DNA of 46,609 nucleotides, from assembly GCA_015063645.1 (NCBI GenBank), contig SVTS01000013.1, positions 1 to 46,609 on the forward strand, in the 5' to 3' direction. The position numbers and the translations under genes are program-made. Origin of the DNA: Oscillospiraceae bacterium. Lineage in GTDB: Bacteria > Bacillota > Clostridia > Oscillospirales > CAG-272. The notes under the pieces were generated by a model. It was not told where the DNA came from. It made no database searches and saw only the letters and a list, made by a program, of their open reading frames with translations. Within the stretch, counting starts at the first letter, position 1. Each line of letters starts with the position of its first letter. This document shows, piece after piece, positions 1 through 46,609 of the stretch.

Positions 1-10
1 CAAGGAGATT

Positions 11-112
11 GGGGTAGGGGGTTCGGGGGGAGGGGAAAGGAACTTCGCCGATTGAGATGGTCCTTTCCCCTCCCCCCGAGCCGCGGCGTAAGCCGCGGAA
101 AAAGCTGCACAG
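11..112. repeat. G-rich intergenic hairpin with G-quadruplex motif
   Basis: Four G runs separated by only 2, 3 and 1 bases (positions 11-35) form a textbook G-quadruplex motif on the plus strand. Overlapping it, positions 24-41 and 61-78 are a perfect 18-bp inverted repeat with a 19-nt loop. A small CCGCGG/CCGCGG hairpin and the string AAAAAGCTGCAC follow; that string also occurs in the repeat copies at 9.3 and 26.1 kb. The block lies just downstream of the minus-strand aldo/keto reductase, so it may serve as its terminator, but it has no clear T run. Confidence 0.6.
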
Positions 113-125
113 CAGCAAATCCCCC

Positions 126-1286
126 TTACCCCGCGAAAACCTCCGCGGCGCGCTTCATCCTTGCGATCACATCCACGTCAAAGGGACAGCGTTCCTCGCA
201 TGCGCCGCACTGCAGACATGCCTCCGCCGTATGTTCCAGCGCGCCGTAGTGCTGACGGACGCTGTCCGCCGCCTTTCCGTCCAGCTCCACCAGATCCAGA
301 TACTTATTCACCGCTGCGATGTCGATCCGTGCGGGACAGGGCAGACAGTGATTGCAGTACATGCACCGTCCGTCCGCGCGGAACATGCCCAGAGATGCCA
401 GCACCTCGCTGTGATCCCGCTCTTCTTTTGTGAGATCATAATACGCCGCGGCGCTCTCCACATCGCTGATCCGCTGCATGCCCACCATCACCGCCGCGAC
501 GGCAGGACGGTCCAGCGCGTAGCTGATACACTGTGCTTCCGTCAGCGCAATGCCCAGAGGAGACCGCTCCGCGCTGAGCAGCGTGCCCATCGCCAGAGAT
601 TTCATCACCGTGATGGCAGTGCCCTGCGCCTCGCAGGCGCGGTACAGCTCCGCCCGTGCCGGCTCCAGCGTCATGCCGGTGTAATTCTGCTTCTTGCCCT
701 CCAGCACCTCCGCGAATACCTCCGTCATGTCCTGATCCTTCGGAACCAGATCATAGGCGGGATTCAGGGAGAACATGAGCACGTCAATGTACCCGCTCTC
801 CACCGCTTTTTTGGCGGTAACAGGATTGTGGGAGCTCATGCCGATAGCACGGATCACGCCTTTTTCCTTCAGGGAAAGGGCGTACCGCATCATCTCGCTC
901 TGAGAGAGCGCATCCCAATCCGTTTCCTTATCCACAAAATGGAGCATGCCGATATCGATGTAATCCGTCTGCAGACGGCTGAGCAGATCTTCAAAAGCGG
1001 CAACGCACTGCGTGATATCCCGGCTGACTGTGTACTGTCCATCCAGCCAGCATGAGCCGATATGCCCCTGAATGACCACTTTTTCCCGCCGTCCGAGAAG
1101 GGCTTTTCCGATATCCGAGCGCACGTTCGGCTCGCTCATGAATACGTCAAGAAAGTTGATCCCCGCGTCCAGCGCGGCATCGATCACGCTTTTGACGAGC
1201 GTATACTCCTTGCCCTGCAGATGCTCGCATCCCAGGGATATTTCGCTGACCGTCATGCCGGTTCTGCCCAGTTTTCTGTACTGCAT
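126..1286 (-). CDS. Aldo/keto reductase with C-terminal 2x[4Fe-4S] domain
   Basis: This 386-aa protein begins with the aldo/keto reductase barrel (MQYRKLGRTGMTVSEISLG) and ends with a ferredoxin-like domain holding two cysteine clusters, CMYCNHCLPC near residue 310 and CLQCGACEERCP near residue 355. Such Fe-S aldo/keto reductases are common in anaerobes and probably couple NAD(P)H or ferredoxin electrons to an unknown carbonyl or sugar substrate in the cytosol. The usual DxxxxY catalytic pair is altered: the strand reads LDVFMSEPNV, with Glu where Tyr is expected, so classical reductase chemistry is uncertain. The ATG has a good RBS (GGAGGAA). It lies 274 bp downstream of the sulfatase on the same strand, separated by a repeat element, so it may be transcribed separately. 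The family is clear; the substrate is not. Confidence 0.88.
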   Translation of the reverse strand: MQYRKLGRTGMTVSEISLGCEHLQGKEYTLVKSVIDAALDAGINFLDVFMSEPNVRSDIGKALLGRREKVVIQGHIGSCWLDGQYTVSRDITQCVAAFEDLLSRLQTDYIDIGMLHFVDKETDWDALSQSEMMRYALSLKEKGVIRAIGMSSHNPVTAKKAVESGYIDVLMFSLNPAYDLVPKDQDMTEVFAEVLEGKKQNYTGMTLEPARAELYRACEAQGTAITVMKSLAMGTLLSAERSPLGIALTEAQCISYALDRPAVAAVMVGMQRISDVESAAAYYDLTKEERDHSEVLASLGMFRADGRCMYCNHCLPCPARIDIAAVNKYLDLVELDGKAADSVRQHYGALEHTAEACLQCGACEERCPFDVDVIARMKRAAEVFAG

Positions 1287-1393
1287 AGTATTCCTCCGAA
1301 GTTTTGGTTATGGGAGCCGTGTACTGCATCGGGCGCGTTTCCGCCCGCGCAAAAGGCTGATGCTCTCCTGAAAATGTTATAAAGTAAATACTG

Positions 1394-1524
1394 ATTAACG
1401 TACAGCTTTTCTCCTGCTGCGTAACGCGTAACTGCACATTCCCTCAAGGGGGCTTCGCCCCCTTTGGAACCCCCACTTGTTTAGTTGTAGTCGGGGGCTT
1501 CGCCCCCGACACCCCCGGGACAAC
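1394..1524 (-). repeat. Intergenic repeat family, copy A
   Basis: The 274-bp gap between the sulfatase and the aldo/keto reductase is largely filled by this element. It starts at ATTAACGTACAGCTTTT and ends with a GTCGGGGGC/GCCCCCGAC hairpin followed by GACACCCCCGGGACA. A second hairpin of the AAGGGGG/CCCCCTT type lies inside. The same end modules occur at 9288-9406 (copy B) and in the MITE-like elements at 23.6 and 26.1 kb. No coding potential is seen. Read on the minus strand, a weak promoter-like TATAAC follows the element, so it could separate the reductase from the sulfatase operon. Confidence 0.7.
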
Positions 1525-1560
1525 TTCCGTTTTCCGGCTGCCTGCCAATCGGCATTCGTT

Positions 1561-3147
1561 TTATTTCTTTCTCTCAAAATACGTTCCGTAGTGAGCCTTG
1601 ACTTCTCTTTCCCTGCAGAATTCGTTGTAATCCCAGGAAAGCCCCGCTTCCTTCAGACGCTCCACTTCCCGCATGCTTGCCAGCGGAAATGCAATGTCAA
1701 AATTGTCGAGGAATTTCGGATGCTTCTTCGCGATACCCTCCGTCACCTCCGGATTCAGATCGTGCGCTTCGATGCGCACGCCCTTGGCGAGCACCATGAA
1801 ATCCACCACGTGCATCAGGAATTTCCGCTCCAGATCCCGGTACTCCGGGCGTCCGCCCAGATTCACCAGCTCGCGGGGATCTTCCTCACGGTCAAAGAGG
1901 CAGGTGACCCCGGTGAAGGGATAATAGGTGAAGGTGTAGCGCTTATCCACCAGCGTCTTGCAGCTGTCGCAGAATTCGCTCATGTTGATCTCGCGCTCCG
2001 GCACCGAACCATCCGCCAGACCGAGCATGGAGCGGGATACGCCGAACGCCCGGTCGTCCCCGGCGATATCCAAAGCGGTGGCACCGATATCCAGATTGCC
2101 GCAGAGGGCGTCGCAGTGACTGCCCTTCTTCAGCCGCGGATCACCCGCGATGATCATGGGGATAAAGAGCTGGGGCTTATAGGGCCAGGGACCCTTGGTC
2201 AGCACGTTGTAGTCATTCTCCACACTGCCGTGATCGGAGGTGAAGATGATCGTCGTGTTCTCGTAGATGCCGTTGTCCTTCAGGGATTTTACCACTCTGC
2301 CCACCAGGCGGTCAATCTCCACGATCATCTCCGCATACAGCACGCGGCTTCTGCGGCGCTGCTCGGCAATGGCGGGAGAATCCGTGAACGCCTGGGGAGG
2401 ATTGAGGAAACGGCGGCGGTAGCGTTCCACCGCCGGAATATCTTCGTCGGGACGCTCGGAGACGATCACCTCGGGAATCTTCGCGGGATCCACCGTACCG
2501 GCAACCTCCGCCGGCGGGATCAGCGGACCGTGGGGAGAGAGGAATCCGCAGTAGAGGAAAAACGGCGCACCCGCATCAGCAGGTGCGGTGCCGTCGGGGG
2601 CTTTGCCCGTTTTCGTGTAGCTTTCGATAAATTCCACCGCGCAGTCGGCACTCCAGCGGTCATAGAAATCCTCCTCGGGATAGAGGAAGCGGCTGTCCGG
2701 GGTGTGGGGATATTTGCCCGGCACGTCAGGATGCCGTTTTTTCAGTTCTCTCGTGTAGTCGCAGGTGGGACCGCCGCCGGTTTCCAGCTTCCGGTACTGA
2801 TAGCCGTAGGGCTCCTCCAGCGGTGCATGGTCATAATCGCCCACCGCCGCGGTCATGTAGCCCGCCGCGTTCATTCTCTCGGGCAGAAATTCCACGCCGT
2901 CCCGAGGAAGCATGGTGTTCGTCCAGGCATCGTGCCCCGATACGAATTCGCCGGTCAAAAATGACATGCGCGCCGGGGCGCACACGGTGGATGCGGTGAT
3001 GGCGTTGTCAAAAACGGTGCCGTCCGCCGCCAGCGCATCGATATGGGGCGTGGGGATGAAATCCGCACCGTACGCGCCGAGAAAATCAGGACGAAGCTGA
3101 TCGCACATGATGAGCACAATATTCCGTCTGTTCTGTTTGTCTGCCAT
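1561..3147 (-). CDS. Sulfatase (alkaline phosphatase superfamily), Cys-type
   Basis: This is a 528-aa cytosolic-looking sulfatase with no signal peptide. The N-terminal metal site appears as IVLIMCDQLRPD. The formylglycine signature is VCAPAR, with the convertible Cys at residue 56 and Arg at 60; a later SDHG motif supplies further metal ligands. The ORF opens 32 codons upstream, but I chose the ATG at 3147 because AAAGGAGAA precedes it and conserved sequence begins there. It lies 26 bp downstream of the radical SAM anSME gene, which fits since Cys-type sulfatases in anaerobes need that enzyme to make formylglycine. It probably removes sulfate from glycans, perhaps with the neighbouring GH2 operon. 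The substrate cannot be read from the sequence. Confidence 0.93.
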   Translation of the reverse strand: MADKQNRRNIVLIMCDQLRPDFLGAYGADFIPTPHIDALAADGTVFDNAITASTVCAPARMSFLTGEFVSGHDAWTNTMLPRDGVEFLPERMNAAGYMTAAVGDYDHAPLEEPYGYQYRKLETGGGPTCDYTRELKKRHPDVPGKYPHTPDSRFLYPEEDFYDRWSADCAVEFIESYTKTGKAPDGTAPADAGAPFFLYCGFLSPHGPLIPPAEVAGTVDPAKIPEVIVSERPDEDIPAVERYRRRFLNPPQAFTDSPAIAEQRRRSRVLYAEMIVEIDRLVGRVVKSLKDNGIYENTTIIFTSDHGSVENDYNVLTKGPWPYKPQLFIPMIIAGDPRLKKGSHCDALCGNLDIGATALDIAGDDRAFGVSRSMLGLADGSVPEREINMSEFCDSCKTLVDKRYTFTYYPFTGVTCLFDREEDPRELVNLGGRPEYRDLERKFLMHVVDFMVLAKGVRIEAHDLNPEVTEGIAKKHPKFLDNFDIAFPLASMREVERLKEAGLSWDYNEFCREREVKAHYGTYFERKK

Positions 3148-3173
3148 ATATTTTCTCCTTTTCACAGGATGAA

Positions 3174-4295
3174 TTACTGTTTTCCCCGTGCGGCAAGGGA
3201 ACGCCGCACCTGCCCGGCAAGGCGGCTCAGCACGCCGCCCCATTTATCCAGAAAATGCTGATATCCGCAGAAATCATCCGCGCCGGAGCAGCAGATCTCC
3301 CCCTGCATCCGCTTGCAGTTTCCTCCGCAGAATTGCCGGTAGCGGCATTTTTTGCAGAGATCCGGCATCCGGTGAGGACGGTGCAGGAAGGCGCTCAGCG
3401 CCGGGGACTGCATCAGCTCCGACAGGGGCTGTACGGTGATATTGCCCAGTTTATATTCGTCCAGACAGTAGAAATCGCAGGGATAGACGCTTCCGTCCGC
3501 CTCCACCACAAGCTGCGGATGGCAGGCGCCGTTCATGCCGCAGGAAGTGGGCACGCCCAGCACCAGCAGATTCACCACGTCATCAAAGAATTTGATACTG
3601 CGGTGCTTCCCCCGCTGGAAATCGGCGTACCAGTACGCGAACAGTTCCGTATAAAAAGATGCAAAAAGCCGGGGTGACAGGGCGTAGGGCGTATCCCCCT
3701 CCAGATTGCCGAGGCAGGGGGTGAACTGAGTAAAGTCGATCCCCAGGCGGACGATCTGCTCCCAGACCTGCTTCGGATGGCGCGCCGCCTCATCTGTCAG
3801 GGTACAAAGGACGTTGAACTCCACACCGTACTTTTTCATGCACGCCATACCGGCGCAGATGCGCTCATAGGTACCCGCGCCCCGCTCATCGACGCGCACC
3901 GCGTCATGGGCATGAGGCAGAAGATCCAGCGAAAGCCCCACGAGAAAACGGTGCTCCGCCAGAAAGGCGCACCAGCCGTCATCCAGAAGCAGACCGTTGG
4001 TCTGCAGGGCGTAGGAGACGCGCACATCCTTCCAGTCGGAGGTCAGGGATACGAAGCGGCGGAAGAAAGGCAGTCCCGCCAGCGTCGGCTCACCGCCCTG
4101 AAAGGTGAACTGCACGCTGTCGCCAGCCTCTGTCTCGCCTCTGACGTTCGTCAGAATCGCGATGAGAGTCTCATCGGACATGATGCCGAAGGAGTGGACA
4201 TCGCGCATGGCGGACACGTCGGCGTAAAAACAGTATCGGCACCGCATATTGCAGAGGGACGATGCCGGTTTCAGCATAATATTGATTGTTTTCAT
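3174..4295 (-). CDS. Anaerobic sulfatase-maturating enzyme (radical SAM, SPASM)
   Basis: This 373-aa radical SAM protein oxidises the sulfatase active-site Cys to formylglycine. The SAM cluster is CNMRCRYC (C15, C19, C22), followed by the GGEP strand motif (FTFQGGEPTL). The C-terminal SPASM domain carries CHPQ, DGSVYPCDFYC and CKKCRYRQFCGGNC cysteines for two auxiliary clusters. The ORF track opens 77 codons upstream, but the ATG at 4295 starts the conserved domain (MKTINIMLKP). The perfect promoter at 4354-4382 lies inside the upstream extension, which rules out the longer form. It is the first gene of an operon with the sulfatase 26 bp downstream. Assignment as anSME rests on domain pattern and this pairing. 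Confidence 0.93.
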   Translation of the reverse strand: MKTINIMLKPASSLCNMRCRYCFYADVSAMRDVHSFGIMSDETLIAILTNVRGETEAGDSVQFTFQGGEPTLAGLPFFRRFVSLTSDWKDVRVSYALQTNGLLLDDGWCAFLAEHRFLVGLSLDLLPHAHDAVRVDERGAGTYERICAGMACMKKYGVEFNVLCTLTDEAARHPKQVWEQIVRLGIDFTQFTPCLGNLEGDTPYALSPRLFASFYTELFAYWYADFQRGKHRSIKFFDDVVNLLVLGVPTSCGMNGACHPQLVVEADGSVYPCDFYCLDEYKLGNITVQPLSELMQSPALSAFLHRPHRMPDLCKKCRYRQFCGGNCKRMQGEICCSGADDFCGYQHFLDKWGGVLSRLAGQVRRSLAARGKQ

Positions 4296-4353
4296 AGATG
4301 CACAATACCGCGCGGCGCAAGTCCGCGACAAAAAAGAGTGTTCGGATGAGGGT

Positions 4354-4382
4354 ATTATAGCACAGATCGGCGGCGGTGTCAA
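4354..4382 (-). promoter_or_regulatory. Perfect consensus sigma-A promoter of the anSME-sulfatase operon
   Basis: On the minus strand the sequence reads TTGACA, a 17-bp spacer and TATAAT, with an additional TGC extended -10. Transcription would start about 50 bp upstream of the anSME ATG at 4295. Confidence 0.85.
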
Positions 4383-4403
4383 TGAAGGAGGGGGCGAGTT
4401 CGT

Positions 4404-4444
4404 GCACTTAACGCGTAAACTTGTACGCTGTACGTTAAGCGTGC
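4404..4444. repeat. Imperfect palindrome / remnant of intergenic repeat end
   Basis: GCACTTAACG and CGTTAAGCGTGC form an imperfect inverted repeat just upstream of the anSME promoter. The right half, GCTGTACGTTAAGCGTGCC, matches the end of repeat copy B at 9394-9411 apart from a few bases, so it may be a decayed repeat. An operator for a regulator is the alternative. The rest of the 330-bp gap (4296-4625) holds the promoter and the terminator listed here, and nothing coding. Confidence 0.45.
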
Positions 4445-4492
4445 CATCTCCCCCAGCATCCTTGCCTCGCGGCAAAAGACCGTCCTCCACAT

Positions 4493-4539
4493 AAAAACTT
4501 TTGCGCCGGAAGATTTTGCAACGCAAAATCTTCCGGCGC
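4493..4539 (-). terminator. Intrinsic terminator of the DUF4838-GH2 operon
   Basis: A perfect 17-bp stem (GCGCCGGAAGATTTTGC and its complement, 4503-4539) with a 3-nt loop is followed on the minus strand by AAAAGTTTTT. It lies about 90 bp past the GH2 stop codon. Its stem resembles the terminators at 22045 and 26358. Confidence 0.8.
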
Positions 4540-4625
4540 GAATTTATAAGGGAAAGTTATATATTCGGCGAAAGCCAAGGAGATTGGGGGATGAGAGGGT
4601 GCACAGCAGAATATGTAAGCAACCC

Positions 4626-7361
4626 TCACATCGTTATATCATTCTTGTTCATCGCCTCATTCTCGTTCTGCGCCGCCTGCACAGGCGAGGCTTTGCAGAG
4701 CAGGGCGAGCTGTTCCTCGCTGAGATTCCGGGCAGGCGCAAAATCATCGCTTCCCGCATACGCGATCATCCGCGCCTTCAGCCATCGCGCCGCCGGATCC
4801 GCATCCGTCAGACGAAGCGTGCAGAGCAGCAGCTTTCCCGCTCCGATCCGGTATTCAGCCAGCATCGCTTCTCTGTGGGCGTTCTTGTAGGAGGACGCAA
4901 TATCCACAATCGGTCGGTGCGGCATCTCCATCAGATCAAACACCGCGGATTTGCTTCCGTTCATCATCGTCTCAAACTGCCGTCCGCAGTATCCGTCGTG
5001 GGGAAAATCCGCCATCAGCGGATGATCCGCCACCACCGTCGCCAGATGACCCGTAGTCCGTCCCGCGATGGACAGCTGGAAGGACACGTCATACGCCGCA
5101 AAAGGTCCTGTGCCAAGGAGCACCACGTTCTTGCCTTCGCGCATCAGGCGGAGCAGATCACTGCCGGTGCAGTCGCTGAGAACCACGGTATTTTCGTCCG
5201 CTTCGGCTGCATCCGCTTCCGGGAACACATACAGATCCCACATGTTGTCGCAGTCCGTGTCATCCCCGGAGAGGGAAACATGCAGAGTCAGCGCCATGGG
5301 TTTTGCACACATCGGCATGGTGAATCGGATGCGCTGCAGCTCGCTGATTGCCCCGCGGGGGATCTCACCGGTGCGGATCTCCTGCCGGTAAAGCACCCTG
5401 CCGCCGCCGCTCAGGCGGATCTGCAGAAGCGCGTCCCGGATCGGCTTTCCGTAATGGGATACCAGTACGGGAATCTCCGCCTCAGCTCCTGCGGTGTAGT
5501 TCACGCATCGCGGCAGATCTGCCAGCAGAACCGTATCGCCGTTGTAGCGGCGGACGTTCTCCGCGCTCTCACCGGGCTTCAGCTCGTAGAATTCGTTCAT
5601 CATGCCCACGCAGTAGCCGAAGGTGTGCCAGTGGGTATCGATATCGCCGAGGAAATCGTAGCCCGCAAAGGTCTCGCATCGGCGCACCGTCTCAAAGCAG
5701 TGCTTGCGCAGAATCCTCTGCCACTGGGCGGAGTTGCGGTAATAAAGATTCGCCCGGTCGGCAAGTCCCTTGTCCGTGAGATGCTTCCTGACGGAGGACA
5801 TGAACTCCGTATCCCCGATCCGGGTACCTTTGTAGCGTTCCTCAAGGGAGAGATCGATGTAGGTGCCGTGGATGCAGATCTCGTGGGTGAGCAGGGGTTT
5901 TCCGTAGACCGCGTTGCGGCGGTCGATCACTTCCTTTGTGCCGGAAGCGGAGGAATAACTGGTCAGCCCCAGAGAATAGCTGTTGTACACATCGCAGAAT
6001 CTGCCCACGTCGCCCAGCCGGCGGGGATTGTATTTGAACGGCTCGTCTGCGAATTCGTCATCCCTGATGCAGTATTCGATGCCGCGCATGGCGGACATGG
6101 GGGAGAAAAGCGAATCCGTTTCGCCGTGCACCAGTGCGGCGCACGCTTCCAGATGCTTTTCGTAATCCGCGTCGATCTGCAGTTCGTTTCCGGTGGAGTA
6201 CAGATTCACCGCCGCGTGACGGCGGCAGAAGCGCACAATCTCCCGCCACTCCGCAAGGGAGGTATTGTTGGGCGATTCTATCTCCATCAGCATGCCGAGC
6301 TCGTCCGCCGCTTCCATGTATTCCTCCGGGGGAACCCATGTGTGGAAGCGGATGGAGTTGAAGCCCAGCTCCTTCAGCGTGCGGATCACGGAGCGGTAGT
6401 AATTCTTCTCCCGGGTGGGATGCACCGTCACGGGCTGATAGCAGTGTTCGCAGCTTCCGCGGAAGAAATACGGCTCGCCGTTCAGGTGCAGGCGGATACC
6501 GTCTGCGGTGAGGCGGCGGATGCCGAAGCGGCAGGACAGCGTCTGATTTTTCGTTTCGATTACGGCGGTGTACAGCTTCGGCGCATCCGGCGACCACAGC
6601 GCAAGCCCCTCCGCGCCGATCACGCAATACTCCTGCCCGGCGGGAATCTCCGCCGTCCGGACGCAGATGTCCCCATCCAGAATGCGGACGCTGATTACCG
6701 CATCCGCCGCGCCGTCGGTGTGCACCGTAAAGGATGCGCAGTCCTGCGCCGTGGTGATCCACAGATCCCGCAGACCGTCCGGGCAGAAACACAGTGCCGC
6801 ATCGCCCCAGATGCCGCCGGTGCATTCGTTTGCCGCACGGGAGGTCAGTCCGGAGACGGGATGACCGTTATATCCCGCCAGACGGTTATTGGACACCGCC
6901 AGCGTGATGCGGTTTTCCCCGGCGATCAGCACGCCGGAGGGCACGGAGAAGGCGAAAGGCGCGGAATATCCCTCGTGCCGTCCCAGATATACGCCGTTGA
7001 TCCAGGCGGAGACGGCATTCTGCGCGCCGCCGATACGCAGCTCCGTTTTGCAGGCGGGAGCCTCATCCAGCACGGCGGTTTTCCGGTACACAAAGCACCC
7101 CACGGGATTGGGCAGAGCCATATCGGGCACATAGCCCGCCTGGGGATAGCGCTGAAGCGTGTACAGGGGATTGTAACGCAGTTTCGTGTGCAGTGCCGTG
7201 GTGCGGAACAGATCCGCCATATCCTCCCAGTATCCCGGGACGGGCACATCCACGGCGCTGTCTGACTGCGGGGAGATCAGCGGCTCCGCCTCCGAGGTAT
7301 ACGGCTGATCGGAAAGCCAGTCAAAGTGCCATTTTCCATTCAGATTCATGGTGTTGTTCAT
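4626..7361 (-). CDS. Glycoside hydrolase family 2 protein
   Basis: This 911-aa protein has GH2 layout: a jelly-roll sugar-binding domain (about residues 1-180), an immunoglobulin-like domain ending in FGIRRL (about 280), and a TIM barrel from about 290 (GEPYFFRG...GFNSIRFHTW). The acid/base Glu is E393 in STGNELQ. A candidate nucleophile is E494 in LLTHEICIHG. A further 400 residues follow, including a beta-rich region and a tail resembling a glutamine amidotransferase-like fold. No signal peptide is seen, so it probably acts in the cytosol on imported oligosaccharides. It is 15 bp downstream of the DUF4838 gene, with RBS AAAGGA before the ATG. Beta-galactosidase, beta-glucuronidase or a related activity are all possible. 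Confidence 0.9.
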   Translation of the reverse strand: MNNTMNLNGKWHFDWLSDQPYTSEAEPLISPQSDSAVDVPVPGYWEDMADLFRTTALHTKLRYNPLYTLQRYPQAGYVPDMALPNPVGCFVYRKTAVLDEAPACKTELRIGGAQNAVSAWINGVYLGRHEGYSAPFAFSVPSGVLIAGENRITLAVSNNRLAGYNGHPVSGLTSRAANECTGGIWGDAALCFCPDGLRDLWITTAQDCASFTVHTDGAADAVISVRILDGDICVRTAEIPAGQEYCVIGAEGLALWSPDAPKLYTAVIETKNQTLSCRFGIRRLTADGIRLHLNGEPYFFRGSCEHCYQPVTVHPTREKNYYRSVIRTLKELGFNSIRFHTWVPPEEYMEAADELGMLMEIESPNNTSLAEWREIVRFCRRHAAVNLYSTGNELQIDADYEKHLEACAALVHGETDSLFSPMSAMRGIEYCIRDDEFADEPFKYNPRRLGDVGRFCDVYNSYSLGLTSYSSASGTKEVIDRRNAVYGKPLLTHEICIHGTYIDLSLEERYKGTRIGDTEFMSSVRKHLTDKGLADRANLYYRNSAQWQRILRKHCFETVRRCETFAGYDFLGDIDTHWHTFGYCVGMMNEFYELKPGESAENVRRYNGDTVLLADLPRCVNYTAGAEAEIPVLVSHYGKPIRDALLQIRLSGGGRVLYRQEIRTGEIPRGAISELQRIRFTMPMCAKPMALTLHVSLSGDDTDCDNMWDLYVFPEADAAEADENTVVLSDCTGSDLLRLMREGKNVVLLGTGPFAAYDVSFQLSIAGRTTGHLATVVADHPLMADFPHDGYCGRQFETMMNGSKSAVFDLMEMPHRPIVDIASSYKNAHREAMLAEYRIGAGKLLLCTLRLTDADPAARWLKARMIAYAGSDDFAPARNLSEEQLALLCKASPVQAAQNENEAMNKNDITM

Positions 7362-7376
7362 ACAGTGATCCTTTTA

Positions 7377-9107
7377 TCAGAGAATTTCGGGGCCCTCGTC
7401 CGACCAGTGTTCCAGATATTCCGTAGCACGCCATTTGTCATCCAGCAGAGCGCGCAGAGTGGACTGATGGGACACCCATTCATCGATGCGGGTCAGACCG
7501 AAGGAGCGCCAGTCCGTGTAGAAGGCGTTGATCGCCTCCGCATCGTGCTCATGGCGGAACATGCCCGCCCGCTTGAGGCGAACCCAGCGGATCGAGAGCC
7601 GGGCTTTCTGCACACGGCGGCGGCAGAGGGGATCGTCCGCCACTGCCTGCTCCGCTTTTTCCAGAATTCCGTCGTAGATATCCAGCATATCCTCATGGAA
7701 GAGAGGAGAGGTGGGCATATCGTTGAAGCCCACGTGGATATTGTCCCGCTCGGCTTTGCCGCAGAGCGTTTCGATATACTCTCTGATATACACGCCGGCG
7801 GCGCCGTAGTAGTAATCCGTGAATTCCTCCATATGCCGCTGCACGTCCGTGTCCGCATCCCACAGCAGTTTGGTAATCAGATAACAGCGCAGTTCGTTCA
7901 GATCCACGCCGCCGCCCTGGGCGCCGTTGCCCTGCTCAAACACGCCGCGGACATTATTGCGCACGAATGCCTTCATATTGGGCTGCAGAACGTGCCAGTT
8001 GGGATGGGGCGCGGGATAATGGGCGAAGCAGGTGGTGTAGTCCCAGATGTAATTCCGTCCGCTGACCTCGCCCCACTCCCTCAGATCGTGTATAAAGGTG
8101 GATTTTGTTCCGTCAGGACGAGTCACCCGGCGGGATTCGTCGTCACAGCTTTCAAAAGGATGGGCGAAGCACGCCTCAATGGAGCAGAGCCGCACGCAGA
8201 CGTTGCGGCGGGGACGGGTGATCTTCGGCGCGGGACGGGTGTACTGATAGGCAAGCGTATCAAAGATCACGTCAGGGAATTCACCCTCCAGCCGCTCGGC
8301 GACGGCATTGACAAAGCGGAGCAGCGTTCCCGCAGGGGATCCCTCCTCCCGGTCGATGGCAAGGCATTTTTCGCACTGGCATCCCCGGGGATAATCGTTC
8401 TGGGAGACGGAGATGATCTTCGCCCGGGGATTCTCCCGCAGTCCCCGTCTCACGCTCTCCACGGCGATCTCCAGCACCTCCGGATTGCTCAGGCAGAGCT
8501 GGAAGCGCTCATACAGCTGGGGACGCGTTCCGTCGGCACGCATGGCGTAATATTCCGGATGCTCCTTTCCGTAGACGGACGGCGGAACCAGCCGCTGGAA
8601 AGTATGCACAAACCAGGCGTAGGGCAGATGTCCGCCCATCTTCTCCGGAATCATGTGGCGGGAGCCATTAACGCGGCTCTTCACGGCAAAGCGCGGGGAG
8701 CGGCGCAGATCCGTGTAGCTGTGCTCTCTGTATTCCAGACGCGGAATCTGCTCGACAGTTTTGTCCAGCGTAAGGGAAATCCCGCTCACCACGGGCACCT
8801 TCTCGCACTCGGGGGTAAAAAATCGGCAGCCCAGCATTTCCAGCAATTCGTATGCGCCGTAGATGATACCGCGCACACCACCCTGAATACGGATCGCTCC
8901 CTCCTCGGGGATCAGGCGGAAGCCCTCCTCGCCCAGCACGCCCCCGGCGGTCTGATCAAGGATCACAGACCCCTCTGCGGCACAGTTCTCCACAGGGAAG
9001 GGACGTGCGCACATCAGCGCGAGGTAATACCGCAGCTCCTCTGCGGCGTATTTCGCCTGCTCGGGCGCGCCGTCTGGCAGACAGATGCGGCGAATTGTAT
9101 ATGTCAT
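7377..9107 (-). CDS. DUF4838 domain protein (putative glycan-active)
   Basis: This 576-aa protein belongs to the DUF4838 family. Its N-terminal part resembles the alpha-glucuronidase-type N domain (AAEELRYYLALM, then GGVRGIIYGAYELLEMLGCRFF). The central DUF4838 barrel carries the family's CQCEKC motif (about residue 270) and an aromatic-rich NYIWDYTTCFAHYPAPHPN strand. Family members sit in polysaccharide-utilisation loci and are thought to be hydrolases, but activity is largely uncharacterised. It has no signal peptide. It is the first gene of an operon with the GH2 enzyme, read from the consensus promoter at 9164-9192, with RBS GGAGGAG before the ATG. Confidence 0.88.
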   Translation of the reverse strand: MTYTIRRICLPDGAPEQAKYAAEELRYYLALMCARPFPVENCAAEGSVILDQTAGGVLGEEGFRLIPEEGAIRIQGGVRGIIYGAYELLEMLGCRFFTPECEKVPVVSGISLTLDKTVEQIPRLEYREHSYTDLRRSPRFAVKSRVNGSRHMIPEKMGGHLPYAWFVHTFQRLVPPSVYGKEHPEYYAMRADGTRPQLYERFQLCLSNPEVLEIAVESVRRGLRENPRAKIISVSQNDYPRGCQCEKCLAIDREEGSPAGTLLRFVNAVAERLEGEFPDVIFDTLAYQYTRPAPKITRPRRNVCVRLCSIEACFAHPFESCDDESRRVTRPDGTKSTFIHDLREWGEVSGRNYIWDYTTCFAHYPAPHPNWHVLQPNMKAFVRNNVRGVFEQGNGAQGGGVDLNELRCYLITKLLWDADTDVQRHMEEFTDYYYGAAGVYIREYIETLCGKAERDNIHVGFNDMPTSPLFHEDMLDIYDGILEKAEQAVADDPLCRRRVQKARLSIRWVRLKRAGMFRHEHDAEAINAFYTDWRSFGLTRIDEWVSHQSTLRALLDDKWRATEYLEHWSDEGPEIL

Positions 9108-9163
9108 GACAAGTTCTCCTCCCGGTTGTTTTTTCTTTTTTCCGGCTCCCCCGGTATGAGTTG

Positions 9164-9192
9164 ATTATACCTGTCTTCACACAGGATGTCAA
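9164..9192 (-). promoter_or_regulatory. Perfect consensus promoter of the DUF4838-GH2 operon
   Basis: The minus strand reads TTGACA, a 17-bp spacer and TATAAT. Transcription would start about 50 bp before the DUF4838 ATG at 9107. Confidence 0.85.
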
Positions 9193-9210
9193 GATAAAAG
9201 AGAAAAAAAC

Positions 9211-9239
9211 TTGCACCTGCGCCGGATTGGTGCTACAAT
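9211..9239 (+). promoter_or_regulatory. Divergent promoter towards the QueG-like gene
   Basis: The plus strand reads TTGCAC, a 17-bp spacer and TACAAT, with a TGC extended -10. It lies back to back with the minus-strand promoter at 9164-9192. The leader to the ATG at 9469 would be about 220 nt and would contain repeat copy B. Confidence 0.65.
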
Positions 9240-9287
9240 ATAGAAAAGGGAGATAATCCCCGACCCGAAAAGCAGGAAGCTGACCCA

Positions 9288-9406
9288 GGGGTGTCGGGGG
9301 CTGTGCCCCCGACCGTAACCCAAAAACGGGGGAAAAAGGGGGGCAGAGCCCCCCTGAGAAAACGTGTAGTTACGCTTTATGCAACAGGAAAAAGCTGCAC
9401 GTTAAT
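9288..9406 (+). repeat. Intergenic repeat family, copy B
   Basis: It consists of a GTCGGGGGC/GCCCCCGAC hairpin (9293-9313), a GGGGGGC/GCCCCCC hairpin (9338-9354) and the end module AAAAAGCTGCACGTTAAT. It is the reverse-oriented relative of copy A at 1394-1524. It sits in the predicted leader of the next gene, where the hairpins could attenuate transcription. No other content is seen in the 361-bp gap 9108-9468 apart from the two promoters. Confidence 0.7.
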
Positions 9407-9468
9407 GTGCCTACTATAGAATAAGGGGAATCATCCCCCGCCAAAACCGATCATACGGAGGAAATACC

Positions 9469-10308
9469 ATGAACAGAAACGAACTCACAGAACTGATCCG
9501 TGCGCTGTACAGCGCGGATAAAGCCAACTTCGTCCGTCCGGAGGACGCAATCCGCCCGGAGCTTGCGGGCATGAAAATCTTCGATGAGCCGCTCTGCGGC
9601 ATCGGCGCGGCGGATGACGCGCTGTTCGCGGAATATAAGAAACCGGGAATCATCGGTCCCTGGTTCAAGACCCCCGAAGAATGGCTGCCGGGGGCAAAGA
9701 CCGTCGTAGCCCTGTTCTTCCCCTTCTCAAAAGAAGTGCGCCATTCCAACCGGATGTACGCGGACCGTCCCTCCGATCCGTGGCTCCACGGACGCATCGA
9801 GGGACAGATTTTCCTGCGCGGATTCATCGATTCCCTGCGGGAAGCGCTGACAGCCCGGGGCATCGCGGCGTGCACGCCCATGACTGACGCCCGCTTCGCC
9901 AATGCGCAGGGCAGCAAATCCATCGCCGGATACGAATCCACCGAAGAGATGTACACCAGCAACTGGTCGGAACGCCACGCGGCGTATGTGTGCGGTCTGG
10001 GCACATTCGGTCTGCATAAGAGCCTCATCACCGAAAAAGGCACCGCGGGACGCTTCACCTCCGTCATTATCGACGCACCGCTCACCCCCGACACCCGGGA
10101 TTATACGGGTATCTATGATTACTGCATCCGCTGCGGCGAGTGCGCCCGCCGATGCGCCGGACACGCCATCACCCCCGAAACGGGGAAGGATCACAGCGCG
10201 TGCCGGAAATGGGTCAGCGAATCCAGCCGTCCGTTCCTCCCCCGTTACGGCTGCGGACTGTGCCAGACCGGCGTCCCCTGCGAGGACCGCAATCCCTCCC
10301 GGAAATGA
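9469..10308 (+). CDS. QueG-like 4Fe-4S double-cluster protein
   Basis: This 279-aa protein is built like epoxyqueuosine reductase relatives: an N-terminal domain with the PGAKTVVALFFPF strand (about residue 75), a central GLGTFGLHKSLIT segment, and a C-terminal ferredoxin module with CIRCGECARRC (about 224-234), then C, CGLCQ and PCE. True QueG is usually longer (about 350 aa or more), so this may be a paralogue acting on another substrate rather than the tRNA-modifying enzyme. It is cytosolic. The start is supported by CGGAGGAAATACC. The permease gene follows after 113 bp on the same strand. Confidence 0.85.
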   Translation: MNRNELTELIRALYSADKANFVRPEDAIRPELAGMKIFDEPLCGIGAADDALFAEYKKPGIIGPWFKTPEEWLPGAKTVVALFFPFSKEVRHSNRMYADRPSDPWLHGRIEGQIFLRGFIDSLREALTARGIAACTPMTDARFANAQGSKSIAGYESTEEMYTSNWSERHAAYVCGLGTFGLHKSLITEKGTAGRFTSVIIDAPLTPDTRDYTGIYDYCIRCGECARRCAGHAITPETGKDHSACRKWVSESSRPFLPRYGCGLCQTGVPCEDRNPSRK

Positions 10309-10329
10309 TATTTCGGCAGGCGAGACCGG

Positions 10330-10387
10330 AGCCCCCTTGGGGAACGTGCAATTTCGCTTCGCATAACGGGAAAAAGCTGCCCGTCAG
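10330..10387 (+). repeat. Partial intergenic repeat, copy C
   Basis: The segment GGGAAAAAGCTGCCCGTCAG, preceded by AACGTGCAATTTCGCTTCGC, matches the right half of copy B with scattered changes. It occupies the short gap between the QueG-like gene and the permease gene and lacks the first hairpin. Confidence 0.55.
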
Positions 10388-10421
10388 CCACCACCAACAA
10401 AAATATAGAGGAAAACCAACC

Positions 10422-11222
10422 ATGACCTACCTGCCATCGCTTTTCGCCTTTCTGATCAGCCTCTTCGCCTCCGTGATCGGTGCCATCTGCGGCATCGGCG
10501 GCGGCGTGATCATCAAGCCCGTGCTGGATCTTTTCTCCATCGCAGACGTGGCAGCCGCCAGTTTTCTTTCCTGCTGCACGGTGTGCTCCATGAGCTGCTA
10601 TTCCGTGATCCGATCCCTCCGCGCCGGCGGCGGTGAGGTGGATCTGAAAGTCAGTACGCCGCTGTCCGTGGGTGCCGCCATCGGCGGCATAGCCGGCAAC
10701 CGCATTTTCTCCCTGGTGAAATCCCTGTTCGATGATCCCGACACCGTCGGCGCTCCTCAGGCGCTCTGTCTGGCGCTGATCACCGTGGGAACGCTGATCT
10801 ATACCCTGAACAAGGAGAGAATCCACACCCTCCGCGTTACGAATAAAGCCGTATGCCTGCTTATCGGCGGCGGGCTGGGCATTATGTCCAGCTTCCTCGG
10901 CATCGGCGGCGGACCGATCAATCTGGTGGTGCTCTTCTTCTTCTTCAGCATGGAAACGAAGATCGCCGCCGCAAACAGTCTGTACATCATTCTGTTCAGT
11001 CAGGTGCTCAATCTGATCACCACCCTGATCAGCGGAAGCGTGCCCGCTTTCGCATGGTCCATGCTTCTTCTCATGATCACCGGCGGTATCGCCGGCGGCA
11101 TGATCGGACGCGCCGTGAACAAAAAGATCGACGGAAAGACCGTTGACAAACTCTTCATCGCGCTGATGGCGGTGATCATTCTCATGAGCATCTACAATAC
11201 GCTCAAATATTCCGTCCTCTGA
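10422..11222 (+). CDS. TSUP family permease (TauE/SafE-like)
   Basis: This 266-aa polytopic membrane protein has about eight hydrophobic segments. It carries the two family glycine motifs, GAICGIGGGVIIKPVLDLF (about residue 20) and SSFLGIGGGPINLVVLFFF (about 155). The TSUP family exports or imports small sulfur compounds or organic anions; the substrate here is unknown. The ORF track opens far upstream, but the hydrophobic protein begins at the ATG at 10422, preceded by GAGGAAAA. Nearby sulfatase genes make a sulfate or sulfonate substrate thinkable, but that is inference only. Confidence 0.88.
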   Translation: MTYLPSLFAFLISLFASVIGAICGIGGGVIIKPVLDLFSIADVAAASFLSCCTVCSMSCYSVIRSLRAGGGEVDLKVSTPLSVGAAIGGIAGNRIFSLVKSLFDDPDTVGAPQALCLALITVGTLIYTLNKERIHTLRVTNKAVCLLIGGGLGIMSSFLGIGGGPINLVVLFFFFSMETKIAAANSLYIILFSQVLNLITTLISGSVPAFAWSMLLLMITGGIAGGMIGRAVNKKIDGKTVDKLFIALMAVIILMSIYNTLKYSVL

Positions 11223-11315
11223 ATAAAGCAGGAGACCCCGCTGCAAAAACGAACGAATTGCACACAAAAAGCGCAATATCCCGCGTGTTTTGCAAACCGG
11301 GTCTCCTGTATTTAT
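11222..11315. terminator. Bidirectional terminator-like inverted repeat
   Basis: CAGGAGACCC (11229-11238) pairs with GGGTCTCCTG (11299-11308), flanked by A-rich and T-rich sides, and an inner GCAAAA/TTTTGC pair extends the fold. It lies between the convergent permease and AraC genes, where a shared terminator is expected. The large loop makes it less certain than the other terminators. Confidence 0.55.
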
Positions 11316-11357
11316 GCTACAATATTGTTGGGATTTTCCGCGTCGGTTCCCCGTCGG

Positions 11358-12233
11358 TCACCTTTTCCCCGTTCTGTTTTCAGAGGGAGAAAACCTCCGC
11401 CGGTATTCCGTGGGCGTGCATCCGTAGAACCGGTCGAATATCCGCTGGAAACTGCGCTCGGAGCCGAATCCGCTTGCCAGCGCAATGTTCAGATTGGATT
11501 CGTCCGTGGTCTGCATAAGCTCTTTGGCATGCTCCAGACGGAAACTGGCAAGCGCCATCGGAAAATTCATGCTGCTCGTTTTCCGTATGCTGTGGGACAG
11601 ATAATTCGCGCTGTAGCCCAGCGCGGCGGCGGCAGAGCTCAGCGAGATATCCTCCAGATAGTGATCGTGCAGATAGCTGAACAGCTTTACCATCACGTTC
11701 TCGTCCCGGGAACAATTGATCATCGGCACCGTGCGCAGGTATTCCCCGATGACCGCCATGAGGCAGGACTGCAGCCGGCACCGCACCGCGGGATCGCTGT
11801 AATCCACATAATGCCTGTCCACGCTGAAGGGGATTCTGCCGTCATCCCGCATGCCGATGCCGTCGATCTCCCCGTCCACGAAGGTGGCACGGAAATACTG
11901 TTCCACGCTGGGGCTGCAGCGGAACACCGGTGTCTCCCCCACTTTATCCGCCGGAGGAAGCACGCCGCCCGCCAGACTGGTGGGAAACGCGCTGACCACG
12001 CAGTTGCATGAGGCAAAGGTATAATATTCGTGGATCTGCATGGGATGGATGAAGATAAAATCCCCTGCGCTGAGCATATAATACTCATCCCCCAGCCGCA
12101 GACGTACGCTTCCGTCCATCACATAAAGCAGCTCGGGAAAGCGGTGCAGATGCTGGCTGAGATTGAAGCGGCGGATCTGATAATTGTACTGGAATATATT
12201 GCTCTCGATCATGTTATTTGCCTGAATTCTCAT
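11358..12233 (-). CDS. AraC family transcriptional regulator
   Basis: This 291-aa regulator has an N-terminal cupin-like ligand domain (RFPELLYVMDGSVRLRLGDEYY, about residues 30-60) and a C-terminal double helix-turn-helix. The HTH region includes LSSAAAALGYSANYLSHSIRK and the family signature SGFGSERSFQRIFDRFYGCTP. I chose the ATG at 12233 (MRIQANNM) because GGAGGG precedes it; the ORF track adds 16 residues without an RBS. It is divergent from the solute-binding lipoprotein gene and shares a -35 region with it, so it probably controls that gene in response to a sugar. Confidence 0.92.
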   Translation of the reverse strand: MRIQANNMIESNIFQYNYQIRRFNLSQHLHRFPELLYVMDGSVRLRLGDEYYMLSAGDFIFIHPMQIHEYYTFASCNCVVSAFPTSLAGGVLPPADKVGETPVFRCSPSVEQYFRATFVDGEIDGIGMRDDGRIPFSVDRHYVDYSDPAVRCRLQSCLMAVIGEYLRTVPMINCSRDENVMVKLFSYLHDHYLEDISLSSAAAALGYSANYLSHSIRKTSSMNFPMALASFRLEHAKELMQTTDESNLNIALASGFGSERSFQRIFDRFYGCTPTEYRRRFSPSENRTGKR

Positions 12234-12272
12234 AAGAATCCCTCCCCGCGCGGACATCACTTTCTGTCGCAT

Positions 12273-12301
12273 ATTATACACGAAATGTCATGTATTGTCA
12301 A
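12273..12301 (-). promoter_or_regulatory. Perfect consensus promoter of the AraC gene
   Basis: The minus strand reads TTGACA, a 17-bp spacer and TATAAT, about 40 bp upstream of the regulator ATG. Its -35 box overlaps the -35 box of the plus-strand promoter at 12295-12323. Confidence 0.85.
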
Positions 12302-12323
12302 TATGGATGTGGTAACATATTAT
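12295..12323 (+). promoter_or_regulatory. Promoter of the solute-binding protein operon
   Basis: The plus strand reads TTGTCA, a 17-bp spacer and TATTAT. The -35 box lies within the near-palindrome TATTGTCAATA shared with the divergent AraC promoter. The leader to the ATG at 12395 is about 65 nt. Confidence 0.7.
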
Positions 12324-12394
12324 GTAGGAAAATTGCGCCGCTCTGCGGTGCTTTACACCTTTAAATCTGTTACTTTATTCAAAGGAGAATCCAT

Positions 12395-13888
12395 ATGAAA
12401 CGTACACTGTCTCTCATTCTGGCTGCGTTGTCCCTGGCGGGCATTCTGGCATCTGCCGCCTGCAGCAATTCTGCACCGACCGATGACACAACCGACACTA
12501 CCGCCGACACCACTGCACCGGCGGAAACCACCACTGCCGAACCCGAAACCACCGCCGATCCTCTGGCGGACAATCTGCCCGATGATGTATCCTATGACGG
12601 ATATGCCTTCCGTATCGGCGCGATCTCCGCAGATCTGCAGTGGATCAAATACCTGATCCGCACCGAGCAGACGGGCGAAGTGCTCAATGACACCATCTAT
12701 GAGGCAAACAACGCAGTGGCGGAGCGTTTCGGCATCACCTTCAAACACATCCCCTACTCCGGCACCAACTACTCCTCCTACAACGAGATTCTTGCCAGCG
12801 CCCGCGCCGGCGATGACAACGTGGATATCCTGACGCTCCACGACCTGCGCTCCGGTCAGGCAGCACTGCAGGGCGTTTTCCGCAATGTCTACGATCTGGA
12901 ACACGTGGATTTCGAGAAACCCTGGTGGCCCCGCTTCACAACGAACGCGCTGACCATCAACGGCAAGATGTACAACATCTCCAACTCCATGTCCTACTAC
13001 AATATCTACGCAGTCCGCTGCCTGATGTTCAACAAGGGTCTGATGAAGAATCTGGGCATCACTTTCCCCTATGACGACGTACGCGCCGGCACCTGGTATT
13101 TCGATGATCTCATCAACATGACCAAGGACGTCTACAGCGACGTGGATAACAACGGAGCACGTTCCACCGCCGACCGCTACGGCATCGCCATCACCGGTAC
13201 GGCATACTGCTTCCTGGAATGCTTCGGCGTGGACGTATACGGACGCGATGACAAGGGTCTGATCAAGGACGATTTCTATAACGAACGCACCGTGAACATC
13301 GTGGAAAAATCCAACTCCTGGTTCAACGGCGGCTCCAAGGGCGCATATTTCTCCGCAAGCGGAGACGCCCTCAAAATGTTCGCCGGCGGCAACGTCCTCT
13401 TCGCCTTCCGCGGTCTCGGTCAGATCGTGGACGCCTGCATGGATTCCGATGTGGAATACGGCGTTCTGCCCATGCCCAAGCTGGATGAGAATCAGAAGGA
13501 ATACATCAGCGGCACCGTGGATAACCCCATCAGCGTGCCGATCACCAATAAAAACATGGACCGTACCGGTATGATCATCGAGGCGATGAGCGCCGAGGGC
13601 TACCGCCGCGTACAGCCCGCTTACATGGAAACGGTTATGAAGAACCGCTACGCATCCGACAAGGATTCCGTGGAAATGATGGACCTCGTCTTCAACAACC
13701 GTATGCTCTCCGCAGGTTATCTGTTTGCCAACTCCGACAAGACCTACCGTCTGCAGACCGTACATGACGATATGTGGCGTCAGGGCAGCTCCAACATCAA
13801 CCTGACTTCCCACTACGAATCCGTCAAGGGTCAGTTCCAGGGATATATCAACACAATCAACGAATTCTTCTCCCGCACGGATGAGTAA
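12395..13888 (+). CDS. Extracellular solute-binding lipoprotein (sugar ABC type)
   Basis: This 497-aa protein has a signal peptide and a slightly atypical lipobox (LASAAC, Cys23), then a Thr/Glu-rich linker (about 25-55) and a family 1-type binding protein body. It should be anchored outside the membrane and deliver a sugar to an ABC transporter. No permease or ATPase genes lie nearby, so it is an orphan that would need a transporter encoded elsewhere, or it acts as a sensor. AAAGGAG precedes the ATG. It is followed on the same strand by two secreted LamG proteins, suggesting a cell-surface glycan function. Confidence 0.9.
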   Translation: MKRTLSLILAALSLAGILASAACSNSAPTDDTTDTTADTTAPAETTTAEPETTADPLADNLPDDVSYDGYAFRIGAISADLQWIKYLIRTEQTGEVLNDTIYEANNAVAERFGITFKHIPYSGTNYSSYNEILASARAGDDNVDILTLHDLRSGQAALQGVFRNVYDLEHVDFEKPWWPRFTTNALTINGKMYNISNSMSYYNIYAVRCLMFNKGLMKNLGITFPYDDVRAGTWYFDDLINMTKDVYSDVDNNGARSTADRYGIAITGTAYCFLECFGVDVYGRDDKGLIKDDFYNERTVNIVEKSNSWFNGGSKGAYFSASGDALKMFAGGNVLFAFRGLGQIVDACMDSDVEYGVLPMPKLDENQKEYISGTVDNPISVPITNKNMDRTGMIIEAMSAEGYRRVQPAYMETVMKNRYASDKDSVEMMDLVFNNRMLSAGYLFANSDKTYRLQTVHDDMWRQGSSNINLTSHYESVKGQFQGYINTINEFFSRTDE

Positions 13889-13971
13889 ACACACCCAGGC
13901 ATTTGCGGTTACGGAAACAGGCGGTATCCCCGAACACTCCGGTAACCGAATTTCAGAAAGGATCTTACAGT

Positions 13972-15822
13972 ATGAAAAAACTCGCATGGCTTCTGGCTGT
14001 GCTCATGCTGCTTTCTGCGCTGCCGCTGACACCTCTGGCGGCAGACAGCGATGCAGGCATGACATTCACTGCCGGCAAGCTCTATTCCCTCTCCAAGAAT
14101 CTGGAAAAGGCTCCGCTGACCTTTGAGGCAGTCATCCGCCTTCCCAAGGGCTATACGGACCGCGCCGGTATGATCATCTCCAACTACGCCGGCAACTCCA
14201 AGACCGGTATCACCCTGCAGTTCAACTCCGGCAAGCAGCTGGAGCTGTACTATGAATTGAACACCACAGCGTTCAAATCCATCCGTCACAAGTTCACGCA
14301 GATCCCCGTCTCCGCCGTTGCTACCGGTGAGTGGGTACATATTGCCGTAATCAAGGACGATGCCGCCGGCAAGGCGCACGCCTACATCAACGGTGAGTTC
14401 GTACAGACTGCCGACGCCGCAACGGGCGAGTACGGCTACTTTACCTCCGGGATGGATACGCCTGCCCTCTGCATCGGCGGCGACCACCGCAGCGGCAACA
14501 GTCAGTACTTCAAGGGGGAGATCCGCGAGATTGCGCTCTATTCCGACATCCGTACCGCTGACGAGATCAAAGCGGACTATGCCGGCATCAAGGCGGAGAA
14601 CGACAATCTGATGGTGTGGCACAAGCTGTCCGCCGGCACCACCGAAGCCAAGGACCTCAGCGGCAACGGATACGATTTCGGTCCCAACAAGTCCAAAGTA
14701 AGCTGGCTGAAGGACAAGAAGCCGGTAACCGATTACGCATACTCCTTTGCCGTAGTGGGCGATACTCAATATATCGCACGGGACAATCCGGAGCACATGA
14801 CGAAGTACTATCAGTGGATTCTGGACAACAAGGAATCAAGGAAGATCGAGTGCGTCATCGGTCTGGGTGACATCACGGACGGCAACAAGACCGAGCAGTG
14901 GACTCCCGCCAAGAAATCCATCTCTCTGATGGACGGAAAGATTCTCTATACCCTCGTCCGCGGCAACCACGACAACGCCGCATCCCTGAACAGCTATCTG
15001 GGCACGGACGCTTACTACAATCAGCTGAAATCCCGGGGTGAATCCGGCGTGTTCAAAGAGGGACAGCTGGAAAATGCCTACTGCACCTTCACCGTCGGCA
15101 AGACGAAATATCTGATCATCATGCTGGACTTCGGCGCCAAGAACGATGTTCTGGAGTGGGCAGGCGGCGTTCTGGAGAAATACTCCGACCACCGTGCCAT
15201 CATCACCACCCACGCCTACATGAACAGCGACAAAACCACGCTGGATCCCGCGGATAAGTGGGCGCCTACCACCTACGATTCCTCCTTTAATGATGCCAAC
15301 GTCATGTGGGATAAGCTGGCTTCTCAGTATGAGAACGTCATCCTCGTGCTTTCCGGTCACATCCCCTATGACAACATCGTTACCCTGCAGCAGAAGGGCA
15401 AGCACGGCAACACCGTTACCCAGATGCTCATCGACCCTCAGGGGCTGGATAACAGACACAAGGATATCGGCTCCATCGGCATGGTCGCCATGTTCTACTT
15501 CAACGAGGACGGCTCAAAGGTTTCCGTTGAGTATTATTCCATCCTCCACGATGAGTATTTCGGAGCGGTGAATCAGTTTGATCTGGTGCTCATCCCCGAG
15601 GAGCCCAAGCCGGTTGAGACAACCGCCGCCGTCACCACGGCAGCCCCCGAAACAACCACCGCCGCTCCCGAAACGACCGCTGCTCCCGATACCGATCCCG
15701 TATCCGATCCCGAGCCCTCTGAGGACGGCGCATCCGGCACGGTGTGGGTCATCGCCGGCATTGCCGCCGCAGTGATTATCGCGGCTGCCGCAGTGATCGT
15801 GATCAGAAAGAAGAAAAAATAA
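13972..15822 (+). CDS. Secreted LamG-metallophosphoesterase, membrane anchored
   Basis: This 616-aa protein has a signal peptide (to about residue 24), a LamG/concanavalin-like domain (about 30-235) and a calcineurin-like phosphoesterase domain. Metal ligands are visible as GDTQ (D264), GDITDG (D300), GNHDN (N332-H333), H414 and GHIP (H463). A Thr/Pro-rich linker with ETTTAAPETTAAP repeats leads to a C-terminal membrane helix and RKKKK tail. It should sit outside the cell, anchored at the C-terminus. The substrate could be a phosphodiester or phosphomonoester, and the LamG domain may bind glycan. The start at 13972 follows AGAAAGGATC; the ORF track adds 23 residues upstream without support. 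The LamG part is strongly similar to the next gene. Confidence 0.92.
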   Translation: MKKLAWLLAVLMLLSALPLTPLAADSDAGMTFTAGKLYSLSKNLEKAPLTFEAVIRLPKGYTDRAGMIISNYAGNSKTGITLQFNSGKQLELYYELNTTAFKSIRHKFTQIPVSAVATGEWVHIAVIKDDAAGKAHAYINGEFVQTADAATGEYGYFTSGMDTPALCIGGDHRSGNSQYFKGEIREIALYSDIRTADEIKADYAGIKAENDNLMVWHKLSAGTTEAKDLSGNGYDFGPNKSKVSWLKDKKPVTDYAYSFAVVGDTQYIARDNPEHMTKYYQWILDNKESRKIECVIGLGDITDGNKTEQWTPAKKSISLMDGKILYTLVRGNHDNAASLNSYLGTDAYYNQLKSRGESGVFKEGQLENAYCTFTVGKTKYLIIMLDFGAKNDVLEWAGGVLEKYSDHRAIITTHAYMNSDKTTLDPADKWAPTTYDSSFNDANVMWDKLASQYENVILVLSGHIPYDNIVTLQQKGKHGNTVTQMLIDPQGLDNRHKDIGSIGMVAMFYFNEDGSKVSVEYYSILHDEYFGAVNQFDLVLIPEEPKPVETTAAVTTAAPETTTAAPETTAAPDTDPVSDPEPSEDGASGTVWVIAGIAAAVIIAAAAVIVIRKKKK

Positions 15823-15905
15823 TCCCCGCGGCTGACCGCCGCAGATGACATCTGTTCTTTACAGAGCATTGCTCTGAAGAAAAAATACAAAAAAGGAGAA
15901 ACATC

Positions 15906-16760
15906 ATGAAAAAACTCGCACTTATCCTCATGTCCCTGCTCATGCTTGTAAGCCTCGCAGTTCCCGCAATGGCTGCAGATGAAGGCATGACCTTCTCCGC
16001 AGACAAGACCCATCCCATTAACAAAGATCTGGCAAAAGCTCCTCTGACCTTCGAAGCCGTTATCCGTCTTCCCAAGGATTACACCGCACGTGCCGGTCTG
16101 ATCCTGAGCAGCTACGATGCAAACGGCAAGGATGCCATTTCCCTGCAGATCAACTCCGGCAAGCAGCTGGAGCTGTACTATGAGCTGAATACCGACGCAT
16201 TCAAGTCCGTCCGTCACAAATTCACCGATGTTCCCGTAACCGCCATCGCTACCGGCGAATGGGTACATATCGCCGTTGTAAAGGATGAGGCTGCCGGCAA
16301 GGCACACGCCTACATCAACGGTGTATTCGTGCAGACTGCCGACGCCGCTGCCGTTCCCTACGGTTGTTTCGAAGCCGGCGTGGAAAAACTTCCGATCTGC
16401 ATCGGCGGTGACCACCGTAAAGACAACGGCCAGTTCTGGAAGGGCGAGATCCGCGAGATCGCTCTGTATTCCGATGTCCGTTCCGCTGACGAGATCAAGG
16501 CTGACGCCGCCGGCATCAAGGCTGACAAGGATATGCTGATCTGGTATCAGCTCTCCAAGGGCATGACCGCTGCCAAGGACCTCAGCGGCAACGGCAACCA
16601 CATGGGTGACTACAAAGAGCCCGAGACCACCGCTCCCGTAGCTACTCAGAAGCCCACCACCACCCCCAAGGCTCCTCAGACCTTTGACGCTGCCGTTATC
16701 CTCGCAGTAACCGCAGCTGCCGCAGGCGCAGGCGCAATCGTAAGCAAAAAGAGAAAGTAA
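15906..16760 (+). CDS. Secreted LamG protein with sortase-like tail
   Basis: This 284-aa protein has a signal peptide ending near AMA (about residue 23), one LamG domain (about 30-235), a Thr/Pro linker and the tail APQTFD, a hydrophobic stretch, then KKRK. That tail has the layout of a cell-wall sorting signal, with PQTFD in the place of LPxTG or NPQTGD. The LamG domain is a close paralogue of the upstream gene (shared stretches such as SGKQLELYYELNT and GEIREIALYSD), so the pair arose by duplication. AAAGGAG precedes the ATG and a terminator follows at 16793. The ligand is unknown. Confidence 0.9.
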   Translation: MKKLALILMSLLMLVSLAVPAMAADEGMTFSADKTHPINKDLAKAPLTFEAVIRLPKDYTARAGLILSSYDANGKDAISLQINSGKQLELYYELNTDAFKSVRHKFTDVPVTAIATGEWVHIAVVKDEAAGKAHAYINGVFVQTADAAAVPYGCFEAGVEKLPICIGGDHRKDNGQFWKGEIREIALYSDVRSADEIKADAAGIKADKDMLIWYQLSKGMTAAKDLSGNGNHMGDYKEPETTAPVATQKPTTTPKAPQTFDAAVILAVTAAAAGAGAIVSKKRK

Positions 16761-16792
16761 TTTCCTGCAGAGACAGATCTTTTCATGAACAG

Positions 16793-16825
16793 ATACGGGA
16801 GGCGCAAGCCTCCCGTATTTGTTTT
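16793..16825 (+). terminator. Intrinsic terminator of the SBP-LamG operon
   Basis: ATACGGGAGG and CCTCCCGTAT form a perfect 10-bp stem with a 6-nt loop, followed by TTGTTTT. Confidence 0.9.
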
Positions 16826-16846
16826 CCGCGGCAATCCCAAAGCAGA

Positions 16847-16895
16847 AAAACGCATCGGGACGGAGCACAGTGTGCATTCCGTCCCGATGCGTTTT
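16847..16895 (-). terminator. Terminator of the short DUF4838 gene (bidirectional)
   Basis: AAAACGCATCGGGACGGA and its complement (16878-16895) form a perfect 18-bp stem with a 13-nt loop. The A/T ends let it work on either strand. It lies just after the minus-strand gene that ends at 16911. Confidence 0.85.
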
Positions 16896-16910
16896 ACTTA
16901 TTTATCCGAT

Positions 16911-17852
16911 TTACTTATTCACATACGATCCAATATCCGGCTCGCCGTGCAGCTCCTCATAATCGGGACCGAGATAGCAGGCGAAGGTCGTTGCGGCGTC
17001 AAATCCCAAATCGTCATAGAACACCAGATCCGCGTCGGTCACATCCGCCATGTGGGTGAATGCCTTGGGCGGCTTCGTGTAGCGGGAGTACATGGAGTTG
17101 TCCAGCCAGTATTCGCACGCCATGGCATCCGCTTTTCCGAAGCAGGCGAAGAGATCGGGCAGCACTGCCGTCTGGGAGCGGTTCTTCTCCACGGAGGAAT
17201 CTGCCAGCGGCGCGTCAAACTGCCGGTCCATCGGTGCATATTCCAGGAAGATGCCCGTCTCCGGCTCCACCGTGCGGGGCGCTTCCAGCGTCGCGTGATA
17301 GGAGAGATAGCACTGCTTCGCCTCCGGATCCGTGCGGCGCAGTCCGCGCAGGATGGCGTTGTACATGACCATCGCCTGATCGGACACACTGTATTTTTTG
17401 CACTCCGGGCAATGACAGAACGCGGTGCGCACGTCATCGATCCAGAAATGGTAGCGATGGCTGGACGCCGGCAGAATCTTTGCCGTCAGCGCAGCGCGCT
17501 CGGAGAGATATTCCAGCGCATCTTTGTTTGAGGAGCAGAGATTGTAATCCGCCACGCGCTCGCCCTTCTCATCCATGCGGAACCAGTCGGGATGCTGCGC
17601 AAACAGATCCGCGGGAAGCATCCAGCGGAGCGCGTGCATCTCATGCTCCACGGCAATGCCGGCAGCCTCGATCCGATCCAGACGGGGTTTCAGCAGGGGG
17701 AGATTGCGGATCAGATCCTCCATGCTTTCGTTGGCTTTTCCGCCGCCTACGGGATGAAGCCCGAAGAGGGAAAGGGTCGAATTGCAGACCCGGTCCGTCC
17801 ATTTTTCGCTCAGCTCAGCGGTATGAATAAGAAGTCCGCGTCGAATGTGCAT
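16911..17852 (-). CDS. Short DUF4838-like protein
   Basis: This 313-aa protein matches the catalytic-barrel part of DUF4838 proteins, including the FCHCPECKKYS cysteine motif (about residue 170), followed by the helix MVMYNAILRGLRRTDPEA. The 576-aa relative at 7377-9107 has the same motif as CQCEKC. It lacks the N-terminal alpha-glucuronidase-like domain, so it may be a natural single-domain form. There is no signal peptide. RBS AAAGGAG precedes the ATG. It lies 151 bp downstream of the PHP gene on the same strand and probably shares its transcript. A glycan-related role is inferred from the family only. Confidence 0.75.
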   Translation of the reverse strand: MHIRRGLLIHTAELSEKWTDRVCNSTLSLFGLHPVGGGKANESMEDLIRNLPLLKPRLDRIEAAGIAVEHEMHALRWMLPADLFAQHPDWFRMDEKGERVADYNLCSSNKDALEYLSERAALTAKILPASSHRYHFWIDDVRTAFCHCPECKKYSVSDQAMVMYNAILRGLRRTDPEAKQCYLSYHATLEAPRTVEPETGIFLEYAPMDRQFDAPLADSSVEKNRSQTAVLPDLFACFGKADAMACEYWLDNSMYSRYTKPPKAFTHMADVTDADLVFYDDLGFDAATTFACYLGPDYEELHGEPDIGSYVNK

Positions 17853-17892
17853 AATGTGTTTCTCCTTTAGTCTCAGTTAATATCAGTCAGAA

Positions 17893-17990
17893 TCAACTGA
17901 ACAGGCGGGCGATTCGTGAATCGCCCCTACCGGTTTGCGGCAGAATTTCGCTGGCAAATATGCCCGACACCCCCGGAACCGCTGCCTGTT
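17893..17990. repeat. Intergenic hairpin and repeat remnant
   Basis: GGGCGATTC and GAATCGCCC (17907-17926) form a perfect hairpin. It is followed by CCCGACACCCCCGG and CTGTTAATC, which recall the end modules of the other intergenic repeats. It fills most of the gap between the PHP gene and the short DUF4838 gene. Confidence 0.5.
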
Positions 17991-18003
17991 AATCAATGCT
18001 TCC

Positions 18004-19011
18004 TTATTTCATCAGCGTATCCACAAAATACGCATTCGTGTACGCGCATTTTCCCGCTTCGTCCACGACGGTGATGTAGAAATATTCATCCTCCGGATAC
18101 AGCGCGAAGCTTGCCTCACGCAGCGGCTCCTCCTTTGCCAGAACACGTCCGCTGCGGCGCACTCCGCGGGTGATGCGGATCTCACGGGCACCCTCCGTTG
18201 TGACGCTCACCTTGCCGTCCTCATACCACAGGTCCCGGATCACCGGTCCCTCGGAGCAGTAGAAATCGCCCCGCTCCAATGCGGACGTGACCGTGCGGTA
18301 CTCCAGCTCAGGTGCACGGATCACGGTGTATCCGATAAAGAGATCCTGCGTGTTGTGGGTGTCATCCGTGGCAGTACAGAAGATCCGCTTGCCGGAGCGG
18401 AGAATATCGTTGTATACCCGCTCGTTGTGCTCCTCAAATCCCATGCGGACGCACGCGCCGTTCACCATCTCCATGGCGTTCATGCCCTCGTAGCCGATGT
18501 ACTGGGGATAGCTCTCCTGGGACCAGGTGGGATGGTTATAGGTGACGAAGAATCCGGCATCGCGCATGATGTGCATCATCTCGCTGATTCCCTCCGCCGA
18601 GTAGCGGCGGATGTAATCCGGTTTTGAATCGTCGAACTTCACCTGTTCACGGCTGATTTTGGCATTGCCGAACTGATAGAGGGAGCGGTGCCAGCAGGGC
18701 TGGATTACGTTGTCCGGCTCCAGCGCGATCATGCACATGTGGCAGGTCTTGCGCTTCTGGGCTACGGGATCCGCATCGGCACTCTCGTTGATCTCCACCT
18801 CAAAACCGACCAGCGGCAGAAAGTCCTCCTGCGCCAGATCGTGGTGGGGAATCAGCACGTCATGATCCGTGTAGGCGATGATGGAGTAGCCCTGCGCCAT
18901 GTACGCCGCTTTTATTTCCTCGGGAGACAGTTTTCCGTCGGAAAGCGTGGTGTGACAGTGGAGATTGGCTTTGTAGTCCGTTCCGGACTGCGGCAGAAGA
19001 TATGTTCTCAT
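18004..19011 (-). CDS. PHP-domain metal-dependent phosphoesterase-like protein
   Basis: This 335-aa protein opens with the PHP signature ANLHCHTTLSDG (H18, H20, D25), followed by AYTDHDVLIPH (D49-H50 and H56). Further His and Asp residues of the family lie later (YNHPTWSQE and TATDDTHN). PHP proteins bind a metal cluster and usually hydrolyse phosphoesters; this variant has a C-terminal beta-rich extension of about 70 residues. It is cytosolic with no signal peptide. It sits between an AraC regulator and a DUF4838-like gene, so a role in sugar-phosphate or glycan metabolism is a guess. GAGGTAA precedes the ATG. Confidence 0.88.
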   Translation of the reverse strand: MRTYLLPQSGTDYKANLHCHTTLSDGKLSPEEIKAAYMAQGYSIIAYTDHDVLIPHHDLAQEDFLPLVGFEVEINESADADPVAQKRKTCHMCMIALEPDNVIQPCWHRSLYQFGNAKISREQVKFDDSKPDYIRRYSAEGISEMMHIMRDAGFFVTYNHPTWSQESYPQYIGYEGMNAMEMVNGACVRMGFEEHNERVYNDILRSGKRIFCTATDDTHNTQDLFIGYTVIRAPELEYRTVTSALERGDFYCSEGPVIRDLWYEDGKVSVTTEGAREIRITRGVRRSGRVLAKEEPLREASFALYPEDEYFYITVVDEAGKCAYTNAYFVDTLMK

Positions 19012-19055
19012 GGGAAATTACCTCGCAAATATGAATTGGTTAAGTAGGTATATAC

Positions 19056-19084
19056 ATTATACCACCAAAAGGCACCTCTGTACA
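19056..19084 (-). promoter_or_regulatory. Putative promoter of the PHP-DUF4838 operon
   Basis: On the minus strand TGTACA (4 of 6 matches), a 17-bp spacer and a perfect TATAAT lie about 45 bp upstream of the PHP start codon. Confidence 0.6.
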
Positions 19085-19146
19085 GTCATATTCTGAAAAA
19101 AACACGACAGATTCCCGTATGGCGGGGATGGGATACCGCTCACGCC

Positions 19147-19986
19147 TCAGAAAACTCCCCCACCGAGTCCATCCCCCTTCCGGCGGGAGGCACTGCGGCG
19201 GCATTCACCGGGCGTCATGCCGGTTTTCCGCTTGAAAATGCCGGAGAAATAATACTCATCGGCAAAGCAGAGCTTGTCTGCAATCTCGCCGACGGACAGA
19301 CTGGTATCCTCCAGCAGCCGCCGGGCGAATGCCAGTTTTTTATCCAGCACATAACCGTACGGCGTGACGCCGAAGGCACGGCGGAAGATCCGGATCGTCT
19401 GGGATTCGGAGCGCGCGATGCGGCGGCACAGAAGTTCCAGCCGGAACGGCGAGGTGATCTGGGTATCCAGAAAATCCTTCATCTCGCGGGCAATGCCGGA
19501 CGGCTCCGCGCTCTCGCGGACATGTCCGTGCATCTTCAGAAGAATCCCCGTGAGGACGGCGGTTATCTCCGCCGTGCAGTCCCCCTGTCCCGCGCGCCCC
19601 AGGGTCAGGATCTGCGCCATTTCGGCGCGGAGATCCAGCCCGCGGAAATAGTAAATACCCCGCAGACCGCAGCTCTCCGTCATACTGTCCAGAAGCGGTC
19701 CGGACAGATTCAGAAAATGCTTTTTCCACGGTCGCTCAGCGTCCGAGAAGTAGCGGTGCTCATGTCCCGCCTGCAGAAAATAGCTGTCCCCCTCCGCGGG
19801 ATAAAAGGTCTCCCCGTCTATCGTCACCGTGCCGCAGCCCTCCTCGATGTACTCGATGCAGGCGATGGAGGAGGCGACGCGATCGATGCGGTAATGGGGA
19901 TTGGGATGCGTTGTGCCGCAGATGGTATAGCGGATCAGCTCCTGTGATCCGCTGCTCTGGTTCAGGCGGTATATTTCTTCTTTCAT
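19147..19986 (-). CDS. AraC family transcriptional regulator
   Basis: This 279-aa regulator has an N-terminal cupin-like sensor (IEEGCGTVTIDGETFYPAEG) and a C-terminal AraC DNA-binding domain with LSVGEIADKLCFADEYYFSGIFKRKTGMTP. I chose the ATG at 19986 (MKEEIYR) because GAGGAAAA lies 9 bp before it; the ORF-track start five codons upstream has no RBS and contains that RBS within it. It is divergent from the DUF4965 gene, with interleaved promoters, so it probably controls that gene. It also precedes the PHP gene on its own strand. Confidence 0.92.
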   Translation of the reverse strand: MKEEIYRLNQSSGSQELIRYTICGTTHPNPHYRIDRVASSIACIEYIEEGCGTVTIDGETFYPAEGDSYFLQAGHEHRYFSDAERPWKKHFLNLSGPLLDSMTESCGLRGIYYFRGLDLRAEMAQILTLGRAGQGDCTAEITAVLTGILLKMHGHVRESAEPSGIAREMKDFLDTQITSPFRLELLCRRIARSESQTIRIFRRAFGVTPYGYVLDKKLAFARRLLEDTSLSVGEIADKLCFADEYYFSGIFKRKTGMTPGECRRSASRRKGDGLGGGVF

Positions 19987-20021
19987 GCGTGTTTTCCTCA
20001 TTTTTATGCCGGGAATGCATA

Positions 20022-20050
20022 TTGTTTTTTCACCATGACAGCAGTATAAT
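20022..20050 (+). promoter_or_regulatory. Promoter of the DUF4965 gene
   Basis: The plus strand reads TTGTTT, a 17-bp spacer and TATAAT, with a leader of about 30 nt to the ATG at 20090. Its -10 box overlaps the -10 box of the opposite promoter at 20043-20071. Confidence 0.75.
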
Positions 20051-20071
20051 CAATTTACACACATATGTCAA
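20043..20071 (-). promoter_or_regulatory. Promoter of the second AraC gene
   Basis: The minus strand reads TTGACA, a 17-bp spacer and TATACT. It interleaves with the plus-strand promoter at 20022-20050, sharing four bases of the -10 boxes. Confidence 0.75.
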
Positions 20072-20089
20072 TACATAAGGAGAAATTCT

Positions 20090-22024
20090 ATGAAAAAATT
20101 CAGACCTGCAGCGGCACCGCTTATCACGGTGGATCCGTTTCTGTCCATCTGGTCCTGCGACGATGCGCTCTACGGCGGCCCCACGGAGCACTGGTGCGGC
20201 AGACCCTGCCCCATTCTGGCGGGCATCTACGTGGATAACGCGTTCCACGCCATCGCCGCCGCGGATGAAAACGGCAAGGTACTGCGCAGCCGTGTCTACC
20301 AGACGGATCTGGAGATCACGCCTCTGAGCACAATCTACACCTTTGAAAACGAAGCGGCTCTGGTAAAGCTCACCTTCACCACGCCTCTGCTTCCCGACCG
20401 CCCCGACATTCTCGCCCGTCCTGTCAGCTACGTCCACTATGAGGTGAAGCCGAAAACCGCCAAACCGGTGCGTTTCCTCTTCGGCATCAGCGCACGCGCC
20501 TGCGTGGACAACAAATATCAGTCCGTCTCCTTCCGCCGCTCCGTAAATTCCCTTGCCTGCGGCAACACGGTGCAGAATCCCCTGGCGCAGTCCGGCGACA
20601 ACGTGTTCATCGACTGGGGCTACCTCCACCTGCACGGCGGTGAGGATGTGAAAGTCGGACGCTTCACCGACGGAACCCGCCTGGAATTCCTGCCCGTAAA
20701 CGGCATGTACAACGCCTATGCGGAGAATCCGTTCCTTCTGACAATCCGCAATGAGCACGAGGGCGTGATCACAATCGGCTACGACGAGATCAAGCCCATC
20801 GAATATTTCGGCACGCAGCTGGATGAGTATTACACGAAATATTTCGGCAGCTTTGAGGAGATGCTCGACGCGGCTGCGGCAGAGTACGGCGAAATCCGTG
20901 CCCTGTGCGATGCGTTTGACGCATCCCTGATGGCGGAAGCCGGTGCAAAGGGCGAGGATTACAAAAACATCGCCGCGCTGGCATTCCGGCAGGCAGTTGC
21001 CGCCCACAAGCTCGTGGCGGATCCCGAGGGCAATATCCTCTTCCTCTCCAAGGAAAACGATTCCAACGGCTGCATCGGCACGCTGGACGTGACCTACCCC
21101 TCCATCCCGCTGTTCCTCAAATACAATCCCGAGCTGGTAAAAGGCATGCTCCGCCCCATCATCCGCTACGCAGAGTCCGATGCGTGGCAGTATGATTTCA
21201 CCCCCCACGATGTGGGACGGTATCCGCTGGCGAACGGTCAGGTCTACGGCGCCTCTCCCTTTGCGCCCAACGGCAATCCCCAGTACCGCTTCTGGGGCAA
21301 AATGCTCTTTGAAAAGCAGATGCCCGTGGAGGAGGCAGGCAACATGCTCCTCTGCCTGGCGGCTGTAAAGAAATACGCCGGCGGCGATCAGACGCTCTTC
21401 GACGCGCACACCGCCACCATGAAGCTGTGGGCGGATTATCTGGTGAAATACGGCTACGATCCGGAGAACCAGCTCTGCACCGACGACTTTGCGGGACATC
21501 TGGCACGCAACTGCAACCTGAGCCTGAAAGCCATCCTCGGCATCGCCGCCTACGCGGAGCTGTCGGGCGACGCATCCTACATGGACATCGCCCGGGAATA
21601 CGCAAAAAAGTGGGAAGTGGATGCCAAATCCAGCCACGGCGGAACCCGTCTGGTCTTCGGCGCGGACGACGGCTGGAGTCTGAAATACAACATCGTATGG
21701 GACAGCCTGTTGGTCTACAATCTCTTCTCCGACGAGGTGAAGAAAGCCGAGATCGCCCTCTATAAGACGAAGATGAACCGCTACGGCGTTCCGCTGGACA
21801 GCCGTTCCGACTACACGAAGATCGACTGGCTCATGTGGTCCACCGTGATCTGGGACGATGAGGCGTATTTTGCCTCCGTCTGCGAGAGCATCGCGAACAT
21901 GATCAATGAAACCACCGACCGCGTACCCATGACCGACTGGTACTATACCTCCACCGCGGCATACCGCGCATTCCGCGCACGCTCCGTTGTGGGAGGACTG
22001 TATATCCCGCTGCTGCAGAAATAA
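20090..22024 (+). CDS. DUF4965/glutaminase A-family protein
   Basis: This 644-aa protein matches the bacterial and fungal glutaminase A-like family (DUF4964/DUF5127/DUF4965/DUF1793). The N-terminus RPAAAPLITVDPFLSIWS is characteristic. A beta-sandwich region follows (about 60-240), then an (alpha/alpha)6-barrel-like half with DVTYPSIPLFLKYNPELVKGMLRPI (about 345-370), LCTDDFAGHLARNCNLSLKAI (about 465) and SKYNIVWDSLL-like helices. There is no signal peptide. In gut bacteria such proteins occur among glycan genes and many may be glycosidases rather than glutaminases. AAGGAG precedes the ATG. It is single-gene, read divergently from an AraC regulator, with terminator 22045-22083. Confidence 0.88.
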   Translation: MKKFRPAAAPLITVDPFLSIWSCDDALYGGPTEHWCGRPCPILAGIYVDNAFHAIAAADENGKVLRSRVYQTDLEITPLSTIYTFENEAALVKLTFTTPLLPDRPDILARPVSYVHYEVKPKTAKPVRFLFGISARACVDNKYQSVSFRRSVNSLACGNTVQNPLAQSGDNVFIDWGYLHLHGGEDVKVGRFTDGTRLEFLPVNGMYNAYAENPFLLTIRNEHEGVITIGYDEIKPIEYFGTQLDEYYTKYFGSFEEMLDAAAAEYGEIRALCDAFDASLMAEAGAKGEDYKNIAALAFRQAVAAHKLVADPEGNILFLSKENDSNGCIGTLDVTYPSIPLFLKYNPELVKGMLRPIIRYAESDAWQYDFTPHDVGRYPLANGQVYGASPFAPNGNPQYRFWGKMLFEKQMPVEEAGNMLLCLAAVKKYAGGDQTLFDAHTATMKLWADYLVKYGYDPENQLCTDDFAGHLARNCNLSLKAILGIAAYAELSGDASYMDIAREYAKKWEVDAKSSHGGTRLVFGADDGWSLKYNIVWDSLLVYNLFSDEVKKAEIALYKTKMNRYGVPLDSRSDYTKIDWLMWSTVIWDDEAYFASVCESIANMINETTDRVPMTDWYYTSTAAYRAFRARSVVGGLYIPLLQK

Positions 22025-22044
22025 CGCAGCCTTATCAAAAAATG

Positions 22045-22083
22045 TACGCCGGAGGATTCTATACTGCAGAATCCTCCGGCGTA
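22045..22083. terminator. Bidirectional terminator between DUF4965 and MATE genes
   Basis: TACGCCGGAGGATTCT and its complement form a perfect 16-bp stem with a 7-nt loop, lying between two convergent stop codons 61 bp apart. The stem core GCCGGAGGATT is shared with the terminator at 26358 and resembles that at 4503. Confidence 0.8.
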
Positions 22084-22085
22084 TC

Positions 22086-23453
22086 TTACTTGCGGACCTT
22101 CTCTTTCTTCCAGAGCCCCGTCATATAAAACACAAGCCCGATCCAGAACGGCGTGAATCCCGCCAGAGCATCGCCCAGCCAGAAGCCGTAATGCTCCAGC
22201 CCCAGCCCGAGACCGAACAACAGGGACAGACCGACCCGGAGCACGATTCCGTCCAGAATCGCCGTGACGAAATTGATCCGGTGATTGCCGCTTCCGTTGA
22301 TCAGGGCATTCATGACCGCACGGAGTGCGCTTCCCGCGAACAGCAGAACGGCGATGGGAATATATCCGGGCACGATCGCCAGCACGTCCGAGTCCGCGTC
22401 ATCCATGAACAGACCGAAGATCTCCTCGGGGAAGAGACAAATTACAAGGGAGCACACAGCCGCCACCGCCAGCGTGATGACCGCCAGACTCCGGAGGATG
22501 CTCCGGACGCGGTCATATTTCACGGCGGCAATGTTCTGCCCCACCATGGTGGAACCGGCGGTGTTCATCGCCATGGAGATCAGGTTGGCGATATTGGAAA
22601 TCTTGTTGGCAATGCCCGCAAAGGCGGAAACCGCCACGCCGTAGCCGTTGATGAACGAATTGACGAACAGCTTGGAGAACTGGATCGACGCGGATTTGAT
22701 CGCCATGGGCGTTCCCAGCTTCACCAGATCCGCCAGCATCTCCCTGTCCGGATGCAGAAAATCCTGCCAGGACATGTGCAGGGAAAACTGATCTCTGTGC
22801 GCGGCGAGAAATCCCACACAGCAGAGAAAGCTGACCGTCTGACTGATCACGGTGGCAAGAGCCGCGCCTCCGCTGCCCATGCCCAGACCGATGACGAAAA
22901 CCACGTCCAGAACCAGATTCAGAACGGCGGAAATGCCGATGAAGATGAACGGATGGCGGGAATCGCCCATACCGCGCAGGATGGCGCTGACCGCATTGTA
23001 TCCGTAGATGAACACCAGTCCCACCATGGAGATCACCGAGTATGCCAACGCGCCCTCATACGCCTCCGCGGGGGTATTCATGATCTGCAGAAGGGGATGA
23101 CGGAAGATCAGTCCCAGCGCCGACACGGCAACTGCGCTGCAGAAGAGAAAGAAGCTCATGGTGCCCACGAAGCGGCCGATCTTCTCTCTTTGATCCGCGC
23201 CGATATATTTGGCGATGAGGACCTGTCCGGCGCTGGCAAATCCCATGGCGATGAAGGTAAGAAAATGGGTGACGTCCCCGCCTACGGAGACGGCGGAGAT
23301 ACCGGCCTTGCCCAGCAACTGTCCCACCACGACCATATCCACCATGTTGTACACAACCTGCAGCAGATTGGCGAGGAACAGAGGCAGCGCAAAGACGATC
23401 AGCTGCCGAGGGACATTACCGCTTGTAAAATCCCGGATGTGCGATTTAGTCAT
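22086..23453 (-). CDS. MATE family efflux protein
   Basis: This 455-aa protein has twelve predicted hydrophobic segments and typical MATE motifs: LANLLQVVYNMVDMVVVGQLLGK near the N-terminus, and the second-half counterpart GTPMAIKSASIQFSKLFVNSFING (about 235-260). MATE proteins export drugs, toxins or metabolites using a Na+ or H+ gradient. It is read alone, leftward, from the promoter at 23486-23514, and converges on the DUF4965 gene. It is not a close copy of the second MATE gene at 23997. Confidence 0.93.
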   Translation of the reverse strand: MTKSHIRDFTSGNVPRQLIVFALPLFLANLLQVVYNMVDMVVVGQLLGKAGISAVSVGGDVTHFLTFIAMGFASAGQVLIAKYIGADQREKIGRFVGTMSFFLFCSAVAVSALGLIFRHPLLQIMNTPAEAYEGALAYSVISMVGLVFIYGYNAVSAILRGMGDSRHPFIFIGISAVLNLVLDVVFVIGLGMGSGGAALATVISQTVSFLCCVGFLAAHRDQFSLHMSWQDFLHPDREMLADLVKLGTPMAIKSASIQFSKLFVNSFINGYGVAVSAFAGIANKISNIANLISMAMNTAGSTMVGQNIAAVKYDRVRSILRSLAVITLAVAAVCSLVICLFPEEIFGLFMDDADSDVLAIVPGYIPIAVLLFAGSALRAVMNALINGSGNHRINFVTAILDGIVLRVGLSLLFGLGLGLEHYGFWLGDALAGFTPFWIGLVFYMTGLWKKEKVRK

Positions 23454-23485
23454 TCAAATACACTCCTGCTGTAATTTCTTTTATT

Positions 23486-23514
23486 AGTATAGCAGAAAAT
23501 CCCGCAGGATGCAA
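23486..23514 (-). promoter_or_regulatory. Putative promoter of the first MATE gene
   Basis: On the minus strand TTGCAT, a 17-bp spacer and TATACT lie about 35 bp before the ATG at 23453. Confidence 0.55.
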
Positions 23515-23564
23515 AGGGCAATTTACACAAAATCGGCGAATCTTTTCCGCCGGGGGACTTTTCC

Positions 23565-23593
23565 TTGACTTGGAGGCGGCGGACCGCTATAAT
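23565..23593 (+). promoter_or_regulatory. Strong promoter of the MATE-PPTase unit
   Basis: The plus strand reads TTGACT, a 17-bp spacer and TATAAT. The MITE-like element at 23620-23904 lies between it and the MATE start codon, giving a leader of about 400 nt. Confidence 0.75.
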
Positions 23594-23619
23594 ATATAGC
23601 AGATTTTCCCGGGAATTAT

Positions 23620-23904
23620 CCATGTCATTAACTAAGACGTAATACATGTACATTCTGCACAAGTGCGGATTTTTCCGGAGCGAATGCCTCGGGCAAGGAG
23701 CGGTCTCACCTGCCGGCTCGGTCAGCGCTTCAAAATGCTTTGCATTTTGAGGTCTCCACCGGAGACCCGCGCCCCCCCTTGCATCCCCCCCCGTATATTG
23801 GGTTCAGTCGGGGGCTTCGTCCCCGACGCCCCCAGGACAGTTTTCTATCCTTGGTATAACTTGGTATAAATTGTTCAATATACTCTTTTACCCCAATGAA
23901 ATTC
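23620..23904 (+). mobile_element. MITE-like element, left decayed copy
   Basis: This non-coding element of about 285 bp aligns along its length with the intact copy at 26076-26351. The shared core includes CTGCCGGCTCGGTCAGCGCT, a CAAAATGC/GCATTTTG hairpin, a GGTCTCC/GGAGACC hairpin and a GTCGGGGGC-type hairpin. The left end CATGTCATTAACTAAG still resembles the terminal repeat, but the right end is degenerate and no target duplication is seen. Downstream, an extended -10 (TGTTATAAT, 23957-23965) may give the MATE gene an additional start. Confidence 0.75.
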
Positions 23905-23956
23905 CCCCCGGAAAAGCGTATTTTTCAACCGTATTCCACACATTCCCGCTTTTTTG

Positions 23957-23965
23957 TGTTATAAT
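23957..23965 (+). promoter_or_regulatory. Extended -10 promoter before the second MATE gene
   Basis: TGTTATAAT is a perfect extended -10 about 30 bp upstream of the MATE ATG. No good -35 box is present. Confidence 0.45.
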
Positions 23966-23996
23966 TATTACATTCCCACTGCCTGAGAGGATTATC

Positions 23997-25358
23997 ATGT
24001 TTACCAAACGCGACCTTCTGAAAATGATGCTGCCGACGATCATCCAGAATATTCTCTCCATCACGCTGAGCACGGCGGATTCCATTATGGTGGCGAGCGC
24101 GGGTGAAGCGGCTGTGTCGGGCGTGTCCCTTGTGGGTACACTGGATACCCTCCTGATCATCACCTTCTCCTCCCTTGTGGCGGGCGGATCGGTGGTCGTC
24201 TCCCATGCGCTGGGCAACGGGGATCACGCATTCGCACGGAAATGCGCGGCGCAGCTGCTCTATGCGGCGGCGGGCATCGCTCTCGCAATCACGGTGCTGG
24301 TCAGCCTGTTCCGCGCGCCGCTTCTCACCCTGCTGTACGGCAGCGCCGAGGCGGACGTACTGCACAGCGCGAACAACTATCTGCGCGTGATCGTGCTCTC
24401 CTTCCCATTGCTGGCGCTGTATGACTGCGGCGTCTCCCTCTTCCGTGTGATGGGCAACACCGTGATCGCCATGATCCTGTCGTTTGTCATGAACATCATC
24501 AACATCGCAGGCAACGCGATTTTTATCTTCGGATGCGGCATGGGCACGGCGGGCGCTGCTCTTGCCACGCTGATTGCGCGCATCGTAGGCGCGGCGGTGA
24601 TCATTTTTCTTCTGCACAACAGAAAGAACGCTGTCTATTTTGAAAAACTGTACTCCTGGCGTCCGGATTTCTCCGTGATCCGGAAGATCCTGCAGATCGG
24701 CGTGCCGCATGGGCTTGAAAGCAGCATGTTCCAGTTCGGGCGGCTGGTGATGCAGGTACTTATCTCCTCCATGGGCACCGCCTCCATCGCGGCGAATTCC
24801 GTGGCGGGAACTCTTGCCGGCTATCTGTACATGCCCTCTTCCTCCATTGAAAACTGCGCCGTCACCGTCGTCGGCAGATGCGTGGGCGCAGGCGAAAAGA
24901 AGCAGGCGAAGAAATACGCGAACATGCTGCTTCTGTGGACGTACATTGCCATGTGGGCGGTATCGCTGATCCTGTTTATCTGCATGTCCCCGATCATCTC
25001 CCTGTACGATCTCTCCGAGGAAGGGGCGCGGATCGCACTGCAGCTGACGGTGTTCCACGCCATCTGTACCTCCCTCATCCGTCCGCCGGCATTCGTGTTC
25101 TCCAGCATTTTCAAGGCGGCGGGGGATGTGTGGTATTCCCTGATTGTATCCACCGTATCCATGTGGGTCGTCCGGGTGGGATGCGCCTATCTGCTGGCGC
25201 TGGAAAGCTTTTCCCTCGGATTTGTCACGATCCCCGGTGCGGGGCTGGGCATTTTCGGCGTATGGATCGCCATGATGGGCGACTGGGTTGTGCGGGCGGT
25301 GCTCTTCACCGTACGCTATCTCCGGGGAAAATGGCTGGAAAGAAAAGCGTTGGTGTGA
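23997..25358 (+). CDS. MATE family efflux protein (second)
   Basis: This 453-aa membrane protein has twelve hydrophobic segments and the MATE fold (MMLPTIIQNILSITLSTADSIMV at the N-terminus; IGVPHGLESSMFQFGRLVMQVLI at the start of the second half). I chose the ATG at 23997 (MFTKRDLLK) since GAGAGG precedes it and the family starts here; the ORF-track extension of 42 residues overlaps the promoter. It is followed after 51 bp by the PPTase gene on the same strand. Pairing an exporter with a carrier-protein activator suggests, but does not prove, that it exports the product of the NRPS operon 8 kb downstream. Confidence 0.93.
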   Translation: MFTKRDLLKMMLPTIIQNILSITLSTADSIMVASAGEAAVSGVSLVGTLDTLLIITFSSLVAGGSVVVSHALGNGDHAFARKCAAQLLYAAAGIALAITVLVSLFRAPLLTLLYGSAEADVLHSANNYLRVIVLSFPLLALYDCGVSLFRVMGNTVIAMILSFVMNIINIAGNAIFIFGCGMGTAGAALATLIARIVGAAVIIFLLHNRKNAVYFEKLYSWRPDFSVIRKILQIGVPHGLESSMFQFGRLVMQVLISSMGTASIAANSVAGTLAGYLYMPSSSIENCAVTVVGRCVGAGEKKQAKKYANMLLLWTYIAMWAVSLILFICMSPIISLYDLSEEGARIALQLTVFHAICTSLIRPPAFVFSSIFKAAGDVWYSLIVSTVSMWVVRVGCAYLLALESFSLGFVTIPGAGLGIFGVWIAMMGDWVVRAVLFTVRYLRGKWLERKALV

Positions 25359-25409
25359 GGTACATCCGATCATCTGAGAAAAACATGCGGGCAGAGGAGG
25401 GAATTGCGC

Positions 25410-26036
25410 ATGATCTACCTGTTTGAACATCCGGATGCATATCCGGATGCGCTCCTTGAAGCGCGGCTGCGGCAGATTCCCCCGTGGCGCCGTGATAAGG
25501 CACTGCAGTACATCCATCCCGGGGACAGAAAACGTTCCGTGCTGGCGTTTCTGCTTCTGCAGCTGGCTCTGCGCGAAGAATACGGCATCACGGAGATATC
25601 CGGATTTGCATACAGCGCATGGGGAAAACCGTTTCTGCGTGATCACCCGGTCCACTTCAGTCTGAGCCACTGCCGGGACGCCGTCGCCTGCGCCGTCTCC
25701 GATCAACCGGTCGGCATCGACGCGGAATGCATCGTGCCGTATGATCCCGCCCTTGCCCGGCGGGTCTGCTCCGGAAGGGAGACGGAGATGCTGGCGCGGA
25801 GTAAAAATCCGGCGGATGATTTTATCCGGCTGTGGACAATGAAAGAGGCAATCTCCAAATGGGAGGGCAGGGGGATTTCCATGCCCTTTGAGGAGATCGA
25901 TGTGTCCCTGTACCGGACGGAAACATGGATTCTGCCCGGCACAGATACGGTTCTGTCCCTGTGCCGGGGCAAAACTGGCGACAGCTGCGGTCAGTCATCC
26001 CCCGTAATGCGGTACGTCCGCACGGATGAGCTGTGA
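25410..26036 (+). CDS. 4'-phosphopantetheinyl transferase (Sfp type)
   Basis: This 208-aa enzyme transfers phosphopantetheine from CoA to carrier-protein serines. Its motifs are visible in order: the PVHFSLSHC strand (about 80-88), VGIDAE (Mg ligands D104 and E106) and WTMKEAISK (W142, K145, E146, K150). The length fits the Sfp class, which serves secondary metabolism. I chose the ATG at 25410, 9 bp after AGGAGG; the ORF track's TTG two codons earlier is too close to the RBS. It is the only PPTase in the window and the likely activator of the two NRPS T domains and the ACP at 46272. The usual terminator is displaced by the element at 26076. Confidence 0.92.
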   Translation: MIYLFEHPDAYPDALLEARLRQIPPWRRDKALQYIHPGDRKRSVLAFLLLQLALREEYGITEISGFAYSAWGKPFLRDHPVHFSLSHCRDAVACAVSDQPVGIDAECIVPYDPALARRVCSGRETEMLARSKNPADDFIRLWTMKEAISKWEGRGISMPFEEIDVSLYRTETWILPGTDTVLSLCRGKTGDSCGQSSPVMRYVRTDEL

Positions 26037-26075
26037 GACGTTGAGGACAGCGGAACAAATATGCTATGCGTTGCC

Positions 26076-26351
26076 CAATGTCATTAACTTAAGCACATAC
26101 TGTATACAATATGCACAAGTGCAGCTTTTTCCGCCGCTAACGCGGCGGGCAAGGGGCGGTCTCGCCTGCCGGCTCGGTCAGCGCTTCAAAATGCTTTGCA
26201 TTTTGAGGTCTCCACCGGAGACCCGCGCCCCCCCTTGCATCCCCCCCTATATATTGGGTTAAGTCGGGGGCACAGCCCCCGACACCCCCCGGGACAGCTT
26301 TCCACCCTTTGTGCAAATTGTACAATGATCTTTCTTAAGTTAATGACATTG
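26076..26351 (+). mobile_element. Intact MITE-like element with TIR and TSD
   Basis: The 276-bp non-coding element has perfect 18-bp terminal inverted repeats, CAATGTCATTAACTTAAG (26076-26093) and its exact complement (26334-26351). It is flanked by a perfect 10-bp direct repeat, ATGCGTTGCC (26066-26075 and 26352-26361). It contains several hairpins and a G/C-rich GTCGGGGGC/GCCCCCGAC stem, and encodes no transposase. It is inserted at the foot of the terminator hairpin of the PPTase transcript, and would have been moved by a transposase encoded elsewhere. The copy at 23620-23904 has the same orientation. Confidence 0.88.
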
Positions 26352-26357
26352 ATGCGT

Positions 26358-26400
26358 TGCCGGAGGATTTTGCAGTGCAGAATCCTCCGGCACTGTTTTT
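26358..26400 (+). terminator. Intrinsic terminator of the MATE-PPTase unit
   Basis: TGCCGGAGGATT and AATCCTCCGGCA form a 12-bp stem that extends inward through a wobble to TGC/GCA with a 3-nt loop, followed by CTGTTTTT. The MITE-like element now separates it from the PPTase stop codon by about 320 bp. Its first bases are part of the target duplication. Confidence 0.8.
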
Positions 26401-26516
26401 GCGGATCAGTCAGAAGATTGCCCACGCTTATTTCCGGACACATCCCCGGCAGCAGCATTTACTCTTAACGTATGTTTTATTGCCGTCACACGAAAAAGAT
26501 ACTCCCGAGATTCTTT

Positions 26517-26609
26517 GGGGGACGGTACCCTCGATGTCCCGACACGAACGATTACAGACATAAAATGTGTTTTAAGCTGACGTAACGGGACGTCGTGGGC
26601 GCCGTCCCC
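26517..26609. repeat. Inverted pair of a GC-rich intergenic module
   Basis: A 24-base module beginning GGGGACGGTACCCTCGA (26517-26541) recurs in inverted, slightly diverged form at 26586-26609 (CGGGACGTCGTGGGCGCCGT). About 45 AT-rich bases lie between. It fills part of the 380-bp gap 26401-26782, which otherwise holds only the promoter at 26701. No coding potential is convincing. Confidence 0.6.
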
Positions 26610-26700
26610 TACAAGACTGATGTTTGTTTTGCTTCTGATCCATTCCTTCTGTTTTCCGTATAAGTATATGCTGTTTCCGCACGGACACGTCTCCCCTCTG

Positions 26701-26729
26701 TTGACAAGTCCCGGAAAATGTGGTATTAT
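26701..26729 (+). promoter_or_regulatory. Promoter of the pilus-like operon
   Basis: TTGACA, a 17-bp spacer and TATTAT lie about 50 bp upstream of the ATG at 26783. Confidence 0.8.
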
Positions 26730-26782
26730 GGAAATGTATGCGAAAATTGTACATTTATGACGTATTCTGAGAGAATGGAAAC

Positions 26783-28165
26783 ATGAGAAAAAAATATATC
26801 CCCGCGCTGGCACTTCTGGCAGCCGCGCTGATCCTCATCGGCATCGCAGCCGGCCAGTTGATCCGCCGCGGGAAGGACACCGATACCGGCGAAGCCCTGC
26901 CGACAGATATTCAGGTGACCGAGCAGGAGACCACCGCACCGGTGACTACAGTTCCGGAGACTTCCGCGCCCGATACTACTGCTCCGGTGACTTCCGCGCC
27001 GGTGACCACCGCACCCGATACCACCGCGCCCGATACTACCGCGCCCGTGACCACCGCGCCCGATACTACCGCTCCGGCGACTTCCGCGCCGGTGACCACT
27101 GTGCCCGATACCACTGCTCCTGAGACCACTGCGCCGCCGCATTCCCATGCGCCGGCGGGAAATGTGCTCTGCGATGCGGATCGGCACTGGTATCTCTGTT
27201 CCTGCGGAATCACGCTCCGGGAGAGCGCCCATGCCGATTACAATCTGTCCGGGAAATGCGATCTCTGCGGCTATCCCATGCCTGTGGAGACACAGCCGCC
27301 GCAGACGTCTCCGGCGGAAACACAGCCGCCCATCCTTCAGGAAGGGGAAGCACTGCAGGAGATCCTGCAGCCTGCACAGATCACCCTGCTGCGCCCGGAA
27401 GCCAGCGGAACGCTTACCGCTGAAACAAAAACGGCTGTGCTGGATTATTCCCACACCGGGGACGGATATATCATGATCCGCTTCACCGAAGAGGTGACCG
27501 AACGGCTCAAGGTCAAGCTGGAAGGCCCGACAACGACCTACACCTACAACATAAAGCCGCTGGAATGGACCGTGTTCCCCCTGTCGGACGGAAACGGGGA
27601 ATACCGGGCGACAGTCTACCGCAACATATCCGGCAGCCGCTACGCCGCCGTGCTGGCACAGCGGTTCACCGCTCAGATGGAAAACGAATTCGCGCCGTTT
27701 CTGCGCCCCAATCAGTATGTGAATTACGAAAACGCCGTGAACACCATGAACAAGGCGGCAGAGCTGTCGGCGGGCATCACCGACACGCTGAAAAAAGTGG
27801 AAGCCATCTATTCCTATGTGACCCGGACAATCACGTACGATTATGACAAAGCCGGCTCGGTGCAGAGCGGCTACCTGCCGGATCTGGATCGGGTTCTGGA
27901 GGAAAAAAAGGGCATCTGCTTCGACTACGCCGCGCTGATGACCGGCATGCTCCGCTCCCAGAATATCGCCTGCAAGCTGATTGTGGGATATGCCGACAGT
28001 CAGTACCACGCCTGGATCAGCGTCTGGACGCCGGACAAGGGCTGGATCGACGGCGCGATCTTCTTCGACGGCGAAAAATGGCAGCGCATGGATCCCACCT
28101 TTGCCTCCGCAGGCGGAAGCAAGGCAATGGAGGGCGTCGTCTACACGTCCAAATATATCTACTGA
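26783..28165 (+). CDS. Membrane-anchored transglutaminase-like protein
   Basis: This 460-aa protein has an N-terminal membrane anchor (about residues 5-27), an extracytoplasmic Thr/Pro repeat linker (about 50-118), a small Cys-rich segment (about 130-172; CSCG and CDLCGYP, a possible metal-binding knuckle), a beta-rich domain and a C-terminal transglutaminase-like cysteine protease fold. The catalytic triad is visible as C379 (KKGICFDYAAL), H409 (YHAWISVW) and D437 (MDPTF). Such domains cleave or crosslink peptides or proteins outside the membrane. It is the first gene of the operon with pilus-like genes, 18 bp before gspF/pilC-like, and may process or crosslink their substrate. GAGAATGGAAAC provides a weak RBS. 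Confidence 0.87.
   Translation: MRKKYIPALALLAAALILIGIAAGQLIRRGKDTDTGEALPTDIQVTEQETTAPVTTVPETSAPDTTAPVTSAPVTTAPDTTAPDTTAPVTTAPDTTAPATSAPVTTVPDTTAPETTAPPHSHAPAGNVLCDADRHWYLCSCGITLRESAHADYNLSGKCDLCGYPMPVETQPPQTSPAETQPPILQEGEALQEILQPAQITLLRPEASGTLTAETKTAVLDYSHTGDGYIMIRFTEEVTERLKVKLEGPTTTYTYNIKPLEWTVFPLSDGNGEYRATVYRNISGSRYAAVLAQRFTAQMENEFAPFLRPNQYVNYENAVNTMNKAAELSAGITDTLKKVEAIYSYVTRTITYDYDKAGSVQSGYLPDLDRVLEEKKGICFDYAALMTGMLRSQNIACKLIVGYADSQYHAWISVWTPDKGWIDGAIFFDGEKWQRMDPTFASAGGSKAMEGVVYTSKYIY
26930..27138 (+). repeat. In-gene TTAP-type tandem repeat
   Basis: About 14 degenerate copies of a 5-residue unit (TTAPD, TTAPV, TSAPV and so on) encode the extracytoplasmic linker of the transglutaminase-like protein. 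Repeats of this type are prone to length change by slippage and are likely O-glycosylated or wall-spanning spacers. Confidence 0.8.
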
Positions 28166-28183
28166 TCACCGCGGGAGGAACTT

Positions 28184-29230
28184 ATGAAAGCCTTGCAACT
28201 GACCCACACAGAGTATGCCGGCATTTTCGGCAGGCTTGCTCTGCTGCTGCGAAGCGGAATCCCTCTCGGAGACGGGCTCCGGCTTCTCGGCGAGGAAGAG
28301 AAAGACGAATCCCTTGCCGCCGCTCTCACCGGTATGGCAGACCGGCTGGATACGGGTGAATATCTGTCTGACGCCATGGACAAAGCGGAATGCTTCACCG
28401 CGGCGGACACCGGCATGATCCGTGCGGCGGAAGCCGCCGGCAATATGGAGCAGGCACTTGCCTCCCTCGGCAGCTATCACGAGAGACAGGAGCGTCTGCG
28501 GGGCGTGATCCGCCGTTCGCTGACCTATCCGGCGGTTCTGGGCATTGTTATGCTCGCCGTACTGGTGCTTCTTGTGACGGAGGTTCTGCCGGTTTTTGAC
28601 GGAGTCTACCGTTCCCTCGGCGGAAGCATTTCCGGCCCTGCCGCCGGACTGCTTGCCTTCGGAAACGCGCTGGGAGTGATCCTGCCGTATATCGGAATCG
28701 TGCTTGCCGCCGTTGTCGCAGCTGCTGCCGTCATTGCACTGATCCCCCGGGCATCGGATGCCGTCCGGTCGGCTTTCCGCCGCCGATTCGGGGATCGGGG
28801 CATTTTGCGGAAAATGAACAACGCCCGCATGGCGCAGGCACTCGCCGCCGCCCTGAGCAGCGGTCTTCCCGCGGAGGAAGCGCTCCTTCTGGCAGAGGGG
28901 CTGATGAGCGACTGTCCCGGCGCGCTGCAGCGCTGCCGCGACTGCCGGGAAATGCTCCTCTCGGGACAGGATCTGACGGATGCTCTGGAAAAAGCAGAGC
29001 TTTTCTCCCCCGCAGACTGCCGGATGCTGTCCGTGGGACAGCGCACGGGCAATCTGGAGGAGGTCACGGATCATCTGGCACTCCGGATGGCGGAGGACGC
29101 GGAGAATGCGCTGGAAGAGCGGATTCTGCAGATCGAGCCTACCCTGATCCTTCTCACCTCCATTCTGGTGGGAATCCTTCTGCTGACAGTCATGCTTCCG
29201 CTGATCGACATCATGAATGCCATCGGGTGA
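28184..29230 (+). CDS. Type II secretion/type IV pilus inner-membrane protein (GspF/PilC-like)
   Basis: This 348-aa protein has two T2SSF domains. The first is about residues 10-125 (FGRLALLLRSGIPLGDGLRLL ... MIRAAEAAGNMEQAL) and the second about 210-320 (MAQALAAALSSGLPAEEALLL ... MLSVGQRTGNLEEV). Three membrane segments lie near 127-150, 160-185 and the C-terminus. It would be the platform protein of a pilus or pseudopilus assembly machine. GGGAGGAA precedes the ATG. Family lengths are typically about 350-400 aa, so it is compact but complete. Confidence 0.9.
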   Translation: MKALQLTHTEYAGIFGRLALLLRSGIPLGDGLRLLGEEEKDESLAAALTGMADRLDTGEYLSDAMDKAECFTAADTGMIRAAEAAGNMEQALASLGSYHERQERLRGVIRRSLTYPAVLGIVMLAVLVLLVTEVLPVFDGVYRSLGGSISGPAAGLLAFGNALGVILPYIGIVLAAVVAAAAVIALIPRASDAVRSAFRRRFGDRGILRKMNNARMAQALAAALSSGLPAEEALLLAEGLMSDCPGALQRCRDCREMLLSGQDLTDALEKAELFSPADCRMLSVGQRTGNLEEVTDHLALRMAEDAENALEERILQIEPTLILLTSILVGILLLTVMLPLIDIMNAIG

Positions 29231-29234
29231 ATCC

Positions 29235-29549
29235 ATGAGAAACAACACACGAAAACAGCTGCAGGTTTTTCTGCCGCTTCTGCTTGCCCTTGCGGTTCTC
29301 CTCGGATTTCTGGCGGCAGTCTCCCGTCTGGATGCGGGAAACCGCCGGGAGGAACAGCTCCGCCTGGAAGAGACGCTGAAGCGGGCAGCCATTGCCTGCT
29401 ATTCCCTGGAAGGGGCGTATCCGGTCTCGGCAGAGGCACTGGCGGCGTCCTCGGGGCTGTCCTGGAATACGAATCACTACGACGTGAAATACGAATACTG
29501 CGGCTCCAACCTGATGCCCGACATTACGGTGCTTATACGAAGAAAATGA
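29235..29549 (+). CDS. Pseudopilin-like small protein
   Basis: This 104-aa protein has a short basic N-terminus (MRNNTRKQ), one hydrophobic helix (about residues 10-29), then an amphipathic region (RREEQLRLEETLKRAAIACYSLEG) and a globular tail (YDVKYEYCGSNLMPDITVLIRRK). The layout resembles pseudopilins, but there is no classical prepilin cleavage site (G followed by FTLxE). The ATG at 29235 follows the pilC-like stop by four bases and has only a weak GGTGA RBS, so coupling is likely. The alternative ATG at 29217 overlaps the preceding gene. Confidence 0.75.
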   Translation: MRNNTRKQLQVFLPLLLALAVLLGFLAAVSRLDAGNRREEQLRLEETLKRAAIACYSLEGAYPVSAEALAASSGLSWNTNHYDVKYEYCGSNLMPDITVLIRRK

Positions 29550-30049
29550 AGACGAAACGAACCAACATCACCGCCGCGGCGCCCCTTGTGCTCCTCGCTT
29601 TTTTCGCGGTGCTGGCGGCGACCGTCCTGCTGACGGGAGCCACCCTGTACCGATCCCGGACGGAATCCGGGCAGATCGCCTGGGAAAAGCGTACCGCATC
29701 CCGGTATCTGTCGATGCGGATCCGCCAGAGCGATACGGCAGGCGCGTTCTTCGTGGGGGATTTTGACACAAAAGCCCCCGGCGGAAGCGGCGACACCTTT
29801 TTCGCCCTTGAGATGCATGACGGCGTGCTGTATTCCACCCGGATCTACGTCTGGGAGGGAAAGCTCTGCGAGCTGTTCGCCCCCCACGATGCCGATTTTG
29901 ACAGAGGGGACGGGGAAGTGCTGACTGCCCTGTCGGATCTGCATTTCACACTGGCGGGGGATCGCCTCGGCGCGCGTCTCCGCTTTGCGGACGGAACGGA
30001 GCAGGAGCTTTTTTTCACAATGCGCTCCTCCGGGGAGGCTCTGCCATGA
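29546..30049 (+). CDS. Single-TM pseudopilin-like protein (resembles DUF4860)
   Basis: This 167-aa protein has a cytoplasmic KTKR start, one TM helix (about 12-33), then an extracytoplasmic domain (YLSMRIRQSDTAGAF ... DTFFALEMHDGVLYSTRIYVWEGKLCELFAP). I recall DUF4860 proteins of this shape beside GspF and PilT genes in Clostridia, but the match is from memory. Its ATG overlaps the preceding stop codon (ATGA), indicating translational coupling. It may be a minor pseudopilin. Confidence 0.7.
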   Translation: MKTKRTNITAAAPLVLLAFFAVLAATVLLTGATLYRSRTESGQIAWEKRTASRYLSMRIRQSDTAGAFFVGDFDTKAPGGSGDTFFALEMHDGVLYSTRIYVWEGKLCELFAPHDADFDRGDGEVLTALSDLHFTLAGDRLGARLRFADGTEQELFFTMRSSGEALP

Positions 30050-30453
30050 AAAACAAATCCTATCTGCTCCTTCTGGAGCAGATGTGCATGATCCTTGTCT
30101 TTGCCCTTGCCGCCGCGCTCACTCTGCAGGGCTTCGCCCTGTCCGGGGAAATGATCCGGGAGAGCCGCACGCTGGAAAGCGCCTCTCTGGCGGCACAGAA
30201 TATGGCGGAAATCCTCAAACAGAGCGAGGGTGATCTCGCCTGCGCCGCCGAAATGCTGGGCGGCACCGCGGACAGCGCGGCGCGCCGCGTGATCTGCACC
30301 GATGAAGAAAACCGCTTCACGCTGACCGCAGAACTGACCGACACGGACAATCCCCTGCTCGGAGCCGCGCAGATCCGGGCGGAAGCCGCGGACGGCGGGA
30401 CAATTTATTCTCTGCGCGTTTGCTGGCAAAGGAGGGATCCCCTTGAAACATGA
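30046..30453 (+). CDS. Single-TM minor-pseudopilin-like protein
   Basis: This 135-aa protein has one N-terminal hydrophobic helix (LLLLEQMCMILVFALAAALTLQGF), followed by a helical stretch (SGEMIRESRTLESASLAAQNMAEIL) and a small beta-rich tail. That architecture fits minor pseudopilins, although the usual cleavage motif is absent. Its ATG overlaps the previous stop (ATGA), and the next gene starts inside it, so the four small genes are tightly coupled. No specific family is recognised. Confidence 0.7.
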   Translation: MKNKSYLLLLEQMCMILVFALAAALTLQGFALSGEMIRESRTLESASLAAQNMAEILKQSEGDLACAAEMLGGTADSAARRVICTDEENRFTLTAELTDTDNPLLGAAQIRAEAADGGTIYSLRVCWQRRDPLET

Positions 30454-30802
30454 TCGCGTCCCCCTCCCGACCCCCGTTGGCGTGACCACGCTTTTTGTGA
30501 TCTTCGCCGCCCTTTGCCTGACTGTTTTCTGCCTGCTTTCTCTCAGCACCGCCGACGCGGATCGCCGCCTTGCGGCATCCTCGGCGCAAGCCGCCGCGGC
30601 TTATTACGCCGCCGACTGCGAAGCGGAGCGGATCTTTGCTGAGCTCCGCGCCGGAAGAATGCCCGCCGGAGTCACGGCGGAGGGAAGCCGGTGCAGCTAT
30701 GTCTGCCCGATCACAGACACGCTCGCCCTGCACGTGGAGCTGATCCGCACGGAGAGCGGATGGAGCATCCTGCAGTGGCAGGCTGTATCGGAAAATCGAT
30801 AA
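30443..30802 (+). CDS. Single-TM minor-pseudopilin-like protein with TTG start
   Basis: This 119-aa protein starts at TTG, chosen because GGAGGGATCCCC precedes it at ideal spacing and no in-frame ATG fits. It has one hydrophobic helix (VTTLFVIFAALCLTVFCLLSLS), then an Ala-rich helix (AAYYAADCEAERIFAELRAG) reminiscent of PilX-like minor pilins, and a short tail. It overlaps the preceding gene by 11 nt. No named family is recognised. Confidence 0.7.
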   Translation: MKHDRVPLPTPVGVTTLFVIFAALCLTVFCLLSLSTADADRRLAASSAQAAAAYYAADCEAERIFAELRAGRMPAGVTAEGSRCSYVCPITDTLALHVELIRTESGWSILQWQAVSENR

Positions 30803-30822
30803 TCCCGGAAAGGAACCATACC

Positions 30823-31878
30823 ATGAACCAGCTGATATATTACCTGAAGCACGCGGTAGCGGAATGCGCATCGGATATTTTCTTCGTCGCCGGCGGACCT
30901 GTCAGCGAAAAGCGGGACGGTCACATTCTGCCGCTTGAGGAAGAGCGGCTTCTGCCGCCGGATACCGAGCGTCTGCTCCGTGCAATCTACGAAGCCGCCG
31001 GACGCTCCATCGACCGCTTTCTTGAGACGGGCGACGACGATTTTGCCTTCTCCATCCCCGGTCTCTCCCGCTTCCGCGTGAATGCCTACCGGCAGCGGGG
31101 CTCCATGGCTGCCGTGGTGCGGGTGGTCTCCTTTGACATCCCGGACTGGCAGCAGATCCACATCCCGGAGGCTGTTATGAAGCTCTCCGACATCACCCAC
31201 GGACTGATCCTCTTCACGGGCACCGCGGGCAGCGGCAAATCCACCACCCAGGCGTGCATCATCGACCGCATCAACCGGACGCGGGACTGCCACATCGTAA
31301 CGCTGGAGGATCCCATCGAATATCTGCACCGGAATCAGAAGAGTATCGTGAGCCAGAGAGAAATCGCCGTGGATACGGGGGATTATCTGTCGGCTCTGCG
31401 CGCCTGCCTGAGACAGGCGCCGGACGTCATTCTCCTCGGTGAGATGCGGGATCCGGAGACGATCCGCACCGCCATCACAGCCGCCGAGACCGGTCACACC
31501 GTTATCGCCACCATGCACACCAAGGGTGCCGTCAACGCCATCGACCGGGTGATCGATATCTTCTCCGGCTCCTATCAGGAGCAGTTCCGTTTTCAGCTGG
31601 CAACCGTTCTGCGGACGGTGGTCTCCCAGCAGATGCTCCCCGCAGGGGACGGCAGCAGCATCCCTGCCTTCGAGATCATGCACAACAACAGTGCCATCCG
31701 CAGCATGATCCGGGACAACCGCAATCACCAGATCGAAAACGCCATCCTCACCGGCCGTGCGGAGGGCATGGTTTCCATGGATGCCGCCATCCTCTCCCTC
31801 TGCCGGGACGGACTGATCACAAAAGAAACCGCCCTCGCCTACGCGGATCATCCGGACACGCTGGCAAGGCAGATCTGA
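30823..31878 (+). CDS. PilT/VirB11-family ATPase
   Basis: This 351-aa cytosolic hexameric motor ATPase has Walker A GTAGSGKS (residues 133-140), the TLEDPIEYLH Asp box, Walker B-like VILLGEMRDPETIR and the His box TGHTVIATMHT. LGEMRD with TAxxAAETGH is the PilT (retraction) type rather than PilB. The ORF track opens 44 codons early; the ATG at 30823 has AAAGGAACC and begins the conserved N-terminus. It ends the operon, with terminator 31915-31958. No PilB partner is in the window, so it may be the sole motor here or work with a distant one. Confidence 0.9.
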   Translation: MNQLIYYLKHAVAECASDIFFVAGGPVSEKRDGHILPLEEERLLPPDTERLLRAIYEAAGRSIDRFLETGDDDFAFSIPGLSRFRVNAYRQRGSMAAVVRVVSFDIPDWQQIHIPEAVMKLSDITHGLILFTGTAGSGKSTTQACIIDRINRTRDCHIVTLEDPIEYLHRNQKSIVSQREIAVDTGDYLSALRACLRQAPDVILLGEMRDPETIRTAITAAETGHTVIATMHTKGAVNAIDRVIDIFSGSYQEQFRFQLATVLRTVVSQQMLPAGDGSSIPAFEIMHNNSAIRSMIRDNRNHQIENAILTGRAEGMVSMDAAILSLCRDGLITKETALAYADHPDTLARQI

Positions 31879-31914
31879 TTTATTTGCTTCAATAAATTAA
31901 CAATTTTGGCAGAA

Positions 31915-31958
31915 CAAGGATATCCCACAAAAAACTACGGGGATATCCTTGTTTTTTT
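31915..31958 (+). terminator. Intrinsic terminator of the pilus-like operon
   Basis: CAAGGATATCCC and GGGATATCCTTG form a perfect 12-bp stem with a 13-nt loop, followed by seven T. Confidence 0.92.
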
Positions 31959-31981
31959 GTTGTAAAAGTTCAGGAAAACCC

Positions 31982-32010
31982 TTGAAACTTTTTGTAACTT
32001 GTGCGATAAT
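31982..32010 (+). promoter_or_regulatory. Promoter of the NRPS operon
   Basis: TTGAAA, a 17-bp spacer and GATAAT lie about 100 bp upstream of the SARP-like regulator. No other promoter as good is seen before the NRPS gene. Confidence 0.65.
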
Positions 32011-32116
32011 ATAGTATCCCCATTTATACATATTACATTGTGCGTCATATCGGCATACATACTTTTGAAAAATTACAAAAAAACGGTCTGATCCGCAGGA
32101 AAGGCAGGTGGTAGCT

Positions 32117-33334
32117 GTGCCAAAAATTTACGTGAACATGTTCGGCGAATTCTCCCTTCACACGGACAATGCAGAAATACGCGAAACCGACAGCAGATCC
32201 CGGAAAGTCTGGCTTCTTCTGGCGTATCTGCTCTTTCATCACGCACGCCCGGTCAAGCCCGGCGAGCTGATGAATATGCTGTGGTCGGAAGGCGAAAAGG
32301 CACCCGGAGCACTCAAGACACTGCTGTACCGTGTCCGGACGGAACTGGACAAGCTGTGGGAGGGCGCAGGCAAGGAGCTGATTCTGTTCCGGCAGAACGG
32401 CTATATCTGGAACAGCGATATTCCGCTGCAGCTGGACTACGAGGAGTTCGACCGCCATTATGATACGCTTGCCGCATCCGGAGAAAGCAGCACGGAGGAG
32501 ACCGTCGCTCTGCTGGATCTGTACCGCGGAGATTTTCTGACGCATTTTTCCACCGAATTATGGGTGACGCCCCACGCCGTATATTACCACAATCTCTATA
32601 TTGAATCCCTGCTGGGCATCCTTCCGGTGCTGGAAGAGAACCGGCAGTTTGACGATATGCTCCGGCTCTGCCGGGCGGCAGCCGCAGGGGAGCCTTTCCA
32701 CGAGGGGATCCACTGCTGCCTGATGAAAGCGTACATCGGTCAGAAGAAATACAAGGAAGCGATGGAGGTCTACACCGAGCTGCGGGACCGCTTCCAGTCG
32801 GAATTGGGCGTTGTCCCCTCCGAGGAGATCCGGAGCATTTACGCCGAGGCAGCCCGCTGCGGCAGTCAGCACATACTCAATGCAGAGTCCCTGCGGGAGA
32901 ATCTGAACGAGAAGGATTCCCTTGCCGGCGCTCTCATCTGCGATTACGATTTCTTCCGCGTGCTGTATCAGTCCATGGCGCGCTCCGTCCTCCGCAGCGG
33001 CATTGCCGTCCATCTGGCGCTCCTCACTATGAAGGGCAGACGCGTGGAAATCACAAACGAAAAACGCTGGGAAAAGCTGAGCGCTCATCTGGAGGAGACG
33101 ATCCGTCACTCTCTGCGGCGGGGTGATTCCGCTGCCGCCTGCACCACCTCGCAGTATGTGATCATGCTGCCCCAGGCGAATTACGAAAACAGCTGCCGGG
33201 TCTGCGAGAGGATCATCAGCGGATATTATAAAAAAGTATCCCGTCTGGATATCGATATAAACTACGAAGTCTTTCCCATTCAGCCGGACAGCAAGGAGAA
33301 TTACCAATGGATAAGAGAACCGGATCAGCCCTGA
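32117..33334 (+). CDS. SARP/BTAD transcriptional regulator with degenerate GGDEF-like tail
   Basis: This 405-aa regulator has an OmpR-like winged-helix DNA-binding domain (about 1-100; KVWLLLAYLLFHHARPVKPGELMNMLW) and a bacterial transcriptional activation domain (about 105-250; LDLYRGDFL ... EAMEVYTELRDRFQSELGVVPS). The C-terminal 130 residues look like a decayed GGDEF domain: at the expected place the GGDEF motif is TTSQY (343-347), yet an RRGD sequence (R334 to D337) lies exactly five residues before it, as the RxxD inhibitory c-di-GMP site does in real GGDEF domains. It may thus sense c-di-GMP. I prefer the GTG at 32117 (AGGTGG five bases before); the GTG at 32108 is the alternative. It is the first gene of the NRPS operon, likely its activator, and overlaps the next gene by 28 nt. 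Confidence 0.85.
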   Translation: MPKIYVNMFGEFSLHTDNAEIRETDSRSRKVWLLLAYLLFHHARPVKPGELMNMLWSEGEKAPGALKTLLYRVRTELDKLWEGAGKELILFRQNGYIWNSDIPLQLDYEEFDRHYDTLAASGESSTEETVALLDLYRGDFLTHFSTELWVTPHAVYYHNLYIESLLGILPVLEENRQFDDMLRLCRAAAAGEPFHEGIHCCLMKAYIGQKKYKEAMEVYTELRDRFQSELGVVPSEEIRSIYAEAARCGSQHILNAESLRENLNEKDSLAGALICDYDFFRVLYQSMARSVLRSGIAVHLALLTMKGRRVEITNEKRWEKLSAHLEETIRHSLRRGDSAAACTTSQYVIMLPQANYENSCRVCERIISGYYKKVSRLDIDINYEVFPIQPDSKENYQWIREPDQP

Positions 33335-34245
33335 GGTTTCCGATCATCGCGGAATACCGCTGCGATGCGGAAGAGGGAAGACTGATCGGCGACTGCAGTG
33401 CGCTGGGTACATGGCTGGGCTATCCCCCGCAGGAGCTGCAGTCCCAGCGTATATCCCGCATTCTGACGCCGGATTCCCGCGAGGAAGCCCGCGCCATACG
33501 CAGCGCGCTGACAGAATCCTCCCCGCGGACAGATCGGCTTCTGGCGTTCCGGCACAGGGACGGACACGTTCTCTGGGCTCTGGTCTTTGCCGAGATTGTG
33601 AAAAATCCGGCGGGGGGGATCGAAATACTGCATTCACTGATCCCCGCTCCCGGAGCGGGGACTGTCTGTGAAACGGTGCAGGATGAGCTGGAAACCCAGC
33701 GCCTGCAGCTGATACAGAACCGGCGGACAATCGGCTCCCTGAGCCTGCGCGTCTCCCAGGATCCGCTGACACAGATCTACAACGCCGCATCGGTGCGGGA
33801 GCTGTCCGAGGAATATCTGGCATTCCCTGAGCGGAATTGTGCCGTTCTTGTGATCGACATCGACGATTTCAAGAAAATCAACGACTGCTACGGACATATT
33901 TTCGGAGATTCGGTGCTGATCTGCATTGCCGAAGCGATCCGGAAGCTTTTCCGCTCGCAGGATATCGTGGGCCGCGTGGGCGGCGATGAATTTTTTGTTC
34001 TGATGAAAGATACGGCGGACACCGCCATCATCCGGCGCCGCTGTGAGAAAATTGTCGAAACCTTCCGGGATATGCGTTTCCCCGGCAGGGAGGATGTCCG
34101 CATCTGCTGCTCGGTGGGCGCCGCTGTCTGCCCGCAGCAGGGGAAGAATTACACCACCCTCTTCCACGCGGCAGATCTGGCAATGTACCGCGCCAAAGCA
34201 TCCGGCAAAAACCGCTGCTGTCTGGCAGGCGAAGCGGACGGATGA
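33307..34245 (+). CDS. PAS-GGDEF diguanylate cyclase
   Basis: This 312-aa protein makes c-di-GMP. A PAS-like sensor (about residues 15-115; GTWLGYPPQELQSQRISRIL and HRDGHVLWAL) is joined by a helical linker to a GGDEF domain (about 150-305). Catalytic residues are intact: DIDDFKKIND (184-193) and GGDEF (225-229), and the inhibitory RxxD site is RSQD (216-219). It lacks membrane segments, so it responds to a cytosolic or diffusible cue. AAGGAG precedes the ATG. It lies between the SARP-like regulator and the NRPS. Confidence 0.92.
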   Translation: MDKRTGSALRFPIIAEYRCDAEEGRLIGDCSALGTWLGYPPQELQSQRISRILTPDSREEARAIRSALTESSPRTDRLLAFRHRDGHVLWALVFAEIVKNPAGGIEILHSLIPAPGAGTVCETVQDELETQRLQLIQNRRTIGSLSLRVSQDPLTQIYNAASVRELSEEYLAFPERNCAVLVIDIDDFKKINDCYGHIFGDSVLICIAEAIRKLFRSQDIVGRVGGDEFFVLMKDTADTAIIRRRCEKIVETFRDMRFPGREDVRICCSVGAAVCPQQGKNYTTLFHAADLAMYRAKASGKNRCCLAGEADG

Positions 34246-34287
34246 TATCCGTTCTGCGGCAAGAAAACGAAAAAAGGAATATGGCTT

Positions 34288-37200
34288 ATGTATCATTCCT
34301 CTGACGGACAGCGCTTTCCGCTGTCACTTAGCCAAATGAATATATGGAATCTCGAGCATGCGCTGCGGGGAACCTCCGTCAACAACATCAGTACCACGGT
34401 ACGGATCGACGGACGGCTGGATTTTCCCGCTCTGCAGAAATGCCTCGGACTGATTCTGGAAAGTGATGCATCCCTGCGCACCCGTCTGGTCGAGGAGGAC
34501 GGCAGGATTCTGCAGTACCACGCCCCCTATGAGGCGGAGGAGTTCCCGGTGTACGATTTTTCAAGCACCGGAAGCGACGGCGTTTCCAACTGGGAAAATG
34601 CCGTGACCCGCGAGCCCATTCCCCTCTTCGGCGGACCGCTCTACCGCTTTATCCTGTTCAAGGACGGCGAGCAGGGCGGCGGTATTCTGGTGAAGCTGCA
34701 TCACATCATCGCCGACGGCTGGACCCAGATCATGCTCTGCAACAAGATCGCCTGCGTGTATCTGGATCTGCTGGCAGGCAGGGAACCGCAGCTGCCCGAA
34801 GCCCCCGACTATGAACTGCACGTCAGGGAAGAGCAGGAGTATCTGGCGTCCAAAGCGTATCTGCGGGACGAAAAATACTGGAAAGATATCGTGCGCATGG
34901 CGGGTGAGCCATCCGTGCTGAAATCGGTGAGCAGTGCCTCCGTCAGCCCGGTGGGCAGGCGGGTGAGTTTTACACTGCCCGACGTCCTCAATCATGCGAT
35001 CTATACATACTGTGAAGAGAAGCGCGTCGCGCCCTTCGCTGTCTTCTATATGGCGCTGGCGATCTATTTCAAGCGGATCGGCGGTGCGGATCCCTTTACC
35101 ATCGGCGTTCCGATCTTCAACCGCACCAATTACACCTTCAAGCAGAGTACGGGCATGTTCGTCACCACGCTCCCTTTCTTCAATGAGATCGATTCCGCGT
35201 GGTCCCTGAACGAATTCAATAATGTGCTGACCGAGCGCTGGCTGGAGCTTCTCCGCCATCAGCGCTATCCTTTCACGTCCATCACCGAGCTGACGGACGG
35301 CGGACGGCTCTTCCACATCGCTCTCTCCTATCAGGACAGTAAGATCTACGAAAGCCGGGATGCGTCCGTGACGTTCAGCGGCCGCTGGCATTACTGCGGC
35401 TATCAGGCAGAACAGCTGACCATCCATCTGACCAATCTGACCAATCACCAGCGCTATGCGGTGGATTATGACTATCTGGCGCAGTTCTTCTCCGAGGAGG
35501 AGATCGGCGCACTGCACCGGAACCTCTGCCATATTCTGGCGGAGGCGCTGGCGGAGCCCGACCGCCCGATCCACCGGCTGAATGTCCTTTCGCTGGAGCA
35601 GAAGGAAGAGCTTCTGTACACCTTCAACCGCACGGAGCGGTATCTGAAGGAGCAGTCCCTGTATGAAGCGCTGATAGAAAACAACGCCCGTCATCCGAAC
35701 CGCGCCGCGCTGATATACGGCGGCGAGCGGATGAGTTACGGCGCTCTTTTCCAGAGAGGCATGGCATTTGCCTCCCGCCTTGCGGCACTGAAGCCGGACG
35801 GCGAGGTGCTGATCGCCATCCTGCTCCCCCGTTCCTTCGATCTGATTGCAGCCATGGTGGGCACACTGCAGATGGGGGGCGCTTTCCTGCTGCTTTCCCC
35901 GTCTCTGCCCGATGAGCGGATCCGGCGCATTCTGGAACAGAGCGGCGCTTCCGCCCTCGTTACCCTCCGCGAGAATCGGAAGCGGATTCCGGAGGAGACA
36001 CTGCCCGTTCTGTACAGCGATGAGATCACCGTAACATTCCCGGAGCCGATCCGGAATGAAATACCCGAAGGCGTGCTCCCCGGCGACCGTCTTGCCTACG
36101 TTGTGTACACATCCGGCAGTACCGGCGAGCCGAAGGGCGTGGAAATCACCCAGCGCAGCGTGCTGAATCTGGCACAGGAGATGGAGAATGTGTACGGTCA
36201 GGGTGCTGTTCTGTCCGTGTGCAATATCGGCTTTGATGCCTTCATGCTGGAAAGCATCGCCGCCCTTCTCAACGGAAAAACAATCGTCCTTCCCCAGGAC
36301 GGCGAGACGGATTCGCCGGAGCGGCTTGCCTCTCTGATGAACGGCTACGCGGTGGATTTCCTGGCGACCACCCCCTCCCGCCTGTCCGCGCTGCTGAATC
36401 ATGAATGCTTCCGCCGGGTGATGTGGCGCATGTCCGCCATCGTCTGCGGCGGCGAGCCGTTCCCCGCAGAGCTTCTGAAAAAGCTCAAAGCCTGCACCAA
36501 GGCACGGATCTACAATCAGTACGGACCCTCCGAAACCACGGTAGCGGTCAGCATGAAGGAAATGTCCGCCGCCGACAGGATCACCATCGGCACGCCGCTG
36601 GGCAACTGCCGGCTGTACGTGCTGGATCCGTGGATGAATCCCCTCCCCATCGGCGGCAGCGGCAAGCTGTTCGTCGGAGGCACCTGCGTCGGTCGTGGAT
36701 ACCGCGGACGTCCCGATCTGAGCGAAGCGGTATTCCGCCGCAATCCCTTTGTATATAACGACCGGATCTACGATACCGGCGATATGGCATACTGGACCCC
36801 CGAGGGCGAGATAGTCCTGACAGGGCGGGCGGACCGCCAGATCAAGCTGCGCGGTCTGCGGATCGAGTTGTCCGAGATCTCCTCCTGTCTGGAATCGTTC
36901 CCCGGTGTGACCGCCGCACACGCGCGCCTCTGTGAAATCGGCGGACAGCCCGTTCTGGGCGCCTACTATTCCTCCGCAAATGAGCTGCGGGAATCCGATC
37001 TGCTGGCGCACGCCGCCACCTATCTTCCCACCTATATGATCCCGGCATTCCTGATGCGCGTGCCGGAATTCCGTGTGACTGCCAACGGAAAGATCGACGA
37101 GAGTCTGCTTCCCATGCCGGATCGGAAACGGACGGAATCCGGCGGCGCGACGGAATGCGCCCGCCGTGTCACGGAAATCTTCGGGGAAGTGCTCGGATGC

Positions 37201-40200
37201 GGCGATCTGTCCCCGGAAAGCGACTACTTCCTCTCCGGCGGAGATTCGCTCAATATGATGAGCTGCCTCATCCGTCTGGAAAAATCATTCGGCGTCAGGC
37301 TGCGGCCGGGCGATCTGTATGCCTGCCGCACGGCTTCCCGTCTGGCAGAGAGAATCGACACGCTCCGCGGTGTCACATCCGCGGCAGCGCCGACCGCGCA
37401 CACCCTGCGCAAAACCGCAAAGCAGAGCCGCTATCCCCTGATGCCGCTGCAGCAGGGCATCTATATCCAGTCGGTACTGGATCCCAGCGGTCTCACCTAC
37501 AATATGCCCGGCGCATTCCGTCTGGCGGAGGAGCCGGACAGAGCCCGTCTTACCCGTGCGTTTGAGAATATCATCCGTCAGGATCCGATCTTCCGCACGT
37601 CCTTTGTACAGCATGCGGACGGCGTATACGCTGTGATCGCCGATGAAGTCCCCTTCACCCTGGAGGAGATCACGGCTTCCTCCTTTGAGGATGCCGGCGC
37701 ACAGTTCCTTCGTCCCTTTGATCTGACGGCGGCACCGCTGCTGCGGGGCGCCGTATGGCAGTCCCCCGAGGGAGACTGGTATCTGCTGATGGACAGCCAC
37801 CACATCATCGGCGACGGCATGAGCACGCCGCTGGTGCTGCAGAGGCTGGATCAGGCGTATACCGGCACGGAATCTGCCGCAGAATGGGATTTTTACGACT
37901 ATATCTCCGCCCGTCAGGGGGAATCAGAGGAGGAAAAGGCGGCTGATCTGCAGTACTGGATCAAAGAGCTTGCCGATCTTCCCGAGCCGCTCGTGCTCCC
38001 GGGTGATTATCCCCGGGCAAAAGAATTTGATTATGCCGGCGGCGAATGGGAGCATCCCCTTCCGGATGCGCTCTGCCGCAGTATCGGGGAATTCTGTGCG
38101 AAATCCGGTCTCTCGGAGTTCGTGCTCTTCCTCTCCGCCTATGCCCTCCTTCTGTCCGCCGTATCGGGCGAGAGCGATCTGGTAATCGGTACGCCGTCCG
38201 CAGGACGGGATTATCCGGGTACCGACACCGTCTGCGGACCGTTCATTCAGACGCTTCCTCTCCGCCTCCGCCTCGATCCGGAGTGTACGGCTGAGGACTG
38301 GATGAAGCGCGTCGCCGGAACCGTATCCGGCATGCTGGATCACCGGCAGATCGGTCTGGAGGACATCATCACCGCCCTGGATCTGCCACGCGGCGCCCAG
38401 AATGCGCTGTACCGCGTCATGCTGACCCAGAGCCCCGTGGATGAAAATGCCTTCCGTCTGGGCGGAAAACCCATGAACTTCCGCGCCATTCCCACAGGAG
38501 CGGTCAAAATGGATATGATCCTGGAGATCGCCCGGAAAGAACACAGCCGGACGCTCCGCTTCTCCTATGCCCGCTCGATATTTGCCGAGGAGACGGTCGC
38601 CTTCTGGGGCAGATGCCTTGAGCAGGCACTGCGGGAGCTGATCCGCGGCGGCGATCGGAAGATCACCCCTGCCGCACTTCTTTCCCCCGCCGATCGGGAA
38701 ACGTACTGGGAGGAGCCGCTTTACCGCACGACTCCCTTTGTGAACCGTCCCATCCATCAGATGCTGAAAGCAAAAGCCGCCGCATCCCCCGAGGAAACGG
38801 CTGTCATCTGGCATGGGGAAACGGTCTCCTTTGCCGCAATCGAGGGCAGAGCCTGTGCCATCGCCCGCTTCCTTGAGGAAAGCGGTATTGCCGCCGGCTC
38901 CTGCGTAGCCCTCTGCCTGAAACGCACGCCGGATATGATCGCCGCCATGTACGGCGTTCTGAAAGCCGGATGCGCCTATCTGTTTCTGCTGGACACCTTC
39001 CCCGAAGCCAGACTCCGCTCCATGCTGGAATTGTCCGGCGCGGCAGCCGTGCTCTGCGGCGATTCTGTTCCGCCGGTGCTGGCTGAGAGTATGGTACTGT
39101 ATCCCGTTCTCTGCCTGCCTGCGGGATATGAGGACAGCTATACCGACCGACCGGTCATGGACGACAGTCTGGTAAACGTACTGTTCACCTCCGGTTCCAC
39201 CGGTCAGCCCAAGGGCGTTATGCTCCGTCACCGTTCCGTATCCAATCTCTGCAGTCAGATGAAATCCCTGCTCGATCCGCTGGACGGACGGGTGCTCTGC
39301 TCCACCAATGCGGTATTCGACTGCTTCATCGTGGAGACACTGATCGCCCTGGCGCTGGGACGCACGGTCGTGCTGGCGGACGAGGAAGAGATGCTGCTCC
39401 CGTGGAAGCTGGGACAGCTGATCACCGAGTACGGCGCCGGCATCACGGAAATGACCCCCTCGCGCCTGTGGATGTGCCTGGGAAGCGAGGATTTCCGCCG
39501 CGCGGCGCGGGATATCCGTATCGTACTGCTGGGCGGCGAAGCCGTCACCCGCAGTCTGGCGGACAAATTCCTCTCCTGCAGTGACGGAATTCTGATGAAC
39601 ATGTACGGACCCACCGAAGCCACGGTCTTCACCACCATGGGTCCTGTCCGCGCGGACGAGCCGATCACCATCGGCGCTCCGCTGCAGAATACACGCACCT
39701 ACGTTCTCGATGAGAACCGCAATCCGGTGCTCCCCACCGGCTGCGGCGAGTTGTACATCGCGGGCGAATGTCTCTCCGCCGGATATATTTCCTGCCCGGA
39801 TATGACGCAGGCATCGTTCACGGACGATCCCTTCTTCCCCGGTCAGAAGATGTACAAGAGCGGCGATCTGGTCCGCCTCCGCACGGACGGCAGATTCGAT
39901 TATATCGGACGCAGGGATCAGCAGATCAAGCTGAACGGTCAGCGTGTGGAGCTGAGCGAAATCTCCGGCGCGCTGGAGCAGATCGACGGCATCCGTCAGG
40001 CGGCCGCCGATGCTCTGCGGCATGAAAACGGCACGCAGGAGCTGTTTGCGTTCTGCGTATGCGCCGAGAATGCGCCGACGGACGAGGAGATCCTCCTCCG
40101 TCTGGGCGAAACGCTGCCCCCGTACATGGTGCCCTCCCGGCTGATCCGGATCGGTGCCATGCCGCTGACGTCGACAGGCAAGATCGACCGACAGACCCTG

Positions 40201-41667
40201 CAGAAATGGGCGGCTCTGCCTCCCTCCGACAAGTCCGCCGATGCGCAGAAGGATGTCCCCGCTGAAATTCCCGCGGAAATCCATGAGGAAATCCCCGCGG
40301 AAGTGACCGTCCCCGGAAGCGAAGCGTATGTACGGGGCATCTGGTCGCAGGTGCTCAGCCACAGCGATCCGGATCCGGAGATCTCCTTCTTCAAGCAGGG
40401 GGGAACCTCCCTTGCGGCACTGACGGTTCTCAGCCATTATTATAACGATCATATGGAAATGTCCCTCGCGGAATTCTACGAGAATCCCACCGTCCGCGCC
40501 CAGGCAGCTCTGCTGAGCCGCGGCAGAAATTCCGGGGACAAAACGCAGGAAGCTGCCGACGGGGAGAATGCTCCCGACGGGGAGGAAGACAGGCAGACCG
40601 TTCTGCTGACCGGTGCAACTGGCTTCTTCGGCAGTCATCTTCTGCAGGCACTCTATGAGGAAAACCGCTCCCGGATCATCTGTCTGATCCGCGGCGGAGA
40701 CCGGACGCGTCTGCACCGTATGCTCGCCTTCTATTTCGGTGAGGAGACTGCCTCCGCCATGACGGCGGACACGGATCACCTGCGCGTTCTGGACGGCGAT
40801 CTTACAAAGGAACGCCTCGGTCTCGGAGAGGATGCATACGCGGAGCTCGCCGGATCGGTGCGGGAGATCTATCACTGCGCCGCCGATGTACGCCATTACG
40901 CCGCCGACGATTCCCTCCACAGACAGATCAACGCAGAGGGAACCGGACGCCTGCTTGCGCTTGCACGTGAAGCGGATGCGGCATTCTATCACATGTCCAC
41001 CTGCAGTGTCAGCGGGGACGTGATGAAGGACGGCTCCCGCGGTGTACGCTTCACCGAAGAGGATCTGGATATCGGACAGATCTGGGAACGCAATGTCTAC
41101 GTCCGCACGAAATTCCAGGCGGAGCAGCTGGTCACAGCTGCCATGGAGCAGGGACTGCGCGCCCGCATCTTCCGTCTGGGACGTCTGGTCGGACGGATGA
41201 GCGACGGCAAATTCCAGATCAATCCGGAAGAGAATGCCTTCTGGCTGTTTATGCGCGGCATGATGCAGCTCGGACAGATTCCCCTCTCGGCAGCGGAGAT
41301 TTCTCTGGATCTGATGCCGGTGGATCTGGCGGTACAGCAGGTGATGACGCTCCGTCATGCGCCGGGACCCGTATTCCACATTATGAACGGCAATCCGCCG
41401 ACTCTGGCGGAGATTCTGCAGGCTATAAGCGGATCCGCCAAAACCGTGGAGGATCATGTATTCCGTCAGGCACTTTCCCGGGAGAATGCCGGCATGGATC
41501 CCACGCAGACGGCGCTGGTGATCAACAACTGGCTGCAGCTGAAAGCGGTCCGGGACGGCATTACGGTGGACTGCAGCCGGACGCAGGCTGCCCTCAAGGC
41601 GCTCGGATTTGACACTCCGTCTTTCTCACCTGCGACGGTGCTGCGCGCATTCAAAAATGAGGTGTGA
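34288..41667 (+). CDS. Two-module NRPS with terminal thioester reductase (C-A-T-C-A-T-R)
   Basis: This 2459-aa assembly-line enzyme has, in order: C1 (about 10-440, HHIIADG 138-144), A1 (about 450-940, YTSGSTGEPKG 607-617, Lys935), T1 (GGDSL, Ser987), C2 (about 1045-1465, HHIIGDG 1171-1177), A2 (about 1485-1970, FTSGSTGQPKG 1633-1643, Lys1965), T2 (GGTSL, Ser2041) and a C-terminal NAD(P)H-binding reductase (GATGFFG 2109-2115; YVRTK, Tyr2271 and Lys2275). Beginning with a C domain suggests an acyl starter, which the ligase and ACP downstream could supply. The reductase should release an N-acyl dipeptide aldehyde. By-eye specificity codes are DALAVGQVAK (A1) and DCVELGMVFK (A2), which I cannot assign; Asp at the first position fits alpha-amino acids. 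AAAGGA precedes the ATG. Confidence 0.95.
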   Translation: MYHSSDGQRFPLSLSQMNIWNLEHALRGTSVNNISTTVRIDGRLDFPALQKCLGLILESDASLRTRLVEEDGRILQYHAPYEAEEFPVYDFSSTGSDGVSNWENAVTREPIPLFGGPLYRFILFKDGEQGGGILVKLHHIIADGWTQIMLCNKIACVYLDLLAGREPQLPEAPDYELHVREEQEYLASKAYLRDEKYWKDIVRMAGEPSVLKSVSSASVSPVGRRVSFTLPDVLNHAIYTYCEEKRVAPFAVFYMALAIYFKRIGGADPFTIGVPIFNRTNYTFKQSTGMFVTTLPFFNEIDSAWSLNEFNNVLTERWLELLRHQRYPFTSITELTDGGRLFHIALSYQDSKIYESRDASVTFSGRWHYCGYQAEQLTIHLTNLTNHQRYAVDYDYLAQFFSEEEIGALHRNLCHILAEALAEPDRPIHRLNVLSLEQKEELLYTFNRTERYLKEQSLYEALIENNARHPNRAALIYGGERMSYGALFQRGMAFASRLAALKPDGEVLIAILLPRSFDLIAAMVGTLQMGGAFLLLSPSLPDERIRRILEQSGASALVTLRENRKRIPEETLPVLYSDEITVTFPEPIRNEIPEGVLPGDRLAYVVYTSGSTGEPKGVEITQRSVLNLAQEMENVYGQGAVLSVCNIGFDAFMLESIAALLNGKTIVLPQDGETDSPERLASLMNGYAVDFLATTPSRLSALLNHECFRRVMWRMSAIVCGGEPFPAELLKKLKACTKARIYNQYGPSETTVAVSMKEMSAADRITIGTPLGNCRLYVLDPWMNPLPIGGSGKLFVGGTCVGRGYRGRPDLSEAVFRRNPFVYNDRIYDTGDMAYWTPEGEIVLTGRADRQIKLRGLRIELSEISSCLESFPGVTAAHARLCEIGGQPVLGAYYSSANELRESDLLAHAATYLPTYMIPAFLMRVPEFRVTANGKIDESLLPMPDRKRTESGGATECARRVTEIFGEVLGCGDLSPESDYFLSGGDSLNMMSCLIRLEKSFGVRLRPGDLYACRTASRLAERIDTLRGVTSAAAPTAHTLRKTAKQSRYPLMPLQQGIYIQSVLDPSGLTYNMPGAFRLAEEPDRARLTRAFENIIRQDPIFRTSFVQHADGVYAVIADEVPFTLEEITASSFEDAGAQFLRPFDLTAAPLLRGAVWQSPEGDWYLLMDSHHIIGDGMSTPLVLQRLDQAYTGTESAAEWDFYDYISARQGESEEEKAADLQYWIKELADLPEPLVLPGDYPRAKEFDYAGGEWEHPLPDALCRSIGEFCAKSGLSEFVLFLSAYALLLSAVSGESDLVIGTPSAGRDYPGTDTVCGPFIQTLPLRLRLDPECTAEDWMKRVAGTVSGMLDHRQIGLEDIITALDLPRGAQNALYRVMLTQSPVDENAFRLGGKPMNFRAIPTGAVKMDMILEIARKEHSRTLRFSYARSIFAEETVAFWGRCLEQALRELIRGGDRKITPAALLSPADRETYWEEPLYRTTPFVNRPIHQMLKAKAAASPEETAVIWHGETVSFAAIEGRACAIARFLEESGIAAGSCVALCLKRTPDMIAAMYGVLKAGCAYLFLLDTFPEARLRSMLELSGAAAVLCGDSVPPVLAESMVLYPVLCLPAGYEDSYTDRPVMDDSLVNVLFTSGSTGQPKGVMLRHRSVSNLCSQMKSLLDPLDGRVLCSTNAVFDCFIVETLIALALGRTVVLADEEEMLLPWKLGQLITEYGAGITEMTPSRLWMCLGSEDFRRAARDIRIVLLGGEAVTRSLADKFLSCSDGILMNMYGPTEATVFTTMGPVRADEPITIGAPLQNTRTYVLDENRNPVLPTGCGELYIAGECLSAGYISCPDMTQASFTDDPFFPGQKMYKSGDLVRLRTDGRFDYIGRRDQQIKLNGQRVELSEISGALEQIDGIRQAAADALRHENGTQELFAFCVCAENAPTDEEILLRLGETLPPYMVPSRLIRIGAMPLTSTGKIDRQTLQKWAALPPSDKSADAQKDVPAEIPAEIHEEIPAEVTVPGSEAYVRGIWSQVLSHSDPDPEISFFKQGGTSLAALTVLSHYYNDHMEMSLAEFYENPTVRAQAALLSRGRNSGDKTQEAADGENAPDGEEDRQTVLLTGATGFFGSHLLQALYEENRSRIICLIRGGDRTRLHRMLAFYFGEETASAMTADTDHLRVLDGDLTKERLGLGEDAYAELAGSVREIYHCAADVRHYAADDSLHRQINAEGTGRLLALAREADAAFYHMSTCSVSGDVMKDGSRGVRFTEEDLDIGQIWERNVYVRTKFQAEQLVTAAMEQGLRARIFRLGRLVGRMSDGKFQINPEENAFWLFMRGMMQLGQIPLSAAEISLDLMPVDLAVQQVMTLRHAPGPVFHIMNGNPPTLAEILQAISGSAKTVEDHVFRQALSRENAGMDPTQTALVINNWLQLKAVRDGITVDCSRTQAALKALGFDTPSFSPATVLRAFKNEV

Positions 41668-41670
41668 TTC

Positions 41671-43548
41671 ATGATTTCCAACACATCCGTTGCTGTCTTT
41701 CTGATAGCGCTGTTTATTCTGCTTGTCTTCTTTCTGTGGAGTATGACGGTGCAGAAGAAACGCCGCTGGCTGCACAAACTCTATCTGATGCTGGCAACCG
41801 CCTACGCAAGCTGGATTCTGCAGCTGATCGTTATGCGGTTCATTCCGGAGGACAACCGTCTGGCGTTCTACGTACTCGACTGCCTGATGCAGCCGGGCGG
41901 CGCGCTGTGCGCTCCTCTGTATCTGTGCATCGCCGTCACCTTCGTAACCGGACGGGAGACTCCGCCGCGCTGGTTCCGGCTCCTCTTTGTGGTGCCGGTT
42001 CTGACGATTCTCATCGCCTGGACGAATCCGCTGCACCATCTGTATTATCAGAACTTTTCCGTGGTCCGCAGTGAGATCGTCTTCGGTCCGTACATCATCG
42101 TCAGCGGTCTGTTCAGTTATATTTTCCTGCTCGGCGCCATCGTTTACATGGTCGTGTTCGGACTGCGGAACAAAAGCGCCCTGTACTGGAAGCAGTTCGC
42201 CATGCTGGCGATCAGCGGACTCTGCCCCCTTGCGGTGAGCATGTTCGCCACCTTCAGCGGCAGCGAAGTGCCCATCACCGCCACGCCCATGAGCTTCATG
42301 GTGACGCTGGTGCTGAACGGCATCGCCATCTTTCAGCTGAACATGCTGGATATCGTGCCCATCGCCACCCAGCACGTTCTGGATGCTTTCTCGGACGGCT
42401 ACATCGTCCTCAGCGAGGACGGCATCGTCATCAAATACAACAGGATTTTCGAGGAGCTGTTCGCAAGGCGGTACGGCATCACCGAAAACAAAAAGCTCAT
42501 CGACTGCATTCGTCAGGAAGACGGCATGCAGAAGAGCCCCGTATACAGCATGCTGTCGGCGCTGGAATCCGGCAGCAGGGAAAACACGCATATCTCCTAC
42601 GAGCAGACGCTGACTGTGCAAAGCGGCGACGCGGTAAGCAAAAAATACTTCGTTGTGGATCTGACGCCGCTGGTGCTGAACGGCAGAATCTCCGGCTTCG
42701 TCATCGTATTCAAGGATGTCACGCAGCTGCGGGACAGCCTGAAGCGCCTGCAGGACAGTCAGGAACGCATGCTGGAACAGGAGCGTTTCGCATTCCTCGG
42801 TCAGATGATCGGCGGTCTCGCCCACAACCTGAAGACACCGATCATGAGCATCTCCGGCTGCATTTCCGCCGCGGAGGCACTGGTGGACGAATGCACGGAA
42901 AGCCTGGACGATCCGGAGGTCACAAAAGAGGATTATCTGGAAATCTACGGGGAAATGCGGGACTGGTTCGCCAAGGTCCGCGAATCCACCGCCTATATGT
43001 CGGATATCATCACGGCGATCAAGGGGCAGGCGACCAACATCGGCACCGATGACAACGTCACCTTCACCATTGAAGAAATGCTCAAGCGGAGCATGCTGCT
43101 GATGCGCCACGAGCTGCTCAACAGCGGCTGCCGCCTCAAGCTGGATTACAACCGGGACGAGGAGATCACCCTGCAGGGCGATATCAACAACCTCGTGCAG
43201 GTCATCGGCAATCTGCTCAGCAACGCCATCTACGCCCAGAAGGAAATGGGCGGCGGCGAAATCGAGATCCGGATCCGCCGGGATGAGGAAAAACTGGACA
43301 TCTGCGTCATGGACCGCGGCTCCGGCATCCCCGAAAACGTACAGCAGAAGCTGTTCAAATCCATGATAACGAGCAAGGGAACCATGGGAACGGGACTGGG
43401 ACTCTATATTTCCAACGCGGTGATCCGCAGTAAATTCAACGGTGAAATGCGCGCGGAAAACCGTGAGGGCGGCGGAAGCACATTTGTGATTTCGATTCCT
43501 GCCGAACTGGTGAATGTCCGCACTGCTAAGACCGCAAGGGAGGGATAA
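41671..43548 (+). CDS. Membrane sensor histidine kinase (7TM-PAS-HisKA-HATPase)
   Basis: This 625-aa kinase has seven hydrophobic segments (about residues 5-230), like the HisK N-terminal 7TM sensor, then a PAS domain (about 240-355; AFSDGYIVLSEDGIVIKYNRIFEELF), the dimerisation domain with phospho-acceptor H385 (GGLAHNLKTP) and an ATPase domain (N box NLLSNAIYAQ, DRGSGIP, GTGLGLYIS). It is three bases downstream of the NRPS, with GAGGTG as RBS, so it is coupled to it. Its likely partner is the REC-HD-GYP protein that follows six bases later, making the membrane signal control c-di-GMP breakdown. It may sense the exported product or an external cue. Confidence 0.92.
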   Translation: MISNTSVAVFLIALFILLVFFLWSMTVQKKRRWLHKLYLMLATAYASWILQLIVMRFIPEDNRLAFYVLDCLMQPGGALCAPLYLCIAVTFVTGRETPPRWFRLLFVVPVLTILIAWTNPLHHLYYQNFSVVRSEIVFGPYIIVSGLFSYIFLLGAIVYMVVFGLRNKSALYWKQFAMLAISGLCPLAVSMFATFSGSEVPITATPMSFMVTLVLNGIAIFQLNMLDIVPIATQHVLDAFSDGYIVLSEDGIVIKYNRIFEELFARRYGITENKKLIDCIRQEDGMQKSPVYSMLSALESGSRENTHISYEQTLTVQSGDAVSKKYFVVDLTPLVLNGRISGFVIVFKDVTQLRDSLKRLQDSQERMLEQERFAFLGQMIGGLAHNLKTPIMSISGCISAAEALVDECTESLDDPEVTKEDYLEIYGEMRDWFAKVRESTAYMSDIITAIKGQATNIGTDDNVTFTIEEMLKRSMLLMRHELLNSGCRLKLDYNRDEEITLQGDINNLVQVIGNLLSNAIYAQKEMGGGEIEIRIRRDEEKLDICVMDRGSGIPENVQQKLFKSMITSKGTMGTGLGLYISNAVIRSKFNGEMRAENREGGGSTFVISIPAELVNVRTAKTAREG

Positions 43549-43553
43549 CAGCC

Positions 43554-44612
43554 ATGAGACGAAACAAAACCGCCGTTCCCGCGCAGATCTCCATTCTGAC
43601 GGTTGACGACGATCCGATCATAACCTCAACCATAAAGGACTATTTTGAACGTCTCGGCTATGAGGTGGATATCGAAAACAACCCGGTGAATGCCATCGAA
43701 CGGGTACGCGGCGGCAAATACGATATTATGCTTCTGGACTTTCTCATGACGCCCATCTGCGGCGATCAGGTCGTCGAGGAGATCCGTAAGTTCAACAAGG
43801 ATCTGTTCATCGTTCTGCTGACCGGTCACAAGAGCATGGCTCCGCCGGTCAAAACCATCCGTCAGCTGGATATCCAGGGATATTACGAAAAAGATGACCG
43901 CTTTGACCAGCTGGAGTTGTGGGTGGAATCCTGCGTGAAATCCATCCGCCATCTGCGCACGATCAGAGAATATCAGAAGGATCTGATGCACGCCTACATG
44001 CAGACCATCGAAACCCTGCGCAGCGTGGTGGAAGCCCGTGACTCCGAGACCCGCGGTCACTCCGAGCGCGTATCCTGTCTGGCGGGAGCGCTTGCCGCAC
44101 AGCTTGCACTCTCCGAAAAAGAAATCGAGCAGATCACCACCGCCGGTCTCTTCCACGATATCGGCAAAATTGCCGTTCCCGACGCGGTTCTTCTGAAGCA
44201 GGGACCGCTGACAGAGGATGAATTCGCACAGATCCGCCTGCATCCCGGCAGCGGTGAAATGATCCTCAGCACGTTTACCCCCTTCCGCGAACTGCTCCCC
44301 ATCGTCCGCGGTCACCACGAACGCCTGGACGGAAGCGGCTACCCCGACAAGCTGAAAGCAGATGAAATCTGCATCGGCGCCAGGATCATCGCGGTGGCGG
44401 ATTCGTTTGATGCCATGGTATCCAACCGCGTCTACCGTCCCGGTCTCGGCGTGGACCGGGCGCTTCAGGAGCTGATCCGCAGCCGCGGCGTTCAGTTTGA
44501 CGGCGAGGTTGTGGATGCCTTTCTCCGCATGATGGAGGAGATGGGACGGGATATGTTCTGCCGGAAATTCTGTGCACATACCCTTGATGAGGGTGGAAAG
44601 GAGCCTGTATGA
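43554..44612 (+). CDS. Response regulator with HD-GYP c-di-GMP phosphodiesterase output
   Basis: This 352-aa protein joins a receiver domain (about residues 12-130; DDD 18-20, phospho-acceptor D62 in IMLLDFLMTP, T90, K113) to an HD-GYP domain (about 150-335; FHDIGK with H201-D202, and HHERLDGSGYP 254-264). HD-GYP enzymes hydrolyse c-di-GMP to GMP. With the adjacent histidine kinase it forms a two-component system that removes the messenger made by the GGDEF protein of the same operon. No DNA-binding domain is present. It overlaps the ligase gene by four bases (ATGA). Confidence 0.93.
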   Translation: MRRNKTAVPAQISILTVDDDPIITSTIKDYFERLGYEVDIENNPVNAIERVRGGKYDIMLLDFLMTPICGDQVVEEIRKFNKDLFIVLLTGHKSMAPPVKTIRQLDIQGYYEKDDRFDQLELWVESCVKSIRHLRTIREYQKDLMHAYMQTIETLRSVVEARDSETRGHSERVSCLAGALAAQLALSEKEIEQITTAGLFHDIGKIAVPDAVLLKQGPLTEDEFAQIRLHPGSGEMILSTFTPFRELLPIVRGHHERLDGSGYPDKLKADEICIGARIIAVADSFDAMVSNRVYRPGLGVDRALQELIRSRGVQFDGEVVDAFLRMMEEMGRDMFCRKFCAHTLDEGGKEPV

Positions 44613-46252
44613 GAAAATACCCGCTCAACCCGGTCGGATACTACCCCACTTTCCGGGAGATGATCGAGCAGCTTCCCGCAGGACGGGAGGATAAACCCGC
44701 AATCTCCTGGTTCACGCGCAAGGGCGAAGAGCACGGTGTCACGCTGGGTCAGCTGCGCGAGGATGTCCGGAATCTGCAGGCTCTGCTGACGGCACGGGGA
44801 CTTGCCGGCAGGCACATCGCCATTCTCGGCGAAAACAGCTACGAATGGCTTCTCGTCTTCTTTGCCTGCACCTACTGCGGCTCCGTAGCCGTCTGCGTGG
44901 ACATCGAGCAGTCGGATGACACCATCCGCCAGATGCTGGACATGACGGATATCAGCGGCATGTTCTACTCTCCCACAGTGGAGGAGATCTGCGTGCAGTA
45001 TCCCCTGCCGGAGGACAACGCCTTTCTGCTGAGCGGCAAAGGCGCATCTCCCTCCGTCGCCGATCTGATCGAAGAAGGTCGGAAAATCAGAGAAAAATCC
45101 CCCGATGCGGCGGATACCGCGCCCACCCCCGACTCGGTCGCGTCCATCGTCTTCACATCGGGCACCACCAGCTATGCAAAACCGGTAATGCTTTCCCACC
45201 GCGCCATTCTGACCAACGCCTCGGATGCGCTTGCCAACGTGGCGATCGGTGAGATCGCATTCACCGCGCTCCCGTTCTATCACACCTACGGCATGACATG
45301 CTCGGTGCTGTCCATGCTGATCGGCAAGGCGCACCTGTACATCAACGGAAATCTGAAAACCGTCATGCGCGACATTCAGCTGGCGCATCCCCATACGATG
45401 CTCACCGTTCCGCTGATGCTGGAGACGATCCACAGCAAAATGTGGTCCACCGCCCGAGAAAAGAACATGGAGGGAAAGCTGAAATTCCTCTTCGCGCTGC
45501 AGCGCATCCTCTTTGCGCTGGGCCTGAAACACTGCGGTGCTCCCATGACCCGTCTGCGTGAAAGCATCTTCGGCGGCATCCGCCTGATCATCTGCGGCGG
45601 CGCCCATATGAACCGGGAGATCATGCAGCAGTTCGGTTACATGGGCGTGCAGGTTCTGCAGGGATACGGCATCACGGAATGCGCGCCCCTCGTCAGCGTG
45701 AACCGCAACCGCGCCAACAAGCTTGACTCGGTAGGTCTGATCTCCGCCAACTCGGAGGTGAAAATCGAGGACGGCGAAATCCTCGTCCGGGGCAAAAACG
45801 TGATGAGCGGCTACTATAAGCTGCCGCAGCTGACGGAAGAAGCACTGCGGGACGGCTGGTTCGCCACGGGAGACATGGGATATCTGGACAAGGACGGATT
45901 TCTCTTCATCACCGGACGCAAAAAGAATCTGATCGTTTTCAAAAACGGCAAAAAGCTGTCTCCGGAAAAACTGGAAGAGCTGATCCGGGAGATCCCGCTG
46001 GTGCAGGATGTGGTGGTGTACGGCGCCGTAAGCGGTCTGTCCACCGATGACGTGCAGGTGGCAACCAGCATCTATCCGAACAGGGAAAAATGCGAGGGCA
46101 TGATGCAGTATGAGATTCTGGAAGTGATCCAGAACGAGATCAACCGCATCAACCGCAGTCTGCCGCTCTATCAGCAGATTCAGATGGTGAACATCCGCGA
46201 GACGGAGTTCTCCAAAACCGCACTGCAGAAAATCAAGCGGCATATGATATGA
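44609..46252 (+). CDS. Acyl-activating enzyme (AMP-binding, acyl-CoA/ACP ligase-like)
   Basis: This 547-aa adenylating enzyme carries the P-loop IVFTSGTTSYAKPVMLSH (about 175-195), GYGITECAPLVS (about 350), TGDMGYLDKDGFLFITGRKKN (about 420-440) and a C-terminal segment ending FSKTALQKIKRHM, which supplies the catalytic Lys. It resembles long-chain fatty acyl ligases rather than amino-acid adenylation domains. Directly before the ACP gene it probably activates a fatty acid and loads the ACP, giving the acyl starter for the NRPS C1 domain. CoA as acceptor is the alternative. Its ATG overlaps the previous stop. Confidence 0.92.
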   Translation: MRKYPLNPVGYYPTFREMIEQLPAGREDKPAISWFTRKGEEHGVTLGQLREDVRNLQALLTARGLAGRHIAILGENSYEWLLVFFACTYCGSVAVCVDIEQSDDTIRQMLDMTDISGMFYSPTVEEICVQYPLPEDNAFLLSGKGASPSVADLIEEGRKIREKSPDAADTAPTPDSVASIVFTSGTTSYAKPVMLSHRAILTNASDALANVAIGEIAFTALPFYHTYGMTCSVLSMLIGKAHLYINGNLKTVMRDIQLAHPHTMLTVPLMLETIHSKMWSTAREKNMEGKLKFLFALQRILFALGLKHCGAPMTRLRESIFGGIRLIICGGAHMNREIMQQFGYMGVQVLQGYGITECAPLVSVNRNRANKLDSVGLISANSEVKIEDGEILVRGKNVMSGYYKLPQLTEEALRDGWFATGDMGYLDKDGFLFITGRKKNLIVFKNGKKLSPEKLEELIREIPLVQDVVVYGAVSGLSTDDVQVATSIYPNREKCEGMMQYEILEVIQNEINRINRSLPLYQQIQMVNIRETEFSKTALQKIKRHMI

Positions 46253-46271
46253 GTTCAGGAGCATATAAATT

Positions 46272-46514
46272 ATGGAAGAAAAACTGTTTGAGGTCGTCGA
46301 GGACATCGTGTTTCGGGTGACCGGGAAAAAAGGGCTGGTCATGGAAACCGATTTTGTGAAGGATCTGGGACTGACCTCGCTGGATGTCATGAATATGATC
46401 TGTGCATTCGAGGACCGTTTTGACATGGAGATCCCGACCCGCGAGGTCTGGAAGCTGCATTACGTCAGGGACGTCATCGATTATATGATCAAAAAGGGAA
46501 TTACCGAAGTGTGA
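46272..46514 (+). CDS. Stand-alone acyl carrier protein
   Basis: This 80-aa acidic protein has four-helix ACP layout. The phosphopantetheine Ser is S36 in DLGLTSLDVMNM, where the more usual DSL is TSL. It would be modified by an Sfp-type PPTase, such as that at 25410, loaded by the acyl ligase just upstream, and dock with the NRPS C1 domain. AGGAGC precedes the ATG by nine bases. It is the last gene of the operon. Its place makes a dedicated pathway ACP more likely than the fatty-acid synthesis ACP. Confidence 0.9.
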   Translation: MEEKLFEVVEDIVFRVTGKKGLVMETDFVKDLGLTSLDVMNMICAFEDRFDMEIPTREVWKLHYVRDVIDYMIKKGITEV

Positions 46515-46520
46515 TTCCGC

Positions 46521-46562
46521 AAAGAGGATGCCGCATCTTTTCCGTGCGGCATCCTCTTTTTT
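46521..46562 (+). terminator. Intrinsic terminator of the NRPS operon
   Basis: AAAGAGGATGCCGCA and its complement form a perfect 15-bp stem with a 9-nt loop, ending in a six-T run. It defines the end of the 14-kb operon. The remaining 47 bases show nothing. Confidence 0.93.
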
Positions 46563-46609
46563 CCGGTATCGCATTCACGTTTTATCCGGATTAAGGCTCC
46601 CCGTTCGCT

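Follow-up and report, generated by a model that had tools for sequence, protein, structure and literature searches.

A SARP-type regulator with a catalytically dead, I-site-keeping GGDEF domain as a putative c-di-GMP receptor in Oscillospiraceae

A regulator of the SARP family, encoded in a gut bacterium of the Oscillospiraceae on contig SVTS01000013.1 (here called the window, the whole analysed stretch of 46,609 nucleotides), carries a degenerate GGDEF domain as its C-terminal tail. We propose, with a probability of roughly three in four, that this tail is a catalytically dead GGDEF domain retained as a receptor for c-di-GMP, which would make the protein a c-di-GMP-responsive SARP. The dead domain keeps its I-site, and the only detected enzymes for making and probably destroying c-di-GMP are encoded in the same antibiotic-type gene cluster. 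Computation established the fold, the loss of the catalytic residues, the selective conservation of the I-site, the gene order and the absence of any other detected GGDEF, HD-GYP, EAL or PilZ domain in the genome. The features are listed in Table 1.

Table 1. Features of the regulator locus (positions in the window)
Feature	Position	Strand	Remarks
Pilus-like operon: transglutaminase-like lipoprotein, PilC-like protein (T2SSF), pilin-like proteins, PilT-like ATPase (T2SSE)	26783..31878	+	upstream of the SARP gene, same strand
SARP-type regulator, 405 aa	32117..33334	+	GTG start; winged helix ~1-98, BTAD ~106-244, degenerate GGDEF ~252-405
Degenerate GGDEF tail of the SARP	32867..33334	+	C-terminal ~155 residues; phmmer, profile search, AlphaFold2, Foldseek
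R293, aligned with WspR R198, the second arginine of the I-site	32993..32995	+	sequence alignment; 144/149 tails
RRGD, RxxD core of the I-site (R334-R335-G336-D337; R334, D337)	33116..33127	+	aligns with WspR R242/D245
TTSQY in place of GGDEF (T343-T344-S345-Q346-Y347)	33143..33157	+	both acidic residues gone; from the sequence; family consensus S-x-S-Q-[YF]
R365, equivalent of R402 in PelD of P. aeruginosa, R395 in PelD of B. cereus and presumably (numbering and alignment) PleD R390	33209..33211	+	kept in 143/149 tails vs 7/56 catalytic GGDEFs
PAS-GGDEF diguanylate cyclase	33307..34245	+	GGDEF motif at 33979-33993; own RSQD I-site; Pfam GGDEF 1.1e-37
Two-module NRPS	34288..41667	+	two condensation, two adenylation, two carrier domains, one terminal NAD-binding reductase
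7TM-PAS histidine kinase	41671..43548	+	
REC-HD-GYP, candidate c-di-GMP phosphodiesterase	43554..44612	+	intact HDIGK (44154) and HHERLDGSGYP (44313)
Stand-alone AMP-forming ligase of the cluster	44609..46252	+	

Architecture and fold of the regulator

The reading frame of the SARP gene is also open from a GTG at 32108; the GTG at 32117 has AGGTGG just 5' of it and agrees with the starts of the homologues. With the latter start, the residue numbering of a preliminary description of this locus proved right, as did its open reading frame, motif and coordinates. Pfam recognises the BTAD clearly (2.9e-15, 57 bits against a cut-off of 22.1), and the N-terminus reaches 20.8 bits for Trans_reg_C, under the cut-off of 26.2 that the relatives L031 and L228 pass. 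An N-terminal winged helix of the OmpR type is supported by matches of the structural model to AfsR and EmbR. In the Foldseek search with the full-length AlphaFold2 model (pLDDT 92.3), EmbR (1e-10) and AfsR (4.5e-10) came first, followed by GGDEF domains.

Taken alone, the tail matches a diguanylate cyclase whose crystal structure contains c-di-GMP (3ign, E=2e-5, phmmer). A profile built from 66 tails found 13 PDB chains, all of them GGDEF or diguanylate cyclase entries (best 1.5e-10); the best chain, titled 'uncharacterized', is SadC according to the Foldseek search. The Pfam GGDEF model recognises 46 of the 66 tails of relatives, and the window's own tail is not among them. The AlphaFold2 model of the tail (pLDDT 91.1, pTM 0.82) shows the strand and helix order of a GGDEF domain, and almost all of its best 50 PDB matches in Foldseek are GGDEF-domain proteins (TMq mostly 0.5-0.67). 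Because phmmer, profile, Pfam, AlphaFold2 and Foldseek agree, the likeness goes beyond chance. Structure prediction, which had been put forward as the test of a GGDEF-like fold, thus bore this fold out, and the full-length model agrees with it.

Neither sequence hallmark of an active diguanylate cyclase, GG[DE]EF and D.D.FK, is present in the tail, where TTSQY and LLTMKG stand instead. The replacement of the catalytic motif and the loss of the D.D.FK loop had both been described before, together with an RRGD exactly five residues ahead of TTSQY, and the sequence confirms all three.

Conservation of the I-site within the tail family

Relatives of the tail were searched for in the bacterial family, in 394 genomes of the order and 391 of the class, and among GTDB representatives. 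The whole protein as query gave no match against the genome contigs; a profile scan instead gave 71 loci, and a plasmid collection contained a single weak relative. Both BTAD and tail are covered in 139 relatives, and tails were found in Oscillospiraceae and other Clostridia (Oscillibacter, Flavonifractor, Pseudoflavonifractor, Flintibacter and many gut metagenome assemblies). The tail is therefore an old module and not a one-off. It also occurs at the C-terminus of REC-GGDEF and REC-HD-GYP-GGDEF proteins (L078, L095, L096, L230-L232), in most of which an active-looking GGDEF precedes it (RFGAD instead in L096), so that the tail accompanies c-di-GMP enzymes outside SARPs, too. In one SARP (L031:5912-7099, genome G039), the tail alone passes the Pfam GGDEF cut-off (25.7 bits); Pfam-based counts of diguanylate cyclases in Clostridia will take in some dead tail domains.

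The set that aligned without long gaps comprised 149 distinct tails. In those listed, GGDEF has given way to S-x-S-Q-[YF] or near variants, and the D.D.FK loop has disappeared. Gln stands in for the Glu of GGDEF in practically all; alignments of 66 and 73 rows show it without exception, as do the most frequent motifs among the 149 tails. RxxD is kept in 143 of the 149, and the full set of R293, R334, D337 and R365 likewise in 143. For comparison, 56 catalytic GGDEF domains of the same order were read at fixed offsets, at which indels could hide a few residues: RxxD is present in 40 of them, the third arginine in 7 and all of R/D/R in 5. Since all four residues persist in 143/149 tails versus R/D/R in 5/56 catalytic domains, conservation of the I-site exceeds what GGDEF ancestry alone accounts for.

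These positions have known roles in c-di-GMP binding. R242 and R198 of WspR contact c-di-GMP, R198 coming from the neighbouring domain (PMC2270323). PelD of B. cereus is a dead GGDEF receptor with a wild-type KD of 103 nM for c-di-GMP and no longer binds it when R363, D366 or R395 is changed to alanine (PMC7112168). These three residues are the equivalents of the R/D/R set in the tail, which supports the reading of the tail as a c-di-GMP receptor; R334 and R365 are spaced by 31 residues, their counterparts in this PelD by 32.

In six tails, R334 and R365 are lost jointly (L009/G217, L011/G096, L012/G182, L013/G035, L014/G139 and L228/G465). All six keep the Gln and the signature of the fold, and five keep D337; R293 is also lost in five. 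Five of these tails (L009, L011-L014) belong to the genus g36, and in this branch the GGDEF fold, as far as it can be judged from the sequences, outlives the loss of the I-site. The six genomes gave no GGDEF match and no HD-GYP match. Of 54 genomes with intact tails, paired by hand, 52 contain a GGDEF, among them G267, scored as positive from a cyclase gene that runs off its contig. The other two, G039 (96% complete) and G589 (98%), combine an intact I-site with no GGDEF found; a weak GGDEF match in G039 is accounted for by the SARP tail itself. Across the order, a GGDEF match occurs in 66/68 genomes with a strong tail match versus about 148/326 others, counts that can include an occasional tail and come from genomes and tails related by descent. 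Because of this relatedness, Fisher p values are not counted here as evidence.

A single clade for the I-site losses was not rejected by the tree (AU p=0.56; root of the tree not fixed), and the genome count is therefore not a set of independent trials. As five of the six losses fall into one genus and may form one clade in a tree with unfixed root, we regard the joint loss of I-site and GGDEF/HD-GYP enzymes as supporting, not decisive, evidence for c-di-GMP binding.

A c-di-GMP module inside an NRPS cluster

The SARP gene overlaps the gene of the PAS-GGDEF cyclase by 28 bp (ATGGATAAGAGAACCGGATCAGCCCTGA). No GGDEF enzyme other than this cyclase was found in the genome, and the REC-HD-GYP protein of the same NRPS cluster contains the only HD_5 domain found; with an assembly of 3.03 Mb that is 83% complete, 'only' means the only one found. 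Searches of this genome for EAL and PilZ domains found none. A search for c-di-GMP-I riboswitches also gave no match here, but control genomes gave none either. Judged by the detected genes, positions 33307-44612 would form a self-contained c-di-GMP module inside the NRPS cluster. The product of this reductase-type NRPS is probably a peptide aldehyde.

The order SARP, PAS-GGDEF and NRPS recurs in L127, L129-L133, G428 and G483, with kinase, REC-HD-GYP and ligase also downstream in the latter two, and the 28-bp overlap is retained in several clusters. G150, G069, G428 and G483 each have one GGDEF and one HD-GYP, and in all four genomes both belong to the cluster; G267, with its truncated cyclase gene, has one HD-GYP, on another contig. 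The SARPs of the NRPS clusters form one clade (100/100), although their host genomes belong to three families (f1, f10 and f17), a pattern that fits transfer of the whole cluster between families.

In most relatives, no GGDEF gene is adjacent to the SARP gene; other GGDEF genes lie within a few kb of it in L140, L169, L179 and L181, in genomes without the NRPS cluster. A pilus-like operon adjoins the SARP gene in 49 of 71 relatives, mostly in divergent orientation (hand count). It accompanies the SARP through the Oscillospiraceae and could encode either a pilus or a secretion pseudopilus. We infer that this operon is the older target of the SARP and that a single branch later acquired the NRPS cluster. 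SARP-type direct repeats were looked for in 42 divergent intergenic regions between SARP gene and pilus-like operon, and no shared motif was found; a period-21 repeat signal in such regions was raised, but came mostly from one locus (L130) and was discarded. Type IV pili in clostridia are controlled by c-di-GMP through a riboswitch; here, control of the pilus by c-di-GMP would run through the SARP instead.

Proposed mechanism, alternatives and related systems

In the proposed mechanism, the overlapping PAS-GGDEF enzyme would make c-di-GMP, and the kinase-controlled REC-HD-GYP of the same cluster would probably remove it. The nucleotide would bind the I-site of the tail through R334, D337 and R365, to which a partner domain probably adds its R293, and by linking two tails would change a presumed SARP dimer. 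The dimer would then be set to bind the promoters of two putative targets, the NRPS operon and the pilus-like operon next to it. We take the effect to be activation, with repression as the alternative sign.

An explanation without c-di-GMP binding would make the tail a protein-protein module whose partner is either a second tail or the GGDEF domain of the cyclase encoded by the overlapping gene, and which relays the state of the enzyme to the SARP. GGDEF domains do dimerise, the gene overlap is kept in several clusters and the conserved arginines could form salt bridges. However, most relatives have no GGDEF gene beside the SARP, and pairing explains neither why exactly the nucleotide-binding residues are conserved nor why they are lost in genomes without GGDEF and HD-GYP, so we consider it improbable. 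We give similarly little credence to the idea that the tail binds GTP, ppGpp or cGAMP rather than c-di-GMP, whether in the I-site or in the former active-site cleft. The practically invariant Gln in place of the catalytic Glu suggests that the old active site may still act, but it has lost both the metal-binding acids and the D.D.FK loop, and the conserved residues are the I-site set. Moreover, the adjacent cyclase keeps the Asp of GHIFGD, which we take to be the guanine-selecting position of GGDEF enzymes.

Least probable is a ligand-free relic whose RxxD descends from a GGDEF ancestor and is retained for the sake of folding. The presence of RxxD in 40/56 catalytic domains and the two intact tails in genomes without detected GGDEF would suit such a relic. 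Against it, 143/149 tails retain three arginines despite their strong divergence, whereas R/D/R occurs in only 5/56 true GGDEFs. The g36 branch, moreover, has lost the arginines without losing the fold.

The c-di-GMP receptor reading joins two kinds of protein that are each already known, dead GGDEF receptors and SARPs with a C-terminal sensor domain. The former are represented by PelD of Pseudomonas aeruginosa and Bacillus cereus, in which, as in the tail, a dead GGDEF carries the I-site RxxD and a third arginine, there binding c-di-GMP. Unlike the SARP, PelD is a membrane GAF-GGDEF protein that acts on polysaccharide synthesis and is no DNA-binding activator; its GGDEF domain is absent in streptococci, where c-di-GMP is not used (PMC7112168). 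WspR and PleD share the I-site with the tail, including the R242xxD245 and R198 positions of WspR, but are active cyclases under feedback inhibition, while the active site is gone in the tail. EmbR and AfsR, the best structural matches to the N-terminal part, resemble the SARP in combining winged helix and BTAD with an extra C-terminal sensor or effector domain. This is an FHA domain in EmbR and an ATPase/TPR part in AfsR, and to our knowledge neither protein has a GGDEF domain. VfmE of Dickeya is, as far as we know, not a SARP and unrelated to the regulator described here. One report describes this transcription factor as a c-di-GMP effector (PMC9045272).

In the open-access full-text literature, we found no paper in which a SARP or BTAD protein carries a GGDEF domain or a receptor domain for c-di-GMP, nor one on the fusion of SARP and dead GGDEF, its spread in Clostridia or a c-di-GMP circuit contained in one cluster. 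Databases probably list the SARP and GGDEF architecture already, because Pfam calls GGDEF in many members; what seems undescribed is the dead, I-site-keeping nature of the GGDEF on the SARP.

On balance, we lean slightly towards a broader picture, in which c-di-GMP-sensing SARPs serve a widespread clade of Clostridia as activators gated by their ligand, mostly next to a type IV pilus-like operon. One branch would have entered a biosynthetic cluster with a complete c-di-GMP circuit (cyclase, kinase-controlled phosphodiesterase and receptor-activator) and thereby bring c-di-GMP into genomes otherwise without sign of using it. With one cyclase, one phosphodiesterase and one receptor as the only detected c-di-GMP parts, the cluster offers a simple system for studying signal specificity, and the natural I-site-loss variants of g36 and L228 can serve as negative controls. 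The proposal also gives a testable claim on how a reductase-type NRPS of the gut is switched on. If it is true, the SARPs, a family known from the control of antibiotics, would gain a direct second-messenger input, and gut Clostridia would have a named transcription factor that responds to c-di-GMP.
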